Notes under the pieces: generated by a model | Told to the model about the DNA's origin: nothing | Database searches by the model: none | The model's input: only the letters and a program-made list of their open reading frames with translations | Position numbers and translations under genes: made by a program | In this document: in pieces, positions 1 through 64,000 of the stretch | Layout: the number at the start of each line of letters is the position of its first letter | Numbering within the stretch: the first letter of the stretch is position 1 | DNA from: Desulfoscipio gibsoniae DSM 7213 | GTDB lineage: Bacteria; Bacillota; Desulfotomaculia; Desulfotomaculales; Desulfallaceae | Length of the DNA stretch: 64,000 nucleotides | Assembly: GCF_000233715.2 (NCBI RefSeq) | Contig: NC_021184.1 | Location: 4,460,001-4,524,000 of the forward strand | Direction of reading: 5' to 3'

Positions 1-171
1 CCCTGGCTCTTCCCAAAACTCTCAAGCATATTCTTAGTAGGGGTTACTTTTATCACTAGATTGCTGACATACTAGTGAATCGGAAAGGTGGTAACAGGTT
101 TGAAAAAACTGTGGATTATGTGCCAAGTATCAGAAGGAATATGTAAATTTATCTAGAACTAAACCAAATAA

Positions 172-186
172 TATAATAAAAGGAGG
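172..186 (+). promoter_or_regulatory. -10 box and ribosome site of the stalk-domain gene
   Basis: A TATAAT box lies at 172-177 and AGGAGG at 181-186, 11 nt before the ATG at 198. The -35 region around 149-154 is weak (TTATCT). The promoter call is inferred; the ribosome site is clear. Confidence 0.4.
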
Positions 187-197
187 GCATTGATTAA

Positions 198-752
198 ATG
201 CACAAAAAACCAATTACGTTAGTTATTATTTTATCCCTAGCCATGTTGGTCTTTGCAGCAACTGCTGTAGCGGAACAAGGTGACACACCCAATTACAAAG
301 CCACATTTAAACTTGGTGAAGCCAGCTACACAGTTAATGATGTGACCAGCGCCATGGACGTGGCCGCCTTCGTTGAAAACGGTCGCACCTATGTACCATT
401 TCGCTATCTGGGCTATGCCCTGGGTGTAGCAGAAAATAACGTAACCTGGGATGCCGATTCCAAAACAGCCACCCTCACCCTGGAAGATACCACTGAAAAG
501 TTTACTGTAGGCAGCACAAATTATTATGTTAACGACGAGGCCAAAACTATGGATGTGGCACCCCTGATCCGGGATAACCGCATTTTCCTGCCAGCTCGTT
601 ACGTGGCTCAGGATTTTGGTTATCTAATGGACTGGGATGCAGAAGCAAAGGTAGTCACAGTAACCAAGAATGTCCCGGAGCAGCAGCCTGAGGAAACCCC
701 CTCGGTGTCAGATGATGATAACTCGGTAACAGATCAGGTATACGGTAACTAA
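198..752 (+). CDS. Secreted stalk-domain protein (copper amine oxidase N-terminal-like domain)
   Basis: This 184-residue protein starts with a signal peptide (KK at 3-4, a hydrophobic run, probable cleavage after AVA near residue 25). Two repeats of the copper amine oxidase N1/stalk type follow, each with the pattern V(N)D...MDVA...R.(Y/F)(V/L)P.RY followed by WD. The motifs RTYVPFRYLGYALG and RIFLPARYVAQDFG mark them. The tail is acidic and ends without an anchor. In Desulfotomaculum-type Firmicutes such domains often form the N-terminal part of secreted or S-layer proteins; here the domain stands alone. No enzymatic role is implied by the name. It is probably exported to the cell surface and has its own terminator. 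Confidence 0.85.
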   Translation: MHKKPITLVIILSLAMLVFAATAVAEQGDTPNYKATFKLGEASYTVNDVTSAMDVAAFVENGRTYVPFRYLGYALGVAENNVTWDADSKTATLTLEDTTEKFTVGSTNYYVNDEAKTMDVAPLIRDNRIFLPARYVAQDFGYLMDWDAEAKVVTVTKNVPEQQPEETPSVSDDDNSVTDQVYGN

Positions 753-794
753 TTAGCAAAGCATGTCCTTAACAAAAGCATATCATATAGAAAA

Positions 795-829
795 AGAGCC
801 CGGCCCTTATGGGTAGGAGCTCTTTTTTT
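795..829 (+). terminator. Rho-independent terminator
   Basis: An imperfect hairpin (AGAGC...GCTCT with inner CCC/GGG pairs) is followed by seven T residues, 42 nt after the stop of the stalk-domain gene. Confidence 0.8.
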
Positions 830-891
830 ATTATTCACCATTATAGAAATTTAGAAGGCCGACATGGAAACAAAAATAGATTGTCACACAA

Positions 892-915
892 AGGCCCGAC
901 CTATAGGTCGGGCCT
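892..915. terminator. 24-bp perfect palindrome, probable terminator
   Basis: AGGCCCGACCTA and its reverse complement abut at 892-915 with no spacer and are followed by CCTTATTTCC. It may act as a terminator or as a protein-binding palindrome. The lack of a loop makes a plain terminator less certain. Confidence 0.5.
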
Positions 916-1467
916 CCTTATTTCCATATCTAACCATTTGTCATAGGCAGAAAATGCCGATACTTTCGTTAAGTGCTATTACCGAAAATATTACATCTAC
1001 AGTTTAATAATAGTACCACAACTAAGATCACACTGGATGAAACTTTAGTTGTTGGTGCTATTTTTTATTAGCTTTGAACATTAAGGGATCCCCTTTAATG
1101 ACATAAAGGTTGTCTATACTATTTCCGAAGTAGATAGCATATTGTTAACGATATTACCCTAGTGTTATCAAATAAATTGGGCAATAAAATAGACTTCAGT
1201 CTATTTTGATCATAGATTGTGCCGTATACCATTAACCAAGTTAATGCTATAATTGTTAATGGAGCGATTTCAATGTTATAAATAAATATTATTATAGTTA
1301 ACTAAACTTGTAGTTAATTATGTTGCAGTTTTAACTGAAGTAAACGGCATCGTTTGCCCAATCATAATAACAAACAGTATAATAAGCCCCAAGCGACTTC
1401 CGGTATATCTGGGAGTCTTTTGGGTTTCTGCAACTTTCGACACAATCTATCACGAGATAACAAATAA
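916..1467. other. Gene-free interval with one long hairpin
   Basis: No plausible gene is seen. At 1009-1062 a hairpin of about 17 bp (AATAGTACCACAACTAA against TTAGTTGTTGGTGCTATT, one mismatch and one bulge) is followed by a T run, so it is probably a terminator or a small mobile hairpin. The rest is AT-rich without recognisable signals. Confidence 0.5.
1381..1424 (-). terminator. Probable terminator of the leftward recombinase gene
   Basis: Read on the minus strand, CCCAA...TTGGG and an inner GACTCCC/GGAAGTC stem form a hairpin followed by a U-rich stretch (GCTTATTATA). Confidence 0.45.
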
Positions 1468-2346
1468 CTACAACTTTTCTATGGCATTTCGTAAGTGGTC
1501 TGCTGATGTGTGAGTATAAATGGTTGTGGCCCTCAGGTTTGCATGTCCAAGCAGTTTGCTTATTCGTAAAAGGTCTACCTGCCCGTTCTTATAAAGCATG
1601 GTAGCAAAGCTATGTCTAAAAACATGCGGAGTTACTTGTGCCGGGTCAATACCTGCTTTAACAGCATATTTTTTTACCATTTTCCGTATATATTGTGTAC
1701 TTAAAGGAACTCCATTTTTGTTTGGAAACAGGTATTTTGAGGTGCTCAACCTTTTAGCTATGTAATAACCAATAACTTTTTGCAGCTCATTATGCATCGG
1801 TATAATTCTGCATTTACCACCCTTACCTTGCCTTATAGATAAGTCATGTAATTCAGCCACATCGTTAACTGCCAAGTGTACTAATTCGGAAACCCTGAGC
1901 CCCGCGTAGTACATGGTCATCAACATAGTATAGTCCCGAAGGCCACTATAGGTACTTAGATCAACACACTTACAGATTTTCTGTATTTCTTCCTTGCTTA
2001 AATAACGTGGCATTCCTTCGGGGATTTTAGGTGCATGTAAACGATCAGCAAAGTTTTCGTTTATTAGCCCCTCTAAAAATAAAAATTTACAAAATGATTT
2101 TAAAGTAGCAATGTTACGCATCATAGTACGAGGAGAATAATTTTTCTCTTTTTTAGCGTATAGCAAGTATTTGCGAATTATAAAAATATTACAGTCACTT
2201 AATAATACGTATCTACCCAAGGATTTTTGAAGGTAGTTTTGAAAGTATTTTAAATCTTTTTTATACCCGTCTATGGTATATGGACTACGCTGTAATTCAA
2301 TAGTTAAAAAATTAATAAAGGCTTCTACTGCATCTGAAAACAGCAT
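1468..2346 (-). CDS. Tyrosine recombinase, XerC/XerD-like
   Basis: A two-domain tyrosine recombinase. The N-terminal SAM-like core-binding domain (about residues 5-90, pattern LQRSPYTIDGYKKDL) is followed by the catalytic domain with Arg in YAGLRVSELV, Lys in GKGGK, HVFRHSFAT (H-x-x-R), LGHANLRATTIYTH (His and Tyr nucleophile). All catalytic residues are present. The start at 2346 is preferred over the Met at 2352 because GAGGTG at 2354-2359 leaves only 1 nt to the latter but 7 nt to the former. It is divergent from, and paralogous to, the recombinase at 2409-3341. Such enzymes resolve dimers, integrate phages or invert DNA; the target here is unknown. Confidence 0.9.
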   Translation of the reverse strand: MLFSDAVEAFINFLTIELQRSPYTIDGYKKDLKYFQNYLQKSLGRYVLLSDCNIFIIRKYLLYAKKEKNYSPRTMMRNIATLKSFCKFLFLEGLINENFADRLHAPKIPEGMPRYLSKEEIQKICKCVDLSTYSGLRDYTMLMTMYYAGLRVSELVHLAVNDVAELHDLSIRQGKGGKCRIIPMHNELQKVIGYYIAKRLSTSKYLFPNKNGVPLSTQYIRKMVKKYAVKAGIDPAQVTPHVFRHSFATMLYKNGQVDLLRISKLLGHANLRATTIYTHTSADHLRNAIEKL

Positions 2347-2363
2347 GGACATTCACCTCGATT

Positions 2364-2392
2364 ATATTATGGGCAGCAGTCAGCCATAATAT
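2364..2392. promoter_or_regulatory. dif-like inverted repeat between the divergent recombinases
   Basis: Perfect 9-bp arms ATATTATGG and CCATAATAT flank an 11-bp spacer. The site lies in the 56 bp between the two divergent recombinase genes. Arms of this size around a short centre resemble a tyrosine recombinase crossover site, but an operator for shared control is equally possible. Confidence 0.45.
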
Positions 2393-2408
2393 TCCGGAGG
2401 CAATAATA

Positions 2409-3341
2409 ATGTGTAAAACTAACTACCAAGCAATAATTAATCTTCAATGGGGTAGGATTGTGGACATGTATCTGTTACATCTACAGCATGACCTAGAAAG
2501 GAGCCCGGAAACCGTTTCGGGATACCGGAAAGATCTGTATCACTTTGGCAATTGTTTAATTGAACACAACGGACCAGAAATAACACCCCAAAAAATAGGG
2601 CCAATGGATATATGGCTTTATCTAAGGCATTTGTCATTAGACCATAATTATGCCCCACGGAGCCGAATTAGAAATCTAGCTTCAATCAAAAGTTTCTATA
2701 AGTTTCTTAAAAATAATGATTACGTTAAAAAGGACCCTTCCGCCAATATACAGTGGCCCTCTATACCACAAAGTGAACAACCGGTTTTTTTTACAGTACA
2801 AGATTTTAAAAAAATAATTGGAGCCATTAACACAAGCACCAAAACCGGTTATACCCATTCGGTAATAATCTATGTATTATTTCTAACTGGTCTACGGATT
2901 AGTGAAGCACTATCATTAAAGCTGAAAGATATTGATTTGCGCAAAAAAATCATTAATGTTACCCGGGGTAAGGGACGTAAAAAGCGTATTGTGCCAATTA
3001 ATAAAGCATTATATCCAGTGCTAAAGGATTATAAAAAAGAGCTTAAAAAGGGGAAAGAGGATTGGTTGTTCCCTTCTAAAAGATCGGTTACTGGCCGGAT
3101 GACCCCCCAGAATGTAAGATTATTTATTAAGAAATATTGTCGTAAGGCCGGGATCGAAAAGGCCAAAATGAGCCCACATGTATTTCGCCACGGATTTGCA
3201 ACCACACTGTATATGGATAAAGGTGTTGATTTATTACGCATAGCTACGCTACTTGGACACAGCAACACAAGAACAACTGAAATTTACGCTCATACCAATG
3301 AAAAACATTTAAGAAGTGCAGTTGATTTAATAGACTTATAA
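2409..3341 (+). CDS. Tyrosine recombinase, XerC/XerD-like
   Basis: A 310-residue recombinase, clearly related to its divergent neighbour: LERSPETVSGYRKDL in the core-binding domain, LTGLRISEAL (Arg), GKGRKKR (Lys), HVFRHGFATTLY (H-x-x-R), LLGHSNTRTTEIYAHT (His and Tyr). It carries about 20 extra N-terminal residues compared with the neighbour. The ATG at 2409 has GGAGG about 8 nt upstream. Two paralogous recombinases transcribed away from a common inverted repeat suggest a XerC/XerD-like heteromeric pair or two separate integrases. The function is inferred only. Confidence 0.9.
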   Translation: MCKTNYQAIINLQWGRIVDMYLLHLQHDLERSPETVSGYRKDLYHFGNCLIEHNGPEITPQKIGPMDIWLYLRHLSLDHNYAPRSRIRNLASIKSFYKFLKNNDYVKKDPSANIQWPSIPQSEQPVFFTVQDFKKIIGAINTSTKTGYTHSVIIYVLFLTGLRISEALSLKLKDIDLRKKIINVTRGKGRKKRIVPINKALYPVLKDYKKELKKGKEDWLFPSKRSVTGRMTPQNVRLFIKKYCRKAGIEKAKMSPHVFRHGFATTLYMDKGVDLLRIATLLGHSNTRTTEIYAHTNEKHLRSAVDLIDL

Positions 3342-3346
3342 TTCTA

Positions 3347-3396
3347 AGCAAGGAAACCTGTCAGGTTTTCATATTTACCTGACAGGTTTCCTTGCT
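3347..3396. terminator. 20-bp perfect inverted repeat after the recombinase
   Basis: Arms of 20 bp (AGCAAGGAAACCTGTCAGGT and its complement) flank a 10-nt loop, starting 6 nt after the recombinase stop. No good T tract follows, so this is either a bidirectional terminator or a recombination/mobile end. Confidence 0.5.
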
Positions 3397-3462
3397 GTAT
3401 GCCCATTTAAATCAATTGTAAGAGGGTTTACCAATCTTTCTACCTATTCAATGCTTAACTCC

Positions 3463-3530
3463 GTAAGTATTCCCAAAACCGACCCGAGCAAAAAAACAGC
3501 CGGGCGATCCGCATGGGACCTCCCGGCAGT
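3463..3530 (-). repeat. Dispersed hairpin-repeat family, inverted copy with terminator
   Basis: On the minus strand, a hairpin terminator (GCCGGG...CCCGGC with loop AGGTCCCATGCGGATCG and a run of T) runs directly into GCTCGGGTCGGTTTTGGG. Both parts recur at the right end of the window (62.5-64 kb), and the terminator part recurs at 10.4 and 10.8 kb. Confidence 0.7.
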
Positions 3531-3599
3531 TCTTGTTCAATTCAGCGTCAGACCAAAGTTATCAAATAACTTATTAACTAAGTGCTGACCCCTTATTCC

Positions 3600-3872
3600 C
3601 TACAAAGCCGCTCTCTTTTTAAGCGGTTTAATAACGTCTCTAAACAATTTTGAAGCATTAATTAATTCTATCCCTATTAACTGTCCATCTTTATCTATTT
3701 CCAAATTTATGCCGGGATGTAACTCTATAACCTCTAAACTCTCTAGCATATCTATTTTTTTAATAATACTCTTAGCGACTCGCTTAGCGTTTTATAATGA
3801 TGTTTTTTCGATAAATGATAAATGTTCATGAAAATCACTTAATCCTCTTTTACTCCAAATTACTCGAGCCAT
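3600..3872 (-). pseudogene. Broken ParE/RelE-like toxin joined to a DUF2283-like tail
   Basis: Read from the ATG at 3872, the frame gives MARVIWSKRGLSDFHEHLSF, typical of a ParE/RelE toxin N-terminus. It meets an in-frame TAA at 3792-3794, then continues as AKRVAKSIIKKIDMLES. It passes in frame into IELHPGINLEIDKDGQLIG and IELINASKLF, which resemble a DUF2283 domain, ending at TAG 3600-3602. The start overlaps the antitoxin stop by 13 nt, as in intact toxin-antitoxin pairs. The toxin core is therefore both deleted and interrupted. A sequencing error could explain the stop but not the replaced C-terminus. Confidence 0.7.
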
Positions 3873-4045
3873 TTCTTTAAATCCTTTTTACTTTCTTCAT
3901 GGCTAATAATATTATTATTTTCTAAATCCTCTATCCCTTTATTTACACAATCAATAAATTTTAAACGATTTATAATCTCATCTAAAGATATATCCGTTGG
4001 TAAATTCATTATAATATTAATCGCCTTTTCTCTTGCATTCTCCAT
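3860..4045 (-). CDS. Small antitoxin-like protein of a decayed toxin-antitoxin pair
   Basis: A 61-residue, highly charged helical protein (NLPTDISLDEIINRLKFID) of the addiction-module antitoxin type, with a GGAGGT-like ribosome site just upstream. It overlaps the broken ParE-like toxin frame downstream, which supports the antitoxin reading. No DNA-binding domain is obvious. It may persist after loss of the toxin. Confidence 0.65.
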   Translation of the reverse strand: MENAREKAINIIMNLPTDISLDEIINRLKFIDCVNKGIEDLENNNIISHEESKKDLKKWLE

Positions 4046-4430
4046 CTATTAGCACCTCCCATAAAATGGGGTTTTCTTAAGGATATTATATCTTAACACA
4101 GATAGTTTCACAACTTCATTTTGTATAAACTAAACTGCTGATAGCAGCAAATTGCTTCCGATAATGAATAGTGAATTATCCGAAGTCAGTCACACAAAAA
4201 AAGCTCTCCGAGATACCGTGAGCTGACTGACTTTGGATAATTCTATTGGACGAAACCGCGGTGGGTTAGCCGCTATAGCTATGGGGAAATAAAAACTTCC
4301 ACTTTATACTTATTAACCGTTTTATTAATAAACGAGGCTGTTAAAGGGCCCAAAATGGATACCAAAACAAAAAATTAGACACAGATCCCCCCTCCCCAAT
4401 AAAGGGGCATTTTTTAAAAGACATTATGCA
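4046..4430. repeat. Gene-free interval with a long inverted repeat
   Basis: At 4173-4243 arms of about 19 bp (GAATTATCCGAAGTCAGTC against GACTGACTTTGGATAATTC, one mismatch) enclose an inner AGCTC/GAGCT pairing, forming a long hairpin. A C-rich/G-rich hairpin with a T run follows at about 4387-4416. No gene is seen. The interval lies between the decayed toxin-antitoxin pair and a phage gene remnant. Confidence 0.5.
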
Positions 4431-4634
4431 GTTTCAGAGGTATTAACTAACGGCTTCTTTCAGTATGAGGTGGACTGGGATTCCGGGGATTTGGTGACCG
4501 TACAAAACAAAGCCTGGAATCTGACCATGGATACTAGGATTACAGAAGTTGAAGAAACCTATGAGACTGGTGGGTTTAAGCTCAATGTTACCTTTGGCCA
4601 CACCCTCCCCAGTAAAACAATAGGTAATTATTAG
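4431..4634 (+). pseudogene. 3' remnant of a phage tail gene (Gp37-like)
   Basis: The plus-strand frame ending at TAG 4632-4634 reads VLTNGFFQYEVDWDSGD, then VTVQNKAWNLTMDTRITEV and GFKLNVTFG. This matches the C-terminus of the intact tail gene at 55106-56203 (VLTAGPFKYRDDWDVGD, VTVQNKAWDLTMDTRITEV, GFKLNVTFG). The upstream part of the gene, the holin and the amidase are missing here. This is the trace of a second, related prophage whose right end persisted next to the recombinase. Confidence 0.85.
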
Positions 4635-4704
4635 TGAGATATAACTTGCTAACATGCCAAAGTAATTTTAATATGCTACTACCAATCCAGAGGGAGGGAG
4701 AAAA

Positions 4705-5562
4705 TTGTTGTTAAACCAAGCAATCAAGAGCTTTGCCAGGCACATGGAGCTTATCGACAGGTCCCAGGAAACCATCCGGGGCTACACCATAGAACTGAAG
4801 AACTTTAATAACTTTTTAACCGTCAAGCACAACTGCCCGGTTTATGTAGAGGACATTACCTTACAGGATATCGAGGACTACCTGCTGCATGAAAAAGAAA
4901 GAGGGATTGCCTCCGCCAGCAGGAGCCGGGCTTTGTACATTCTAAAAAGCTTTTTTAACTACTGCTGCAAAAAAGACATTTGCACTAAGAACCTGGCCAA
5001 TCTCCTAGAACCCGTCAAGGTCAAGCAAAAAGAAAGGGCTCATATTACTGAAGCGGAATTTGAAGATCTGGTCAAAGCCATAGAGCACCCGGTAATTCGC
5101 ACCGTGGTCCAGACTATGTTCTATACCGGCGGTAGGATGTCTGAGATTATTAAATTAAAGCTGGAGAACGTGGACCTTGAAAACAAAGTGCTGCACATCA
5201 TTGAAGGCAAGGGCAAAAAAGACCGGGATGTGCCCATTAACGATAAGCTCCACCGGATTCTTACCCACTACTTGGAACACATCAGGGAGGCAGATTCAGA
5301 CCGTTTTTTCGCCATAGCCAGAACCGGCAAGGTCTCCAGCAGCTATATTAATCGCTGTATTCATGATGCTGTAGCAAAACTGGGCTGGGAAAAGGACATA
5401 AGTGCCCATGTGATGAGACACTCCTTTGGCACTAACTTACTGGAAAAAGGAGCCTCGGTGGTCAGTATTCAAAAACTCCTGGGGCATGCCAGCCTAGCGG
5501 TGACCACCAGATACCTGCACCAGGGCACAAATAAACTCAGCGAAGCCGTTAATCTTTTGTAA
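4705..5562 (+). CDS. Tyrosine recombinase, module A copy
   Basis: A 285-residue integrase-type protein. Core-binding domain at about 1-90 (RSQETIRGYTIELKNF); catalytic domain with Arg in FYTGGRMSEII, Lys in GKGKKDRDVP, HVMRHSFGTNL (H-x-x-R), LLGHASLAVTTRYLH (His and Tyr), so it should be active. The TTG start at 4705 follows GAGGGAGGGAG and matches the ATG position of the module B copy (57472). The two copies have equal length and are strikingly alike. It lies directly after a phage tail remnant and 15 nt before its companion gene. It is either the integrase of the lost phage or a recombinase dedicated to this locus. Confidence 0.9.
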   Translation: MLLNQAIKSFARHMELIDRSQETIRGYTIELKNFNNFLTVKHNCPVYVEDITLQDIEDYLLHEKERGIASASRSRALYILKSFFNYCCKKDICTKNLANLLEPVKVKQKERAHITEAEFEDLVKAIEHPVIRTVVQTMFYTGGRMSEIIKLKLENVDLENKVLHIIEGKGKKDRDVPINDKLHRILTHYLEHIREADSDRFFAIARTGKVSSSYINRCIHDAVAKLGWEKDISAHVMRHSFGTNLLEKGASVVSIQKLLGHASLAVTTRYLHQGTNKLSEAVNLL

Positions 5563-5577
5563 AGGGGGGAGAAAAAC

Positions 5578-6336
5578 TTGAGTGAGAAAAAACCGATTTA
5601 CGATGCCAAAGTCAAAAAAATCCTGGAGATGTTAAAGTTCAAGAACCGCGATGAGGTGGCAGCAGAATTAAAGTACAAGAACTGGAAAAGCCTTGATATG
5701 TACATGCGCAGGAAAAACTTTACCTACGATAAAAGGCAAGGCCAATACATCCCAGCCCACACCAGAGTTGAGAAATTAAACCGAGATCCGAAAAGTTACG
5801 CGCCGGGAAAAGTAGTTAGCATTATTACCGCTTTTGAAGAAGAGGACGTAGATCCCAGGCTAGTAGCCAAACAGGAGGGATTTAAAGACCACAAAGAAAT
5901 GGCCGAATACATGAAAAACAAGGGTTATGAGTGGAACGTTTACAAAAACAATTATGTTAAAATGGTGGGCAAGGTTGAGGACGGAAATTACGTTGCAGTT
6001 CCACCACCAGAGCCAATTAATCAACCAGCGGGAGGAAAAACACTGGAAGGGATAGAAGAATACCTCCCCTTCCTCCGCTTCTTGTATGAAAAACGGGACG
6101 ATATTTACCAGCTTTTATCAGGCACCAGGGAAGACGGCAAAATACCGAGGTATGCTGTTCCGGGGCTGGTCAGGACCAAAGCTATTTACATGAGCGATAT
6201 GATTGCCAAGCTTGCCGGGGAGTTTAGCAAGGAGAAGAACATCACCCAACGGGAAGTCATGGAAGCGGCCTTGGTGGAATACCTGATGAAGTATGGGTTT
6301 AAGCGGGAGGTCGAGGCGCTTTTGAAGAATTTGTAA
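5578..6336 (+). CDS. Recombinase companion protein with internal duplication, unknown family
   Basis: This 252-residue protein is not assigned to a named family. An N-terminal unit (about 12-60, ending DMYMRRKNFTYD...GQYI) and a second unit (about 79-128, ending AEYMKNKGYEWN...NNYV) share spacing and residues and look like duplicated helical, possibly HTH-like, modules. The linker is proline-rich (VPPPEPINQP). The C-terminal part (EVMEAALVEYLMKYGF) resembles a short helical dimerisation or ribbon-helix-helix segment. The TTG at 5578 follows GGGGGGAG. It sits 15 nt after the recombinase, and the same pair recurs in module B. A DNA-binding accessory or directionality factor is inferred, not shown. 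Confidence 0.75.
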   Translation: MSEKKPIYDAKVKKILEMLKFKNRDEVAAELKYKNWKSLDMYMRRKNFTYDKRQGQYIPAHTRVEKLNRDPKSYAPGKVVSIITAFEEEDVDPRLVAKQEGFKDHKEMAEYMKNKGYEWNVYKNNYVKMVGKVEDGNYVAVPPPEPINQPAGGKTLEGIEEYLPFLRFLYEKRDDIYQLLSGTREDGKIPRYAVPGLVRTKAIYMSDMIAKLAGEFSKEKNITQREVMEAALVEYLMKYGFKREVEALLKNL

Positions 6337-6365
6337 AAATATTTCTTCTAGGGGATTGTTTTTAT

Positions 6366-6373
6366 GGTACAAT
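6366..6373 (+). promoter_or_regulatory. Extended -10 promoter of the module A cargo gene
   Basis: TGG-TACAAT at 6365-6373 is an extended -10 motif. The surrounding stretch (TAAAAATATTT... TTTTTATGGTA) is conserved after the companion gene of module B (59129-59166), although the downstream genes differ. This suggests a shared promoter feeding a variable cargo slot. Confidence 0.5.
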
Positions 6374-6412
6374 GTTTATTTACCAGATATAATAGAGATA
6401 GGTGGTGATGGA

Positions 6413-7399
6413 GTGAAAGTTCAGAACCCACACGATAAATTCTTCAAAAAGACCTTTGGCGATGTAGCCGTGGCCAAGGATTTTTTAAATAATTATTTGC
6501 CTCAAAGCATCACGGATATAGTAGACGTGGACACATTGGAGCCGCAGAAAGACAGCTTTATTAACAAAGAGCTACAGGAAAGTTTTTCGGATCTCCTTTT
6601 TAAGGCCAATATCAATAAACGGGAAGGCTACCTTTATTTTCTCTTTGAACATAAAAGCTATCCCAGCCGGGATGTTGCTTTTCAGCTCCTAAAATACATG
6701 GTAGAAATTTGGAACGCCAAGATTGAAAATACCAATCAACTGCCGGTAATTATTCCGCTGGTAATATACCACGGCAAGGACGGCTGGAACATAAAACATA
6801 CTTTAGGGGAAATGCTTTCGGGCTATGAGGAACTGCCAAGGGATGTCCAGGCACACATTCCAAATTACAAATATCTGCTTTATGATTTTTCTAGGTTTAC
6901 TGATAGGGAAATAAAAGGTGAAGTAAGAAACAAAATAACAGTGACGATAATGCGGGATATGCCGAGAGAGGATATTGGCGAAATCCTAAAGTATGTTTTT
7001 AGAGCGGCTGTCTATTTGCTGGAGCTTGAAGATAAACAGACAGGGATAGAATATCTTGAGACCCTAGTCAGATATCTGCTCAGCGCTAGGGCTGATTTAA
7101 CCAAGGATGACTTCAATGAATTGGTTAAGAAAATCGAAACCATCTATCCGGAAGGGAGTGAAAGGATAATGACTTTAGCTGAACTGTTTAGGGAAGAAGG
7201 CATGGAGCGGGGAATAGAAGTAGGTGAAGCAAAAGCCCTTGCAAGGACTGCAATAAAGTTTTTAGTTAAGAAATTTGGTTTTGTGCCAGAGGATTTAAAG
7301 CAGGGTATAACGAAATTAGATGTACCAACACTGGAAGTTATAATTGACGGTGTATCGGAATATAAAGACCTCGATGAGGTAAAAAAATATATCCAGTAA
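6413..7399 (+). CDS. Rpn family recombination-promoting nuclease / putative transposase
   Basis: The N-terminus NPHDKFFKKTFGDVAVAKDF is characteristic of the Rpn (Transposase_31, PD-(D/E)XK-type) family. ANINKREGYLYFLFEHKSY contains the E-x-K of the nuclease core (FEHK). The C-terminal helical region (GMERGIEVGEAKALARTAI) is also typical. The GTG at 6413 is preferred over an upstream ATG because GGTGGTGATG precedes it and family homology starts here. Family members such as E. coli RpnA are Ca-stimulated DNases that promote RecA-independent recombination. The gene occupies the cargo position between the recombinase pair and the S-layer-like cassette. Confidence 0.85.
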   Translation: MKVQNPHDKFFKKTFGDVAVAKDFLNNYLPQSITDIVDVDTLEPQKDSFINKELQESFSDLLFKANINKREGYLYFLFEHKSYPSRDVAFQLLKYMVEIWNAKIENTNQLPVIIPLVIYHGKDGWNIKHTLGEMLSGYEELPRDVQAHIPNYKYLLYDFSRFTDREIKGEVRNKITVTIMRDMPREDIGEILKYVFRAAVYLLELEDKQTGIEYLETLVRYLLSARADLTKDDFNELVKKIETIYPEGSERIMTLAELFREEGMERGIEVGEAKALARTAIKFLVKKFGFVPEDLKQGITKLDVPTLEVIIDGVSEYKDLDEVKKYIQ

Positions 7400-7405
7400 C
7401 AAAAA

Positions 7406-7580
7406 CCTAAGAAAACCTTTATGAATAATAAGCTTATATTTCCTAACCCTATGGATAGTGCTGCTAATCATATCTACCAGAACTACAATGAAAAGGTAAG
7501 AAGCCCCCAAGCCCTTGTCCCATGCGGGTTTGCGGGGTTTTTAATATACACGAAACCAGGGGCTTTAGTGCTATTAACGC
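7406..7580 (+). repeat. Leader repeat before S-layer cassette A
   Basis: This stretch matches 59722-59910. Shared segments include AAGAAAA..T.TATGAATAAT, TCCTAACC.TATG, CATGCGGGTTTGCGGGGTTTT and CTTTAGTGCTATTAAC. Between GCGGGG and CTTTAGTGC, copy A has 25 nt and copy B 24 nt, so the leader is in different frames relative to the cassettes and is therefore probably noncoding. CCCC...GGGGTTTTT pairing inside it resembles a terminator hairpin. It may be a crossover or attachment site. Confidence 0.7.
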
Positions 7581-10317
7581 TAACAAAATTAAAGTAACAT
7601 TCAACAAGGCTGTTGAAGATACTACAAAAGCAACCTTCGCAGTAAAACGTGGTACGGTTACTGAAGAAGTAGCAGTAACTTGGAACGAAGCAAAAACAGA
7701 AGCAACCTTAACAAAAACAGGAAATTTTACTCCAGCTGAGTACACTGTGACTGTTGGTGGGGTTGTAGAAGCTACCAATACTGTCACAATTGCAGCAGAA
7801 GAAGTTAAGAGCGTAGTTATCAATACTACTCAGTTACAAAAATCAGCTACTGCTCCAGTGTCAATTGATTTCATCAACCAATATGGTGAGAAAGCAACTG
7901 TCGCTGCAAATGATACCAAATTGACTCTAACTGCTTACAACAAAACTGCTGGCGTTGCATTAGCTCAAGTCCCTGCTAAATTCCAATTTAATGCGGCTGC
8001 AGCTACTCTTAAAGATGAAGTTGTAATTACGGTAATGTACAAAGGTATTACCCAAACAGCTACAGCCATTGTTGTGAATGCTGCTACTGTTGGAAATGTA
8101 ACATTGGGAGAAGCCGTGTTACCAACTGGTAAGACAATGTTCACACCGACAGGAACTAAAGATGTTGAATTAGCTTATACAGCTACTAATACACTTGGTG
8201 AGGCTTATAAACTAACAGCCGCTGACAAAACAAGTGGAGCTGTACAATTCTTAAGTTCAGACAACACGATCTTAAACCCAGCGGATATCTCAATCGATAC
8301 TAACAATAAAATTAAAATCGCTAAATTTGGTAAAGCTGGTACTGTTACATTGACAGCACTTACACCAGCTACCGGTGCATCAACTACAACTACTGTCGTA
8401 GTAAATGAAGATGCTGGCGCAGCATACGGATTAACTTTAGAAAAAGCTGCAGCAGACTTCCCAGCTGGTTCCATAACGCCATTCTATGTAACACAAACTG
8501 TGGTTGATAAGTATGGTACTGCTATTGCACAGAAAGACTTAAAAACAGCAGATTATACCGTCTCAACAAATAACAGTTCAGTTGCTACTGCAGCATTTGA
8601 AATTACACCAGGTACTGACTATGGTAAAATCAAAATCACTCCAGCCGCTGCAGCTGTCAAAGGTAACTCAGCAACGATTACTGTAACTGTCAATGCTACT
8701 GGTAATCAGGCAACATTATTAGTGACTGCTAGTGATGCAGCTGTACCATCAAGTGTTGACACCAAAAAGAATACAACCGTTTCAACTAACATGTTAACTG
8801 GTGCAACACAAACATTGAGTTTTGATGTAAAAGACCAATACTCCACAACCTACACAGCAGGCGTAGCAGGATATACTGTTGAGTACACAACCAGTGATTC
8901 TAGTGTTATTGCAATCACTTCTAACGAAACTGCAAAAGATGCTATAAATACAGCTGCAGTTGATGTGAAAGCACTGAAAGCTGGTTCTGCTACCATTAAG
9001 GCTACATTGAAAAAAGATAGCGTAGCAGTTGCTGAAAAGGCTTACACGATCACAGCTATAGCAAATAGCTCTGCCGGACTTACTTACAGTGTAGAAGCGC
9101 CAACTCCTGCATATAAAGGATTACTTTCTAAGGATATCGTTGGCGAAACACTTGGTGATGCTGGTGCCGCAACCTTAACAACAAACGCTGATAAAGAGCG
9201 TGCTATTAAATCTGGTTATGCAGCAGAAGTTGCTCTGTATGCAACAGATGCAAATGGCGTAAAAACCTTAGTTCCATCTAGCGCCTTAGTCGGAGGAGCC
9301 CCAACTATTACTCAAGCACAAAAAGCGGATGGAACAGGTGCTGCGACTGTTCAGGTAGCTGTATTTGAATATAATAATAAATACTACGTATATACCTCAA
9401 CAGCAGCCGCTGCAACTGACTTTGAAGTTACTGTAAATGGTACTAAAGTTACACAAGATGTAAAAGCAAAACTAGAGTTTACAATCAACGCAGATGATAC
9501 TATCAAAACTATTTCACAAGATGTCACAATTTCAAAAGATGCTTTAAAAGCACAATCCATCGAATTTAAATCAGCTGCACCTGGAACAACCACTGCAACT
9601 GATGTAACAGCAATCACTGTAGCTGACTACGCTGCATATACGACTGCGCTAACTACAAAGGCTTATGTATGGGTAAAAGACCAATTTGGTGGCTACTCAT
9701 TATCTGATACAGGTACTGAAGCTTCTGCCTTCTTATCTGTCGTAGACTTAACAGATGTAACAGGCGCAAGTAACGACACAGTAGTTATTGGTGGGGCAGC
9801 TGCTGCACAAGATGGTGTAATTACTATTACTGATACCGGTAGTAATACTGTAATCAATAAAAATGGCGGTGTAGTACGTATTATTGCTAAGACTGGAGCT
9901 TTAACAGACTTTATCAACTTAACAATTGGGAAAGAGAACGTAAAACCAACACTTGACTCAGTAGTATTAGCAAACGGTAGTGGAACTGCAGCAACATTGG
10001 ACGTTAATGACACTATTACATTAACATTCAGTGAAGCAATGACAACTACTGGAAATGCAACTTTTGCTATGACAAACGGTGTTGTAACCTTACTTGATAC
10101 CACTACATTAACATTTGGTACAGTAGGTGTTAATGCTGGAACTGGAACGGTTGCATGGAGCGCAGATGGTAAAGTCGCTACATTGACTTTCACTGCTGTA
10201 ACAGATGCAACAACCGCTCCATCAGGTGCTGTTACTCCTGGAGCAGTTGTGTTAAAGGATGCTAATGGCAACCTAACTGCAACAACAGCTAGTGCTGCCG
10301 CAACAGGCACATTCTAG
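7522..10317 (+). CDS. S-layer-like Ig-repeat cassette A, no credible start or signal peptide
   Basis: A long open frame rich in Thr, Ala and Val with SbsC/Big-type Ig-like repeats. It begins near SAINANKIKVTFNKAV, the typical entry of S-layer surface domains, followed by further beta repeats (INQYGEKATV, VKDQYSTTYTAG, FSEAMTTTGNATF). There is no signal peptide, SLH domain or stalk domain. The ATG at 7522 lies in a leader that is out of frame in the second copy and has no ribosome site, so translation from it is doubtful. The frame is intact over 2.7 kb, arguing against simple decay. It is best read as the 3' part of an S-layer gene or a silent cassette. A terminator follows at 10407. Confidence 0.75.
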   Translation: MRVCGVFNIHETRGFSAINANKIKVTFNKAVEDTTKATFAVKRGTVTEEVAVTWNEAKTEATLTKTGNFTPAEYTVTVGGVVEATNTVTIAAEEVKSVVINTTQLQKSATAPVSIDFINQYGEKATVAANDTKLTLTAYNKTAGVALAQVPAKFQFNAAAATLKDEVVITVMYKGITQTATAIVVNAATVGNVTLGEAVLPTGKTMFTPTGTKDVELAYTATNTLGEAYKLTAADKTSGAVQFLSSDNTILNPADISIDTNNKIKIAKFGKAGTVTLTALTPATGASTTTTVVVNEDAGAAYGLTLEKAAADFPAGSITPFYVTQTVVDKYGTAIAQKDLKTADYTVSTNNSSVATAAFEITPGTDYGKIKITPAAAAVKGNSATITVTVNATGNQATLLVTASDAAVPSSVDTKKNTTVSTNMLTGATQTLSFDVKDQYSTTYTAGVAGYTVEYTTSDSSVIAITSNETAKDAINTAAVDVKALKAGSATIKATLKKDSVAVAEKAYTITAIANSSAGLTYSVEAPTPAYKGLLSKDIVGETLGDAGAATLTTNADKERAIKSGYAAEVALYATDANGVKTLVPSSALVGGAPTITQAQKADGTGAATVQVAVFEYNNKYYVYTSTAAAATDFEVTVNGTKVTQDVKAKLEFTINADDTIKTISQDVTISKDALKAQSIEFKSAAPGTTTATDVTAITVADYAAYTTALTTKAYVWVKDQFGGYSLSDTGTEASAFLSVVDLTDVTGASNDTVVIGGAAAAQDGVITITDTGSNTVINKNGGVVRIIAKTGALTDFINLTIGKENVKPTLDSVVLANGSGTAATLDVNDTITLTFSEAMTTTGNATFAMTNGVVTLLDTTTLTFGTVGVNAGTGTVAWSADGKVATLTFTAVTDATTAPSGAVTPGAVVLKDANGNLTATTASAAATGTF

Positions 10318-10374
10318 GCTCAAGGAAATTCAATGCTCTAGAAAACACAATCTGATGGTTCTTTTGTTGAAAAC

Positions 10375-10577
10375 CGTCCAGTGCACTAACTAAACCAGAA
10401 CAAAAAAAGCCCGGGTGGTCCCAAAGCGGATCGCCCGGTCTTTTGTTTATTGGGTTCGCTTGGCATAAGGCAAAGGGGCTGGCGTGGCCCAAGTGGAATA
10501 TTAGTGGGCTTGGCTAGTGAATAAAGCTAGCCCGGCGGGTTGGCCTGATAGGGGTTATCTGGGTACCTGGTTGGCCG
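10375..10577 (+). repeat. Duplicated noncoding block, copy 1
   Basis: Shares order and sequence with 10755-10957: GCACTAACTAA, a conserved-loop terminator, a purine-rich spacer, then GGCCTGAT.GGGGTTATCTGG.TACCTGGTTGGC. The copies have diverged substantially, so the duplication is old. No coding potential is convincing despite several short open frames. Confidence 0.6.
10407..10450 (+). terminator. Terminator of cassette A, conserved-loop type
   Basis: GCCCGGG...CCCGG hairpin with loop TGGTCCCAAAGCGGATCG and a T-rich tail, 90 nt after the cassette stop. The loop is conserved in four other copies in the window. Confidence 0.75.
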
Positions 10578-10639
10578 GGAACATAGAATGGCCGCGAGTT
10601 TTGCCCAGTTTGTGCAGGAATATAAATAATACTGATTAC

Positions 10640-10745
10640 ACGGCAAACCAGGGGGACGGTTCCTGCGGTTTGCGAGAACACAAGTGCTCGGGACAAACCA
10701 GAGGGACGGTTCTGGAAAAACACAAGGGGACGGTTCTGTTGTGCA
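10640..10745 (+). repeat. GGGACGGTTC repeat cluster
   Basis: Three copies of G(A/G)GGGACGGTTC-like sequence lie at about 10652, 10702 and 10727. The first sits between GGCAAACC and GGTTTGC arms. A TGCTCGGG fragment, like the right-end repeats, is at 10685. Such GGGGACGGTTC repeats are common in Desulfotomaculum-type genomes; their function is unknown. Confidence 0.6.
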
Positions 10746-10754
10746 GTAGATAAC

Positions 10755-10957
10755 CGTCCGGCGCACTAACTAACCAAACAACCAAACAGCCCGGGAGGTC
10801 CTACACGGATCGCCCGGCTGTTTTTTATTGGGCGGGGTGCGCAGGAACGCTGGGTATAAAGGAAAGAGGCCAGCGTGGGGTTGAGGAGGGCGAGATTGGT
10901 AGGCAGCCCGGCAGGTAGGCCTGATTGGGGTTATCTGGCTACCTGGTTGGCTAGTAA
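10755..10957 (+). repeat. Duplicated noncoding block, copy 2
   Basis: Second copy of the block at 10375-10577, containing its own conserved-loop terminator at 10786-10827 and the same TTATCTGG.TACCTGGTTGGC ending. Confidence 0.6.
10786..10830 (+). terminator. Conserved-loop terminator
   Basis: ACAGCCCGGG...CCCGGCTGT hairpin with loop AGGTCCTACACGGATCG, then six T residues. No gene ends immediately before it, so it belongs to the duplicated noncoding block. Confidence 0.65.
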
Positions 10958-10980
10958 ATGCGGGGGATAGTTGAGCATGA

Positions 10981-11020
10981 AAAAACACCTTACAGGTAGA
11001 AATACTTGTAGGGTGTTTTT
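10981..11020 (-). terminator. Bidirectional terminator of the ABC-3C operon
   Basis: AAAAAACACCTTACA and TGTAGGGTGTTTTTT form a hairpin with A and T runs on both sides. It lies immediately past the last gene of the leftward operon. Confidence 0.75.
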
Positions 11021-11022
11021 TT

Positions 11023-11223
11023 TTATTTCTCCAGGCTAGTTTTATCGGCAGCTCCGCCGGAACGTATCCACTCATCCACTTCGGAAATCTTAAATTTCCA
11101 AAGCCGTCCAACCTTGTGCGCTGGCATGTTACGGTGGTTAATCCACTGAAGTATAGTTTCCCGGCTCACATCAAGATAGTCAGTTATAGTGGCCATTGAT
11201 GACCATTTTTCTATGTTGTCCAT
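11023..11223 (-). CDS. Excisionase-like helix-turn-helix DNA-binding protein
   Basis: A 66-residue protein with a MerR/excisionase-type HTH: ATITDYLDVSRETILQWIN, then MPAHKVGRLWKFKISEVDEW, the standard family signature. The start at 11223 (MDNIEKW) is chosen because TGGAGG sits 8 nt upstream. A longer frame back to 11277 would overlap the ATPase gene and lacks a ribosome site. It is the last gene of the ABC-3C operon, 19 nt after the ATPase stop. It could regulate the operon or serve as an excisionase; helix-turn-helix partners next to defence ATPases are usually regulators. Confidence 0.8.
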   Translation of the reverse strand: MDNIEKWSSMATITDYLDVSRETILQWINHRNMPAHKVGRLWKFKISEVDEWIRSGGAADKTSLEK

Positions 11224-11242
11224 TGTTAAATCCTCCAGATTA

Positions 11243-13018
11243 TCAGCGCACACCATGTAAGAATCCATAGCGGCCATGTTCTGTGTCCTTTGTAAAAGTG
11301 ATTAGGTTGGCACCGGTATAATCCAAATCCGGGGGTTCGTTTTCAACAATAATAACTTGACCTTTATGCTGGTTATCAAGCAGATATTGGAATAGGCCTG
11401 CTTTCATACTATCCGGTGCGCTCTCATCCCCTCGTTCCTTTAATGAGAGGATAGGTGAATCCACAACCAATAGTCCCGGCGCATATTTCCCCTGCTCCAC
11501 CAAATATTCCATGAGTGTGACTGCAAGTACAGTATTTAAGAACGCCCGATACCCTTTACCAAAACTTTCCTTTGGTTTTCCGTTTACAACCACATCAAAT
11601 TCCCTAGGGTCAAAAAATGCAGATCCAAATCCCTCGTACATACACAAATCCAAAATATCGTTTAGGCGTTCATCTAGCGTGCCTAAAATATTGCTGCTGA
11701 ACTGGTTCTTTATTTTAAATTCTAACTGTGATTCATCCTCCATTTGTACGTTGAATAGCTCAGTCTTTATGTTAGTTTCAAATTTGTCAATAACAGTTGT
11801 TTCATTTTGGATTTCGATGGCCCGGCGATATTCAGCCAATGTTTTCTTAAGTGCTGCCACCTTGGGCTTTAGTTCACTGTTGAGTAAATCTTCGATCCCC
11901 CATCTTTCATGATTCAAATCTGCAAGCCTTGCCTCAAGAGCAGAGCGCTCTTTGACGATGTCTTCATTGGCCTCCTTAAGATCGGAAAGTTGCAGCTGTA
12001 TTCTATGCAGTTCCGCATGTGATGCCTCGATGTAACCCTTCTCAATCTCCACGGGAACATTGCTTTCGCAGAACGGGCATTTTGACACTTCCTTGACATT
12101 CCCCCTGTTTAACTCCCCTTCAACAATAAAGGCTAAACGTTTTACATCTGCGGCATACTGGCTCCCCAGGGCCTGGTACCGGTTGTAAAGGGTATTGCAC
12201 TCCGCCAATTGTGCATTTACCGAAAATATTTCTTTCAACAACTGTTTATTGTGCTCAATGGCCCTGGCGATGGCTTTTTCGGTTTCAGCAATATCATCAA
12301 GTACTGTTTCAACCTTGGCTTGAAGATCCAAAGCACCGTAAGGAATATTTCCCAGCTCTTCTTTTCGGTCGGCAAAGGTTATTAGCTGTTTATGCATATA
12401 ATCAACCAATGCTTTTCTTCGGGCCTCCGATATTTCCTTTTTCTCAAGGGGTTCTTCCTCGGCAAAATCTATTCCTGTGATCAGAAAGAATAATGCACTG
12501 AGTGCTGCTGTTGCGGAGGTATTCTGTCTCGGAAGAATAATGGACCGCTCCTGTAAAACACTTGTTTCCTTGATAAGGAACATGTGTGAAAATGTTCTCC
12601 AGGTAAGCCTTTGTTTCTCAAATCTTGAGTTTTTTATAATATCGTGTTCTTCCTCTATTCCAATTAGTTGGAGCCACAAATCACTGATATTATTCTTTTT
12701 ACCGCTGGTTTTATAGGTACCAGACATAATATCATAGGCGTCACTATGCACTTCAATTCTATTGGTATCTAGTTGGCGGCTTAATGTAACTTTACGACCT
12801 TCAGTTGCGATAATAAGTTTTATCCGGTCATACCCGGCGGTTCTATCAAAACGAATTCTATCGCTGCCAAACAAATAGTCCAGGCATTCTAAGACATAAC
12901 TTTTACCGGTATCAGATGGCCCGCAAATAATATTAAGACCCCGCTCAAACTCCAGGATGGAAGGTTCCTTGCCGCTGCCCATCACGATTAATTTTTCAAT
13001 ATGGAACTTAGACATCAT
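11243..13018 (-). CDS. ABC-3C system SMC/Rad50-like ATPase (DUF3732 type)
   Basis: The 591-residue protein has an N-terminal ABC ATPase half with Walker A GPSDTGKSYVLE near residue 34. A long coiled-coil insertion carries a Rad50-like zinc-hook motif (CPFC near residue 318). The C-terminal half has SFGKGYRAFLNTVLAV and Walker B LLVVDSP. This is the arrangement of DUF3732 ATPases in ABC-three-component systems, predicted to sense and respond to foreign DNA or other invasion signals. It overlaps the middle component by 11 nt and is translationally coupled to it. Start MM at 13018/13015 follows GGGGTG. ATP-driven conformational control of a toxic partner is inferred from the family. Confidence 0.85.
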   Translation of the reverse strand: MMSKFHIEKLIVMGSGKEPSILEFERGLNIICGPSDTGKSYVLECLDYLFGSDRIRFDRTAGYDRIKLIIATEGRKVTLSRQLDTNRIEVHSDAYDIMSGTYKTSGKKNNISDLWLQLIGIEEEHDIIKNSRFEKQRLTWRTFSHMFLIKETSVLQERSIILPRQNTSATAALSALFFLITGIDFAEEEPLEKKEISEARRKALVDYMHKQLITFADRKEELGNIPYGALDLQAKVETVLDDIAETEKAIARAIEHNKQLLKEIFSVNAQLAECNTLYNRYQALGSQYAADVKRLAFIVEGELNRGNVKEVSKCPFCESNVPVEIEKGYIEASHAELHRIQLQLSDLKEANEDIVKERSALEARLADLNHERWGIEDLLNSELKPKVAALKKTLAEYRRAIEIQNETTVIDKFETNIKTELFNVQMEDESQLEFKIKNQFSSNILGTLDERLNDILDLCMYEGFGSAFFDPREFDVVVNGKPKESFGKGYRAFLNTVLAVTLMEYLVEQGKYAPGLLVVDSPILSLKERGDESAPDSMKAGLFQYLLDNQHKGQVIIVENEPPDLDYTGANLITFTKDTEHGRYGFLHGVR

Positions 13019-13463
13019 TCACACCCCTTTGCAGCCAGGTAAATGCGTTACGGTTAATCATTTCAAAAATTTGCCGCTCCGATTTTTGTGCTATGTAGCC
13101 CTGTGTTCGTTTAGCAAGATAGCGGTATGTTTCAGCATAATGATTTGTAAACCGTGAACAATAATCCTTTCCTTTTTGATTTATCGAATATAAAAAACCC
13201 CTTTGTGAAGACGCTACATCAATTAGGCCGGTTAGGACAAGTTGTTTAACAGCTTTTTTAACTAGTTCACGGCGGAGCGGGAATTCACTGTATTTGAAGG
13301 CACTGTCCCCATGAAGATCGTTATCTGATATTTCAAAATCCTTACCATAGACCGTTATAAAATCAGCTGCGGCTATCATATCAGCTGTCTGGATTAAGCC
13401 GGTTTCTAACATTAATAAAACACGCAGTGAGATCTCAAATGGGGTGTTAAATATATTATTCAT
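13008..13463 (-). CDS. ABC-three-component system middle component
   Basis: A 151-residue protein resembling ABC-3C middle component 2: FNTPFEISLRVLLMLE at the N-terminus, ITVYGKDF in the middle, then REL...AVKQLVLTGLID winged-helix-like features and LAKRTQGYIAQ near the end. It overlaps the upstream gene by 8 nt and the ATPase by 11 nt, so the three are translated as a unit. In ABC-3C systems the middle component links the ATPase to the third, effector-bearing component. The assignment rests on sequence pattern and gene order. Confidence 0.8.
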   Translation of the reverse strand: MNNIFNTPFEISLRVLLMLETGLIQTADMIAAADFITVYGKDFEISDNDLHGDSAFKYSEFPLRRELVKKAVKQLVLTGLIDVASSQRGFLYSINQKGKDYCSRFTNHYAETYRYLAKRTQGYIAQKSERQIFEMINRNAFTWLQRGVNDV

Positions 13464-14466
13464 TCCTTAACACCCACCCTTCAATCTCGCCATCGTTTAC
13501 CAGAATGTGGCAGACCCCTTTTTTCTCACTGGCTCCGACCCATTTTAGCGGCTCACATAGCCAGCATTTGTTAACCTGGATAACAGCTGCATGAGCCATT
13601 ACACCATTCATCCGGGCAAAACCGTGTTTAAAATCATTATAGTAAATATCAATAATGCCATTGTATGTCTCTTCTTTTAAGGTTTCAAATTGATCTGGTT
13701 CCGTCATACCAAAAATATCCCTTGCATCTCTCCTTACGGTTTCAGCGGCATAGTAATCTTTTCTTCGCCGTTCAAAATCTTTTTTATATCTGGGATATCG
13801 GTCAAGTAATTCTTTTGACAAATCAGTTAATTTCTCGGCTTCTGCATAGGCTGCCAACAATTTTGTGACATAGGTCAACTCATGTTTTTGAATTTCTTCC
13901 GGTGGTGTTAGGGGAGGAGGGCGTAAACCATGGGATTTACTCAATATGGCCTTTAGTGCCTTTACTTCATCCACAATGGTTGGAATTCCGCCATTTGTTT
14001 GCTTGTCCCCCGTTAGTTTATTAGGCTTCTTTATTGCATACAGAAAAACCTCGGAAAGAAATCTAGCTAATTTTTCTCCCTCCGCAAGGGCCAAGAAATC
14101 TTTCTTTTTATTTTGTGGAATCTTAGTGTCCTGGGAGATAAGTTTAGTAAGTTCATGCACCAGATCAGAGGTTAAATCAGGTGTAATGGCAGGTATGACC
14201 ACGTCTTCAAAGTAATCGTGGGCGGCGTCAATGATTAATTTGGAGCTAGCCGCTTTTTTAATTTTATTATGTACTTGAGCATTAAGCCCTAATAACTGAT
14301 TGGCGATTTTAGCCGTAACCACATATGGTTCACCTATTTGATTTGTGATAACAACATTATCAAGAATTAGGCCCAGCAGGAGCTCCGTTACCTCCACTTG
14401 GCTGTCAGAACCTTTGATTACCTTTTGAACAGCTCTAGCGTATGTACCAAAACACAGCCCGACCAC
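13456..14466 (-). CDS. ABC-three-component system third component (effector/CTD protein)
   Basis: A 336-residue protein, first gene of the operon. The mainly helical body (REL-like charged segments, DRYPRYKKDFERRRKDYYA) ends with a compact domain, MAHAAVIQVNKCWLCEPLKW, containing a C-x-x-C, followed by VGASEKKGVCHILVNDGEI; this is the pattern of ABC-3C C-terminal-domain proteins. The N-terminal region should carry the effector but I do not recognise a catalytic motif. The GTG start at 14466 has AAGGGGG 7-8 nt upstream. The gene order (third component, middle component, ATPase) supports the call. Confidence 0.75.
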   Translation of the reverse strand: MVGLCFGTYARAVQKVIKGSDSQVEVTELLLGLILDNVVITNQIGEPYVVTAKIANQLLGLNAQVHNKIKKAASSKLIIDAAHDYFEDVVIPAITPDLTSDLVHELTKLISQDTKIPQNKKKDFLALAEGEKLARFLSEVFLYAIKKPNKLTGDKQTNGGIPTIVDEVKALKAILSKSHGLRPPPLTPPEEIQKHELTYVTKLLAAYAEAEKLTDLSKELLDRYPRYKKDFERRRKDYYAAETVRRDARDIFGMTEPDQFETLKEETYNGIIDIYYNDFKHGFARMNGVMAHAAVIQVNKCWLCEPLKWVGASEKKGVCHILVNDGEIEGWVLRNE

Positions 14467-14495
14467 TAGGATTCCCCCTTCCCGCAGAATTCAAG

Positions 14496-14528
14496 GGTCA
14501 AAAAAGGGTCAAAAACAGGTCAAACTGA
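14496..14528. promoter_or_regulatory. Three tandem 11-bp repeats upstream of the ABC-3C operon
   Basis: GGTCAAAAAAG, GGTCAAAAACA and GGTCAAACTGA follow at exact 11-nt spacing, one helical turn. They lie 30 nt before the operon start and carry TTGACC on the coding strand. Probable operator or promoter region, perhaps for the operon's own HTH protein. Confidence 0.5.
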
Positions 14529-14819
14529 GGGTAAATATTTTTAGGTCACAACCTGTTATCATTTTATTAATAAGTGTTGTTGAAAGAGGATGTTTCTACT
14601 TGGTTGATTGTTGTATGTGGGCATGGATGAAGGTGCCTCAAAAAAAAACTCCGAAAACAACCAGTTGATTCTGCCAGATATTAAAAATATTATATCACCC
14701 TATTTTGGGTGTTACAACATTATTAACCATAATTCGAAACAATCTTATCCAGTGCAACTTAAACAATCACAAATACACTTAAATACTTGATGGATGAAAT
14801 TATAGAAAGGAAGGTGTTT

Positions 14820-15086
14820 ATGAATAAAAAACTGATTAACATTGAATGCCCCACATGCGGCAATCCAATTGTATCAAAGTATGCCAATGGGGAAGTAACC
14901 GGCCTACTGTTGCATAAATGCAGCCGATGCAAGCGCTACTGGGATTTAAATTACACAACTGGAACAATTTCCTGGGTAGATGGGAAACCGGACAAAACCC
15001 CAGCCAAAAATTTTATAGTGGATTTATCAACGGGGAAAACCCGTCCAATGTATGATAAAGCTTTACTGAGACGAAAAGGAGCCTAA
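14820..15086 (+). CDS. Com-like zinc-finger protein
   Basis: An 88-residue protein with two C-x-x-C pairs (CPTCGNPIV and CSRCKRYWDL) in the spacing of Com-type zinc ribbons of phages. Com of phage Mu is a translational activator of mom. The C-terminal half (GKPDKTPAKNF) is basic. The ATG at 14820 with AGGAAGG upstream is preferred over an upstream in-frame ATG. It is the first rightward gene of the prophage region and has its own terminator. Its target is unknown. Confidence 0.65.
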   Translation: MNKKLINIECPTCGNPIVSKYANGEVTGLLLHKCSRCKRYWDLNYTTGTISWVDGKPDKTPAKNFIVDLSTGKTRPMYDKALLRRKGA

Positions 15087-15102
15087 CATAGAGCTACCTT
15101 AA

Positions 15103-15151
15103 GGACCAGATAGCTAATAATTAATTTTATTAGTTATCTGGCCTTTTTTTT
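15103..15151 (+). terminator. Terminator after the Com-like gene
   Basis: CCAGATAGCTAATAAT pairs with ATTAGTTATCTGG, followed by eight T residues. Confidence 0.85.
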
Positions 15152-15216
15152 GTCCATTACAAACTTAATAATGCTTTGCCAATTATAGCGAGTTAGGAAT
15201 CAAAGAATTACCTCAG

Positions 15217-15258
15217 ACCGCATAATTACTGATTTTTCGGTAATTATGCGGTTTTTTT
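15217..15258 (+). terminator. Second hairpin terminator
   Basis: ACCGCATAATTAC and GTAATTATGCGGT (13 bp, perfect) flank a 9-nt loop and are followed by seven T residues. It insulates the early phage operon from upstream transcription. Confidence 0.85.
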
Positions 15259-15311
15259 ATGCCCGTTTTTCGGACCCGCCCCATTGGGCCTTAAAAAAGG
15301 AGGAAATAAAC

Positions 15312-15857
15312 ATGATAAAAAAATTTCAAACCCAAGATGCTGAGATCACCATTGAAATCACTGAGCAAGGAAAAGCGATTTATGCAGTAGGTAAAAAAAA
15401 GACCACATTTGATTTAAGCAAATGTGAATCCTTTACTTACTGGTCAGTTATGGAAAGGGAAAAGTTTGTCGTCACGGAGGACATGCTCACCGGTGCAGAT
15501 GAGATTGAGCCCTGGGTGTGGCTTGTAATTAGCCGGGGAGAAGATCGGCTGGAATATAACAACGACCAGGCGGAAACCCGTAGCCATCAAAGTTATTCCA
15601 GCCAAAACGATAAAGCTAAAGATTTAGTTTCTGATGAGGATGCCCTCGAAGAAGTGCTGGCCAATTTGGGCAGGGAAGCCGTAAGAAAAGCTATTAGGTC
15701 GCTTGAACCCAAGCAGCAAGAGTTAATCTTTGACATATATTACCGGGGCCTTTCCAAGGCGGATGTAGCCAAACGTGATGGCGTTTCTAAAATGGCGATC
15801 ACCAACCGAATGAACAAGATCATTAATCGGTTGAAAAAATATTTAATAAATCTATAA
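15312..15857 (+). CDS. Phage sigma-70 region 4-like transcription regulator
   Basis: A 181-residue protein. The C-terminal 70 residues (LEPKQQELIFDIYYRGL, then KADVAKRDGVSKMAITNRMN) form a sigma-70 region 4 type HTH like those of phage ArpU/sigma-like regulators. The N-terminal half (EIEPWVWLVISRGED) resembles no family I can name. The ATG at 15312 follows AAAAAAGGAGG; an earlier in-frame ATG at 15246 lies inside the terminator hairpin and is rejected. It probably activates early or late phage transcription. Confidence 0.75.
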   Translation: MIKKFQTQDAEITIEITEQGKAIYAVGKKKTTFDLSKCESFTYWSVMEREKFVVTEDMLTGADEIEPWVWLVISRGEDRLEYNNDQAETRSHQSYSSQNDKAKDLVSDEDALEEVLANLGREAVRKAIRSLEPKQQELIFDIYYRGLSKADVAKRDGVSKMAITNRMNKIINRLKKYLINL

Positions 15858-15877
15858 ATTCGGGGGGGGTTTACTTT

Positions 15878-15976
15878 TTGCTCTACCATGACTTGTATAT
15901 AGAGGCCGTTAACAAAATTTATATTGCAAATCAAAACCGGCCTCTAATCATGGTAAAGGTAGGTGAAAAAAGTTGA
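15878..15976 (+). CDS. Short phage ORF, unknown
   Basis: A TTG start at 15878 follows a run of eight G. It opens a 32-residue frame (LLYHDLYIEAVNKIYIAN), whose TGA overlaps the TTG of the next gene (TTGA). The coupling supports translation. The same stretch has ACCATGA...TCATGGT and AGAGGCC...GGCCTCT arms, so it may instead be an RNA hairpin. Confidence 0.4.
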   Translation: MLYHDLYIEAVNKIYIANQNRPLIMVKVGEKS

Positions 15977-16248
15977 GTAAAAACGCTTATATTGGCTCCA
16001 CTACCCGGCACCACATGGAAATTGGCATCAAGAAACCAAATTCCAGCCAAGTGTTGGCGGCAAGGAAGGTCAAACTTCGTGACCGGTTCTTAAATGCAAT
16101 CTTTGGTAAAGGGCACAGCATGGTTGTGCTAGTGCCTGGGGAAAGCATTGGCACCATTTCCATTACAGAAATGGAGGTACATGAACTGGAAGAAGCGGAA
16201 AAGGAATGCGAAAAAATGAAGTCGATACAACGGGAAAAAGGCAGGTGA
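15973..16248 (+). CDS. Hypothetical phage protein
   Basis: A 91-residue protein (SKNAYIGSTTRHHMEIGIKK, then VVLVPGESIGTISITEME) with a charged C-terminal helix. No family recognised. The TTG at 15973 follows GGTAGGTG. It is the gene immediately before the helicase, whose ribosome site lies at its stop codon. Confidence 0.6.
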   Translation: MSKNAYIGSTTRHHMEIGIKKPNSSQVLAARKVKLRDRFLNAIFGKGHSMVVLVPGESIGTISITEMEVHELEEAEKECEKMKSIQREKGR

Positions 16249-16301
16249 TCTAAATCAATGTAATTTTATTCCCGCACCAACAAAGAGCATTAAACCAAAC
16301 C

Positions 16302-17498
16302 ATGCACCGCAACCTGGTAGCTTACTACCTAGATATGGGACTTGGAAAAACATTTTTAGGTTCAGAGAAATTAAAGCAACTAAATGCACCCTTTAACCTC
16401 ATAGTTTGCCAGAAGTCTAAAATCACGGACTGGGCTGAGCACTTTAAGACCTACTATGACTACGAAGTTATTATTTTCAAAAACCAGCCCATCGAAGCAA
16501 TTCCACCACACAGCATCATCATAATTAATTACGATCTGGTGTGGCGGCGCAAGCAGTTAGAGGAATTAAGGGATTTTTCGATGTTACTAGATGAGAGCCA
16601 ATATATCAAAAACGAAAATTCCAACCGGGCCAAGTTTATTCTTAACTTAAAACCAGACAATGTAATTTTATTATCCGGCACCCCCACCGGTGGAAAGTAT
16701 GAGGAACTGTGGTCGCAGCTAAGGTTGTTGGGGTGGGGTATAAGCAAAAAGTTATTTTACAAACAGTACACCATCACTGAAAAACTTGATGTTGGCGGAT
16801 TCTACATTACCGTGGTCACTGGCTACAAAAACGTTGACCGGCTAAAGGACAAACTTTACCAGCATGGGGCGATATTCATGAAAACTGATGAAGTGGTGGA
16901 ACTACCGCAGCAGGTGGAGCAAATCATTAAAATCCCCAACACCCCCCAGTACAGGAAATTTAACCAAGACAGAGTGATTACCATTGATGACGAAATGCTG
17001 GTCGGCGATACCGCTCTTGCAAAATTGTTATATCTGCGGCAATTAGCATCGATTTACAACCAACATAAACAACAAGCTTTAAAGGATTTACTGTCTTCCA
17101 CCCATGACCGGGTAATTGTATTTTACAACTTCAAGAAGGAATACCAGCTCATTAAAAGACTAGCTGAAGAACTGGAAAAACCGGCGTCCCATATTAACGG
17201 TGACGGTACAGATTTAGATAACTACGATACAAAGGACAACAGCGTCACTCTAGTCCAGTATCAGGCTGGATCGACCGGGGTCAATCTACAAAAGGCAAAC
17301 CGGGTTATTTACTACAGCCTGCCGCTGTCAGCAGAGCTATGGATGCAATCAAAAAAACGCATTCACCGCATCGGCCAGCCTCGCAGTTGTTTCTACTACT
17401 ACCTGATCACAGAGAAGTCTGTGGAAGAAAAAATACTGGAAGCCCTAAAGCAAAGGAGGGATTTTACCTTGGAGTTATTTGAAAAGGGGGTGAAGTAG
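16302..17498 (+). CDS. SNF2-family DEAD-like helicase/ATPase
   Basis: A compact SNF2 ATPase. Walker A is LDMGLGKT, motif II is LLDESQ, motif III is LLSGTP, motif V is QAGSTGVNLQKANRVIYY and motif VI is QSKKRIHRIGQ. It is likely used in phage replication or recombination, as in many Firmicute siphoviruses with the downstream VRR-NUC gene. The first ATG is at 16302, but in the same frame just upstream LFPHQQRALNQT matches the family Q-motif. An ATC (16254) or ATT (16263) codon follows a strong AGGTGATCT ribosome site, so true translation may begin there. No ATG/GTG/TTG exists between the upstream stop at 16251 and 16302. Confidence 0.85.
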   Translation: MHRNLVAYYLDMGLGKTFLGSEKLKQLNAPFNLIVCQKSKITDWAEHFKTYYDYEVIIFKNQPIEAIPPHSIIIINYDLVWRRKQLEELRDFSMLLDESQYIKNENSNRAKFILNLKPDNVILLSGTPTGGKYEELWSQLRLLGWGISKKLFYKQYTITEKLDVGGFYITVVTGYKNVDRLKDKLYQHGAIFMKTDEVVELPQQVEQIIKIPNTPQYRKFNQDRVITIDDEMLVGDTALAKLLYLRQLASIYNQHKQQALKDLLSSTHDRVIVFYNFKKEYQLIKRLAEELEKPASHINGDGTDLDNYDTKDNSVTLVQYQAGSTGVNLQKANRVIYYSLPLSAELWMQSKKRIHRIGQPRSCFYYYLITEKSVEEKILEALKQRRDFTLELFEKGVK

Positions 17499-17503
17499 CA
17501 CCA

Positions 17504-17872
17504 GTGACTGAGAAACAGCTTCAAAAGAAAGTCATTAAATATTTAAATTCCCTGCCCAATACCTGGTTTTTTAAGGTGTGGGGTGGCGGGTTCCAGCGAA
17601 GCGGCATACCGGATTTAATTTGCTGTATTAACGGGTTGTTTGTGGCCCTTGAACTAAAGGGAACGGGCGGTAAATCTACCAAGCTCCAAGAGCTAAATAT
17701 CAATAACATTAACGCTGCTGGTGGCATTGGCCTCATTTTATACCCCGCCGATTTTAAGGAATTTAAGACCCTTGTAAAGGAGGTGAGTAACGGATGCGGT
17801 TTAGCCACAGCAGAGTTGAATGCTTTGAAAAATGCCGGTACCAATTCATGCTCCGATACATCCGAAACTTAA
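17504..17872 (+). CDS. VRR-NUC domain nuclease
   Basis: A 122-residue stand-alone VRR-NUC (PD-(D/E)XK superfamily) protein: GGGFQRSGIPDLICCINGLF and ALELKGTGGKST carry the catalytic D and E-x-K. GTG start at 17504, 5 nt after the helicase stop. The frame runs 79 nt into the next gene. The pairing of SNF2 helicase with VRR-NUC is common in phages and may act in recombination-dependent replication. Confidence 0.88.
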   Translation: MTEKQLQKKVIKYLNSLPNTWFFKVWGGGFQRSGIPDLICCINGLFVALELKGTGGKSTKLQELNINNINAAGGIGLILYPADFKEFKTLVKEVSNGCGLATAELNALKNAGTNSCSDTSET

Positions 17873-19494
17873 CTACGATTTTCCCCCCGGCAGCGGATAA
17901 TCCCTTAATAGTCGGTAGCGCTCTCCACTTGGGATTGGAAAAAGGACCAACTGCTATGGAGGAATATTACTACAGCCAATACCCGGTGATTAATGACTTT
18001 CACATCAACGAAATGATAAAACTGACCACCTTGGTGGAGAAAGCCAATGAAGTGCTGCAGGAGTTAACTCGGGGGAAAGTCAGCATATTCGAGTATGAGA
18101 TAAACTTCCCGGAATTTATAGGTTATGTAGATTTAATAGTCCATAACGGTGATGGCAGTGCAGATGTTTATGATTTTAAGTACAGCAACAACATTGACCA
18201 TTACCTAGAATCCAAGCAGTTACATTTGTACAAGTATTACCTGGAGAAACAAGGGTTTGACGTGTTCAAGCTGGGGTATGTTTTTATTCCTAAAACCCAA
18301 ATCCGGCAAAAGAAAACCGAGGATTTATACCAGTTCAGGAAACGGCTAACGGAAACCCTGGCGGCCATGCAAGTAAAAGTGGTGGAAGTGAACTACGACC
18401 ACTCCAAGGTGGATGGATTTTTCCAACGCTGCCATGAGATTCAAAACGAAAGCATTTATGAAAGAACACCGTCAAGGCTATGTGCCTGGTGCGAGTTTCA
18501 AAAATATTGCGAGGAGGAAATCGATTTTATGTTATTACCGAAAAATGAAAAGCGGGAAAGGAAGATGGATCTAAATCCGGATAAGTGGGTTTACGGCGAT
18601 TCCTATGTAGGAAAGTCCACTTTCATCGAGCGCTATGAAGACCTGCTGATGGTAAACACGGACGGCAATATTGACAACCTAACCTCCCCGGTGGTCAGGA
18701 TTACGGACGAGGTGACTTATGAGGGCAGGCTCCGAAAAGAAAAATTAGCCTGGGAAGTCTTTTTAGCAGTCATCGATGAACTGGAAAAGAAGGATAACAC
18801 CTTCAAACGAGTGGCTATTGATTTGGTGGAGGATTTGTACGAACACAGCCGGTTGTACATTTATAAAAAACTAGGCATTGACCATGAACAGGACGCCGGG
18901 TTCGGCAAGGGTTGGGACATGGTGCGGACTGAATTTCTATCGGCTATGAAGCGCCTGAAGAACTTAGGCTACCAGGTAATCTTTATCTCCAAGGAACTGA
19001 CCTCGGAGATTACCCTGAAAAACGGTAACAAAATCACCACCATCAAGCCAAACATCAACGACAAGGTGGCCAATGTACTAGCGGGAATCGTGGATTTGAC
19101 AGTTCGGGCGTTTATGGATGGCGATGAAAGATATTTACAGCTGGAGAAAAAGGAAAATGTCTTTGGCGGTGGCCGGTTTAATTTCAAAGTGCCAGTTGTG
19201 AAATTGGATAAGGATGAATTTATTAAGGCATTAAGGGGCGCTCAGGAAGGCATCAAGACTTATTCCAGGGCGGAAAGCGCCAAGGAAGCAGCAGCAGGAG
19301 AAACAACCGGGAATGAAACCAAGGAAGATGGGGCTACGGCAACTGCTAAGGGAGATACCAACGGGGATGAAACTAGCGAGGAAGAAACGGCGGCTACCAC
19401 TACGGAGGAAACCACTGCGGCGACCGATAAACCCGAAAAACCGGCTAAAAGGAGCAGGCGCTCTCGCAAGTCCGGTAACCAATTAACTAATTAA
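17794..19494 (+). CDS. PD-(D/E)XK nuclease fused to a P-loop ATPase
   Basis: Residues 1-250 form a Cas4/AddB-like PD-(D/E)XK nuclease: GSALHLGLEKG, FIGYVDLIV, DVYDFKYS, and a probable 4Fe-4S set (C10 or C14 near the N-terminus, then CAWCEFQKYC). Residues 260-480 form a P-loop domain of the phage Sak4/nucleotide-binding type with Walker A GDSYVGKST. A repetitive Thr/Glu/Ala-rich tail ends in RSRRSRKSG. Elsewhere the two activities are usually separate genes. It lies next to a DUF669 gene, the usual Sak4 partner, so a role in single-strand annealing or recombination is likely. ATG 17794, with AAAGGAGGTG upstream. Confidence 0.85.
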   Translation: MRFSHSRVECFEKCRYQFMLRYIRNLTTIFPPAADNPLIVGSALHLGLEKGPTAMEEYYYSQYPVINDFHINEMIKLTTLVEKANEVLQELTRGKVSIFEYEINFPEFIGYVDLIVHNGDGSADVYDFKYSNNIDHYLESKQLHLYKYYLEKQGFDVFKLGYVFIPKTQIRQKKTEDLYQFRKRLTETLAAMQVKVVEVNYDHSKVDGFFQRCHEIQNESIYERTPSRLCAWCEFQKYCEEEIDFMLLPKNEKRERKMDLNPDKWVYGDSYVGKSTFIERYEDLLMVNTDGNIDNLTSPVVRITDEVTYEGRLRKEKLAWEVFLAVIDELEKKDNTFKRVAIDLVEDLYEHSRLYIYKKLGIDHEQDAGFGKGWDMVRTEFLSAMKRLKNLGYQVIFISKELTSEITLKNGNKITTIKPNINDKVANVLAGIVDLTVRAFMDGDERYLQLEKKENVFGGGRFNFKVPVVKLDKDEFIKALRGAQEGIKTYSRAESAKEAAAGETTGNETKEDGATATAKGDTNGDETSEEETAATTTEETTAATDKPEKPAKRSRRSRKSGNQLTN

Positions 19495-19515
19495 ATTACA
19501 AGGAGGACAAATTTA

Positions 19516-19968
19516 ATGAGTAGTGTATTTGCAAGGTTCGACAAAGAGTTTGACCTGAAAGGTCTTAAAGAAGACCTGAAAAATGTGGGTACAGGCGATG
19601 GCCATTACCGGGAAGTTCCCTATGGCACCTATGAAGTGAAAATTGAAAAACTAGAATTGGTGGAATCCAAAACTGGCAAGCCTATGGTCACCAGTTGGAT
19701 GCGCATTATTGCCGGAGAGTACCAAAATTCTATTTTATTCATGAATCAAGTCGTCCACACTGCCTTCGGAATTCATATGGCTAATGAATTTTTACGCTCC
19801 TTAGATTCTGGCATCGATGTTACTTTCGAGAATTTTACCCAGTATCACAACCTCATTTTGGACATCCATGAGGCCATTGACGGGAATTACGAGTATGCAG
19901 TGGAGTATGGGGAAACCAACAAAGGATTCAAAACCTTTAAAATTACTGAAGTTTTTGAGGCGGAGTAG
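19516..19968 (+). CDS. DUF669-type phage protein, likely ssDNA-binding
   Basis: 150 residues with the DUF669 signature: FARFDKEFDLKGL, VPYGTYEVKIEKLEL, GKPMVTSWMRII. DUF669 proteins are found beside Sak4-type recombinases and have been proposed to be single-stranded DNA-binding proteins. Strong AGGAGGACAAATTTAATG start. It lies 21 nt after the nuclease/ATPase gene and 1 nt before the polymerase start. Confidence 0.85.
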   Translation: MSSVFARFDKEFDLKGLKEDLKNVGTGDGHYREVPYGTYEVKIEKLELVESKTGKPMVTSWMRIIAGEYQNSILFMNQVVHTAFGIHMANEFLRSLDSGIDVTFENFTQYHNLILDIHEAIDGNYEYAVEYGETNKGFKTFKITEVFEAE

Positions 19969-19969
19969 G

Positions 19970-21664
19970 GTGCTGTTATTCTATGACGCAGAAGTCTATC
20001 CCCACGATTGGCTCTTTGTCATAATCGAACCTGCCAGCCAGCAAAAACATGTGTTCATAAACGATGCCAGGGCACTGGCGTCGTTTTATGAACAGCATAC
20101 TGATCATATTTGGGTTGGCTACAACAACCGGCACTATGACCAGTACATTTTAAAGGGTATCCTTTGTGGTTTTGATCCCCATGAAATCTCCAAGTTCATT
20201 ATAGCAGAAAAGAAACCAGGCTGGCAGTTTAGTTCCCTCTTAAACAGGATTAAGCTGAACCAATTTGATGTCATGACCACCTTACACAGCCTAAAGGAAC
20301 TGGAAGGCTTTATGGGGCATGATATCCGGGAAACAACAGTTAGTTTTGATACCAACCGGAAACTTACAACACGGGAAATTGATGAGTTGGTTAGTTACTG
20401 CACCCATGATGTGCAAGAAACCATGGAAATATTCCTTCACCGGAAGGAAGAATTTGATAGTCACGTAGCTTTATTAAAGACCTTTAACCTGCCGCTGAAT
20501 TATCTGAGTAAAACCAAGGCGCAACTGGCGGCTGTGATTTTAAGGGCCAATAGAATAAACCGAAACGATGAGTTTGATTTAGTTTTACCCGACACTTTAA
20601 GGATTAAAAAATACCGCCATGTGGTGGATTGGTACAAGGATGCCCATAACCACAACTATGATAATTTTCTACAGACTACTGTTAGTGGTGTACCCCATAT
20701 TTTTGCCTGGGGAGGGTTACACGGGGCTAGGGATCAGTACCAGGATGAAGGGATTTTGGTCAATGTGGATGTGGCCTCTTTCTACCCTTCACTTATGCTG
20801 GAGTATGGTTTTTTATCCCGGAATGTGGAAGACCCCAAACTCTACCAAGAGATTTATCAAGAGCGGTTAAAACTGAAAGCGGAGAAAAACCCCATGCAGC
20901 TGCCATATAAGATTGTCTTAAATGCCACCTACGGGGCCATGAAATATCAGTACAACAACCTTTATGACCCCAGGCAGGCCAATAACGTCTGCGTAGGCGG
21001 GCAGCTGCTGCTCTTAGATTTAATCGAAAAGCTAGAGCCGAAGTGGACGCTGATTCAATCGAACACGGATGGATTAATCGGAAAAATTAAACGCCTGCGG
21101 GACTTGGACACTATTAAAGATATTTGCCGGGAGTGGGAAACCCGTACCCGGATGCAGCTGGAATTTGAACTGTTCCGGAAAATCTACCAAAAGGATGTCA
21201 ATAATTACATCATCATCCGGGTAGACGGCAGCTATGAATCAAAGGGAGCATATGTCAAGAAATTAAACGAAATTGACAATGACCTGCCTATAGTAAACTC
21301 GGCCCTTAAAGAGTATTTCATTAACGGTGTACCGGTGGAAAAAACCATCAACGATTGCCGGGAACTGATGATGTTCCAGAAGGTAGTGAAGGTCACCAAT
21401 AAATTCTCCCATGCTCTTTATGGCAGCCAAAGGTTATCGGAAAAATGCCTCAGGGTGTTTGCTTCCAAAAACGATGATCCCGGTGTTTTTAAGGTCAAGA
21501 TAAATGGACGACCCCATAAAATAGCCGGTACCCCGGAGCACTGTTTTATCATCAACAGTGATGTGCGGGGTAAAAGGATACCTAGAAGGCTGGATAAAGA
21601 TTGGTATGTTCAGGTGGCTAAAAAGCGGTTAGCGGATTTTTTGGGAAAGGATGATCTGAAATGA
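19970..21664 (+). CDS. Family-B-like phage DNA polymerase
   Basis: 564 residues when started at GTG 19970 (LLFYDAEVYPHDW); a longer frame back to 19817 would overlap DUF669 and is rejected. The 3'-5' exonuclease motifs are YDAEVYP, GYNNRHYDQYI and YCTHDVQE. Polymerase motif A is DVASFYPSLM, motif B KIVLNATYGAMK, motif C SNTDGLI. The protein is short for a family B polymerase, as in other phage-encoded forms. It probably replicates the phage genome together with the D5 primase-helicase. The last codons overlap the BRO gene start. Confidence 0.88.
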   Translation: MLLFYDAEVYPHDWLFVIIEPASQQKHVFINDARALASFYEQHTDHIWVGYNNRHYDQYILKGILCGFDPHEISKFIIAEKKPGWQFSSLLNRIKLNQFDVMTTLHSLKELEGFMGHDIRETTVSFDTNRKLTTREIDELVSYCTHDVQETMEIFLHRKEEFDSHVALLKTFNLPLNYLSKTKAQLAAVILRANRINRNDEFDLVLPDTLRIKKYRHVVDWYKDAHNHNYDNFLQTTVSGVPHIFAWGGLHGARDQYQDEGILVNVDVASFYPSLMLEYGFLSRNVEDPKLYQEIYQERLKLKAEKNPMQLPYKIVLNATYGAMKYQYNNLYDPRQANNVCVGGQLLLLDLIEKLEPKWTLIQSNTDGLIGKIKRLRDLDTIKDICREWETRTRMQLEFELFRKIYQKDVNNYIIIRVDGSYESKGAYVKKLNEIDNDLPIVNSALKEYFINGVPVEKTINDCRELMMFQKVVKVTNKFSHALYGSQRLSEKCLRVFASKNDDPGVFKVKINGRPHKIAGTPEHCFIINSDVRGKRIPRRLDKDWYVQVAKKRLADFLGKDDLK

Positions 21665-22314
21665 TGACAGTGTTTAAAAATAAAGATTTCGGTGAAGTAA
21701 GAAGTATTTTAATTAATCAAGAACCTTGGTTTGTTGGTAAAGATGTGGCGGAGATTTTGGCGTATAAGGAACCCCATAAAGCCATTGCCCGACATGTGGA
21801 TGAGGATGACGGGATGAAACATCCCATCAGCGATAACTTAGGCAGGGTACAAGAAACACTGCTGATCAATGAAAGCGGCCTGTATGCTTTAATAATATCT
21901 TCAAGGCTCCCCAGGGCGAAAGCATTTAAAAGATGGATCACCTCCGAGGTGTTGCCAACCCTTAGAAGAACCGGCGGTTATTCTATGCGCCCCAAAGGGC
22001 CAAGCCTAAGTGAGATTATACGATTTCTAAAGCTGATAAGAGACGTGATGGTTGCCCAAGGATGTAATGAAAGAGATATTGCTGTAACGGTAAACAACAT
22101 CTGCCAGCAATTTCAGATCCAGCTTCCCACAGAATTCATCCGGCTATCAGATCTGGAAGTGAAGTTTATGCAGTTTCTTTACAGGGATGAGCTTGCCAGG
22201 CAAATGAGTAGCGGTGATGCCATAGCGGTGTTTTTAGGTAGGGAAATCAGCGATATTAGCGAGGAAAGGTATCAACAGCTCAAAACCATTTACTGCGACA
22301 TAGAAAAAAACTAA
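21661..22314 (+). CDS. BRO-N domain phage antirepressor-like protein
   Basis: 217 residues. The N-terminal BRO domain (EPWFVGKDVAEILAY, then ALIISSRLPRAKAFKRWI and VLPTLRRTGGY) is unmistakable. The C-terminal part (SEIIRFLKLIRDVM, VNNICQQFQIQLP) is helical and unassigned. BRO proteins often regulate lysogeny or host transcription. It overlaps the polymerase stop by 4 nt (ATGA). Confidence 0.88.
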   Translation: MMTVFKNKDFGEVRSILINQEPWFVGKDVAEILAYKEPHKAIARHVDEDDGMKHPISDNLGRVQETLLINESGLYALIISSRLPRAKAFKRWITSEVLPTLRRTGGYSMRPKGPSLSEIIRFLKLIRDVMVAQGCNERDIAVTVNNICQQFQIQLPTEFIRLSDLEVKFMQFLYRDELARQMSSGDAIAVFLGREISDISEERYQQLKTIYCDIEKN

Positions 22315-22601
22315 CCCAGGAAGCGGGCGGACCTACCAAACTAAAATCATTTTATCGACTAGTGACATTAAAAACCGGTGCCAGTTTGGTAGGTTGCCTC
22401 CCAAATGAACATTAAAAACAATAAAACAGCCGGGGGAAATTATCCATACTGACTGTATGTTGGGACATTAACCATCGTTTAAGCAGAAAATATGTCGGGA
22501 AACACTGCCAAAATGAACTGTAGGTCTTCCGGCTACCCCATGCTTTTGGGATATAAACATCCCATAAATATCAGGTTTTTTATGAAAGAGGTGATGACCA
22601 T
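22315..22601. other. Intergenic region with inverted repeat
   Basis: CCTACCAAACT (22332-22342) and AGTTTGGTAGG (22383-22393) form an 11-bp inverted repeat around about 40 nt. Further down, TGGGAT...ATCCCA pairing is seen near 22553-22566. No gene was found. It may hold regulatory sites for the primase operon. Confidence 0.45.
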
Positions 22602-24512
22602 TTGGACATGGTTAAGGGTTATATCAAAACCAAAGGTAAAAAACCCATAGAACCTTACCGCAATAAAAAATCATTTTACACCTATGACTATATCCGCAAA
22701 ACGGGCGGCGACTTTGCTGGTATCCTGGCCGATGGCATGGTGCAAATAGATCTTGATGATGAAAAAGAAGGGAAACTTGTCAAACAGATTGTCACAGAAA
22801 CCGGCCTTAGAAGCGCAATTCTTAAAACCGATCGGGGCATCCACTTTTACTTTAGGAACACCGAGGTCAAGAAAAAACAAGTGAAGCTGATGACTCCCAT
22901 CGGCGTCACCGTAGATGTGGCCGTGGGCGAGCAAAATGCACCGATACCGATAAAAGTAAACGGAAAAACCCGGCGCTGGCTCAATAAAATCGATGCCATA
23001 GAAGATATCGATTTCCTCCCAGATTGGTTGCAGCCGCTGAAGAAAAAACACAATTTACCGGACTTTAGTTCCTTAGCCGATGGCGATGGCCGAAACCAGG
23101 CACTTTTTAACTATATCCTTACCCTCCAGGCCGAGGGTTTTGGCAAGGAAGCCATCAAAGGCATTATTCAGATTATAAACCAGCATGTGCTAAAAACCCC
23201 TCTGGGGGATAAGGAAGTGGAGACTATTTTAAGGGATGAAGCCTTTTTAAAGCAGACCTTTTATATAAAATCAAAATTCCTCCACGACCGGTTCGCCAAG
23301 TATCTAAAAACCGAGGAGCGGATTATTAAAATCAATAACCAGCTCCACATTTATCGAGACGGGGTTTACAAAAACGATGCCTTGGAAATAGAAACGGCCA
23401 TGATTAAACACCTGCCGGAGCTGAATCGGGCTAAACGCTCGGAAACACTAACTTATTTAGACCTTATAGCGGAAGACAAGGAACCGGCTTCAGCAAATTA
23501 TATTGGGTTTAACAACGGGATTTTAGATATTGACAGCATGACCATGCATGACTTTTCAGCGGACATCGTGCTGCAAAATAAAATTGAATATGATTACATT
23601 CCCGGTGTTTACGATCAAATAGTAGATAAAACCTTGGATAAAATTTGCTGCCAGGACAATAACTTGAGGAAGCTGTTGGAGGAACTAGTTGGCTATCTGT
23701 TCTTTAGAAGAAACGAACTGGGCAAATGTTTTATTCTTACCGGGGGCGGCAGCAATGGCAAATCCACATTCCTGGATATGATTAAAAACCTACTGGGAAA
23801 TAACAATTATTCATCCCTGGGTATAGATGAACTTGGAGTGCGCTTTAAAACGGCGGAGTTGTTCCACAAACTTGCCAATGTTGGAGATGACATCAGCAAA
23901 AAGTATATGGACGATAGTGCTATTTTCAAGAAGTTGGTCACCGGCGAAACAGTTAACGCTGAGCGCAAAGGTAAAGACCCTTTTGAATTCAACAATTATG
24001 CCAAGCTGCTTTTTAGTACAAATAAATTGCCTAGGATCAACGATACTTCCGTAGGACTTATGCGCAGGCTGGTGATTATCCCCTTTAATGCGGTATTTAG
24101 CGACAAGGACACCGATTTTGATCCTTTTATCAAAGACAAGCTGCTAACAAAACCAGCCATGGAATATTTGCTGAAACTAGGGATAGAGGGTTTAACCCGT
24201 GTGTTGGCCAGTGGGTTTACCGAGGCTCAGGCGGCAAAAAGGGAGAAACGGGATTACGAAGTGGTGAATAACCCTGTTCTGGCTTTTGTTAATGAAGGAT
24301 TAAAAATCGAAAATGAGGCAATAAAGGACGTTTATCGAAAATATGGGACTTGGTGTTATGAAAACGGCCTAAAACCTCTTAGCCACATAGAGTTTGGACG
24401 GGAGCTAAGTAAAAATGGCTACCAATCAGAGGTAAAAAGAATTGGCGGGGAGACCGTTCGGATTTATGTGAAGGCCGCTACAGATGTAACAAATGGGCAA
24501 AATGATTTGTAA
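22602..24512 (+). CDS. D5-family phage primase-helicase
   Basis: 636 residues. The N-terminal region resembles a prim-pol/primase fold (VQIDLDDEKEGKLV, AILKTDRGIHFYF). The C-terminal SF3 helicase has Walker A TGGGSNGKSTFLDMI, ANVGDDIS as motif B, and LLFSTNKLP with RRLVIIPF. The extreme C-terminus is a helical D5-associated domain. TTG 22602 follows GAGGTGATG; ATG 22608 is an alternative. It would prime and unwind for the phage polymerase. A candidate origin lies directly downstream. Confidence 0.88.
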   Translation: MDMVKGYIKTKGKKPIEPYRNKKSFYTYDYIRKTGGDFAGILADGMVQIDLDDEKEGKLVKQIVTETGLRSAILKTDRGIHFYFRNTEVKKKQVKLMTPIGVTVDVAVGEQNAPIPIKVNGKTRRWLNKIDAIEDIDFLPDWLQPLKKKHNLPDFSSLADGDGRNQALFNYILTLQAEGFGKEAIKGIIQIINQHVLKTPLGDKEVETILRDEAFLKQTFYIKSKFLHDRFAKYLKTEERIIKINNQLHIYRDGVYKNDALEIETAMIKHLPELNRAKRSETLTYLDLIAEDKEPASANYIGFNNGILDIDSMTMHDFSADIVLQNKIEYDYIPGVYDQIVDKTLDKICCQDNNLRKLLEELVGYLFFRRNELGKCFILTGGGSNGKSTFLDMIKNLLGNNNYSSLGIDELGVRFKTAELFHKLANVGDDISKKYMDDSAIFKKLVTGETVNAERKGKDPFEFNNYAKLLFSTNKLPRINDTSVGLMRRLVIIPFNAVFSDKDTDFDPFIKDKLLTKPAMEYLLKLGIEGLTRVLASGFTEAQAAKREKRDYEVVNNPVLAFVNEGLKIENEAIKDVYRKYGTWCYENGLKPLSHIEFGRELSKNGYQSEVKRIGGETVRIYVKAATDVTNGQNDL

Positions 24513-24670
24513 CGGTTAAAAGTCAGTTAATCCAACAGTTAGGAAGGATGATACAGATGTTACAGATATTCGTTTATCTTTTATAAATAAGGGATAAGAA
24601 AGATTATAAATTATTTATATAAAAGAAGTATATATATATTTATTTATAATATCTGTAACGCTGTAAAAAT
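24480..24670. other. Candidate phage replication origin, AT-rich with inverted repeat
   Basis: GTTACAGATATT (24559-24570) and AATATCTGTAAC (24648-24659) are perfect 12-bp arms enclosing 77 nt of almost pure A/T. ACAGATGT(T/A)AC-type half-sites repeat nearby (24480, 24553, 24560). The position just after the primase-helicase gene fits an origin; an operator for the next operon is the alternative. Confidence 0.45.
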
Positions 24671-24712
24671 ATCACATTTAACGACATTGTAATTTAAGTG
24701 AGGTGTTAAGTC

Positions 24713-25057
24713 TTGAAAAATATAGTTTTTATCTGCAGTCCCTTTGCCGGGGATGTGGCAGGAAACATAGATAGGGCCAGGCGCTACGGGCGGTTTGCGG
24801 TAACGAAAAAAGTGATACCTATTATCCCCCACCTGATGTATCCACAGTTCCTTGATGAGGATGACCCGGCGGAAAGACAACTGGGGATTGAAATGGGACT
24901 GGCACTATTGTCACATTGCCGGGAAGTGTGGGTGTTTGGGAGCCGGGTGTCATCGGGGATGGCGGCGGAGATAGATCAGGCCAAGGTGCTAGGGATTCCG
25001 GTTAAGTATTTTACGGTGGATTGTAAACCAGTGGGAGGGTTGACCTATGGGATTTGA
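24713..25057 (+). CDS. DUF4406/nucleoside deoxyribosyltransferase-like phage protein
   Basis: 114 residues: NIVFICSPFAGDVAGNI at the N-terminus, IPIIPHLMYPQFL, then VWVFGSRVSSGMAAEIDQAK, the pattern of DUF4406/DUF7768 proteins with a Rossmann-like deoxyribosyltransferase fold. The TTG start at 24713 follows GAGGTG. It could act in nucleotide metabolism; activity is not shown. Confidence 0.75.
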   Translation: MKNIVFICSPFAGDVAGNIDRARRYGRFAVTKKVIPIIPHLMYPQFLDEDDPAERQLGIEMGLALLSHCREVWVFGSRVSSGMAAEIDQAKVLGIPVKYFTVDCKPVGGLTYGI

Positions 25058-25271
25058 TGCTGTAGACTGTTTTGCCCATAAACGAAATAGCTGCACAGCT
25101 TTAAAGGTTAAACAGTGTGAAGGCTGCAGTTTTTATAAAACCAAGGAGCAGTATGAACTGGGTCAGCAGAAGGCGTTGGAGAGGATTTACACCTTGGATA
25201 TAGCCAAACAGAAACATATTTCAGAAACCTATTATGGCGGCAAACTGGAGGTGATAGCTGATGAAGGCTAA
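25047..25271 (+). CDS. Small cysteine-containing hypothetical protein
   Basis: 74 residues with C and CxxC elements (NSCTALKVKQCEGCSFYK) typical of short phage zinc-binding proteins. It overlaps the previous gene by 11 nt and the next by 11 nt, as part of the early operon. Confidence 0.7.
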   Translation: MGFDAVDCFAHKRNSCTALKVKQCEGCSFYKTKEQYELGQQKALERIYTLDIAKQKHISETYYGGKLEVIADEG

Positions 25272-25693
25272 AGAATATTTATCCCAAGCCATCAGGCTTG
25301 ACCACAGAATAAGCAGCAAGCTGGAGCAATTGGAGAACTTAAAGGCCCTGGCCATGCGGGTAACCTCAAACCTGACCCAGGAAAAGGTATCCGGTGGTAG
25401 AAATATCAGAGGTCCTTTTGAAAACACCATGGCTAAGATTATTGATTTGGAAAAAGAAATTAACCAGGAGGTTGACCAGTTTATAGAACTCAAACAGGAA
25501 ATCATGGGCACCATTTGCCGGGTGGAAGATGTGAATTGCCAGTTGGTGCTGGAGAAAAGATATATCAGCGGCAAGTCCTGGGGGGATATCTCTTTGGAGC
25601 TTGGGTATAGCAGGAGCGGGGGTTTTTAGAATCCACGGTGAAGGATTAAAAGAAATTAACGAAATACTAAAAAAGTGGACTAAAATGGACTAA
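25261..25693 (+). pseudogene. DUF1492 family phage protein with a +1 frameshift
   Basis: The first frame (25261-25629, 122 residues) begins KAKEYLSQAIRLDHRISSKL and ends LELGYSRSGGF at TAG, matching DUF1492 proteins up to the last helix. Skipping one base in the stretch GCGGGGGTTTTTAG (25616-25629) continues as FRIHGEGLKEINEILKKW to TAA 25691-25693, the expected family ending. It is therefore a 1-nt insertion in a homopolymer, a sequencing error, or a +1 programmed shift at UUU-UAG. DUF1492 proteins are associated with the late-gene switch of phages. Confidence 0.75.
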
Positions 25694-25785
25694 AGTGGAC
25701 TTAGCAAGTGTGGTATAGTGTAAGGTGTAAAGATATAAAAACATATTCAAGAAAAGCCCCAGGATACTGTGGGCTTTAATTTTTT
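25674..25785 (+). promoter_or_regulatory. TGGACT repeats and hairpin before the late region
   Basis: TGGACTAAA-like units occur three times at 25676-25700. A hairpin (AAAGCCC...GGGCTTT, 25753-25777) with a T run follows. The repeats overlap the end of the DUF1492 frame. This resembles the regulatory gap that separates early and late genes in many Firmicute siphoviruses. Confidence 0.45.
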
Positions 25786-25800
25786 AGGAGATGAAACCAA

Positions 25801-26007
25801 ATGAGAACATGCGCCTATGAAGGTTGTCGGCATGAAATAAAACCCGGCAGCCCTTATTGTAAATATCATGCCAGGCTGATTGAAATAGAAAATAACAGTC
25901 CGAAGTGGCTCAATGACATGATCCAGGAAATGCGGGACAAAATGAACAGCGAAAAATGCGTAAAGGCAAGCATGGCACCAGGCGATCATCCAGTTAAAAG
26001 TGACTAA
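25801..26007 (+). CDS. Small zinc-binding hypothetical protein
   Basis: 68 residues starting MRTCAYEGCRHEI and containing YCKYHARLIEIE; the C4/H pattern suggests a zinc knuckle. ATG follows TTAGGAGATG. No known function. It resembles the N-terminal part of the HNH protein downstream (CRHPGCPELTEARFCPKH). Confidence 0.65.
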   Translation: MRTCAYEGCRHEIKPGSPYCKYHARLIEIENNSPKWLNDMIQEMRDKMNSEKCVKASMAPGDHPVKSD

Positions 26008-26093
26008 ACAACCATATGCCACGGCTACTAACGAAAATAATCTAAGCTCTGACAGCAACTTGCTCTCAGGGCTTTTTCTATGGAGGTGCCATT

Positions 26094-26492
26094 ATGAAAT
26101 GCATATCCTGTCGCTTTGCCAGCACCGATAAATCCGCTAGCGATAAACACTGGACGGCTTATGAGTGTGGTAACCCAAAGAGCGAATACCATAAATCTTT
26201 AATTAACATATCCGAAGACGGCAATAAACATAAACGTATCTCCTGGTCCGGCTGCCAGCACGGTGAGAGGAAGGTGAAACCCAATGCCACGGAAACCACC
26301 AGCGCCATGCCGCCATCCCGGTTGCCCGGAGCTAACGGAAGCCAGGTTCTGTCCCAAACACATGCAGGAATACAACCGGCAGTACAACCGGAAGGAAAGA
26401 CCCAAGTATTCCAAACAGCTTTACAACAGTGCCCGGTGGCAGCGGTTAAGAAAGAAAGTTCTACTGGAGCATCCCCTCTGTGTAGAGTGTGA
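26094..26492 (+). CDS. Hypothetical protein with cysteine motif, C-terminus overlapping HNH gene
   Basis: The first 60 residues (KCISCRFASTDKSASDKHW, YECGNPKSEYHKSL, GCQHGERK) look like a real small zinc-type phage protein. The remaining 70 read across the HNH gene in another frame for 209 nt and have the composition of a shadow reading. The gene is probably real but its natural stop may have been lost. Confidence 0.5.
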   Translation: MKCISCRFASTDKSASDKHWTAYECGNPKSEYHKSLINISEDGNKHKRISWSGCQHGERKVKPNATETTSAMPPSRLPGANGSQVLSQTHAGIQPAVQPEGKTQVFQTALQQCPVAAVKKESSTGASPLCRV

Positions 26493-26667
26493 ACGCCAGG
26501 GCAGGATTACTCCGGCAACAATAGTTGATCACGTAAAACCCCACAAAGGTAATCTGAATCTGTTTTGGGATGAGAACAATTTACAAGCTCTTTGTAAAAA
26601 TTGTCATGACAGCAAGACCACAAAGGAAGGCCGCTGGGGTGATAAGAATAGGGTTTACAGTTATTAG
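26284..26667 (+). CDS. HNH endonuclease
   Basis: 127 residues. An N-terminal zinc-like segment (CRHPGCPELTEARFCPKH) precedes the HNH domain: HPLCVECERQGRITPATIVD, HVKPHKG, NLQALCKNCHDSKT. Phage HNH proteins of this kind sit just before terminase genes and take part in DNA packaging. Here the terminase genes lie 6.8 kb downstream because a cargo island is inserted. Confidence 0.88.
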   Translation: MPRKPPAPCRHPGCPELTEARFCPKHMQEYNRQYNRKERPKYSKQLYNSARWQRLRKKVLLEHPLCVECERQGRITPATIVDHVKPHKGNLNLFWDENNLQALCKNCHDSKTTKEGRWGDKNRVYSY

Positions 26668-26709
26668 GCAGTCTGGCAGCAGTAGAAAAAAAAAGCGACT
26701 TTATCCTGC

Positions 26710-26982
26710 TTAGAATAAATCGCTGTGGGTTCCCGTCCTGGTTAAAGATAGGGTCAGGATATCCTTTTCAATTTTGTATATAAGCAGCCAGTCAGGAGTA
26801 ATGTGGCATTCACGGTGACCACCGTAATTACCGGAAAGCGGGTGGTCAAGATATTTTTGAGGAAGTGGTTTCTCCTGGACAAGAATATTTAACACTTCCT
26901 CCAGCAGTTTTACATCATAGCCCCGTTTAACAATAGCTTTGTAGTCCTTTTTAAAGCGGCTGGAGTATCTAATTTTCAGCAT
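26710..26982 (-). CDS. YafQ-family type II toxin (mRNA interferase)
   Basis: 90 residues: SSRFKKDYKAIVKRGYD, HPLSGNYGGHRECHITPDW, and GTHSDLF. The His, Asp and Trp residues of the YafQ active site (HPL, GHRECHI, PDWL, GTHSDLF) are kept, so it should be an active ribosome-dependent RNase. It overlaps the antitoxin stop by 14 nt and is transcribed against the phage genes. Confidence 0.9.
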   Translation of the reverse strand: MLKIRYSSRFKKDYKAIVKRGYDVKLLEEVLNILVQEKPLPQKYLDHPLSGNYGGHRECHITPDWLLIYKIEKDILTLSLTRTGTHSDLF

Positions 26983-27244
26983 TTAGATCCTCCATCAAGG
27001 CATCTACGCTGTCAAAGGTTTTGCTCATATTGCGGTTGTTATTAACATCATCAATTGCGGCCCGTGTTTCCTCATTGGGTGTGTCAAGGCGAAGGTCAAA
27101 AGGAATGCCGCCGTAACGAACGGAGTAACGCAAAAACATATTCATAGCAGTGGACATGTTGAGGCCAAGCTCGTTAAAGATAGCCTCAGCTTTACGCTTT
27201 AATTCCTTATCGACACGAACATTTATATTGGTTGTACCGGCCAT
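26969..27244 (-). CDS. RelB/DinJ-family antitoxin
   Basis: 91 residues with the ribbon-helix-helix N-terminus (TTNINVRVDKELKRKAEA) and GLNMSTAMNMFLRYSV, then a toxin-binding tail. It is paired with YafQ downstream. An operator-like inverted repeat (GTAAAACATT/AATGTTTTAC) lies 29-77 nt upstream, consistent with autoregulation. Confidence 0.9.
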   Translation of the reverse strand: MAGTTNINVRVDKELKRKAEAIFNELGLNMSTAMNMFLRYSVRYGGIPFDLRLDTPNEETRAAIDDVNNNRNMSKTFDSVDALMEDLNAEN

Positions 27245-27272
27245 AATATCAACTCCTTTCTATACTTATATT

Positions 27273-27321
27273 GTAAAACATTGTACGCAATTTATCAATA
27301 AATAATACCATAATGTTTTAC
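27273..27321 (-). promoter_or_regulatory. Operator-like inverted repeat of the YafQ/DinJ pair
   Basis: GTAAAACATT (27273-27282) and AATGTTTTAC (27312-27321) are perfect 10-bp arms around an AT-rich 29-bp centre, just upstream of the antitoxin start. RHH antitoxins typically bind such repeats. Confidence 0.6.
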
Positions 27322-27504
27322 TTTGTAATGGAAGGTCATTCTCATGGAGGGGGTAGTAAATCGCTGAAAACGGGAGCAAAACGGAGCGGGCGCGGGCCTT
27401 CGCGTGGGAATTCGCAAAATTCCAGATGGGGGTTGTCAAGGTCTAATGCTTGACATGGCACGAAATACAGCGATTTTAAGCAGGTTAAGAAGGAGGTGGC
27501 CCTT

Positions 27505-28899
27505 TTGGAGATTAAACGCATTCCACTGAAACAGATTAACCCGGCCAAATACAATCCTCGTAAGGATTTAAAGCCTGGAGATCCGGAATACGAGAAATTA
27601 AAGAAATCTATTGACGAATTTGACCTGGTGGAACCTTTGGTGATGAACAAGCGGGGCAACATGCTCATCTCTGGCCACCAACGACTAAAAATTTTACTGG
27701 AGCGGGGAGATACCGAAACGGAAGTGTCCGTGGTTGATTTGCCACCTGACCGTGAAAGGGCCTTAAACATTACCCTTAATAAAATCGCCGGTCAATGGGA
27801 TCTGCCCAAACTGAGCGAGCTGCTCAAGAACTTGGATGATGACTTAAAAGATATTACCGGCTTTGATGCCGAGGAAATAGATGAATTGCTGGGCTTTAAA
27901 GAAGAAGTCCAGGAGGATAACTTTGACGAGGAAGCACCGGAGCGGCCCATCACTAAACCAGGGGACATCTGGCTTTTGGGCAATCACCGGCTGCTTTGTG
28001 GGGACAGCACCAACCCAGCTGATGTAGAAAGACTAATGCACGGTGCCAAAGCCAACTGCGTTATTACCTCCCCGCCCTACGCCATGCAGCGCAAGGACGA
28101 CTACGGCGGGATACCGGCAGAGGAATATCCGGGCTGGTTTTTTCATGTGGCCAGTAACGTTTACCGGATACTTGACGACAGCGGCTCCTTCTTCGTCAAC
28201 ATCAAGGAGCACGTTGAGGGCGGCCAGCGTTCCCTTTACGTGATGAAAACCATCATTGCTTTGGTGGAAGGTGGCTGGCGGTATGTGGATCAGCTAATCT
28301 GGACGAAGCCAGGGCTGCCCGGTGGCTGGTCTAATCGCCTGAGAAACGACTTTGAGCCGGTGCACTTCTTCACCAAGAAGGAACAGATCGACTGGATGGT
28401 GCAGCTGGTAGAGGTTGATGAGGACAGATTGGCAACATTACCGGCGGACCTGGTGGAAATGTACGAGGACATTTTCCACTTCACCAAAGCTAAGAAAATT
28501 AAATTCAAACCCAGGGCGGTAGGCAGTGAATCAGATGCCATCCGGGTCTACAGCAAAACCAATAAAACCAAAGGCGACTCCGGTAATATCAGCGTCAGCG
28601 GCAAATTCAAAAAGGGCATCGCTAGGCCAGGGAATGTGCTATCATTACCCGGCAACCAAAGTTCCGTAAAACACTCAGCCGCATTTCCAGTGAAGCTCCC
28701 GGCCTTTTTCATCAAGCTCGCTACTGATGTGGGGGATAACGTTTACGAACCCTTCAGCGGCTCTGGCACCACCATCATGGCCGCTGAGCAGCTGGGACGG
28801 AATTGCTATGCCATGGAATTGTCCCCAGGGTATTGTGATTTGGCCGTGAAACGCTGGGAGCAGCTTACCAGGGAGAAGGCAGTAAGGCAGGAGGTGTAA
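27505..28899 (+). CDS. ParB-like domain DNA methyltransferase, copy 1
   Basis: 464 residues from TTG 27505 (AGGAGG 8 nt upstream; start aligned to the neighbour's TTG). The N-terminal ParB/Srx domain at about 1-110 has LISGHQRLKILLERGDTE. The methyltransferase half carries ITSPPYAMQRKDDYGG as motif IV and YEPFSGSGTTIMAAEQLGRN as motif I, in the order typical of beta-class N4/N6 enzymes. Such phage enzymes modify phage DNA against host restriction. No cognate nuclease is seen. The gene follows a toxin-antitoxin insert. Confidence 0.9.
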   Translation: MEIKRIPLKQINPAKYNPRKDLKPGDPEYEKLKKSIDEFDLVEPLVMNKRGNMLISGHQRLKILLERGDTETEVSVVDLPPDRERALNITLNKIAGQWDLPKLSELLKNLDDDLKDITGFDAEEIDELLGFKEEVQEDNFDEEAPERPITKPGDIWLLGNHRLLCGDSTNPADVERLMHGAKANCVITSPPYAMQRKDDYGGIPAEEYPGWFFHVASNVYRILDDSGSFFVNIKEHVEGGQRSLYVMKTIIALVEGGWRYVDQLIWTKPGLPGGWSNRLRNDFEPVHFFTKKEQIDWMVQLVEVDEDRLATLPADLVEMYEDIFHFTKAKKIKFKPRAVGSESDAIRVYSKTNKTKGDSGNISVSGKFKKGIARPGNVLSLPGNQSSVKHSAAFPVKLPAFFIKLATDVGDNVYEPFSGSGTTIMAAEQLGRNCYAMELSPGYCDLAVKRWEQLTREKAVRQEV

Positions 28900-28902
28900 A
28901 GA

Positions 28903-30126
28903 TTGGAGATACAAAGACTACCGCTGGAGAAATTAAATCCGGCTAAATATAACCCACGGAAAGACTTAAAGCCCGGAGATCCGGAATACGAAAAACTGAA
29001 AAAATCCATAGAGACCTTTGGCTATGTGGAGCCCATCGTGTGGAATAAACGCACTGGTCAGATCGTAGGGGGCCACCAGAGATTTAAAGTTTTACAGCAC
29101 CAAGGGGAAACCGAGATTGAGTGTGTAGTAGTGGATCTGGATGAGCAACGGGAAAAGGCCCTGAACATAACGCTTAATAAAGTCACTGGTGAATGGGACC
29201 TGCCTAAACTGGCCGACTTAATCAGCGAACTGGATAACGGAATATTTGATATTTCCCTAACCGGCTTTGATGCCGCTGAGATAGAGGATTTATTTTCCAA
29301 AGTCCACGACAAGGATGTTAAAGAAGACGACTTCGATGTGGACGGAGCTTTGAAGGAACCGGTTATCAGTAAACCCGGTGACTTGTGGCTGCTGGGAAGG
29401 CACCGGCTCCTTTGTGGAGATAGCACTAAAGCGCAAACGTATGAAAAACTAATGGACGGCAAAAAGGCCAATCTCATAGTCAGTGACTTGCCTTATAACG
29501 TGGACTACGAAGGAACGGCAGGGAAAATTAAAAACGATAATATGGGAGACAGGGAATTTTACGAATTTCTCCTAAAGGCCGCCACAAATATGTATGAAAA
29601 TGTTGTAGACGGTGGCGTTGTCTATATTTTTCATGCAGACAGGGAAACCGTTAATTTTAGAACCGCCTTTAGGGACGCTGGCTTCTTTTGTCACCAAACC
29701 TGCATTTGGGTGAAAAACGCACCGGTGCTTAGTAGATGCGACTATTTATACGCTCATGAACCCATTTTATATCTATGGAAGCCCACAGCAGGCCATAAGT
29801 TTTACGGTGATAGAAAACATAGGACGGTATGGAATTTTGACCGGCCAGCCAAATCAAAACTCCATCCAACTACGAAGCCAGTGGCTCTGTGTGCTTACCC
29901 TATCCAAAACAGCAGTGCTCCCAATGGCATCGTGCTCGACCCCTTCTCCGGCAGCTTTTCTACCGGCATTGCTTGCGAACAGCTGGATCGTATTTGCTAT
30001 GCTACCGAGTTGGAGGAACGCTTCGTAGATGTAGGAGTGAAAAGATACATTGAGCATATCGGCTCCGATAGTGATGTCTACTTAATCCGGGATGGACAGA
30101 AAATTAGATACGCTGACCTGCTATAA
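28903..30126 (+). CDS. ParB-like domain DNA methyltransferase, copy 2
   Basis: 407 residues, paralogous to copy 1 in the ParB domain (KLNPAKYNPRKDLKPGDP against QINPAKYNPRKDLKPGDP). The methylase half differs: motif IV reads VSDLPYNVDYEG and motif I DPFSGSFSTGIACEQLDRI. So a different target sequence is likely. TTG start 28903, 3 nt after copy 1, with GGAGGTG upstream. DLPY in place of the usual DPPY is notable. Confidence 0.9.
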   Translation: MEIQRLPLEKLNPAKYNPRKDLKPGDPEYEKLKKSIETFGYVEPIVWNKRTGQIVGGHQRFKVLQHQGETEIECVVVDLDEQREKALNITLNKVTGEWDLPKLADLISELDNGIFDISLTGFDAAEIEDLFSKVHDKDVKEDDFDVDGALKEPVISKPGDLWLLGRHRLLCGDSTKAQTYEKLMDGKKANLIVSDLPYNVDYEGTAGKIKNDNMGDREFYEFLLKAATNMYENVVDGGVVYIFHADRETVNFRTAFRDAGFFCHQTCIWVKNAPVLSRCDYLYAHEPILYLWKPTAGHKFYGDRKHRTVWNFDRPAKSKLHPTTKPVALCAYPIQNSSAPNGIVLDPFSGSFSTGIACEQLDRICYATELEERFVDVGVKRYIEHIGSDSDVYLIRDGQKIRYADLL

Positions 30127-30131
30127 ATCCC

Positions 30132-30180
30132 TTGCTATTCCTGTGGTTTTAAGTGATGTATAGACATACCAAAAACCACA
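30132..30180 (+). promoter_or_regulatory. Promoter/hairpin element E1
   Basis: TTGCTA (30132) is 17 nt before GATGTATAG, and TGTGGTTTT/AAAACCACA arms (9 bp) enclose AGTGATGTATAGACATACC. GGAGG follows the 3' arm. The same layout recurs at 31223 and 32618 with compensating arm changes. Confidence 0.55.
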
Positions 30181-30194
30181 GGAGGGGACCCAAG

Positions 30195-30959
30195 ATGACC
30201 AGAAAAGAGCTTGTACACAAGCTGGCTGAGCATTTAGGAATACGACCTGTCTATTTAGCTGCCCCCAGCTTTGCTTATCAAGTTGGCGAATATACCGTTA
30301 ACCGACAAGGCAATATCCTTGACAGCGAGGGTCAGGTGCTGGAACTGGAGGCGCTGCTGGCAGGCGGGAAGGAGGAACCGGAGTTGGAGATCATAACTGA
30401 GCAAAAGGAAACTGCGGAAGCGAACACTTCTGTCGAAACAAAACCCACTGCTTTGGAAGTAGGGATACCTTTGGAAGGCTACGATGGCCGGAGTTTGCGG
30501 AACCTGCTCCACATGATTTACAGTAAGCAGCCGTTAATTAAAAAAGCATTAAACCTTGATGCAGATTTGGTGAGCGAGGAAGTAATAACTGCTTTAAACC
30601 AGCAGCCCATGACAACTCTGGAGCATTTCCAAAATGCACTGGAAGGTAAAAGCTGCCCCGGCATCGACTTTGATTTCAACAAGGGAACCATCACCTTCAA
30701 GCTAGGGCAAGGTGGAGACGACCCGGAGAAGGTAGAAGCGGCCACTCAATTGTTAGCCTTGGTGAACCTTAGCGCCAGGCGCTCCAAGCTAAACATTTCT
30801 GCCAAGGTCAAAGCCACCGATAATGAAAAATACACATTTAGAACTTGGCTCCTGCGCTTAGGGATGATAGGCGATGACTACAGGCTAGCCCGCCGGGTTC
30901 TTTTGCAAAACCTCCCCGGTAACAGCGCTTTTAGAAAACAAGTCCAGGAGGGAGCGTAA
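30195..30959 (+). CDS. Phage protein of the type annotated virulence-related, with shared C-terminal module
   Basis: 254 residues. N-terminal KELVHKLAEHLGIRPVYL and APSFAYQVGEYTVN are of a phage family often called virulence-related, without shown function. Residues about 210-254 (KYTFRTWLLRLGMIG, then NLPGNSAFR) closely match the C-terminus of the amidoligase downstream (KYTFRTWLLRLGLIG, NLEGDSAFR). ATG 30195 is chosen over 30153 because GGAGG precedes it and the earlier start lies inside element E1. The shared tail suggests interaction with a common partner. Confidence 0.7.
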   Translation: MTRKELVHKLAEHLGIRPVYLAAPSFAYQVGEYTVNRQGNILDSEGQVLELEALLAGGKEEPELEIITEQKETAEANTSVETKPTALEVGIPLEGYDGRSLRNLLHMIYSKQPLIKKALNLDADLVSEEVITALNQQPMTTLEHFQNALEGKSCPGIDFDFNKGTITFKLGQGGDDPEKVEAATQLLALVNLSARRSKLNISAKVKATDNEKYTFRTWLLRLGMIGDDYRLARRVLLQNLPGNSAFRKQVQEGA

Positions 30960-31148
30960 ATGACCAAACCAAGATGCAAATTGGTCGGTGAAAACGGCAA
31001 CATCTTTAACCTAATGGGCATCGCCAGCCGCACTCTTAAAGATGCCGGGCTGGAGGAACAAGCGGCAGAAATGCGAGAGAGGATTTTTAAGTCCGAAAGC
31101 TACGACAGAGCACTGCAGATAATCATGGAATATGTGGATGCGGAATAA
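30960..31148 (+). CDS. Small hypothetical protein of the amidoligase island
   Basis: 62 residues, MTKPRCKLVGENGNIFNLM then EMRERIFKSESYDRALQII. It starts directly after the previous stop, overlapping its TAA by one base. No family with a known function; small proteins of this kind accompany amidoligase-type genes in Firmicute phages. Confidence 0.7.
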   Translation: MTKPRCKLVGENGNIFNLMGIASRTLKDAGLEEQAAEMRERIFKSESYDRALQIIMEYVDAE

Positions 31149-31222
31149 GGCTGGGGCATAAGCACCGGTCTTTTCTCTAGCTAAACAACCGCCTAAATAT
31201 TAACTTTTAAGGAAAATAACCC

Positions 31223-31271
31223 TTGCTATTATGTGTGTTTAGAGTGATATATAGACTACCAAAAACACACA
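31223..31271 (+). promoter_or_regulatory. Promoter/hairpin element E2
   Basis: TTGCTA (31223), 17 nt, GATATATAG; arms TGTGTGTTT/AAACACACA enclose AGAGTGATATATAGACTACC. The core matches E1 while the arms have changed in a compensating manner. GGGGG ribosome site follows the 3' arm. Confidence 0.55.
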
Positions 31272-31286
31272 GGGGGTTTTCCGAAC

Positions 31287-32195
31287 ATGAAAAACTTAAC
31301 CTTTGGGATAGAAATTGAACTCACCGGGATTAGCAGGGAAGCAGCTGCCAAAGCAGTGGCGGGATACTTCGGCACCAGCGCCCACTACCTTGGCGGCGGC
31401 TACGACAAATGGGAAGCGCCGGACAACCAAGGCCGCAGCTGGTTTATTATGAACGACAGCAGCATCAGGCCGGAAACCAAGCGGCAAGGCAAAAGAATCG
31501 CAGCGGGATTGGACCACCGGTTGGAGCTGGTTTCCCCCATCTGCACCTACAGCGACATCGAAACGGTGCAGGAGATTATCAGAGCCTTAAGAAAAGCCGG
31601 AGCCTTCTGCAACCGCAGTTGTGGGCTGCACGTCCATGTTGGCAAAGAAAGATTCACCGCCAAAACTTTACGGAATCTGGTCAACATTGTGGCCAGCAAA
31701 GAGGACTTGATTTACCAAGCTCTGCAGGTGGACGAGCAGCGGAAACGCCGGTACTGCCAAAAGGTAAAGGAGAGCTTTTTGGAAGAACTGAACCGGCGAA
31801 AGCCAACGGAGCTGGAGCAGCTGGCCGACCTTTGGTACCAGGGTTACAGCGGCAGCCGCAGCCAACATTACCACAGCAGCCGCTACCACGGGTTAAACTT
31901 ACATGCTACTTTCAACGGCCCCACGGTGGAGTTTAGGCTTTTCAACGGAACCACCCACGCCGGGAAAGTCAAAGCCTACATACAGTTTTGCTTGGCGGTA
32001 AGTTACCAGGCTTTAAGCCAAAAGAACGCCAGCGCCAAGAAGACTGAGACCTCAAACCCCAAGTACACTTTTAGAACCTGGCTTTTGAGACTAGGCCTTA
32101 TTGGCAAAGAATTTGAAACCGCCAGGCTTCACCTTTTAAAGAACCTGGAAGGCGACAGCGCCTTTAGAAACGGCAGACAGGTGGCTGGGCTTTAA
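31287..32195 (+). CDS. Amidoligase (Amidoligase_2 family)
   Basis: 302 residues. FGIEIELTG at the N-terminus, CGLHVHVGKERF in the middle and TVEFRLFNGTTHAGKVKAY are the hallmarks of Amidoligase_2 (glutamine-synthetase-like fold). These enzymes are predicted to make amide or peptide bonds. The C-terminal 46 residues (KYTFRTWLLRLGLIG...NLEGDSAFR) are shared with the protein at 30195. A GGCT gene follows 0.5 kb downstream, a pairing noted for the family, where amide bonds are made and removed. The substrate is unknown; cell-wall peptides or proteins are possible. Confidence 0.88.
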   Translation: MKNLTFGIEIELTGISREAAAKAVAGYFGTSAHYLGGGYDKWEAPDNQGRSWFIMNDSSIRPETKRQGKRIAAGLDHRLELVSPICTYSDIETVQEIIRALRKAGAFCNRSCGLHVHVGKERFTAKTLRNLVNIVASKEDLIYQALQVDEQRKRRYCQKVKESFLEELNRRKPTELEQLADLWYQGYSGSRSQHYHSSRYHGLNLHATFNGPTVEFRLFNGTTHAGKVKAYIQFCLAVSYQALSQKNASAKKTETSNPKYTFRTWLLRLGLIGKEFETARLHLLKNLEGDSAFRNGRQVAGL

Positions 32196-32203
32196 AGCCC
32201 GGC

Positions 32204-32245
32204 TTCCCTTTCTGACAAATAGATGTTAATATGTGGGAAAAAGGG
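32204..32245 (+). promoter_or_regulatory. Promoter/hairpin element E4, weaker copy
   Basis: CCCTTT/AAAGGG arms enclose TGACAAATAGATGTTAATATG. A TAATAT box at 32227 lies 17 nt after TTCCCT. It shares the TGA..(A/T)ATAG core and AAAAAGGG arm of E3 but lacks TTGC. The GGGTGGTG ribosome site overlaps the 3' arm. Confidence 0.35.
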
Positions 32246-32255
32246 TGGTGAAGGC

Positions 32256-32594
32256 ATGTATCTACGGGTAATGACTTTGGATGGCAAACGGGTCAGTGTG
32301 GCCAAAGATGAACTGGGAGTGTTTGAGGAACTAAAGAGCTTTGCTTTTGTCCCCCACACCATGACTGTGGAAGAGTATATTAATTCCATGGTGCATAGCG
32401 CCTGGACCTTTTACGGCAAAGGTGTGCATGTCACCGGAGATACCCTGGCAGAGAAGGCTAAAAGTGCCTACCGTCAATTCGTGGACTATGGCTTTCTGAT
32501 TGAAATCACCAAGGAAGAAGCCCTGGAGCATTTTGGCCTCACCCAAGCTGATGCAGACAAGATGAACATTCCGGGCCTTAGAAGTAACGAATAA
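32256..32594 (+). CDS. Hypothetical phage protein of the amidoligase island
   Basis: 112 residues starting MYLRVMTLDGKRVSVAKDEL; then PHTMTVEEYINSMVHSAWTF and EKAKSAYRQFVDYGFLIEI. No family recognised. ATG 32256 with GGTGGTGAAGG upstream is preferred over the in-frame ATG at 32223, which lies inside the hairpin. Confidence 0.65.
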   Translation: MYLRVMTLDGKRVSVAKDELGVFEELKSFAFVPHTMTVEEYINSMVHSAWTFYGKGVHVTGDTLAEKAKSAYRQFVDYGFLIEITKEEALEHFGLTQADADKMNIPGLRSNE

Positions 32595-32617
32595 CGCCCG
32601 GTTTAAATAAAAAATAC

Positions 32618-32676
32618 TTGCAAAACCCCTGTTTTTGAGTGATAGATAGGTTTACACCATTTAGCCCAAAAAGGGG
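32618..32676 (+). promoter_or_regulatory. Promoter/hairpin element E3
   Basis: TTGCAA (32618), 17 nt, GATAGATAG; arms CCCC-TTTTT and AAAAAGGGG with a 2-nt bulge enclose GAGTGATAGATAGGTTTACACC. The 3' arm includes the ribosome site of the GGCT gene, so pairing could hide it. Confidence 0.5.
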
Positions 32677-32685
32677 GTTTTTTGT

Positions 32686-33117
32686 ATGTACTACTTTGCC
32701 TACGGCAGCAACCTGAACAAGGAACAGATGATGAGCCGCTGCCCGGATGCAATACCGGTGGCCAGGGTAAAACTGCATGGCTACCAACTGACTTTTAACC
32801 GGGTGGCGGATATCGTGGAAGAAGAACAGGCAATTACCTGGGGTGCCATTTACACCGTTTCGTCGGAAGATATTAAAAAACTTGACCGCTATGAAGGCTA
32901 TCCCCGCCTTTATAACAAAATGCCGGTAACGATAGAGGACGACCGGGGAAACATTTACCAGGCCTTTGCTTATGTGCTGACCATCAAGGGTTTAAACGAA
33001 CCCAGCGATGGCTACTATCACATCATTGAACAAGGCTACCGGGACTGGGGGCTGCCCCAAAAACCGCTGCGGGAGGCTTTAAAACGAAGCCTTTTGAGCG
33101 CCCCTGTGGGCCTTTAG
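32686..33117 (+). CDS. Gamma-glutamylcyclotransferase-like (GGCT/AIG2) protein
   Basis: 143 residues: MYYFAYGSNLNKEQMMSRCP carries the YGSNL signature, followed by LHGYQLTFNRVAD, AITWGAIYTVSSED and KLDRYEGYPRLYNK with the catalytic Glu (DRYEGYP). GGCT folds release cyclised gamma-glutamyl groups from amides. The partner amidoligase upstream suggests make-and-break chemistry on a gamma-glutamyl substrate. It has its own E3 promoter/hairpin. Confidence 0.88.
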   Translation: MYYFAYGSNLNKEQMMSRCPDAIPVARVKLHGYQLTFNRVADIVEEEQAITWGAIYTVSSEDIKKLDRYEGYPRLYNKMPVTIEDDRGNIYQAFAYVLTIKGLNEPSDGYYHIIEQGYRDWGLPQKPLREALKRSLLSAPVGL

Positions 33118-33182
33118 CGTTGGGTTATAGCGGCTACATGGTTGGGGAGCAGTGACTAAGGCCAAAACAGGGGGCGATTCGA

Positions 33183-33389
33183 TTGGATAAATTCTTTTCC
33201 CAAAGGCACTGCGATCGGTGCGGCGGGGATTTAAAGGGTGGCCGGACAATGTCCGCCTTTAATTTGGATTGCATCTGCATGGATTGCAAGGCCAAAGAAA
33301 AACAGGATAAGGATTACGACAAGGCGGTAAAGGCCGATATTGATGAGATAAAGAAGGGGAATTACAACTTTCCGGGTATTAGGAAATAA
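33183..33389 (+). CDS. Small zinc-ribbon phage protein
   Basis: 68 residues: HCDRCGGDLKGGRTMSAFNL then ICMDCKAKEK gives two C-x-x-C pairs. The C-terminus is charged. TTG 33183 follows GGGGGCG. It resembles small proteins often placed before phage terminase genes. Confidence 0.7.
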   Translation: MDKFFSQRHCDRCGGDLKGGRTMSAFNLDCICMDCKAKEKQDKDYDKAVKADIDEIKKGNYNFPGIRK

Positions 33390-33439
33390 AAAACAAAAGG
33401 GCCAAGTGAGGCTCCTTTTTCAATTGGAGGTGAAAAGCT

Positions 33440-33913
33440 ATGGCGACACGGGGAAGAAAACCAAAACCAACAGCTCTTAAAGTCCTGGAAGGAAACCCCG
33501 GCAAAAGGCCATTAAATGAAAACGAACCCAAGCCTGAAAACAAGGCACCCCGCTGCCCGTCATGGCTGGAGCAAGAGGCCAAAAATGAATGGAGGCGGAT
33601 GAGTAAAACCTTAGAAGCTATGGGGCTTTTAACTCTGGTGGATAAAGCTGCCTTTGCCGGGTACTGTCAGGCCTACGCCCGGTGGAAAGAAGCCGAGGAG
33701 TTTTTAAGCAAACACGGCACCATCTTTAAAACCCCATCCGGGTACATTCAGCAGGTGCCGCAAGTCTCCATCGCCCAAACTTACCTGAAGGTGATGAAAG
33801 ATTTCTGCTCTGAGTTTGGGCTAACACCGGCGGCCAGGACGAGGATTAGTGTTGACACTGAAGCAGTAAACACGGACGATCCCATGGAAAAGCTGTTAAA
33901 AGTAACGAAGTAG
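33440..33913 (+). CDS. terS: Phage terminase small subunit, P27 family
   Basis: 157 residues: RGRKPKPTALKVLEGNPGKR at the N-terminus and APRCPSWLEQEAKNEWRRM are characteristic of P27-type small terminases; then GYIQQVPQVSIAQTYLKVM. It binds phage DNA and directs the large subunit. GGAGGTG upstream. The start of the packaging and head block. Confidence 0.92.
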   Translation: MATRGRKPKPTALKVLEGNPGKRPLNENEPKPENKAPRCPSWLEQEAKNEWRRMSKTLEAMGLLTLVDKAAFAGYCQAYARWKEAEEFLSKHGTIFKTPSGYIQQVPQVSIAQTYLKVMKDFCSEFGLTPAARTRISVDTEAVNTDDPMEKLLKVTK

Positions 33914-33941
33914 GAGGTTTTTTTAATCGGAGGTGATGCCC

Positions 33942-35498
33942 TTGCTCTACAGCGAAGAAAAGGTAAATCACGTTGTCGATTTTATCCGGCAACTAAAACA
34001 CACCAAAGGTAAATGGGCAGGACAGCCTTTTGAATTAATTCCATGGGAACTTGATTTAATAAAACAAACCTTTGGCACCTTAAGGGAAGACGGCACCCGG
34101 CAGTACAGAACCGTGTATACAGAAATTGGAAAGAAAAATGGGAAATCCTCGATCGCCGCTGCCATTGCCCTGTATATGCTCTTAGCCGATGGGGAGCCAA
34201 ACGCCGAGGTCTATGTAGCCGCTTGCGACCGGCAACAGGCCAGTATAATTTTCAATACCAGTGTTAATTTCGTGGAGGGTAATCAGACCCTTTCGAGGGT
34301 GACTAAAACCATCATGTCCACCAAAAGAATTGTCTACCCTAGAACCGGTAGTTTTTATCAGGTGTTAAGTTCAGATGTAAAATCCAAGTCAGGACTTAAC
34401 CCATCTTGCGTTATCCTCGATGAAATCTGGACTTATCCAAACCCTGACCTGGCCAAGATGTTGACCACTGGTTCCGGTGATGCCAGGGAGCAGCCCCTGT
34501 TTATCTATTTAACCACGGCGGGTAACAAGCTGCAGGGCTACGGCTGGGAGATGCATTGCAAGGCCAAGGATATTTTAGCCGGAAGAAGAATTGACCCCAC
34601 TTTCCTGCCTATCATTTATGGTCTGGAGGAAGATGACGATTGGGAAGATGAAGCCAACTGGTATAAAGCCAACCCAAGCCTGGGCCATACCATTCAAATA
34701 GAGCGGGTCAGAGAACATTTCTTGCAAGCCAAACAAGACCCGGCGGAGGAAGCACTTTTTAAACAGCTGCGACTAAATATGTGGCTGAAACAACAGATCA
34801 AGTGGATGCCCATGGATACCTGGGCTAAATGCGCTCACCCGGTAGACCCGGATATGCTCAAAGGTAGGGTTTGTTTCGGCGGGCTAGACTTATCCAGTTC
34901 CACTGACATCACCGCCTTTGTGCTGGTGTTTTCACCGGTGGCTGGGGACGACAAGTATTACGTTCTCCCCTACTTTTGGCTGCCGGAGGAAACCTTAGAT
35001 TTACGGGTGCGCAGGGATCATGTGCCCTACGACATCTGGCAGCGGCAAGGATACCTGTTAACCACCGAAGGCAATGTCATCCACTACGGTTTTATTGAAA
35101 AATTTATCGAAGAGCTGGGCCAGGATTACAACATCCAGGAGATTGCCTTTGACCGCTGGGGTGCTGTGCAGATGGTGCAGAACCTGGAGGGTGCCGGATT
35201 TACCGTGGTTCCCTTCGGCCAGGGCTTTAAAGATATGTCCCCACCCACCAAAGAACTGATGAAACTGACCCTGGAGAGAAGAATTGCCCACGGTGGCCAC
35301 CCGGTGCTGGCCTGGATGATGGATAACATCCATATCCGTACCGACCCTGCCGGTAATATCAAGCCGGACAAGGCCAAATCAACAGAGAAAATTGACGGTG
35401 CAGTGGCTATGATTATGGCGCTAGACCGATGCATTCGGAATGAAGGAGTGAGCAAAGACAAATCGGTGTATGATGAACGGGGTTTAGTGGTGTTTTAA
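33942..35498 (+). CDS. terL: Phage terminase large subunit
   Basis: 518 residues from TTG 33942 (GGAGGTG about 6 nt upstream); GTG 33933 or ATG 33936 are possible. The ATPase has Walker A EIGKKNGKSSIAAAI, Walker B CVILDEIWTYP and coupling motif LTTAG. The nuclease half has FGGLDLSSSTDITAF and FDRWGAVQMVQNLE, with late acidic residues. Typical of HK97/P27-associated terminases. It cuts and translocates DNA into the prohead at the portal. Confidence 0.93.
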   Translation: MLYSEEKVNHVVDFIRQLKHTKGKWAGQPFELIPWELDLIKQTFGTLREDGTRQYRTVYTEIGKKNGKSSIAAAIALYMLLADGEPNAEVYVAACDRQQASIIFNTSVNFVEGNQTLSRVTKTIMSTKRIVYPRTGSFYQVLSSDVKSKSGLNPSCVILDEIWTYPNPDLAKMLTTGSGDAREQPLFIYLTTAGNKLQGYGWEMHCKAKDILAGRRIDPTFLPIIYGLEEDDDWEDEANWYKANPSLGHTIQIERVREHFLQAKQDPAEEALFKQLRLNMWLKQQIKWMPMDTWAKCAHPVDPDMLKGRVCFGGLDLSSSTDITAFVLVFSPVAGDDKYYVLPYFWLPEETLDLRVRRDHVPYDIWQRQGYLLTTEGNVIHYGFIEKFIEELGQDYNIQEIAFDRWGAVQMVQNLEGAGFTVVPFGQGFKDMSPPTKELMKLTLERRIAHGGHPVLAWMMDNIHIRTDPAGNIKPDKAKSTEKIDGAVAMIMALDRCIRNEGVSKDKSVYDERGLVVF

Positions 35499-35509
35499 GT
35501 CTGCGAATA

Positions 35510-35540
35510 TATTGCATATCGCAATACAAAATGGTAAAAT
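35510..35540 (+). promoter_or_regulatory. Promoter and operator of the second toxin-antitoxin pair
   Basis: TTGCAT (35512) and TAAAAT (35535) are spaced by 17 nt. TATTGC-N5-GCAATA (35510-35526) covers the -35, an evident autoregulatory operator. Confidence 0.75.
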
Positions 35541-35567
35541 ATAAATACCAAGAAGGAGGCGATATGT

Positions 35568-35879
35568 GTGTCGAAAACTACAAGTATTTTTGCTCGTGTT
35601 GAGCCGGAAATAAAAGAACAAGCAGAAATGGTGTTAAATAAACTTGGCATACCTATGTCAAATGCTATTAATATTTTTTTAAGACAGGTTGTTTTGCAAA
35701 ACGGGCTACCATTTGAAGTTAAAATTACACACAATAAACCTCTTGCAGTTAAGGATTTAACACCTGAAGATTTTAACAATGAAATTGAAAAAGGGTTTAA
35801 TGATTTAAGGGCAGGCAGAGTTGTGCCTGCAGATAAGGTAGCCGAGCGAATCAATAGGGAATATGGGCATGAGTTATAG
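35568..35879 (+). CDS. RelB/DinJ-family antitoxin
   Basis: 103 residues. The RHH start TTSIFARVEPEIKEQAEMVL and GIPMSNAINIFLRQVV are typical. The GTG at 35568 has GGAGG 8 nt upstream. Paired with a RelE/ParE toxin downstream; its own promoter/operator lies 30-60 nt upstream. The module sits between terminase and portal genes, AT-rich compared with its neighbours, a sign of later insertion. Confidence 0.88.
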   Translation: MSKTTSIFARVEPEIKEQAEMVLNKLGIPMSNAINIFLRQVVLQNGLPFEVKITHNKPLAVKDLTPEDFNNEIEKGFNDLRAGRVVPADKVAERINREYGHEL

Positions 35880-36198
35880 AATTATTTATACCGAAGAAGC
35901 GGAGCAGGATCTTATAAATGTTTACAGGTATATTGCAATGGATTTATTAGTGCCAGAAATTGCGAAAAAGCAAATCGATAGAATCATGAATGCAATTAAA
36001 GGCCTGGATGAAATGCCCCTCAGGCATAAACTCTACCAAGACGAACCATGGCACAGTAAGGGTTTGAGAGTTCTTCCAGTAGACAACTACCTCGTATTTT
36101 ATATAGTAATTGAAGAAGAGATAGTTGCAATAGTAAGAATAATGTATGGTGGACGTAATATAGAATTGCAATTGTCAAACACAAAAATTGGTGATTAA
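35869..36198 (+). CDS. RelE/ParE-family toxin
   Basis: 109 residues from ATG 35869 (an ATG 6 nt earlier at 35863 is possible): SYRIIYTEEAEQDLINVYRY, then MPLRHKLYQDEPWHSKGLRV and VAIVRIMYGGRNIE. This is the ParE-like fold with the final R-x-x-YG.R motif. It overlaps the antitoxin by about 11 nt. Confidence 0.88.
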   Translation: MSYRIIYTEEAEQDLINVYRYIAMDLLVPEIAKKQIDRIMNAIKGLDEMPLRHKLYQDEPWHSKGLRVLPVDNYLVFYIVIEEEIVAIVRIMYGGRNIELQLSNTKIGD

Positions 36199-36216
36199 AT
36201 ATTAAAATCCACAATG

Positions 36217-36240
36217 GCATCTCAATTGAGGTGCTTTTTT
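36217..36240 (+). terminator. Hairpin with T run after the toxin gene
   Basis: GCATCTCAATTGAGGTGC followed by six T residues. A similar short hairpin stands after the third toxin gene at 45785; both directly precede a phage gene's ribosome site. Confidence 0.75.
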
Positions 36241-36261
36241 CATGCCCAATATTAAGGAGGT

Positions 36262-37509
36262 GTGGCCTCTAACATGAAAATACCCATCTTATCCAAGCTG
36301 TTTAAACCCAGGGCCAGTCCCAAGAACACCTTCTGGCAAAACGCCTACACCTTTTTCTTCGGCCCTACGCCCAGCGGCAAAACCGTCAACGAGCGCACGG
36401 CCATGACCACCTCAGCTGTATATGCCTGTGTGCGGGTATTGTCAGAAACCATCGCTTCACTGCCTCTGCACACATACAGGCGCACCGAGCGGGGCAAGGG
36501 AAAAGCCATGGACCATAACCTCTACTACCTACTCCATGACGAACCTAACCCGGAGATGACCTCATTTGTGTTCAGGGAAACACTTATGGGTCATCTTTTA
36601 CTTTGGGGCAACGCCTATGCCCAGATTATTCGGGACGGCAGGAGCAGGGTGATTGGTCTTTATCCTTTATTGCCCGATCGCATGGAGGTAAGCCGCACAG
36701 AAAAAGGCGAGCTCTACTACCGCTATCAAAAGGAAGGCCGAGAATATTTGTTGCGCCGTGAAGAAGTGCTGCACATTCCGGGTCTTAGCTTTGACGGCTT
36801 GGTGGGCTACTCCCCCATCGCCATGGCCAAAAACGCCATCGGTATGGCCCTGGCCACCGAAGAATACGGTTCCAAGCTTTTTGCCAACGATGCCCGGCCC
36901 AGTGTGGTCTTAGAACACCCGGGTGTACTGAAAGACCCGGCTAAAATCAGAGAGAGCTGGAACCAAATCTACCGGGGCAGCGAAAACGCCCATAAGGTAG
37001 CGGTACTGGAAGAAGGAATGCAGGTAAAAACCTTAAGCATTCCCCCGGAACAGGCCCAGTTTTTAGAAACCCGCAAGTTCCAGATTGAGGAAATCTGCCG
37101 CATTTTCCGGGTACCACCCCATTTGGTGGCCAGCCTGGACCGGGCTACTTTCAGCAATATAGAAAGCCAAAGTATTAGTTTTATTGACAACACCATTGTT
37201 CCTTGGGTTTCTCGCTTTGAACAAGCCATGCAAAAGGCTCTGTTTTCAGTTAGAGAAAAACAGCAATATTTAATCAAATTTAATTTGAACGGTAGGTTGC
37301 GTGGAGACGCCCAATCCCGTGCTGCTTATTATCAAACCATGCGGCAAAACGGCATTATGTCAGCGAATGACATCCGAGAGCTAGAAGAGATGAACTTAAT
37401 TCCGGATAAATTAGGCGGAAATAAATATTTAGTCAACGGAAATTTTGTAGATATGGCTGATGCCGGGGCTTGGAGTGAAAAATATGGAAAGGAGGCTACC
37501 GATGCATAG
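36262..37509 (+). CDS. Phage portal protein, HK97 family
   Basis: 415 residues: NERTAMTTSAVYACVRVLSE, then PLHTYRRTERGKG, PNPEMTSFVFRETLMGHLLL, LHIPGLSFDGLVGYSP and IPPEQAQFLETRKFQIEEIC, the standard HK97-type portal motifs. It forms the DNA entry ring. GTG 36262 is next to AGGAGG; ATG 36274 is a plausible alternative start. Overlaps the protease gene by 8 nt. Confidence 0.93.
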   Translation: MASNMKIPILSKLFKPRASPKNTFWQNAYTFFFGPTPSGKTVNERTAMTTSAVYACVRVLSETIASLPLHTYRRTERGKGKAMDHNLYYLLHDEPNPEMTSFVFRETLMGHLLLWGNAYAQIIRDGRSRVIGLYPLLPDRMEVSRTEKGELYYRYQKEGREYLLRREEVLHIPGLSFDGLVGYSPIAMAKNAIGMALATEEYGSKLFANDARPSVVLEHPGVLKDPAKIRESWNQIYRGSENAHKVAVLEEGMQVKTLSIPPEQAQFLETRKFQIEEICRIFRVPPHLVASLDRATFSNIESQSISFIDNTIVPWVSRFEQAMQKALFSVREKQQYLIKFNLNGRLRGDAQSRAAYYQTMRQNGIMSANDIRELEEMNLIPDKLGGNKYLVNGNFVDMADAGAWSEKYGKEATDA

Positions 37510-38215
37510 GTTTTGGAACTTCGAAGAAACAGATACCGACCGAATCCTCTACCTGGACGGCTACATTGCCCCGGAGAGCTGGTTCGAGGATGAAATAAGC
37601 CCCAAAGAATTTAAAAATGAGTTAGAAGCAGGAATCGGTAACATCACCGTCTGGGTTAATTCTCCAGGGGGTGATTTTTTTGCCGCCAGTCAAATTTACA
37701 CCATGCTCAAAGAATACAGCGGCCAGGTGCTGGTCAAGATTGATGGCATTGCCGCCAGTGCCGCAGCGGTGATTGCCATGGCCGGAGACAGGGTACTCAT
37801 GTCCCCCACAGCCATGCTCATGATCCATAATCCGTCCACTTTTGTTTGGGGCGAAGAATCTGATATGCAAAAGGGCATTGAGATGCTCTCCGAAGTTAAG
37901 GAAGCCATCATTAACGCCTTTGAAGCCAAGACGGGATTGCCAAGAAAACAGATCGCTCAAATGATGGATGCCGAAACCTGGTTCAGTGCTAATAAAGCGG
38001 TGGATCTTGGTTTTGCTGATGAAATACTCTATAGCGAACCGCCACCTCAGGTCACTGACTTCATGTTTGACCGGGTAACGGTAGTCAATGCACTGATGCG
38101 GAAACTACCGGCGGTTAAAGCTCAATCTAAACCGGTAATCAATGAACCTTTGAACAGCAGTGGGGTTTCATACGAACAGCTAATCAAACGGCTGGAATTA
38201 ATAAAAGGGAGGTAA
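37502..38215 (+). CDS. ClpP-type head maturation protease
   Basis: 237 residues from ATG 37502 (GGAAAGGAGG upstream). Clp-protease fold with VNSPGGDFFAASQIYTML, catalytic Ser in GIAASAAAVIAMAG, His in LMIHNPSTFVWG, and Asp probably in the C-terminal half. Phage ClpP-like enzymes cleave scaffold or capsid N-termini during head maturation. It lies between portal and capsid genes, the classic order. Confidence 0.93.
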   Translation: MHRFWNFEETDTDRILYLDGYIAPESWFEDEISPKEFKNELEAGIGNITVWVNSPGGDFFAASQIYTMLKEYSGQVLVKIDGIAASAAAVIAMAGDRVLMSPTAMLMIHNPSTFVWGEESDMQKGIEMLSEVKEAIINAFEAKTGLPRKQIAQMMDAETWFSANKAVDLGFADEILYSEPPPQVTDFMFDRVTVVNALMRKLPAVKAQSKPVINEPLNSSGVSYEQLIKRLELIKGR

Positions 38216-38221
38216 TATACC

Positions 38222-39140
38222 ATGAGTAAAATTATTGAACTGCGGGAAAAGCGGGCTAAAGTGTGGGAGCAGGCCAAGGCCTTCCTGGATGAAAAGCGGG
38301 GAGAGAACGGCTTACTATCGGCTGAGGATACCGCCACTTATGAGAAGATGGAAGCGGAAGTGGTCAATTTAGGCAAGGAAGTTGAGCGCCTTGAGCGCCA
38401 GGCCACTATTGATCTTGAACTATCCAAGGCTACTAGCACAGCATTAAAAACTATTCCTGGTGATGGTCCTAAAGGCCGGGCTTCCAATGAATACGATAAG
38501 GCCTTCTGGCAGTATATGCGCAACCGCAATAGCTATGAGGCCAGAAACGCTTTAACCATTGGCGGTGACGGCACCGAAGGCGGGTATTTAGTTCCGGATG
38601 AGTTTGAACGTACCTTGATTGAAGCCCTGGAAGAAGAAAACATCATGCGCACCCTGGCTAAAGTAATTACCACCTCTACGGGAGATAGGAAAATCCCAGT
38701 GGTAGCTTCCAAGGGTGTGGCTACCTGGGTAGATGAAGAAGGGCCGTACCAGGATAAAGATGATGCTTTTGACCAGGTATCCATTGGGGCCTACAAGGTG
38801 GCCACCATGATTAAGGTTTCCGAAGAACTATTAAACGACAGCGTCTTTAACCTGGAAAGCTACATTGCTAAAGAATTCGCTCGCCGCATTGGGGCCAAGG
38901 AAGAAGAAGCCTTTTTAATCGGGGATGGTGAGGGGAAACCCACCGGCATCTTTGACAATGACAGTGGCGGGGAGATTGGAGCAACCACTGCCGGGGCTAC
39001 TCTTAAAGCGGATGAGGTTTTCGACCTCTTTTATTCCCTAAAAGCCCCCTACCGCAAGAAGACTGTCTTTATCATGAACGATGCCACGGTGAAGGAAATC
39101 AGGAAACTAAAAGACGGTAACGGTGTGTACCTGTGGCAGC
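38222..39140 (+). CDS. Major capsid protein, HK97 family, exon 1
   Basis: Residues 1-306 plus one base of the next codon. The N-terminal scaffold-like delta domain (KIIELREKRAKVWEQAKAFL, charged coiled coil to about residue 75) precedes the mature capsid fold (GGYLVPDEFERTLIEALEEE, TIKVSEELLNDSVFNLESY). Reading stops at an intronic TAA if unspliced. Joined to exon 2 (41781-42046) the frame gives LYLWQ-PSLTAGDPNTLL across the junction, exactly as in HK97 capsids, and a protein of 394 residues. So expression of the head requires intron splicing. Confidence 0.93.
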
Positions 39141-41780
39141 GTGCGACACGTTCGTAATTGAAAAGATTACGCACTGCAACCAGTAGGTTGCGGGAGAACT
39201 GACAGTTCGATAGGTAAAATGATGGAGTAACGCCCTGAAGTACCTACCCTAATACTCCGAATGGCGTCGAGGTTATTAAGAACGGAACGGCGTCATGAGC
39301 TCGGTGAAGACGGCTGAGAGCACACCCTAACAGGTCAAGCTGAGGAAAACCGAACAATAAAAACGTCGAGTGTGTGATAGGCCGGGGGTCTACAAAACAC
39401 CTATGGTCAGAATATCCATCCCTAAACCGATGGATGACGAATTCTCGAAGGTAAGGGTCTAGAACAGGATTTAGTCGAAAGGCTAGAAATTGCCTACAGT
39501 GCAAGGTTTGTGAGGACGAGTAAGAATGTTGCCTATGAAAATCCTTATGCCATTACAGGTGGCATCCAGCAAACAGGCCCAGAGAGAAGACCTAAGGGTG
39601 TATGAATAGATAGAACTATCGGAACGTGGAAAGTGTGCAACGTGGAGGGCTTAATCCCTAGGAAGCGTTAGTGAGGAAACCCCACGGGATAACTTACTTT
39701 CATGCACATGAGAGCAGTGGCACAGTACCTAGGAAACCGTGATAATAAACGGTGGAGGGATAGCCACAAGTCAGTACTATCACCACAAATCTCACTTATT
39801 ACAGCATAAGGTTCGAGTATGACTAAGAGAGGCGAAATTCCCAAGAGGGGATGATAAGCCGACTTATGACGACCAAGAGACTTAAGAAGAGGCAAAAACT
39901 TAGAAACAACGAGTACTACGACATCCAAGAGAAGTTTGATGACCTTTATCGACGCTCGAAGCAAGGTTCGACATTCAACAATCTCGTTGAACTAATAGCC
40001 AGTGACCAAAATATCTTACTCGCATATAGGAACATCAAGAAGAACAAGGGTAGCAAAACCAGAGGTTCCAACCGCACCACAATTATCGACATAGGCAAAA
40101 CGAATCCTGACAGACTGCTACAGTATGTCAAGAACAGGCTTCAGAATTACTCGCCACAGCCGATAAGGCGGAAGGAGATAGAAAAAGAAGATGGTAGGAT
40201 GCGACCGCTTGGTATTCCAACTATAGAAGACCGCCTAATACAGCAGTGTATCAAGCAGGTATTAGAACCCATTTGTGAGGCAAAATTCTATGAGCACAGC
40301 TACGGCTTCAGACCCAACAGGGGGACACACCACGCAATAGCGAGAGTGAACTTCCTAGCATATAAGTCTAAGCTACAATACGTAGTCGATATAGATATCA
40401 AAGGATTTTTTGACAACGTAGACCATGCCAAGCTCATGAAGCAGATGTGGAGTATAGGAATTCAAGACAAGAATTTGCTTTGCATTATTTCTAAGATGCT
40501 CAAAGCAGAAATTAAGGGAATTGGAATTCCAACCAGAGGAACACCCCAGGGGGGGATTCTTAGTCCACTGCTTTCGAATATTGTCCTAAACGAATTGGAT
40601 TGGTGGATAGCTAGCCAATGGGAAACTATGCCGACGAAGCACCAATATGCGAGCAAGAGCAAGAGGGTTCGTGCCCTCAAGACAGCAGGATTAAAGGAAG
40701 TCTACATCGTGAGGTATGCGGATGACTTCAAACTGCTATGCAGGACTAGGAAAGAAGCTGAAAAGTTGTTCTGCGCAGTTAAAAAATGGCTAAACGAGAG
40801 ATTAAAGTTGGAGATAAGCCCGGAGAAATCAAAGATAGTGAATCTAAAGAGACACTATTCTGATTTTCTTGGGGTGAGGATTAAGCTTCAGGAGAAAGGG
40901 CAACAACAAGTCACAACCTCCCGAATGACAGAGAGATCGGTTCGGAAGAGTAAGGACAAGTTGAAGAACTGTGTTGACACTCTGCAGAGGCAGCCCACCG
41001 TAGACAACATGCAGAAACTTAATGCCTGTATATTAGGCCTGCATAATTACTACTGTGTGGCAACAAACGTAAGCAGAGATTTCGACAAAATCGCCTTTCA
41101 TGTCGACGCGAACCTTAGAAATACGAGGTCTATGACAACTCGACGAGGACAACTAACCAAAGCTTTTACCCAGTTTTATGGGCATTATACTGGGCGCCCG
41201 AAGTTTATAATGGGCATACCCCTATTCCCCATACACTTGGTAAAGTTCAAGCCACCTCCATATTTTAACCAGGACAAGTGCAATTACACGCTAGAAGGGC
41301 GGAATATGATACACAAACCTCTTCAAGCCATTGACACATCGGTATTGCGCTATCTCATGGAGCACCCTGTGGAACAGGAAAGCACAGAGTACAACGATAA
41401 TAGAATATCCTTGTACGTGAGCCAACGGGGTAAATGTTTCATCACTGGCTTAGAGCTTACGACATTCACCGCAGAGGCTCACCGCAAAACCCCAAAAGGG
41501 AACGGCGGAACCGACGAATATGGAAACTTGGTTATTGTAGTCCCGGAAGTGCATAGGCTGATACATGCCTTGGACGAGGAGACTGTTCAGAAATGTCTGT
41601 TAGCACTGACGAACAGCAATATAAATTATAAACGCCTCAATCAACTAAGGAAAATGGTTGGAAATAGTGAAATTTGTGTGGGGTAGTTATTGATGGAGCG
41701 CCGTATGAGGGGAAACTCTCACGTACGGTGCGGAACGGGGGAAAAGGCAGAGATGATTTCAAAGCCTTACCTATCGTTAT
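39141..41780 (+). mobile_element. Group II intron in the major capsid gene
   Basis: The intron starts with GTGCGAC at 39141 and ends ...CTATCGTTAT at 41780, 2640 nt. Removing it restores the capsid frame exactly (919 + 266 nt = 395 codons). Domain V is at about 41696-41731 (GCCGTATGAGGGGAAACTCT, then CACGTACGGTGC), followed by a domain VI hairpin with AAGGC/GCCTT. The reverse transcriptase is encoded within domain IV. Orientation is the same as the host gene, so splicing is possible. Confidence 0.93.
39851..41686 (+). CDS. ltrA: Group II intron reverse transcriptase/maturase with HNH-like domain
   Basis: 611 residues. RT motifs include RPLGIPTIEDRLIQQCIKQV, SYGFRPNRGTHHAIARV, DIDIKGFFDNVDH, TPQGGILSPLLSNIVLN and YIVRYADDFKLLC (RT-5 with YADD); domain X follows at about 400-500. 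The C-terminus has a variant HNH (KCFITGLEL, EAHRKTPKGNGGTDEYGNL, EVHRLIHA). The enzyme splices its intron and primes its insertion. ATG 39851 is taken; ATG 39866 (TTKRLKKRQK) is an alternative since the ribosome site sits very close to the first. Confidence 0.93.
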   Translation: MISRLMTTKRLKKRQKLRNNEYYDIQEKFDDLYRRSKQGSTFNNLVELIASDQNILLAYRNIKKNKGSKTRGSNRTTIIDIGKTNPDRLLQYVKNRLQNYSPQPIRRKEIEKEDGRMRPLGIPTIEDRLIQQCIKQVLEPICEAKFYEHSYGFRPNRGTHHAIARVNFLAYKSKLQYVVDIDIKGFFDNVDHAKLMKQMWSIGIQDKNLLCIISKMLKAEIKGIGIPTRGTPQGGILSPLLSNIVLNELDWWIASQWETMPTKHQYASKSKRVRALKTAGLKEVYIVRYADDFKLLCRTRKEAEKLFCAVKKWLNERLKLEISPEKSKIVNLKRHYSDFLGVRIKLQEKGQQQVTTSRMTERSVRKSKDKLKNCVDTLQRQPTVDNMQKLNACILGLHNYYCVATNVSRDFDKIAFHVDANLRNTRSMTTRRGQLTKAFTQFYGHYTGRPKFIMGIPLFPIHLVKFKPPPYFNQDKCNYTLEGRNMIHKPLQAIDTSVLRYLMEHPVEQESTEYNDNRISLYVSQRGKCFITGLELTTFTAEAHRKTPKGNGGTDEYGNLVIVVPEVHRLIHALDEETVQKCLLALTNSNINYKRLNQLRKMVGNSEICVG

Positions 41781-42046
41781 CCTCCCTCACTGCAGGCGAC
41801 CCGAACACTTTGTTAAACCGTCCCGTCAAGACCTCGGCTTATGTGCCCACCATTGCCGCCGGGAAAAAAGTGATCGCCTTCGGTGATATGGGCTACTACT
41901 GGATTGCTGACCGTCAGGGAAGGATTTTCCAAAGGCTGAACGAACTCTATGCCGCCACCGGTCAAGTAGGGTTTAGGGCAGCGCAGCGGGTGGATGGCAA
42001 GCTGATCCTTAAAGAAGCCATTAAAATTCTCAAGGTGAAAGCGTAG
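41781..42046 (+). CDS. Major capsid protein, exon 2
   Basis: The C-terminal 88 residues of the capsid protein: PSLTAGDPNTLLNRPVKTSA, then VIAFGDMGYYWIADRQG and ILKEAIKILKVKA. The first two bases complete a codon begun in exon 1. It ends 10 nt before the next gene. See exon 1 for the reconstruction. Confidence 0.93.
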
Positions 42047-42056
42047 GTGATGGTAG

Positions 42057-42743
42057 ATGAGTAATGTTAAAAACTATCACGAACAAGGCGGGCAGAAATG
42101 GGTGGTGGGTGGCCAGCTGGAGATTACAGCTGGTGGTAAGCTCACCTTCAAGGGAACCGAACTAAAACCAGCACTAGGCCAAACTAACAGTGAAGCCAGC
42201 ACTGTTGCCGCTCTAAAAGAGGATTTCAACTCCCTCTTGGGGCGGCTTTTTGCTGCCGGTCTGATGGTGGTGGATAAATCAGCACTTGAAGCGGCCATCA
42301 CCGCAGCTTTGGAACTTTTAGATAGTGCAGTGGTTGGCGAGGATGTTGGGGAATATCCGCAAGCTGCCTACGATACTTTTGAGAGCGCCATTGAAGCTGC
42401 CCTAGGTGTGGTGGATGATACAGGTGCTACCCAAAACGAAGTTAGTACTGCGCTTGCAGCATTAACAACTGCGGTATCCACCTTTGAAGCAGCAGTAATC
42501 ACTGTAGATAAATCTGTTCTTCGAGCGGCTATTGCTGCCGCTCAAGATATACTGGATGGTGCTCAGGTGGGCTCCGAGCCTGGCCAATATCCGCAAGAGG
42601 CTGTTACTGCTTTTGAAACTGCCATTGGTGCAGCACAGGCAGTAGTGGAAAACGCTGATGCCACCCAAACCAATGTAGACGATGCTGTGACTGCTTTAGC
42701 TACGGCGGTATCCACCTTTGAAGCAGCGGTCATCACGGAATAA
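42057..42743 (+). CDS. Phage head-associated protein with two FIVAR-type repeats
   Basis: 228 residues. The N-terminal 60 residues (VVGGQLEITAGGKLTFKGTE) resemble head fibre/decoration N-termini. Two tandem units of about 77 residues follow (ALELLDSAVVGEDVGEYPQ and AAQDILDGAQVGSEPGQYPQ; each ends AVSTFEAAVIT), of the FIVAR sugar-binding-like helical type. It probably decorates the capsid surface; adhesion to cell-wall polymers is an inference. Sits between capsid and connector genes. Confidence 0.75.
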   Translation: MSNVKNYHEQGGQKWVVGGQLEITAGGKLTFKGTELKPALGQTNSEASTVAALKEDFNSLLGRLFAAGLMVVDKSALEAAITAALELLDSAVVGEDVGEYPQAAYDTFESAIEAALGVVDDTGATQNEVSTALAALTTAVSTFEAAVITVDKSVLRAAIAAAQDILDGAQVGSEPGQYPQEAVTAFETAIGAAQAVVENADATQTNVDDAVTALATAVSTFEAAVITE

Positions 42744-42764
42744 ACAGCGGGAGGTGGTGAGTGT

Positions 42765-43067
42765 ATGGTGGTAACCCTGGAAGAAGTAAAACTGTATTTA
42801 AGGATAGACGGTGATGAGGAAGATACACTCATCACTAATTTTATTTCTACCGCCGTGGAAATTTGCGAGGATATCTTAAGATACTCATTGTCGGAGTTTG
42901 AAGAAATACCGGCGGTAGTCAGGCAAGCGGTTTTGTACTGTGTGGCCAATCTGTATGAAAAAAGGGAAGGAACCCACTATTATCTGAAAAACGAAGGCGG
43001 CGGCATGGCTGAAACCGTAAATGTGATGAAACTGATACTGGCAAACCTTCGCCGGGAAAGCTGGTGA
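42765..43067 (+). CDS. Head-tail connector protein (gp6-like)
   Basis: 100 residues: VTLEEVKLYLRIDGDEEDTL, then VRQAVLYCVANLYEKREG, the standard gp6/YqbG-like connector of siphoviruses. Strong GGAGGTGGTG start. Confidence 0.92.
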   Translation: MVVTLEEVKLYLRIDGDEEDTLITNFISTAVEICEDILRYSLSEFEEIPAVVRQAVLYCVANLYEKREGTHYYLKNEGGGMAETVNVMKLILANLRRESW

Positions 43068-43399
43068 TGCAGGTGGAGATTGGGGATTTAAGACACCGGA
43101 TAACTTTCCAGAAACTTACCACTAGCGTCAATGAGAACGGCTTTGAGGTAGAAACCTGGGAGGATTTCAAGACCGTATGGGCGGCAGTGAGCAACCTGCA
43201 TGGCCGGGAGTACTTTGCTGCCGCCGCTGTCCAGGCAGAGAATACGGTGAAGTTTACCATTAGGTATTTAACGGGTCTGGATACCACCATGCGGATTGTT
43301 TTTCAAGGCAAACAGTACAACATCACCGCTATTTACAACATCAAATATCAAAACCGGTATCTGGAAATCAAAGCACTGGAGGTGGTAAGCAGTGGCTAG
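43067..43399 (+). CDS. Head-tail joining/adaptor protein (SPP1 gp16-like)
   Basis: 110 residues from ATG 43067, overlapping the previous stop: EIGDLRHRITFQKLTTSVN, ETWEDFKTVWAAVSNLHG and the family pattern to IKALEVVS. It stabilises the connector and closes the head. Overlaps the next gene by 8 nt. Confidence 0.9.
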   Translation: MQVEIGDLRHRITFQKLTTSVNENGFEVETWEDFKTVWAAVSNLHGREYFAAAAVQAENTVKFTIRYLTGLDTTMRIVFQGKQYNITAIYNIKYQNRYLEIKALEVVSSG

Positions 43400-43763
43400 G
43401 GTAGAGTTAGAGGGCTTGGAAGCCCTCATCAATGCCGTTCAAAGGCTGGGCAGCGAAGGCAAGAAAATAGAAAACAAAGCCTTAAAAGAAGCCGGTGCTG
43501 TAATGCAAGAGGCCATCCAAAACGAAACTCCAGTGCGGACTGGCAAGCTAAAAGAAAGCATTACCGTTTCCGGTGTGAGAACCCAGGATGGGGTTAAGTA
43601 TGTAGCAGTGGGGCCGAGTAAGGAAGCCTATTATGGCAAATTTCTGGAACTGGGAACTGTCAAAATGAGAGCTAAACCCTTCATGGCACCGGGCTATGAA
43701 AACGGTAAAGACCGGGCCACAGCAACCATCAAGGAAGAACTGCGAAGGGGGCTGGGCCTATGA
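43392..43763 (+). CDS. HK97 gp10-like tail component
   Basis: 123 residues: LINAVQRLGSEGKKIENKAL then TPVRTGKLKESITVSG, YYGKFLELGTVKMRAKPFM. This is the HK97 gp10 family signature. Probable tail terminator/completion partner. Overlaps neighbours by 8 and 4 nt. Confidence 0.92.
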   Translation: MARVELEGLEALINAVQRLGSEGKKIENKALKEAGAVMQEAIQNETPVRTGKLKESITVSGVRTQDGVKYVAVGPSKEAYYGKFLELGTVKMRAKPFMAPGYENGKDRATATIKEELRRGLGL

Positions 43764-44086
43764 GCATGAACCAAAATATAATAACGGCTTTAAAGGATAT
43801 AGGAGTACCGGTACAATTCCAAAACTACACAGGCAAAGCCGATAGCTACATCACCTTTTTCACCTACCTGGATAAACCGGAGCAGCATGCCGATGATGCG
43901 GAGTTAATTACTGGCCATTATGTGCAAGTTGATGTGTGGAGCAAAACCGATTACACAGATTTAGTCAAATCAATCCATCAAAAGATGCTGACTGCCGGTT
44001 TTACCAAACAGAACTTTTATGACCTGTACGAACAGGATTTAGGAATTTATCACAAAGCCATGCGATTTTTTAAGGAGGTGCTGTAG
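43760..44086 (+). CDS. Tail completion/tail terminator protein (DUF3168/DUF806-like)
   Basis: 108 residues: ITALKDIGVPVQFQNYTGKA, then HADDAELITGHYVQVDVWSK and TKQNFYDLYEQDLGIYHKAM. Fits the small tail-terminator genes that precede the tail tube gene. Confidence 0.85.
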   Translation: MSMNQNIITALKDIGVPVQFQNYTGKADSYITFFTYLDKPEQHADDAELITGHYVQVDVWSKTDYTDLVKSIHQKMLTAGFTKQNFYDLYEQDLGIYHKAMRFFKEVL

Positions 44087-44653
44087 ATGGCACAAGTAGG
44101 ATTAAATGATTTACACTTTGCGATTCTTACCGCTGATACCAAGGATGAGTTAACCTATGAACCCACCGAAGCCTTGGTGGGAGCCATTAACGCCACTATC
44201 AACCCGGCGGTGAATACTCAGGAGCTTTACGCTGATGACCAGCTGTGGGAATCGGTATCGGCTTTAGGCAAAGTGGATGTGGAAATAGAGACGGCGGAAC
44301 TACCCTTAACTATTCGAGCCAAAATCCTGGGTAATGAACTTAAAGACGGGGTACTGATTGAAAAAGCTACCGATGTACCGCCCCATCTTGCCTTAGGCTT
44401 TAAAAGCTTAAAATCCAACGGCAAGTACCGCTACATCTGGCTCTTAAAGGGTGTGGCCCAGCCCATGGCCGAGGACTTCTCCACCAAAAAGGATAACGTG
44501 GAACACAAAACACCCAAGGTGAAATTCACCTTTATGGCCAGAGTCCATGATGGCGAGTGGAAAAGAACAGCGGATGAGGATAGTGCCGATTTTCTGGGAG
44601 CAGCCACCTGGTTTGAGCAAGTACCCGGCGATACAACGGTAGTGGGAGGTTAA
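44087..44653 (+). CDS. Major tail tube protein
   Basis: 188 residues: GLNDLHFAILTADTKDELTY, AINATINPAVNTQELYADDQ, KVDVEIETAELPLTIRAKIL, and ALGFKSLKSNGKYRYIWLLK. This is the typical siphovirus tail tube protein beta fold. One copy per tail ring hexamer by analogy. Confidence 0.92.
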   Translation: MAQVGLNDLHFAILTADTKDELTYEPTEALVGAINATINPAVNTQELYADDQLWESVSALGKVDVEIETAELPLTIRAKILGNELKDGVLIEKATDVPPHLALGFKSLKSNGKYRYIWLLKGVAQPMAEDFSTKKDNVEHKTPKVKFTFMARVHDGEWKRTADEDSADFLGAATWFEQVPGDTTVVGG

Positions 44654-44657
44654 AGCT

Positions 44658-44957
44658 ATGGAGATTACTCTGAAAGTAGCAGATCAAAATAAAACCTACA
44701 CCACAAACTTTATCAGCGCCCGCATGGTCAGAAGAACCATTGAAATATCCAAAGACATCAACTTTGAAAACATCTCCCCGGAGGAACTGGATAAATTGAT
44801 GGACTACATTACCGAGCTCTTTGGCGGCCAGTTTAGCCGGGATGATTTATATGATGGCTTACCATCCCAAGAGCTACTCCCCGCCATTACTGGCTGCATC
44901 AACGAAGTGGTGGGGCGAATGGCTGAAGTGACCAAAGGTGATGAAAAAAACGCCTAG
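44658..44957 (+). CDS. Tail assembly chaperone gpG-like protein
   Basis: 99 residues: EITLKVADQNKTYTTNFISA then ARMVRRTIEISKDINFENIS and FSRDDLYDGLPSQELLP. It ends DEKNA with the slippery heptamer A-AAA-AAC at 44945-44951, immediately before TAG, so it is expected to be extended by -1 frameshifting (see gpT part). Confidence 0.92.
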   Translation: MEITLKVADQNKTYTTNFISARMVRRTIEISKDINFENISPEELDKLMDYITELFGGQFSRDDLYDGLPSQELLPAITGCINEVVGRMAEVTKGDEKNA

Positions 44958-45124
44958 AGGGGAACGCCATGGCTCCCCAAGACTTTATGGACAGTCTATA
45001 CCTGGCATTACTAGAAAAGGGCTGGACATTGAATGAAATTGACAGTATGGATATCATCTACTATTTGAAACTACTGAACAAAAAGCTGGGAGAAGAAAAA
45101 GTGTATATCGATGGGGTTTTATAG
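44945..45124 (+). CDS. Tail assembly chaperone gpT part, made by -1 frameshift (gpGT)
   Basis: After a -1 slip at A-AAA-AAC, translation passes KRLEGNAMAPQDFMDSLYLA then LLEKGWTLNEIDSMD and ends at TAG 45122-45124. The sequence is short (about 51 residues after ATG 44969) and typical of the T portion in Firmicute siphoviruses. The G:GT ratio controls tape measure assembly by analogy to lambda. Confidence 0.85.
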   Translation, partial: KKRLEGNAMAPQDFMDSLYLALLEKGWTLNEIDSMDIIYYLKLLNKKLGEEKVYIDGVL

Positions 45125-45147
45125 GAGTTTCTTGGAGTATAATCTAA

Positions 45148-45176
45148 TTGTTAGCGTAGCATAATAATGCTATAAT
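45148..45176 (+). promoter_or_regulatory. Promoter and operator of the third toxin-antitoxin pair
   Basis: TTGTTA (45148), 17 nt, TATAAT (45171), close to consensus. TAGCAT-N4-ATGCTA (45157-45172) overlaps the -10 and is the probable antitoxin operator. Confidence 0.85.
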
Positions 45177-45208
45177 TAAGGCATAATGTAACCAAAGGAG
45201 TTGATATT

Positions 45209-45475
45209 ATGCCTGAAATTAGACCGATAAGAGATTTAAGAAACACAACTGAGATTTCTGAACTGTGTCATAAAAATGAAGAACCAATTTTCATTACGAA
45301 AAATGGCTATGGCGATTTAGTAATCATGAGTATGGAAACTTATGAAAAAAAGCTAGCCCAAGCAGACCTCTATAAGAAATTAGCTGAAGCAGAAAGTCAA
45401 GTTGAAAACGGTGAGCCACTTTTAGATGCTGAAGATGTATTTGAAAAATTAAGGAAGAAATATGTCAAAGAATAG
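45209..45475 (+). CDS. Phd/YefM-family antitoxin
   Basis: 88 residues: EIRPIRDLRNTTEISELCHK, then NEEPIFITKNGYGDLVIMSM, the Phd/YefM signature. AAAGGAG upstream. Overlaps the toxin by 14 nt; AT-rich relative to flanking tail genes. Confidence 0.92.
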   Translation: MPEIRPIRDLRNTTEISELCHKNEEPIFITKNGYGDLVIMSMETYEKKLAQADLYKKLAEAESQVENGEPLLDAEDVFEKLRKKYVKE

Positions 45476-45782
45476 TTATAGCTTAAAACTTACTCCAAAA
45501 GCTAGTAAGGATTTAGATAAAATATATAGATACATTACCGAAGAACTTTATGCTGAACAAGCAGCTGTTAATCTTTTGGAGAAAATAGAAACAAGTGTAA
45601 TGAGATTAAAGGACTTTCCGTTTTCAGGTAATTATTTCGCTGATGAATATCTAAAGAAGAAGGGTTATCGAAAATTAATAATTGATAACTACATTGACTT
45701 TTATGTAGTCGATGAAGAAGAAAAACAAGTAGTTGTTATGCGTTTTTTATACGGCAGACAAAAATATGAAGGTTTACTCTAA
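45462..45782 (+). CDS. RelE/ParE-family toxin
   Basis: 106 residues: LKLTPKASKDLDKIYRYITE, then LKDFPFSGNYFADEYLKKKG, FYVVDEEEKQVVVMRFLYGR. Typical ParE/RelE fold ending in R-F-L-Y-G-R. Inserted between the G/GT chaperone and tape measure genes. Confidence 0.92.
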   Translation: MSKNSYSLKLTPKASKDLDKIYRYITEELYAEQAAVNLLEKIETSVMRLKDFPFSGNYFADEYLKKKGYRKLIIDNYIDFYVVDEEEKQVVVMRFLYGRQKYEGLL

Positions 45783-45784
45783 TA

Positions 45785-45810
45785 GCATCTGATAAGCAGG
45801 TGCTTTTTTT
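45785..45810 (+). terminator. Hairpin with T run before the tape measure gene
   Basis: GCATCTGATAAGCAGGTGC then seven T residues, resembling the hairpin at 36217. It may be a native phage intergenic hairpin, the toxin-antitoxin module having inserted just upstream. Confidence 0.7.
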
Positions 45811-45832
45811 ATGCCCAAAGGTGGTGAGCTAA

Positions 45833-48800
45833 ATGTCAGATGTCGGGGATCTAAATGTACGGATCAACCTTGATGCCCTGGGCTTTCAAAACGGGATCAG
45901 TAAAATCAATACGGAAATGAAAAAACTGCAATCGGAGTTTAAGCTGGCCGGTGCCCAATTGGGTAAACACGGCAGTGAGCTGGACAAATTACGGCTTAAA
46001 TCCGATAACCTGACCAAAGGAACGGAGCTGCAAAGGCAAAAGGTGCAAGCCTTAGAAGAAGCCCACCGGAAGTCTGTGGAGGCCAAAGGCAGTGATGCCA
46101 AGGCTACCCAGGAGCTGGAAATTAAGCTAAATCAAGCTCGCGCCAGGCTAGTGACCATGGAGCAGAACTTGGAAGAAGTTAATAACGAGATAACCCTCCA
46201 GTCATCCAGCTGGTACAAGCTGGGCAAAGAGCTGGAAGCCGCCGGACAAAAGATGCAGGCTGTGGGCCAAAAGATGGAGCAGGCCGGAAAAGAACTCAGC
46301 ATGAAGGTTACCATGCCCCTGGTGGGTTTAGGAGCTGCTGCGGCAAAAATCGGCTCGGACTTTGAAGCCGGGATGAGCGAAGTGCAGGCCATCAGCGGAG
46401 CCACCGGCACTCAATTAGAAATGCTGGAAGAAAAGGCCAAGGAAATGGGTGCCACCACCAAATTCAGCGCCGCCCAGTCGGCAGAAGCATTAAAGTACAT
46501 GGCCATGGCTGGTTGGGATACTGGTCAGATGCTAGATGGTTTAGATGGCGTCATGATGCTGGCTGCTGCCAGTGGCGAGAACTTGGGTACCGTTTCCGAT
46601 ATTGTCACCGATGCCCTGACCGCCTTTGGCATGCAGGCAGGCCAGGCAGGTGAGTTTGCCGACCTTCTGGCCAGCACTTCTAGTAGCGCCAACACCAATG
46701 TTTCTATGTTAGGGGAGTCCTTTAAATATGTGGCTCCCCTTTTTGGTTCACTGGGTTATTCGGCAGAAGATGCAGCCCTGGCTCTAGGCTTAATGGCTAA
46801 TGCGGGTATCAAAGGGAGCGAATCAGGTACTGCACTAAGGGGTGCTATTGCTAACTTAGCTAATCCCACAGCCGGTATGGCCAAAGCCATAAATGAACTG
46901 GGCCTCACTATTACTGATGCCAGCGGGGAAATGCTACCCTTTAAAGATGTGATGGACCAGCTAAGAACTGCCTTTGCCGGGCTTACCGAAGAGCAAAAAG
47001 CCCAATATGCTGCCACCATCTTTGGTAAGGAAGCCATGAGCGGCATGCTGGCCATTATCAACTCCAGTGAAGAAGACTACGCCAAACTGACCCAGGCTAC
47101 CAGGGAATACAACGGTGTGGCCAAAGAAATGGCCGAAACTATGGAAGCAAACCTGCAAGGGCAGCTGACAAAATTAAGATCAGCTCTGGAAGGTGTAGGC
47201 ATACAAATTTTTGAGATCCTGCTTCCCCATCTAAATAAGCTGGTGGAGATGCTGCAATCCTTGACCGATAAATTTGCCAGTCTTAGCCCCGCTACCCAGG
47301 AAACCATCGTAAAAATTGCCGTTCTTGTCGCAGCCATCGGGCCGCTTTTACTTATCGGCGGTAAACTTATCGGTGTTATCGGTGCTGTTGTGGGTGCGCT
47401 GTCCACAGTATCCGGGGCTATTGCTGTGGCCAGCACTGGAGCAGTTGCAGCAACACCTGCCATTGGAGCCTTAGCCACAGCATTTACAGTTTTAACAGGG
47501 CCGGTGGGAATTGCGGTTGCTGCTATTGCCGGAGTTACCGCAGCAGGCGTAGCTTTATACAAACACCTAAGCCAGGAAGGCATCCCGGCCATTGAACTCT
47601 TTGACGATGAAGTATCGGAATCCACCCAAAAAGCTGTGGGTGGTTTTTTAGCGCTTAACGACCAGGCTACTTTAGCTTTAAACCAATTATCCTGGAGTGG
47701 TCAGGAAGTTACCAAGGAGATGGTGGACAACATTGCCGGGAACTTCTCACAGATGGCTTCACAAGTACAAGCCGGACTGGATAAACACCATCAAGAATCC
47801 CTGGCGAAAATCCAAAACTTTGTCACCAGCAGCACAGCTTTATCTCAAGCTGAGCAGGACGAAATATTAAACAACATGCAGCAGGGCTATGAAACCAGGA
47901 AACAAACCATTGCTGAAGGCGAAGCCAGGATAAAGGAAATCCTGGATATGGCCAGTACAGAGAAAAGAGCCCTGACCAAAGCCGAGCAGGAAGAAATCAA
48001 TGCCATCCAAAGGCAGATGGTGGACACCGGCATCCAGGTCCTTTCCGAAAACGAAATCGAAGCCAAAGCCATTATGGAACGCATGAAAGCCCAGGCCATA
48101 GAGTTAACGGCTTTGCAGGCGGCAGAAGTGGTTAAAAACAGCATTGAGCAAAGGGACGGGGCCATTCAAGCGGCCAATGAGCAGTATGATCAGGTGATCA
48201 AGGAAATCATCCGGCAGCGCGATGAAGCAGGCACCATCTCTAAAGAACAGGCCGATAAATTGATTATCGAGGCCACCAGGCAAAAGGACGAGTCTATAGC
48301 CAAAGCCGAAGAAATGCACCTGCGGGTTGTTGCCGAAGCCCAGGCCCAAGCCCAGGAACACGTCAATCAAGTTGATTGGGAAACAGGAGAAATCAAGACC
48401 AAATGGCAGGTTATGCGTGACGATATATTCGCCAAGGCCGGAGCAATTAAAGAAAACGTCTTTACCACCTGGGAGGAAATTAAGACCAACACCTCCCAGC
48501 AGTGGGAAAGTATCCGTACGACCATGAGCGACAGGTGGAATGACATTAAAACCAATACCTCCGAAACGGTAGCCGCTATTAAAACCAATGTCAGCATCAC
48601 CTGGGATGAGGTTAAGACCAAAACCTTTGAAACCTGGGACAACATCAAAACCAAAACTGCTGAAACTTGGCAGGCCATACAAAATAAAATCGATGAACAC
48701 GGCGGCGGTATTAAGGGCCTTATTGGAGCCTACACCGAGGGATATAAATCCGTTTGGGACAGTGCCTTGACCACCATGGAGGAAATCACCGGCATCAAAT

Positions 48801-49261
48801 TTAGCGACATGGCCGATAAGGTAGCTGATGCTTTAGAGCGGGTTAAAAAGGCTATTAGCAGTGCTATCGACCGGATAAAAGAGTGGAACGATACCAAAGT
48901 CAAGGAAAAAGTATTTAGTATCACTGAAACCATTACCAGGATCATTAGAACCATTACCACCGGTGGAGGTGGCGGCGGCGGTGGTGATACTTCTGCTTCC
49001 AAAGGCGGTGCGGCAGCTTCAAACTTTAGCGGCACCAGCTTCTTCCCTGGTGGTTTAACCATGGTAGGGGAACTGGGACCAGAACTGGTGGCCTTGCCCA
49101 GGGGAAGTAGGATTTATAACGACCATGAAACAAAGAAAATATTGGATGGAAGTAAAGGCATTGTCCAACACATTACCCTCCTTTCCCCTACTCCCCTATC
49201 CCCTGCGGAAACGGCAAGAAGAATTAAAAATGCCTCTAGAGAGCTGGCTCTAGAATGGTAG
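45833..49261 (+). CDS. Phage tail tape measure protein
   Basis: 1142 residues. The N-terminal coiled coil (about 1-150) precedes the TP901/PhageMin_Tail core (GSDFEAGMSEVQAISGATGT, then TKFSAAQSAEALKYMAMAGW). Two hydrophobic segments at about 490-570 (TIVKIAVLVAAIGPLLLIGG) are followed by a long helical region with K/Q/E repeats (KTNTSQQWESIRTTMSD, KTNVSITWDEVKT). A glycine run (TTGGGGGGGG) marks the flexible C-terminus, ending in a membrane-proximal/tail tip part. The gene length sets tail length. Start follows AAAGGTGGTG. Confidence 0.95.
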   Translation: MSDVGDLNVRINLDALGFQNGISKINTEMKKLQSEFKLAGAQLGKHGSELDKLRLKSDNLTKGTELQRQKVQALEEAHRKSVEAKGSDAKATQELEIKLNQARARLVTMEQNLEEVNNEITLQSSSWYKLGKELEAAGQKMQAVGQKMEQAGKELSMKVTMPLVGLGAAAAKIGSDFEAGMSEVQAISGATGTQLEMLEEKAKEMGATTKFSAAQSAEALKYMAMAGWDTGQMLDGLDGVMMLAAASGENLGTVSDIVTDALTAFGMQAGQAGEFADLLASTSSSANTNVSMLGESFKYVAPLFGSLGYSAEDAALALGLMANAGIKGSESGTALRGAIANLANPTAGMAKAINELGLTITDASGEMLPFKDVMDQLRTAFAGLTEEQKAQYAATIFGKEAMSGMLAIINSSEEDYAKLTQATREYNGVAKEMAETMEANLQGQLTKLRSALEGVGIQIFEILLPHLNKLVEMLQSLTDKFASLSPATQETIVKIAVLVAAIGPLLLIGGKLIGVIGAVVGALSTVSGAIAVASTGAVAATPAIGALATAFTVLTGPVGIAVAAIAGVTAAGVALYKHLSQEGIPAIELFDDEVSESTQKAVGGFLALNDQATLALNQLSWSGQEVTKEMVDNIAGNFSQMASQVQAGLDKHHQESLAKIQNFVTSSTALSQAEQDEILNNMQQGYETRKQTIAEGEARIKEILDMASTEKRALTKAEQEEINAIQRQMVDTGIQVLSENEIEAKAIMERMKAQAIELTALQAAEVVKNSIEQRDGAIQAANEQYDQVIKEIIRQRDEAGTISKEQADKLIIEATRQKDESIAKAEEMHLRVVAEAQAQAQEHVNQVDWETGEIKTKWQVMRDDIFAKAGAIKENVFTTWEEIKTNTSQQWESIRTTMSDRWNDIKTNTSETVAAIKTNVSITWDEVKTKTFETWDNIKTKTAETWQAIQNKIDEHGGGIKGLIGAYTEGYKSVWDSALTTMEEITGIKFSDMADKVADALERVKKAISSAIDRIKEWNDTKVKEKVFSITETITRIIRTITTGGGGGGGGDTSASKGGAAASNFSGTSFFPGGLTMVGELGPELVALPRGSRIYNDHETKKILDGSKGIVQHITLLSPTPLSPAETARRIKNASRELALEW

Positions 49262-49271
49262 GAGGTGTAGT

Positions 49272-50123
49272 ATGGACAGAATAGTTATCACTAACCAAAA
49301 GGGAGAAAGCATCACGTTAGGCAACCAGGCCCCATATTTCCTTGAAACCATTGACGGTGTCGGGGAAGTGCCGGTAGCTATTGAAAGCCAAAAAGCACCC
49401 AAACAGGATGGCTCGACTTATCTCGACAATATGTTGGATAACCGGGCCATTTCTATTGAAGGCACGATTATCACGAAGATTGACCCTGCTTTTGTACTGG
49501 AAGCCAGAAGGAAAATGCAAAGGGTACTAAACCCAAAATTGGGGGAAGTAACTATCACCTACCATCAGAGAGACCAGGTCCGGGAGATTAAAGGTCTGGC
49601 CGAAACCACTCCGGTATTCCCCGGTGGGCAAGGGAGTAAAGGTTTGTATTACCAAAAATTCTTACTTCACCTGCTCTGCCACCAACCCTTCTGGCTGGAT
49701 ACCTTCTATGAAAGCCGGGAGATGTCTTATCTCATGGGCGGGATTAAGTTTAAACTAATCCTTCCCACTGTATTCTCCTACCGGGGTTTTAAGAGGCGGG
49801 CGGTAAACGAAGGCGATGTGGCTACGCCGGTGGAGATAGAGTTTAAGGGACCGGCAACTAATCCTACAGTTAATAATCTAACCACTGGGGAATTTATCAA
49901 AGTTAACCGGGAACTTGGGGAGGAAGATGTGCTCACCATCAATACCGCCTTCGGGCAGAAATATGTGAGGATTAACGGGCAGAATGCTTTCCACTATATT
50001 GACTTGGACAGCGTATTTTGGCAGCTAGTACCGGGAGAAAACACCTTAAGCTACCGGAGCAACAACGACAGCATCAAAACCAGGGTTACCGTCAAGTGGA
50101 AAAACCGCTATGTTGGCCTATAG
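49272..50123 (+). CDS. Distal tail protein (Dit/phage tail family)
   Basis: 283 residues: RIVITNQKGESITLGNQAPY then VPVAIESQKAPKQDGSTYLD, RMQRVLNPKLGEVTITY, and TFYESREMSYLMGG. This is the Dit/SPP1 gp19.1-like family. It forms the hub at the end of the tail and holds the receptor-binding apparatus. Ends in a galectin-like C-domain by family analogy. Confidence 0.9.
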   Translation: MDRIVITNQKGESITLGNQAPYFLETIDGVGEVPVAIESQKAPKQDGSTYLDNMLDNRAISIEGTIITKIDPAFVLEARRKMQRVLNPKLGEVTITYHQRDQVREIKGLAETTPVFPGGQGSKGLYYQKFLLHLLCHQPFWLDTFYESREMSYLMGGIKFKLILPTVFSYRGFKRRAVNEGDVATPVEIEFKGPATNPTVNNLTTGEFIKVNRELGEEDVLTINTAFGQKYVRINGQNAFHYIDLDSVFWQLVPGENTLSYRSNNDSIKTRVTVKWKNRYVGL

Positions 50124-50137
50124 AAAGGAGTGATTTT

Positions 50138-51208
50138 GTGGCAGAGCTTTACAGATTTTTTGATTCCGTTGATGGCGAGGACGAACGTTTTTATACCGCA
50201 GATGAGTTCGCTGAATACTTCCGCCAGTTTATCAGAAACGGCATCTTCAACGGCTCCGGGGACAACTTGCAGGTAGGAGCCGAAGGCCAGGACATGCGAA
50301 CTTTTATTAAACCCGGCTATGCCTGGATTGAAGGCTACCTTTACAAAATCGACATTGAACCTTTGGAACTTTACCACCCGATGGCCCATGCCAACTACGA
50401 CCGCATCGACCGGGTGGTGATTAGATTAGATAAGACTTTAGAAAACCGCTACGTGAAAGCCTTTGTGTTAACTGGTACCCCAGCGGAAACGCCACAGGTA
50501 CCGGAGCTGACTAGGGATGAGAATGTTTATGAGCTGGCTTTAGCCCAGGTGAAGATCTTGGCCGGGAAAAGCTTTATCGAAGCGTACCAAATTACTGATG
50601 AAAGATTAAATCCGGAAGTCTGCGGCGTGGTCACCCATTTATTTGAACAGGTGGACACCACCGAGCTGTTTAACGAATGGCAGTTATACCTCAATGCCAG
50701 GAGAGCACACGGAGATACAGAGTTTGCCGCCTGGCTTGAATATTTGACAGATAAAAAGCAAGATGCTGGTATTGAGCATGCTGCCTTTTTGGCCATGCTG
50801 CAATCAAAGTTCACCGCTTTTCAAAACACCTGGACTAACTGGGTAAACGATAAGCTAACCATTCCGGATGGAGCCTTCTACATCCAGTGGAAAACCTGGT
50901 TCGATAGAATCCAGCAGGACTGGGATATTTGGTTTGACCATGAAGCCCAGCGGGTTTGGCAAGCCTGGGTAAACGAGAAGTTAACGGCACCTGATGGCGA
51001 ATTTTACACCCAGTGGCAGGACTGGTTTGAAGAAATCCAAGACGTAACCAACCTGGTGCCCAGGAGCCAATTCAAGGCCCACAAAGATCGGACTGTCAGG
51101 GAAGGTGCCCACGGTCTACGCTTTGCTGCTAATCACTTGGAAGTAGAAATTAATGACGGCAAATGGCGCAGGCTGCAAGCACCAATCAGCACATGGGGAG
51201 GGATGTAA
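50138..51208 (+). CDS. Phage tail/baseplate structural protein
   Basis: 356 residues from GTG 50138 (AAAGGAGTG upstream); a longer frame back to 50018 overlaps the Dit gene and is rejected. ELYRFFDSVDGEDERFYTAD and FIRNGIFNGSGDNLQV at the N-terminus, with IKPGYAWIEGYLYKID, are typical of baseplate upper proteins. The middle has repeating Trp-rich units (TWTNWVNDKLTIPDGAF, QAWVNEKLTAPDGEFY). Function as tail fibre base is inferred from order. Confidence 0.75.
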   Translation: MAELYRFFDSVDGEDERFYTADEFAEYFRQFIRNGIFNGSGDNLQVGAEGQDMRTFIKPGYAWIEGYLYKIDIEPLELYHPMAHANYDRIDRVVIRLDKTLENRYVKAFVLTGTPAETPQVPELTRDENVYELALAQVKILAGKSFIEAYQITDERLNPEVCGVVTHLFEQVDTTELFNEWQLYLNARRAHGDTEFAAWLEYLTDKKQDAGIEHAAFLAMLQSKFTAFQNTWTNWVNDKLTIPDGAFYIQWKTWFDRIQQDWDIWFDHEAQRVWQAWVNEKLTAPDGEFYTQWQDWFEEIQDVTNLVPRSQFKAHKDRTVREGAHGLRFAANHLEVEINDGKWRRLQAPISTWGGM

Positions 51209-51209
51209 T

Positions 51210-52007
51210 ATGGGCAGCGCTATAAGATTGAGCAAGGGTGAATTGACCACTACTTTCGAGCCTTTATACCAGGTGCCCAATGATCGGGTGGTGATTCTAA
51301 AATCCATCATCTTAACGAACTTAACAGATACAGCGCAAACCATCAGCCTAAAACTGGCCGGGGCTTATGTGATGCGGGATAAAACACTATCCGCCGGTGA
51401 ATCTTACCAAGCATCGGTATTTGACCAGGTTATTGTATCGGGGGAAGTTATCGAGGGCAAAGCCGGTCAACCGGAAGCAGTGGATTACTACATCAGCGGC
51501 AAACTGCTCCTGCCCCAGGACATCGCCAGTGAAACCCAGTGGATGCAAGAGCAGTGGGACGCCTGGTGGGCAGCGCACCCGGAAGTATTCGAAGTGGTTT
51601 GGGATGCCTGGCTGCAAAGTAAAACCCGTGAACCAGATGGGGCCTTTTATGCTGAGTGGAAAGAGTGGTTTGACTATATTCAAGGACTTAGCTTTGATGC
51701 CACCGACCTGGTGCCCTGGACTGCTTTTAGGGACCACGAGGCTGATTTTTCCGCCCATGGGGATCTGGCCAATACCTACCGTTTTGGGAAAGACCACAAG
51801 GGGATTTTCACCACCATTGAATGGCACCGGCAAGATGGAACCCTGGCTAAACGGTCTGTGTTAAGCGGCGGCAACTCACCACGCTACGAAAACCGGACGG
51901 TTACTTATTATGAGGCAGATGGAGAAACAATTAAGACTGCTGTTGTATACAACCAAATATATGACGAGGCAGGAAACTGGATAGAGGAGGTAATGGCAAG
52001 TGAGTGA
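51210..52007 (+). CDS. Phage tail protein with Trp-rich repeat unit
   Basis: 265 residues from ATG 51210 (GGAGGGATG upstream): AIRLSKGELTTTFEPLYQVP, then LKSIILTNLTDTAQTISLKL. The W-rich segment WDAWLQSKTREPDGAFYAEW recurs from the preceding gene, so the two are related in part. Ends 8 nt inside the next gene. Likely tail-tip structural component. Confidence 0.7.
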   Translation: MGSAIRLSKGELTTTFEPLYQVPNDRVVILKSIILTNLTDTAQTISLKLAGAYVMRDKTLSAGESYQASVFDQVIVSGEVIEGKAGQPEAVDYYISGKLLLPQDIASETQWMQEQWDAWWAAHPEVFEVVWDAWLQSKTREPDGAFYAEWKEWFDYIQGLSFDATDLVPWTAFRDHEADFSAHGDLANTYRFGKDHKGIFTTIEWHRQDGTLAKRSVLSGGNSPRYENRTVTYYEADGETIKTAVVYNQIYDEAGNWIEEVMASE

Positions 52008-53862
52008 TTTATGGCTGCACGGCTTGGGGCAAACATCAATGGGAGATCCGGGGGTTATTCCCATTGAAGGGTTAACGCCAATTATAGCATCAGATGAGAT
52101 TAAAGGGCTGGGATTGCCTTTTGCCTACCGCTCATTGGGAACCTTGTCCAACCGTAAAGGTGTTAACCACTACCACAATGGGAAGGTCTATGTACTTCAC
52201 GGCCTGGGGGTGACTATTTATGATGCGACTACCGGAGAAGTGATAGCCGATAATACCCACACAACTTCTTCAGCGCATATGACCCCTGACCTTGCGGCTA
52301 CGGATGGTAGTTATTATCTTGCGCAGGGCACAACCCTATATAAATATGCCTCTGATGGTGCTTTAATTTGGAAAGCAGAGAATGTTGGTTCTTCATACTG
52401 TATCGCAGTAGAAACATCTGGTGTTTATGTTGGAGTTAGTGCATCCTCGGCTTATTATATTAAAAAATGTAACCGAACCAATGGTCAAGTTACGTGGACA
52501 TCAACTAGCCTAAGTAGTAACATAGCGGCATTAGCGGTTAACAGTAATACAGTTATTGCGGCTGACCAAAGTTATAAGATCTATAGGTTAAATCCAAGTA
52601 ACGGGAGCACGGTATATACTTACACCATACCTAATAACCGCTATGCCTATGCCCTAGCCATTGAGCCGGGTACTAACCATTTTTACTCAATAGATAGTTA
52701 CCATGTCATACGAAAACATAGCTACCAAACAGGCGAGCCAATTTTTGAGAAAACCAGCGCCAACACAACTACCGTATACAATCTATTCATCGACAGCGAA
52801 AACAACATTTATACCGTCTCCAATCGGGAAATCACCAAGCTGGACAATCAACTGGCCGGTTTTATCTGGCGAGAGGATCACAACATTAGCGGTAACCCCA
52901 TTTATGGTTTCGGCCTTGATAAAGAGCAGGGAAAAATCTATGTGCTGCGCCAGCATTCAGCCCGCATTTTATCTACCGATAAAGAGTGGTCGGATTTTAT
53001 CCCGCATCAATTTGAAGGCGTAGTAAATTCCATTGATGTGGATGTCAACGGCAACTTCTACGGAGCCAGTGATGACTGGACGGCAAGGAAGTTCAATGCG
53101 CTGGGTGAGCAGCAGTGGGTATACCGTCATAACCTTGCTTTGAACTTTGTCAAAGCCGATAAGAACGGTAATGTTTATATTGCCGATACCAACCGAACCT
53201 TGAAAAAACTTAATCCGTACGGGGTGGAACAGTGGTCCTGCAGCATTTCCGGTACAACAGGTGCGGTAACAGATTTAGTGGTAAACAGCGAAGGAGTAAT
53301 CATTGTTAGCATTGCTTATTTTCATACTTCCGGCTCCAAGGACTATTTAGTCAAAATATCCCCGGAAGGAACTTTGTTAAAGACCATGGAGATTGGTACC
53401 AGCGGTGTGTTTCGTAAACTGCATCTGTGGGATGACCGCACTGTAATGGCTTTTAACAAGTTGTACGACATCGACACCCTTCGGACTATACGATATTTCA
53501 GTGCGGCAAGGGCGATATTTGGTAGGCATGGAGATTTTCTCTTTGGTGTTTATGATGATGAAATCAGGGTATTCAATAAATATTCTGGTGGGCAGATACA
53601 CTCTTTTGAAGTAAGCGATATTAACATTACCAACTTCTATTTGCGGGCTGTCCAAGGTTTGGACGGAGCTGTTTACGCCTGGGATAATGATAAGACCTTG
53701 ATTAAATTCAATGAAAAAGGGGAGAAATTCTGGCGCTACAAGGCAGTGGAGAAGATTGCGGATATCAAGGTGGATGACGAGCACAATATTTATCTGGCCA
53801 CCGGCTACTATATTGAAAAACTAACCCAAACCTTTGGAATCAAGGGTTACGATAAAAATTAG
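52000..53862 (+). CDS. Beta-propeller (PQQ-like) tail protein, putative receptor-binding
   Basis: 620 residues of repeated beta-propeller blades: SLGTLSNRKGVNHYHNGKVY, LGVTIYDATTGEVIADN, YKYASDGALIWKAENVG, CNRTNGQVTWTSTS, GVEQWSCSISGTTGAVTDLV, each with the W or G/D-x-x-G pattern of PQQ/WD-type repeats. GTG 52000. Located where tail fibres and receptor-binding proteins lie, so host binding is inferred. Composition is less G/C-rich than adjacent phage genes. Confidence 0.75.
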   Translation: MSDLWLHGLGQTSMGDPGVIPIEGLTPIIASDEIKGLGLPFAYRSLGTLSNRKGVNHYHNGKVYVLHGLGVTIYDATTGEVIADNTHTTSSAHMTPDLAATDGSYYLAQGTTLYKYASDGALIWKAENVGSSYCIAVETSGVYVGVSASSAYYIKKCNRTNGQVTWTSTSLSSNIAALAVNSNTVIAADQSYKIYRLNPSNGSTVYTYTIPNNRYAYALAIEPGTNHFYSIDSYHVIRKHSYQTGEPIFEKTSANTTTVYNLFIDSENNIYTVSNREITKLDNQLAGFIWREDHNISGNPIYGFGLDKEQGKIYVLRQHSARILSTDKEWSDFIPHQFEGVVNSIDVDVNGNFYGASDDWTARKFNALGEQQWVYRHNLALNFVKADKNGNVYIADTNRTLKKLNPYGVEQWSCSISGTTGAVTDLVVNSEGVIIVSIAYFHTSGSKDYLVKISPEGTLLKTMEIGTSGVFRKLHLWDDRTVMAFNKLYDIDTLRTIRYFSAARAIFGRHGDFLFGVYDDEIRVFNKYSGGQIHSFEVSDINITNFYLRAVQGLDGAVYAWDNDKTLIKFNEKGEKFWRYKAVEKIADIKVDDEHNIYLATGYYIEKLTQTFGIKGYDKN

Positions 53863-53876
53863 AGGAGGGCTTTAAT

Positions 53877-54155
53877 ATGATTTATGTATTTGAAAGCGGC
53901 AGTATCGTTTACGATGAGAGTGTTTTGGCAGAGGCGGATAAGGCCAGGGCTGTGGCGGTGGAGCAGCTGCCGGAGCAGGAAACGCCAGTAGGAAAGATCG
54001 CCATTATCAAGGCGGACAAGGCAACGGAGACCGTTTGGTGGGAATATGTAGATTCCCCTGCGGCTGTTGAATTTCGAGAGCTTGAAGTTCAAATCCAGGG
54101 GCTTCAGATGGCCTTAGCAGAACTGACAATATTGTTAGCGGGAGGTGAAGCATAA
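53877..54155 (+). CDS. Hypothetical phage tail-region protein
   Basis: 92 residues, IYVFESGSIVYDESVLAEAD then VGKIAIIKADKATETVWWEY and a C-terminal helix (LEVQIQGLQMALAELTILL) resembling the XkdW-like small proteins of tail operons. GAGGAGGGC upstream. Confidence 0.7.
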   Translation: MIYVFESGSIVYDESVLAEADKARAVAVEQLPEQETPVGKIAIIKADKATETVWWEYVDSPAAVEFRELEVQIQGLQMALAELTILLAGGEA

Positions 54156-54295
54156 TGACCTTTGATAAAAACTCGGCATTGGTTAAAAACGTATGGGTTC
54201 CGCTCATACTGGCCGGAGTGTACACACATGAACAGGTGCCAGCCTTGGGAAATCTAAGAGCAGTGGTGCAGCAAGTATTAGCGGAGATGGAGTAA
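54155..54295 (+). CDS. CD1375/XkdX-like small phage protein
   Basis: 46 residues, starting one base before the previous stop ends: TFDKNSALVKNVWVPLILAG then EQVPALGNLRAVVQQVL. The aliphatic motif with VP and final helix resembles CD1375-type tail-operon proteins. Confidence 0.65.
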   Translation: MTFDKNSALVKNVWVPLILAGVYTHEQVPALGNLRAVVQQVLAEME

Positions 54296-54317
54296 CACCT
54301 GGAAGGGGTGTTTTTTT
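54295..54317 (+). terminator. Terminator of the tail operon segment
   Basis: ACACC-N7-GGTGT with seven T residues, overlapping the end of the small gene. Confidence 0.7.
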
Positions 54318-54342
54318 AATGTTTTTTCTTTCCCCTTTATTG

Positions 54343-54351
54343 TGGTAAAAT
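54343..54351 (+). promoter_or_regulatory. Extended -10 promoter of the AT-rich cargo gene
   Basis: TGG-TAAAAT at 54343-54351 in the context TTTATTGTGG, like the TGG-TAYAAT promoters at 6365 and 59158. The gene it serves is transcribed independently of the tail operon. Confidence 0.5.
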
Positions 54352-54368
54352 ATGGCAGGAGGTGGAAA

Positions 54369-55079
54369 ATGGAAAGAATAACTTGTAGCGGACCAATACT
54401 AATAAAATTTGCACCTTTGAAGTTGGCGAAGAGTTTTCGCAGCGGTACAATTTATATGAATTCGCTGGACTACTTTAGAGGTCTAGAAGATGACAATAAA
54501 GTAAGAGGAGATCTTTTGGAAGGTACACATAGTCTGATTGCAAAAGATGATTTTAGCCAGGTGTTGCCTCAATTTGGTATGGATTTTCCTGAAGCGATTA
54601 AGAAAAAAATAATTGGGGGCATACATCTGTTAGACGAAGAGTTAAAATATTATAAGGTTTTTTGTATGTATCAGTTAAATTGTGATTTTAAGAGCAGGTA
54701 CATTGAGCCTATCGATACCAGGGTAAATAATTTTGGAGATACTTTTGTTTTAATATTTAATCTTAAAGAATTTAGAAGAAGGATTGTTGCTGAATTAGAA
54801 AAAGGAACATACAATGCCCTGGGATTTGCCGGACAAGGTGTGGAGTATTATCAATATGATACTTCTACTCAAAAATTAGGCCCATTAAAAAAGTTGGATT
54901 TATATAAGTGGCAAAATGAGTATAGGTTAATTGCTGAACCACTTGAACATACATTAGATCCGTTAATTCTTAACATTGGTGATATCTCTGATATTTCGAT
55001 AATTGGCTCAACAAGTAGGTTAATTGAAGAGATTCATTTTGAAGGTAAGGAGCTTTTTGTACCAGGTTATAACTTATAA
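54369..55079 (+). CDS. AT-rich cargo gene (moron) of unknown function
   Basis: 236 residues from ATG 54369 (AGGAGGTGG upstream). Contains SGTIYMNSLDYFRGLEDDNK and VRGDLLEGTHSL, with YRLIAEPLEHTLDPLILNIG near the C-terminus. It has the style of DUF2971-like and related accessory proteins, but I cannot assign a catalytic role. Base composition is clearly lower in G/C than the tail genes around it, and it has its own promoter behind a terminator, so it is likely expressed in the lysogen, for example in superinfection exclusion or defence. Confidence 0.7.
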   Translation: MERITCSGPILIKFAPLKLAKSFRSGTIYMNSLDYFRGLEDDNKVRGDLLEGTHSLIAKDDFSQVLPQFGMDFPEAIKKKIIGGIHLLDEELKYYKVFCMYQLNCDFKSRYIEPIDTRVNNFGDTFVLIFNLKEFRRRIVAELEKGTYNALGFAGQGVEYYQYDTSTQKLGPLKKLDLYKWQNEYRLIAEPLEHTLDPLILNIGDISDISIIGSTSRLIEEIHFEGKELFVPGYNL

Positions 55080-55105
55080 CCACAAGAAATTGATAGAGGT
55101 GAGCC

Positions 55106-56203
55106 ATGAAACCAATACGCATAATAACCCCGGCCCTGGAGCTTAAGGGAGAGGTAGACAACTATCTCTCCCTTTCCTTTTGCCGCAGCTACCACTCGCC
55201 TGGCGAGTTCCAGCTGGTGACAAACCGCAAGGTGCAAAACGCCAATCAGCTCGAAATCAACAATCTAATCATGCTGGGGGCTGACCCGTGCAAGACCGGC
55301 ATCATCCGCCACAAGGAAATTAAAAGCAATGACAAAGGAGAAGAAATGCTCACCATCAAGGGTTACGCATTGGGGACTATCCTTCGTCAGCGCATCACCA
55401 TCCCACCTGTCGGACAAGCCTACGACATCCAGGAAGCCAATGCGGAAACGGTCATGAAACACTATGTCCGGCGAAACTGTCTACAGATATCGGAGATGGA
55501 ATTTCCGTTTCTTGTGATTGGTGATGACCAGCAAAGGGGAGAAAACGTTAAATGGCAAACACGATACAAGAACCTGGCTGATGAGCTGGAACAGATAAGC
55601 ATACTTACTAGCCTTGGTTGGCATATCTACCCGGACTTCAATTCAAAGAAGTGGATATTTGACATATATAATAGAAGGAATTTTTCAGCCGGTCAACAAA
55701 TAAACCCGCCGGTTATCTTCTCACCGGAGTTTGATAACATCAGAAGTCAGGAATTTATTGATAGCTTGGTGGGCTTTGGTAACTATGCAATCGTAGCTGG
55801 TCGAGACGAGGGAGCCAATAGAGAGATCATGATGCTGGGCAGCGATGCTACTGGTCTGGATCGCCACGTTATCTTTGTTGATGCCAGGGATGTTAAAGAT
55901 ACTGCTGACCTGCCAGCAAAAGGTGAAGCAAAACTGGTTGAGCATCAAAGGGTTTTATCCTTTCAAGCCGAGGTTTTAACCGCTGGGCCTTTTAAATATC
56001 GGGATGATTGGGATGTTGGGGATATCGTCACGGTGCAAAACAAAGCTTGGGACCTGACCATGGACACTCGGATTACAGAGGTGCAGGAAATCCATGAGGC
56101 TAGTGGCTTCAAACTGAACGTCACATTCGGCAACAACCTCCCCACCCTATCCCAGAAGTTAAAAACGGCCCTGGGGGAGTTCAAAACAGAAAGCACACGA
56201 TAA
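55106..56203 (+). CDS. Siphovirus Gp37-like tail protein
   Basis: 365 residues: PIRIITPALELKGEVDNYLS then SFCRSYHSPGEFQLVTNRK, IKGYALGTILRQRITIPP, and the C-terminal FKYRDDWDVGDIVTVQNKAW. This matches the Gp37-like/tail-associated lysozyme-adaptor family of ReqiPepy6-type siphoviruses. A 3' remnant of a close relative lies at 4431-4634. Confidence 0.88.
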   Translation: MKPIRIITPALELKGEVDNYLSLSFCRSYHSPGEFQLVTNRKVQNANQLEINNLIMLGADPCKTGIIRHKEIKSNDKGEEMLTIKGYALGTILRQRITIPPVGQAYDIQEANAETVMKHYVRRNCLQISEMEFPFLVIGDDQQRGENVKWQTRYKNLADELEQISILTSLGWHIYPDFNSKKWIFDIYNRRNFSAGQQINPPVIFSPEFDNIRSQEFIDSLVGFGNYAIVAGRDEGANREIMMLGSDATGLDRHVIFVDARDVKDTADLPAKGEAKLVEHQRVLSFQAEVLTAGPFKYRDDWDVGDIVTVQNKAWDLTMDTRITEVQEIHEASGFKLNVTFGNNLPTLSQKLKTALGEFKTESTR

Positions 56204-56204
56204 G

Positions 56205-56231
56205 GACGCCTTTGACAGGTGTCTATTTTTT
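56205..56231 (+). terminator. Hairpin between tail and holin genes
   Basis: GACGCC-N7-GGTGTC followed by ATTTTTT, within the 47-nt gap before the holin gene. Confidence 0.6.
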
Positions 56232-56250
56232 ATGAAAGAAGGACGATTGC

Positions 56251-56661
56251 ATGAAAGATATCATTCATACCCTGCAGCTTGCCTTTACGGCAATCGGCGG
56301 CTATATCGGCTGGTTTTTAGGTGGCTATGACGGTTTAGTCTTAGCTCTGGTGGCCTTTGTGGTCATTGATTATATTACTGGACTGATGGCAGCAGTTATT
56401 GAAAAGAAGCTTTCCAGTAGTATCGGCTTTCGGGGGATTTTCAAAAAAGTGCTCATATTTTCCTTGGTGGGTATAGGCCACATTATCGATTACTATCTGA
56501 TTGAAAAGGGCAGTGCAGTCCGTACCGCTGTGATTTTCTTTTATTTGTCCAACGAAGGATTGAGCATCATCGAAAATGCATCCAAGGTGGGCCTGCCCAT
56601 ACCGGAGAAGCTGAGGGTGGTATTCACGGAACTTAGAAGGGAGGATAGAAAGAATGGCTAG
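56251..56661 (+). CDS. Phage holin, toxin secretion/phage lysis holin family
   Basis: 136 residues with three hydrophobic segments (about 10-55, 65-90, 95-110): AIGGYIGWFLGGYDGLVLAL, AFVVIDYITGLMAAVI and GFRGIFKKVLIFSLVG, the Phage_holin_4 pattern. It would form membrane holes for the amidase. Overlaps the amidase gene by 8 nt. Confidence 0.92.
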   Translation: MKDIIHTLQLAFTAIGGYIGWFLGGYDGLVLALVAFVVIDYITGLMAAVIEKKLSSSIGFRGIFKKVLIFSLVGIGHIIDYYLIEKGSAVRTAVIFFYLSNEGLSIIENASKVGLPIPEKLRVVFTELRREDRKNG

Positions 56662-57340
56662 AATTTGTATCGACGCCGGACACGGTGGAAATGATCCAGG
56701 GGCTGTATATACGGGAAGAAAGGAATCCGATGATAATTTAGCACTGGGAAAAGCAGTAGCGGCAGAACTAAGGCGGCACGGGGTAATTGTTGATGAAACC
56801 AGAACTGCTGATGTCACTGTCAGCCTCAATGAAAGGAGCAACTTTGAAAACCGGCAGTCTTACGATTGTTTCATCTCCTTCCATCGCAATGCCTTCAAGC
56901 CAGAGCAGGCCACGGGTGTGGAAACATACACCTATTTGAACCCAGGAGCCAAGGCCAAAGGGCTAGCAGAAAAAATCCAAACTGCATTGGTGGGTGTTGG
57001 CTTTACCAACCGGGGTGTTAAGGCGGCTAACTTCCATGTCCTTCGGGAAACAAAAGCACCGGCGGTATTGGTGGAGGTGGGTTTTATTGATAACACCGGT
57101 GACAACCAACTGTTTGATGTTAAAAGGGATGAGATCGTAGCGGCTATAACTAAAGCAATTCTGGAACAGGTGGGTATCAAATATCTGCCATCTACTCCCC
57201 CATCACCCAAGCAGCAAACCGGCCAAACATTATACAGAGTAATGGCAGGCTCCTATGCTGTTAGGGAAAACGCTGAAAGGCAGGTGGAAAGGTTAAAGGC
57301 CGCCGGGTTTGACGCCACCATTATGATATTTACGCCTTAG
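56654..57340 (+). CDS. Endolysin: N-acetylmuramoyl-L-alanine amidase with SPOR domain
   Basis: 228 residues. Amidase_3 domain: RICIDAGHGGNDPGAV, zinc ligands His (GHGG), Glu in RKESDDNL, His in FISFHRNAF, and Glu in VLVEVGFIDN. A SPOR domain follows (LYRVMAGSYAVRENAERQVE). It cleaves the lactyl-amide bond of peptidoglycan for lysis. GGAGG upstream. Confidence 0.95.
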   Translation: MARICIDAGHGGNDPGAVYTGRKESDDNLALGKAVAAELRRHGVIVDETRTADVTVSLNERSNFENRQSYDCFISFHRNAFKPEQATGVETYTYLNPGAKAKGLAEKIQTALVGVGFTNRGVKAANFHVLRETKAPAVLVEVGFIDNTGDNQLFDVKRDEIVAAITKAILEQVGIKYLPSTPPSPKQQTGQTLYRVMAGSYAVRENAERQVERLKAAGFDATIMIFTP

Positions 57341-57368
57341 GCTAAAACGCTTAGGGCTTCTTTTTTTC
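57333..57368 (+). terminator. Weak hairpin after the endolysin gene
   Basis: GCCTTAGGC-type arm and GCTTAGGGC then TTCTTTTTTTT. The stem is imperfect, but the T run is good. Confidence 0.5.
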
Positions 57369-57471
57369 AACGCCCAAATCCTTAACTTTTCTAAGTTGAA
57401 TTATAAGTAATTATAACTTGATGTTATCCCAATGTAACGGTAACATGCTACCTACCAAAGGAGGGAGAGAA

Positions 57472-58329
57472 ATGCTCTTAAACCAAGCAATCGAGGGTTT
57501 TACAAAGTACATGCACCTTATTGATAGATCGCAGGAAACCATTCGGGGCTATGCCATAGAATTGAAAGGGTTTAACAACTTCTTGACTGTCAAGCATAAC
57601 TGCCCGGTGTATTTGGAAGACATTGTGCTTCAGGATTTGGAGGACTACCTGTTCTACGAAAAGGAAAGAGGGGCAGCCTCATCTAGTAGAAGCCGCTCAT
57701 TATATATTCTAAGAAGCTTTTACAACTACTGCTGCAGGAAGGACTTATGCGTCAAGAACATTGCCAGCTTACTGGAGCCAGTGAAAATCAAACAAAAGGA
57801 ACGAGAGTTTATCACCGAGGATGAGCTCGGGGAACTGGTAGCTGCCATTGAGCAACCAGTCATTAAAACCGTAGTCCAAGCCATGTTTTACACCGGTGGC
57901 CGGATTTCAGAGATGATCCACCTGACACTTGAGGATGTGGATCTGGATGGCCGGGTGTTACACATCATTGACGGCAAGGGCGGCAAAGACCGGGATGTGC
58001 CCATCAATGATAAGCTACACCGGATTTTGACCCACTACCTAGAGCACATCCGGGACGCACATTCAAATCGCTTCTTTGCTTTAACCAGAACCGGCAAAGT
58101 ATCGGCCAGCTATATCAACTACTGGATTCATACCGCAGTAGAGGAATTGGGCTGGGACAAGAACATCAGCGCCCACGTGCTTCGGCACTCCTTTGGCTCC
58201 AACCTGCTGGAGAAAGGGGCCTCGGTGGTGAGCATTCAAAAGCTGCTGGGCCACTCAAGCCTTAGGGTAACGTCAAGATATCTGCACCAGGACACGGATA
58301 AGCTGACTGAAGCGGTTAATCTTTTATAG
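57472..58329 (+). CDS. Tyrosine recombinase, module B copy (probable prophage integrase)
   Basis: 285 residues from ATG 57472, with AAGGAGGG 6 nt upstream; an in-frame ATG at 57418 has no ribosome site. Core-binding domain RSQETIRGYAIELKGF; catalytic residues Arg in FYTGGRISEM, Lys in GKGGKDRDVP, H-x-x-R in HVLRHSFGSNL, LLGHSSLRVTSRYLH. It is a close relative of the copy at 4705. It lies downstream of the endolysin at the right end of the prophage, an unusual place for an integrase, which normally sits near the lysogeny switch. An ATGTTA/TAACAT inverted repeat lies 30-55 nt upstream. Confidence 0.92.
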   Translation: MLLNQAIEGFTKYMHLIDRSQETIRGYAIELKGFNNFLTVKHNCPVYLEDIVLQDLEDYLFYEKERGAASSSRSRSLYILRSFYNYCCRKDLCVKNIASLLEPVKIKQKEREFITEDELGELVAAIEQPVIKTVVQAMFYTGGRISEMIHLTLEDVDLDGRVLHIIDGKGGKDRDVPINDKLHRILTHYLEHIRDAHSNRFFALTRTGKVSASYINYWIHTAVEELGWDKNISAHVLRHSFGSNLLEKGASVVSIQKLLGHSSLRVTSRYLHQDTDKLTEAVNLL

Positions 58330-58343
58330 GGAGGGATAAAACC

Positions 58344-59129
58344 ATGGAACCTATTTACGATGAAAAGGTCAAACGGATTATTGAAATGCTAAAATTTAAA
58401 ACCAGGGATGAAGTGGCGGCAGAGTTGAAGTACAAGAGTTACAAAAGCCTTGATATGTACATGCGCCGGAAGAACTTTGCTTTCGACAGCCAGCAAGGTC
58501 AGTATTTCCCCCGGAAGAACAGAATTGAAAAACCAGACCCCAAAAGCTACGCACCCACCAAGGTAGCCAGCATCATCACAGCTTTTGAGATTGAGGGCAT
58601 TGACCCAAGGATGGTGGCCAGACAAGAGGGATTTGCTGACCACCGGGAAATGGCTGAGTACATGAAAACCAAGGGCTACGAGTGGAACGTCCATAAAAAC
58701 AACTATGTCAAGACCGTGGGTAGGATTGATGTGCCGGAGCCGGTTGGTGATCCAATGCCGGAATCAATCAACCTACCAGGGCCAATTGTTCAATCGGCAT
58801 TATCGCCAACCGTTCAACCAACCAGCGGGGAATTACCGGAGGGGCTTGGGGAATATCTGCCCTTCCTTCGCTTCCTCTATGAAAACCGGGATGAACTCTA
58901 TCAGTTACTCACCGGTACCAGGGACGATGGCATAATTCCAAGGTATGCTGTGCCAGGGGAAGTCAGGACTAAAGCCATTTACATGAGTGATGTTATTGCC
59001 AAGCTGGCCGGGGAATTTAGCAAGGAGAAGAAGGTTGCCTTAAGGGAAGTCATGGAAGGGGCGCTAGTGGAATACCTGATGAGGTATGGGTTCAAGCGGG
59101 AAGTGGAAACGCTCCTAAGAAACCAGTAA
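58344..59129 (+). CDS. Recombinase companion protein, module B copy
   Basis: 261 residues, homologous to 5578-6336 throughout except the linker, which is longer and proline-rich (PEPVGDPMPESINLPGPI). Duplicated units DMYMRRKNFAFD and AEYMKTKGYEWN, C-terminal EVMEGALVEYLMRYGF. ATG 58344, 14 nt after the recombinase, preceded by AGGGAGGG. The conservation of the pair in both modules points to a joint function; see the copy at 5578. Confidence 0.75.
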   Translation: MEPIYDEKVKRIIEMLKFKTRDEVAAELKYKSYKSLDMYMRRKNFAFDSQQGQYFPRKNRIEKPDPKSYAPTKVASIITAFEIEGIDPRMVARQEGFADHREMAEYMKTKGYEWNVHKNNYVKTVGRIDVPEPVGDPMPESINLPGPIVQSALSPTVQPTSGELPEGLGEYLPFLRFLYENRDELYQLLTGTRDDGIIPRYAVPGEVRTKAIYMSDVIAKLAGEFSKEKKVALREVMEGALVEYLMRYGFKREVETLLRNQ

Positions 59130-59157
59130 AAATATTTATTCCACGGTTGTGTTTTTA

Positions 59158-59166
59158 TGGTATAAT
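59158..59166 (+). promoter_or_regulatory. Extended -10 promoter of the module B cargo genes
   Basis: TGG-TATAAT at 59158-59166, in the same sequence context as the promoter after the companion gene of module A. Confidence 0.55.
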
Positions 59167-59200
59167 AAATATGGAGTATTGTAGGAAAAAAGGTGATATA

Positions 59201-59467
59201 ATGCCGACCATTTGTATGTTTTATGGGATAATTATAAGAATGTATTGCGCCCCTGATGAGCATAACCCGCCTCACTTTCATGCATATTATGGGAAGCATA
59301 AGGCGATAATTGATATAAATACTTGTGAACTAACTAATGGGAGTCTCCCTAAAAAACAGCTTAAACTTGTCCTTGCTTGGGCAGAATTAAGACAGGAAGA
59401 TTTATTGGCAAACTGGGTGTTGGCAATGAATAGCGAATTGCCGTTTAAAATTGAACCTTTGAAATAG
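59201..59467 (+). CDS. DUF4160 protein
   Basis: 88 residues from ATG 59201 (AGGTGATATA upstream): PTICMFYGIIIRMYCAPDEH, NPPHFHAYYGKHKAIIDI, and LVLAWAELRQEDLLANW. This is the DUF4160 signature; such genes are almost always paired with DUF2442, and the pair is suspected to be a toxin-antitoxin-like or accessory module. Function unknown. Confidence 0.92.
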   Translation: MPTICMFYGIIIRMYCAPDEHNPPHFHAYYGKHKAIIDINTCELTNGSLPKKQLKLVLAWAELRQEDLLANWVLAMNSELPFKIEPLK

Positions 59468-59479
59468 AGGTGATGAATT

Positions 59480-59719
59480 ATGTATGTGTCTGTAGTAGGA
59501 GTTGAACCTTTGGAGAGCTATAGACTGCTTTTAACCTTTGAAAACGGAGAAAAAAGGTTATTTGATATGACGCCTTATCTGAACAAAGGAATTTTTAGGG
59601 AATTAAAAGACAAGAATTTATTTAGATCGGTCCGGGTGAGTTTTGATAGCATAGAGTGGAGCAATCAAGCAGATATTGATCCCGAGGTTCTTTACGAAAA
59701 AAGTGTAGCATATCAGTGA
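59480..59719 (+). CDS. DUF2442 protein
   Basis: 79 residues: VVGVEPLESYRLLLTFENGE, KRLFDMTPYLNKGIFREL, WSNQADIDPEVLYEKSV. Classic DUF2442 partner of DUF4160, 12 nt downstream of it. Role not established. Confidence 0.92.
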   Translation: MYVSVVGVEPLESYRLLLTFENGEKRLFDMTPYLNKGIFRELKDKNLFRSVRVSFDSIEWSNQADIDPEVLYEKSVAYQ

Positions 59720-59721
59720 TT

Positions 59722-59910
59722 TATAAGAAAATCTATTATGAATAATTATCTAATATCTCCTAACCTTATGAAACTTGCTACTAATAATTACCTATATAAC
59801 CACAATTAGAGGTTAAGAACCCCTCAATCCTTTGCACCATGCGGGTTTGCGGGGTTTTAAACATACAGAACACTTGTTCTTTAGTGCTATTAACAATAAA
59901 GTTATTGAAG
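59722..59910 (+). repeat. Leader repeat before S-layer cassette B
   Basis: Matches the leader at 7406-7580 (CATGCGGGTTTGCGGGGTTTT and CTTTAGTGCTATTAAC shared). This copy also has the short inverted repeat AGAACA-CT-TGTTCT just before the cassette, which copy A lacks. CCCC...GGGGTTTT pairing resembles a terminator. Confidence 0.7.
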
Positions 59911-62528
59911 TAACATTTAATAAAGAAATAGACAAGGCAACAGCTACCGCTGTAACCGCTAAGGTACTTGACGGAACAACAACTGTTTCTGCCGCACCGA
60001 TAGTTAGAACAGATAATAAATCACTGGTATTACCAGCGACAGGCACATTAGATCAAAACAAAACCTATAAAGTAGCGGTAAATCAAATTAAATCTAAGGA
60101 TGGTAAAGAAGTAATCTCTAATGTTTCTAAGGACGTTACAGTTGTAGATACAACATTCCCGACAGTTGTTAATGCAGTGGCAACAACATCAAAAACTATT
60201 GAAGTAACATTCTCTGAACCTGTGAATATATCTAATGAAGCAAAAGTTTGGGAAGAGTTTGCATTGAATGGAATTAACCTTTACGCAACAGTATCCGGTG
60301 CTACAACTACAAATTATACATCCAATAAGGTAATCCTTACCTTAGCTAACAAAATGAACAATGGAGATAAGTTTGTTGTTACGCCTAAACTTAAGGATTT
60401 TGCAAATTTCCCTGTTACACAAAAAGAATTCACAATGAGCGTAACTACTGACACAACAGCTCCTGCAATTGCAGGTGCTAAAGTGCTGGAGAACACACCT
60501 GGTGCGCCGGGCAGTACAAAAGTTGAAGTCAAATTTAATGAGCCTGTGCAAAGCGCAACAATAGCAACTACAAGCGCCGACTTCACATTTACTCCTGCTG
60601 GCGGTTCAACCATACAAATAGCCGGAGCTGGGGTAGCTAATTCAAGTGGGGATAATGCAACTTTTGAATTAACTCTAGCTGACGATTTAGGTCCCGCTGC
60701 GTTGGTTGAAGTTGTTATTTCCTATAAAGGCGTTAAAGATATAGAAGGTAATGAAGTAAAGACCGCAACACAGTTTAAATTCCAAGCAGAAGATGATACA
60801 GTAGCTCCTACAGTGACAGCTCAACTTCAGACCGGCAATAAGGTTCTTCTTACTTTTAGTGAGAAAGTCTTAAATGCTACAACAGCAGCCAATTATGAAT
60901 TATATGATAAAGATAATAAAAAAGTTGCAACTACTATAACTCCTTCTGTAAAGTCTGGTGATACCACTGGTACACTATACGAATTGAGTTTTAGTAATGC
61001 CACTCAACTTGATGGTAATTACACTTTAAAAGTAGTTAAAACAAATAATATCTCTGACCTCAGTGTAAGGAACAACAAAGTTGCCGAAACCAATCTGCCG
61101 ATTACATTTGCTAGTATATCAGCACCGACAATTCAGGGCGATGTAATAGCTCAAGTGGATAAGGACTTTACTAGTGATACCAAACAAGATGCGAAGATAA
61201 AGATTGCTTTCTCAAAACAAATGGATAGTGCCAATACAACGAATTTGGCAAACTATATGATTAAGTTGAGCACTGCTGATTACAAGTTTGGTAACCTCTT
61301 TACCGGTGCTACTGCTACCTTATCTACCGATGGGAAATCAATAGATATTGTAATACCCGGTTCAAATACTGCCCAATTAGACATCGATGCTGTAACAAAT
61401 ATTGCAGCAACTGACATCAAGATTAAGGTTCTGGGTGTAAAGGATGTTAACGGCAATCTGTTAAGTTCCTCCGATCTTAATAGGGAGATAACAGCTATTG
61501 CATTTGTCAGTGATGCTGCTACATTAACATCTGTGGAAGCCACAGCAAAAAGAGCCATTGTTATTAAGTCTAATGTGGCAATTACATCGATAGATCCTAA
61601 CGCTATTAAATTTGTCAAGAGTTCTGGCACTGATGTTGCCCAAACCTTAGGTGTTGCAAGTGTTTCGTTTAGCTCTGATAAGAAGACAGCTACATTAACC
61701 TTGAATGCTGATATACAAGCAGATGGCAATTATAATGTAGCTGAAACTGGTGGACCAGATGTCGCCGCATTAGATATGGTATTTATTAGCGATAAAGCCG
61801 TTGTGAATGCGTTAGGACAATGTGTAGCATATGGTGTGCTGACTGATTCCAATACCTGGAACGGTGTTGGTAGCAATTACACTATAGCTGACAAAATCGG
61901 ACCAAGTATTATTACAACAGATCCGGTTGTAAAAGGTTCAACTGATGATACGATACTGGTTAAGTTTGATGAAGATATTAAAACTCAATTCAATGGTGAT
62001 GTTGCAAACGATTTAACAGTTAAAATTGACGGGGTCACTTTAGACAATGTCAAGGGTGAATTTACAGTAGCTACTACTGCTAATGATGACGAATTTGAAA
62101 TTACAGTTAAAAAACCAGGTGTAGTAGATACAAATAATGTACTCGTATCCCTAGTTAGTGGAAGGTATCTTGTTGATAACTCCACAGCTAGAAATAGAGC
62201 AAATACGTTTACGGATGTTGCGATTAAGACTACTGATAAGATAACTGAAAAAGTAGCACCCACATTTACAGCTACTGGAGCAGGTAACACCATAACTGTT
62301 GTTTTCAGCGAACAAGTTGAAAAAGCATCCGCAGAAAATATTGCTAACTACACGTATAAGGCAGACGGAACAAATACAGAAGCGGTTGTAAGCGCTGTAT
62401 TAGGTGCGGATGGCAAAACTGTTACAATAACAACAACAACTGCTGTAACGGGTGCCACAAGCACAATTGATGCCAGTGTCAAAGATTTAGCTGGTAATAC
62501 ATCAGCATCCGCACCAGTAACTTTATAG
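59832..62528 (+). CDS. S-layer-like Ig-repeat cassette B, no credible start or signal peptide
   Basis: An open frame of 898 residues rich in Thr, Val and Asp with at least six SbsA/Big_5-type Ig-like repeats, each introduced by V.V.F.E-type strands (KTIEVTFSEPVNISNEAKV, STKVEVKFNEPVQSATI, NKVLLTFSEKVLNATTA, DTILVKFDEDIKTQFNG, TITVVFSEQVEKASAEN). It begins SAINNKVIEVTFNKEI. The nominal TTG at 59832 lies in the leader repeat, lacks a ribosome site, and encodes no signal peptide; SLH or stalk domains are absent. Thus it is a headless surface-domain cassette like cassette A, but different in sequence. Confidence 0.75.
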   Translation: MHHAGLRGFKHTEHLFFSAINNKVIEVTFNKEIDKATATAVTAKVLDGTTTVSAAPIVRTDNKSLVLPATGTLDQNKTYKVAVNQIKSKDGKEVISNVSKDVTVVDTTFPTVVNAVATTSKTIEVTFSEPVNISNEAKVWEEFALNGINLYATVSGATTTNYTSNKVILTLANKMNNGDKFVVTPKLKDFANFPVTQKEFTMSVTTDTTAPAIAGAKVLENTPGAPGSTKVEVKFNEPVQSATIATTSADFTFTPAGGSTIQIAGAGVANSSGDNATFELTLADDLGPAALVEVVISYKGVKDIEGNEVKTATQFKFQAEDDTVAPTVTAQLQTGNKVLLTFSEKVLNATTAANYELYDKDNKKVATTITPSVKSGDTTGTLYELSFSNATQLDGNYTLKVVKTNNISDLSVRNNKVAETNLPITFASISAPTIQGDVIAQVDKDFTSDTKQDAKIKIAFSKQMDSANTTNLANYMIKLSTADYKFGNLFTGATATLSTDGKSIDIVIPGSNTAQLDIDAVTNIAATDIKIKVLGVKDVNGNLLSSSDLNREITAIAFVSDAATLTSVEATAKRAIVIKSNVAITSIDPNAIKFVKSSGTDVAQTLGVASVSFSSDKKTATLTLNADIQADGNYNVAETGGPDVAALDMVFISDKAVVNALGQCVAYGVLTDSNTWNGVGSNYTIADKIGPSIITTDPVVKGSTDDTILVKFDEDIKTQFNGDVANDLTVKIDGVTLDNVKGEFTVATTANDDEFEITVKKPGVVDTNNVLVSLVSGRYLVDNSTARNRANTFTDVAIKTTDKITEKVAPTFTATGAGNTITVVFSEQVEKASAENIANYTYKADGTNTEAVVSAVLGADGKTVTITTTTAVTGATSTIDASVKDLAGNTSASAPVTL

Positions 62529-62532
62529 GGAA

Positions 62533-62680
62533 TGCTCGGGTCGGAAGCTGGACGGGGCTCAAAAAGCCCCATCCAGTTCCTCCCAAAAGGGGACAGTCCC
62601 CCGCTACGTTAACAATTTAACACGTTAAAGAGCTTTTCAGCCGGGAGGTCCCAAGCGGATCGCCCGGTTGTCTTCTTTTT
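62533..62680 (+). repeat. Right-end repeat, copy 1, with conserved-loop terminator
   Basis: TGCTCGGGTCGG, a 34-nt hairpin (GCTGGACGGGGCT...AGCCCCATCCAGT), CCTCCCAAAAGGGGACAGTC, CCCGCTACGTTAACAATTTA, then the terminator GCCGGG...CCCGG with loop AGGTCCCAAGCGGATCG. It follows cassette B by 4 nt. Confidence 0.75.
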
Positions 62681-63153
62681 GTCATGCCCCCCTGAGTTGA
62701 CTGTCAGAACCAGCACCAAAAACGTCGGAACCATTTTGTGAAGTCTACAACACCAAGGCTACCTTCTTTTCTATCCTTCCAGCACTGTACTTGTCCTCAC
62801 TGTGCTCACCGAACAATATTCAAATGTCAAAGAGCGAAAAAAATTAACCTACCCAACCAGCTAAACCCGGCTAAAGTCTTAACACTAGGTTTAAAAAAAA
62901 TAGAATACAATAATTTGTAACATAAGTCAAAAAAAACCTAGATTTCTAAAATTTAATATGTATAACTAAGTATAGTATAATATGTCGAAAAATACAACAG
63001 GTAATAAGTGCCATACAAGCATTTTATAAATCGGTTTTTCCATTTGTGTATAAGGTTTAACCGACCTTTTTGTTTCTTCCATAGAAATATACGTTGCACA
63101 GGTGAGATTTTGTGGGTATAAAAAACGAGGTAAATATTGACAAGTGGTGTCGA
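62681..63153. other. Gene-free interval
   Basis: No convincing gene. It contains AT-rich sequence and ATTCAAATGTCAAAGAGC, which resembles ATTCAATTGTCAAAGGAC at 63630, so two larger direct-repeat blocks may be present. Short open frames here have no ribosome sites or family features. Confidence 0.5.
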
Positions 63154-63213
63154 TGCTCGGGTCGATTTCGGGAATCTTAACGGGCTCCCAAAACCTCCCA
63201 AAAGGGGACAGTT
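63154..63213 (+). repeat. Right-end repeat, copy 2 (short)
   Basis: TGCTCGGGTCG then a GGGAATC/GGGCTCCC-type hairpin, CCTCCCAAAAGGGGACAGT. It lacks the downstream CGCTACGTTAAC and terminator part. Confidence 0.65.
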
Positions 63214-63398
63214 CGAAAGCGCCGGGATAAACCGGCATAGAGTAGGGGATGCAAGAGCCCCACGTGAAAGGAGTAGCTGCACCATCACGACCCCTAGTCA
63301 TGCGCGGGCAGCCGCGAGGCCGCACGTGAAGCGTTGACAGGGGAAAACGCAGGCCAGCTATAGAGCTCCGAAATCACCCATCCGGGGTGCCGACCTTG
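63214..63398 (+). other. GC-rich structured block of unknown kind
   Basis: Unlike its AT-rich surroundings, this stretch has several short hairpin-forming segments: CGCCGGGATAAACCGGC, GGGGATGCAAGAGCCCC, GCGCGGGCAGCCGCGAGGCC. The sequence style resembles structured RNA, possibly the 5' part of a group II intron or another ribozyme-associated element; no reverse transcriptase is nearby. Confidence 0.3.
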
Positions 63399-63541
63399 TG
63401 CTCGGGTCGGTTTTGGGAATCCTAACGGATTCCCAAAACCTCCCAAAAGGGGACAGTCCCCCGCTACGTTAACAATTTAGCGAGATAAAGAATTTAACAG
63501 CCGGTAGGTCCCACGCGGATCGCCCGGCTGTTTTCTTTTTC
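63399..63541 (+). repeat. Right-end repeat, copy 3, with conserved-loop terminator
   Basis: TGCTCGGGTCGG, the hairpin TTTTGGGAATCC-TAAC-GGATTCCCAAAA, CCTCCCAAAAGGGGACAGTC and CCCGCTACGTTAACAATTTA as in copy 1, then the terminator ACAGCCGGTAGG...CCCGGCTGT with loop AGGTCCCACGCGGATCG and T run. Confidence 0.75.
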
Positions 63542-63938
63542 TGTTCTCCCTTATGCTCGTTTTTTCCCTTTCAGCCATGGAACCTGCCCAGCAGATAGCC
63601 AGCATGAATTGTTGTGCCCCGGGTGGTATTCAATTGTCAAAGGACAAGAATGAATTTAACTGACTGGTTAATGAATAGCATTTTGCTTAAGTGCTTAGGA
63701 TTTAACAATTACATTATAACGAAAGAATATTAAGCATTCTTTTCTGAGGGATGAACATATTTTGCAAAATTGTGAACAATTGTTACAAGACAGGAATCCA
63801 GTTGTGCAAGTAAAAATTAATTTCAAATAGGATAGATCAGAATTATTTGTCTAGCTTTATTATCAGGCTTAATTAAGATAACGGTCGGTTTTGGGTGTTC
63901 CCTTCAAAAAGTCCACCTGGAGACATTATATGGTAAAG
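63542..63938. other. Gene-free interval
   Basis: AT-rich, no gene found. GGTCGGTTTTGGG at 63885 is a fragment of the repeat family. Confidence 0.5.
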
Positions 63939-64000
63939 TGCTCGGGTCGGAAGCTGGACGGGGCTCAAAAAGCCCCATCCAGTTCCTCCCAAAAGGGGAC
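63939..64000 (+). repeat. Right-end repeat, copy 4, cut by the window end
   Basis: Identical over its visible 62 nt to copy 1 (62533), including the same hairpin arms, suggesting recent duplication or homogenisation. The window ends inside it. Confidence 0.75.

Follow-up and report, generated by a model that had tools for sequence, protein, structure and literature searches.

Recombinase modules of Desulfoscipio gibsoniae as probable right ends of temperate siphoviruses that attach inside a host surface-protein gene

The window, a 64,000-nucleotide stretch of the 4,855,529-bp Desulfoscipio gibsoniae DSM 7213 genome, contains two loci at which a recombinase gene is followed by a companion gene, cargo, a leader and a headless S-layer-like open reading frame (Table 1). 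The preliminary description had reported this order, and we found it borne out at both loci. It was also right that the recombinases have 285 residues each; the count for copy B starts from its ATG at 57472, and the TTG start chosen by the ORF caller would yield 303. The two are 77% identical. The loci share long DNA repeats of 2 x 300 nt (77-78%), 192 nt (73%), 139 nt (76%) and 45 nt (80%), and the core CTTTAGTGCTATTAAC occurs exactly at 7563 and 59879. Extended -10-like sequences spotted by eye, TGGTACAAT in copy A and TGGTATAAT in copy B, precede the cargo, which differs as described: A carries an Rpn-type nuclease gene, B a DUF4160 gene and another small one. Cargo B scored 82.1 bits against the NCBIfam toxin DhiT, under the cut-off of 100. 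The Gp37-like tail sequence attributed to both loci is intact at B, where it matches Sipho_Gp37; at A only a C-terminal remnant is present.

Table 1. Features of the two modules and the intervening prophage in the window
Feature	Position	Strand	Basis and remarks
Gp37-like tail gene of older phage A, C-terminal remnant	about 4435..4635	+	Frame seen by eye; intact homologue 55106-56203
Tyrosine recombinase A, 285 aa	4705..5562	+	Pfam Phage_integrase 1.2e-35; PHROG integrase
Companion A, 252 aa, predicted DNA-binding-like	5578..6336	+	phrog_2727 (function-less label); AlphaFold2 mean pLDDT 75
Cargo A, Rpn-type nuclease / Transposase_31	6356..7399	+	Pfam PF04754 5.5e-61; NCBIfam TIGR01784 above cut-off
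Leader A	7412..7562	+	Repeat family D4; alignment A3 of 14 leaders
Terminator-like hairpin of leader A, then T-rich bases	7499..7542	+	RNA fold of the 100 bases before core, -25.1 kcal/mol; consensus hairpin
Core A	7563..7578	+	Exact 16-mer; right core of phage A, read also as left core of prophage B
Cassette A, headless S-layer-type tail	7564..10317	+	917 open codons in core frame; 48% identity to cassette C; read as tail carried by prophage B
Prophage B body	10318..57340	+	PHROGs, Pfam, PADLOC
Lamassu genes, replication genes	within 10318..57340	+	PHROGs, Pfam, PADLOC
Terminase	33933-35498	+	
Portal	36262-37509	+	
Capsid	from 38222	+	Pfam
Tape measure	45833-49261	+	
Gp37, intact	55106-56203	+	Pfam Sipho_Gp37
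Holin	56251-56661	+	
Endolysin	56654-57340	+	
Tyrosine recombinase B, 285 aa	57472..58329	+	77% identity to A; Pfam Phage_integrase
Companion B, 261 aa	58344..59129	+	74% identity to A
Cargo B, DUF4160 gene (59147-59467) and second small ORF (59480-59719)	59147..59722	+	Pfam PF13711 1.2e-24
Leader B with terminator-like hairpin (59816-59858)	59729..59878	+	Repeat D4; 100 bases before core fold at -24.0 kcal/mol
Core B, right core of prophage B	59879..59894	+	Exact 16-mer
Cassette B, headless S-layer-type tail	59880..62528	+	882 open codons in core frame; Big_5 Ig-like domains; read as displaced older tail

By PHROGs on the window proteins, the 52.3 kb separating core A and core B is a siphoviral prophage, and the window holds a temperate siphoviral gene set of terminase, portal, tape measure, tail and lysis genes plus an integrase. 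The capsid gene of this prophage is interrupted by a group II intron. Local duplication of a cassette was ruled out, since the repeats are 73-80% identical at the DNA level and 52 kb of phage lies between them. Against the XerC and XerD chromosome-dimer resolvase families, the scores of 186 and 183.7 bits fell short of the curated cut-offs, 335.15 and 329.6 respectively. Companion A matched no family of Pfam or NCBIfam, and in the companion fold comparison none of the 134 matches listed or counted reached an E value of 0.05 (best 0.077). No INPHARED phage was found to carry the companion.

Two copies of one module, as first proposed, proved too few: the genome has three related modules, the third at 4570-4575 kb on the minus strand, and two leaders without a full module. 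The core CTTTAGTGCTATTAAC occurs in the genome four times exactly and once with one mismatch, the latter copy also bearing a leader; allowing up to two mismatches gave 10 matches (reversed-pattern control, 2), of which the remaining five carry no leader. A search with the cassette A protein recovered, besides cassette A, just cassette C and two leader relics. Cassette B shares 37% identity with the inner tail of prophage C. A wider core-pattern search returned 33 places in 15 of 20 records, many of them unrelated (reversed-pattern control, 8). From the genome and these matches, 19 sites with a leader before the core were chosen by eye. The frame set by the core is open for at least 170 codons at 14 of the 19 and for at most 54 codons at the other five. 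Core identity across 18 of these sites (one was too short) is 0.95, a value biased by their selection with the pattern TTTNGTGCTATTA; the 20 bases flanking the core are equally unlike on both sides, at 0.44 before and 0.43 after. Right ends that agree at 190 of 190 bases ahead of the core lead into different tails, with 40% identity over 30 bases beyond it. Several leader-core-tail-like copies occur in Acetobacterium dehalogenans, with no phage recognised around them. Scanning IMG/VR with a leader DNA pattern gave 13 matches, of which two were contigs already known (those of L101 and L102) and 11 were not leader-like.

Heads joined to a tail through the core were found at three prophage left ends. 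In D. gibsoniae, the left core of prophage C (4629613, minus strand) lies inside an intact 1205-aa S-layer-type gene with a signal peptide, 59.55 kb from the end formed by leader, core and cassette C; after the 1205-aa gene come, within 2 kb, an IrrE-type gene and phage left-end genes. In Clostridium liquoris the left end holds an intact gene of 990 aa that contains CWB2 domains and the core, and the right end a 655-codon headless tail; Maledivibacter halophilus has a 687-aa gene on the left and a 576-codon headless tail on the right. In all three prophages attL reads as head, core and inner tail, and attR as hairpin, core and displaced headless tail. The core is inside coding sequence, with the host gene intact at one prophage end, in three of three cases with a readable head. 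It encodes SAI, and the shared bases number eight (GTGCTATT) in the least similar pair and 12-13 in the other two. When the outer flanks are joined at the core, the frame remains open in each, for 1058 (D. gibsoniae), 1002 (C. liquoris) and 688 (M. halophilus) codons. Inner and displaced tails gave no BLAST match at 1e-3 in two of the three and are 25% identical over 432 residues in the third. The preliminary description had proposed looking for a tail joined to a secretion or anchor part: the core does join head to tail at these three left ends, and neither the head-type core pattern in the D. gibsoniae genome nor the cassette A query turned up a head on cassette A, B or C itself.

A tail adjoins phage left-end genes in all five readable left ends, namely these three, prophage B and Tissierella C22. 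Two of the five have no head: prophage B lies behind leader A, and Tissierella C22 has a second recombinase before its core. Left ends in Pelotomaculum, G114, G115, G122 and G112 are cut off before a tail is reached and are outside this count. PHROGs were used for the window phage only; the genes of C. liquoris, Maledivibacter and prophage C were recognised as phage by eye, from homologous ORF order.

Across 17 genomes, the head-type core pattern occurred at 14 places in 10 (reversed-pattern control, 5). Judged by eye, eight are S-layer-type junctions, one lies in a different Ig-type protein and the remaining five have no relation to these; the eight comprise three prophage left ends, two intact genes, one junction at a contig end and two headless copies. 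In D. gibsoniae itself the pattern occurs twice, at the prophage C left end and in an unrelated 91-aa ORF. Among other candidates, the sequence PILSLSAIT (candidate 973) was dropped as a left site, the stretch being full of stops, and SLH genes were rejected as the missing head: there were 16 SLH matches, and the genes, read whole or in part by eye, showed no core junction. The head that was later identified has no SLH match. CWB2 domains are present in the C. liquoris and Tissierella genes, and no known anchor family matched in the D. gibsoniae head-bearing gene or the Maledivibacter gene. With the D. gibsoniae head as query, one of 41 genomes, its own, was positive, with two copies. Two intact genes contain a core with no adjoining phage end, C32 of Tissierella and C251 of Desulfosporosinus. 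C. liquoris and its relatives yielded 20 CWB2 genes for inspection, and only the phage-bearing one contains the core, so free attB sites are rare. Five of the 20 CWB2 loci are tail-less; the best three were aligned, and these proteins, of the same head family, stop at residues just before the AI of the core.

From the arrangement of genes and cores, we consider it likely that the modules are the right ends of related temperate siphoviruses that attach within a host gene for a surface protein, and that lysogeny swaps the exposed part of the encoded protein. The integrase, perhaps aided by the companion, would recombine the short core, which sits at the junction between the head, with its signal peptide and anchor part, and the exposed tail. 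The phage would bring its own headless tail, in frame right after its core. Integration would then leave host head, core and phage tail as one intact gene at the left end, and the phage hairpin, core and old host tail, devoid of a signal peptide, at the right end; excision would bring back the old tail. Prophage B would span core A to core B, in tandem behind the remnant of older phage A, with cassette A as its own tail and cassette B as an older, displaced one. We infer that the integrases act at these cores and that the phage takes the inner tail with it; the intact left-end gene would be expressed and form an S-layer, and the gain would presumably be an altered phage receptor or antigen. 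The preliminary description had proposed either cassette switching or integration of phages next to S-layer genes; the evidence favours a fusion of the two, integration inside S-layer-type genes with exchange of the tail.

Switching could instead be run by the host, the recombinase transferring silent tails to a single head through core-to-core inversion or exchange, with the phage genes as passengers. Such a system would suit a genome that combines one intact head with four open tails (the inner tail of C and cassettes A, B and C) behind a common core, and some of its cores are oppositely oriented, so that inversion could link other tails to the head. It would also suit Desulfosporosinus BRH_c37, where hairpin, core and headless tail are followed by a related recombinase and companion and a head-only gene, with no phage genes recognised nearby, as well as C. 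liquoris L084 and Tissierella C22, where a recombinase and a core with its tail are arranged back to back. We nevertheless regard it as unlikely: the most closely related modules lie where phage lysis genes end, the recombinase-companion pair occurs in viral contigs, two cores bound a whole prophage in three cases, and no alternative junctions were seen.

Ordinary integration into a conserved S-layer motif, in which the inner tail only keeps the host gene working, as in phages that use tRNA genes or icd, and the surface change has no role, would likewise predict the intact joined gene found at all three left ends. For gene rescue a short and similar piece would be enough, whereas the part supplied here runs to 570-990 residues and is at most 25% alike to the one displaced; relatives of the pair also occur at pilin and flagellin genes, and we judge this explanation very improbable. 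Least credible of all is that the headless ORFs are phage structural genes or decayed scars unlinked to host S-layer genes: Ig-like domains do occur in phage proteins, the ORFs have no signal peptide, the 4533-kb copy is broken and two genome leaders open for 53-54 codons only, but cassettes A and B have no PHROG match, homologous tails form part of intact genes that bear a head in G000 and Tissierella, and the ORF is a truncated flagellin in Caloramator and a truncated pilin at the pilin loci.

Related recombinase-companion pairs precede a headless type IV pilin at three loci (L059/L089, L170 and L171) and a headless flagellin at two Caloramator loci (L097 and L259); no left end was seen at either type. 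In a tally by eye of what follows the companion at 31 pair loci, 15 have a same-strand tail, about six end too early, and 10 have none, an inverted one or were unassessed. We tentatively suggest, as a possibility somewhat short of even, that this integrase-companion family is specialised on surface genes of the phage-receptor type (S-layer, type IV pilin, flagellin), cutting where the export or anchor part ends and installing a phage-supplied exposed part. The lysogen's receptor would then change as a direct product of integration, and polylysogens such as D. gibsoniae would keep parked tails that the same recombinases could return to one head, amounting to a phage-driven surface-antigen switch.

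Prophage e14 and phage 21 have their attachment site inside icd of Escherichia coli, where the element supplies a new 3' end. As in the loci described here, the site lies in coding sequence and the new 3' end keeps the host gene intact. The piece exchanged in icd is short and near-identical and belongs to a metabolic enzyme; here it spans hundreds of residues of surface proteins, with identity to the original of 25% or undetectable. Serotype-converting phages also alter the cell surface upon lysogeny, and can block further phages, through added modifying enzymes. Our proposed reading shares the surface change, but integration itself would exchange the exposed part of a structural gene.

Passages of PMC3919590 describe S-layer variation through DNA rearrangement in Geobacillus stearothermophilus and inversion in Campylobacter. 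The S-layer protein is altered through DNA rearrangement there as here, but those are host-side plasmid-chromosome or inversion events, whereas the exchange proposed here coincides with prophage ends and phage integrases (PMC3919590). The same source recounts how, in Clostridium tetani, a single S-layer head is spliced to different downstream exons by a group II intron, a comparable pairing of one N-terminal part with several tails, achieved by RNA splicing rather than by the site-specific DNA recombination proposed here (PMC3919590). In the open-access literature we found no description of prophage integration inside an S-layer gene with tail exchange.

If correct, this reading would tie lysogeny, in one DNA event, to a change of the surface met by phages and immune systems, and would offer one explanation of why some S-layer genes share a constant head yet differ strongly in their tails. 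It would offer a testable case of superinfection exclusion by replacement of the receptor, not by modifying enzymes, as well as natural integrase sites at the boundary between the anchor and exposed parts of S-layer, pilus and flagellar proteins.

Two loci in the window share the order recombinase, companion, cargo, leader and headless S-layer-like ORF, as the preliminary description had it, and their homology is equally real: both recombinases have 285 residues and are 77% identical to each other, the companions are 74% identical, and DNA repeats of 300, 300, 192, 139 and 45 nt recur between the modules. The Gp37-like sequence reported for both loci is a gene at B, while at A only its end remains. 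The leader repeat is followed by a core, CTTTAGTGCTATTAAC, of which the whole genome, a single contig of 4,855,529 bp with the window at 4460001-4524000, holds four exact occurrences and one more with a single mismatch that has the leader. A terminator-like hairpin precedes the core, with changes on both sides in 3 of its 13 pairs across 14 aligned leaders and with pairs broken by up to 4 of these 14 sequences. Cores A and B are separated by 52.3 kb that hold terminase, portal, tape measure, tail, holin and endolysin genes. Because this stretch is a siphoviral prophage ending with its own integrase, module A is the right end of phage A, now mostly deleted, and module B that of the related phage B.

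Modules, cores and neighboring features in the D. gibsoniae genome
Feature	Coordinates	Strand	Remarks
Two further tyrosine recombinases	window 1468-3341		back to back; 31-34% identical to recombinase A
G+C-rich terminator-like repeat	window 3481-3531, 62579-62680, 63439-63546		GATCGCCCGGC...; recurring, flanks cassettes
Core A	window 7563		exact match
Lamassu-type defence set	window 11246-14466	-	near prophage B left end; PADLOC: LmuB, LmuC, LmuA; Pfam: ABC-3C parts
Group II intron with reverse transcriptase	window about 39158-41780	+	interrupts prophage B major capsid gene
Core B	window 59879		exact match
Second group II intron structure	window 63254-63440	+	Rfam RF02005; downstream of cassette B
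Companion relic	genome 4532-4534 kb		with Rpn-type gene, leader, broken tail
Third full module (C)	genome 4570-4575 kb	opposite to A/B	
Leaderless core	genome 4629613	-	left core of prophage C
Head-only surface gene	genome 4630867-4631514		ends near recombination point

The left core of prophage C lies inside a 1205-aa ORF that begins with a signal peptide, as judged by eye. Residues 1-214 form the head, the N-terminal part, and the remainder is the tail, located between the two prophage C cores. An IrrE-type gene (Peptidase_M78) and an HTH-like gene occur no more than 2 kb past the end of this ORF, followed by a series of ORFs in an order similar to that of the window phage. The right end, 59.55 kb from the left core, comprises integrase C, companion C, cargo, leader, core and headless cassette C. 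Right-hand tails, judged by eye, have no signal peptide.

Scans with the companion alignment yielded 24 loci in GTDB species genomes and seven in IMG/VR. At the left end in Clostridium liquoris stands an intact gene of 990 aa, which has three CWB2 stretches and carries the core at VESVSAINAKE; a 655-codon headless tail marks the right end, 40.8 kb away. In Maledivibacter halophilus the left-end gene encodes 687 aa, including VESVSAID, and 41.0 kb separate it from a headless tail of 576 codons at the right end. When the flanks are joined at the core, the gene runs uninterrupted for 1058, 1002 and 688 codons in prophage C, C. liquoris and M. halophilus, respectively; no other prophage had both ends readable and a head present. 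At the level of sequence, these findings support the view that phages integrate inside S-layer-type genes and exchange the tail in doing so; integration had been offered earlier as one explanation, but "beside" such genes, a position that the core inside them does not bear out. Two further left ends, in prophage B and Tissierella C22, have an inner tail beside phage left-end genes and lack a head; that of prophage B is located behind leader A, and the Tissierella core has a second recombinase ahead of it.

Three naturally tail-less proteins in a CWB2 head alignment stop at the two residues directly before the AI of the core, and a second D. gibsoniae head (217 aa) and a Desulfosporosinus BRH_c37 head (127 aa) also stop near that point. 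Since tail-less and head-only proteins end there, the core marks a module boundary. It is not a general feature of CWB2 genes: of 20 inspected in C. liquoris and its relatives, none contains it except the one that bears the phage. Head-only surface genes ending near the recombination point were seen in several species (loci L301, L302, L303, L308 and L309).

Other arrangements were also observed. At L282 (Desulfosporosinus BRH_c37 C205, reverse strand), a hairpin, the core and a 1450-aa headless tail come before a related recombinase-companion pair; the 127-aa head-only gene is present and no phage genes were recognised in the vicinity, so that the switch may exist here in a non-phage form. 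At two other loci, L084 and L283, the recombinase stands back to back with the core-tail, an inverted layout.

The two tails of a prophage differ. Inner and displaced tails had no BLAST similarity at E 1e-3 in prophage C and Maledivibacter and were 25% identical over 432 residues in C. liquoris; likeness was found instead between cassettes A and C (48%) and between the inner tail of C and cassette B (37%). UBA4916 (L079) and viral contig L101 are identical at 190/190 bases before the core and at 40% of the next 30, and thus near-identical phage ends bear different tails. The core frame stays open for at least 170 codons at 14 of 19 leader-core sites, in four cases running on to the end of the contig, and for at most 54 codons at the other five.

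The recombinase-companion pair also precedes type IV pilin frames in Peptococcaceae BRH_c8a (L059/L089) and two viral contigs (L170, L171), all starting near a GFTLxE motif, with no prepilin leader that could be recognised. Against NCBIfam, L171 exceeds the cut-off of the model for the prepilin N-terminal motif and L059 has pilin matches that fall short of the model cut-offs; the L170 ORF matched no Pfam family. In two Caloramator loci the pair is followed by a flagellin without its first part: the Flagellin_N match starts at position 27 in L097, and a Hag match, just under cut-off, at position 19 in L259, where ORFs resembling a phage lysis module by eye lie upstream of the pair. By analogy, and from right ends only, tail swapping may extend to pilin and flagellin genes.

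The companion model (mean pLDDT 75, pTM 0.29) has a helical C-terminus and two similar helix-helix-helix-strand-strand units, interpreted here as winged-helix-like. Foldseek gave no significant match to this fold, with ScpB best at E 0.077 and DNA-binding domains next. We infer that the companion is an accessory or direction factor. Between companion and leader lie defence- or toxin-type genes as cargo, namely Rpn-type nuclease, DUF4160, Abi_2/AbiD and AAA-ATPase with PD-(D/E)XK.

Integration of e14 into icd supplies a new 3' end, as integration would here, but our searches of the open-access literature found no account of an exchange on this scale, of exchanged parts so divergent, or of an event that apparently extends to S-layer, pilin and flagellin genes alike. 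The exchange of tails may function as a receptor change or an antigen switch.
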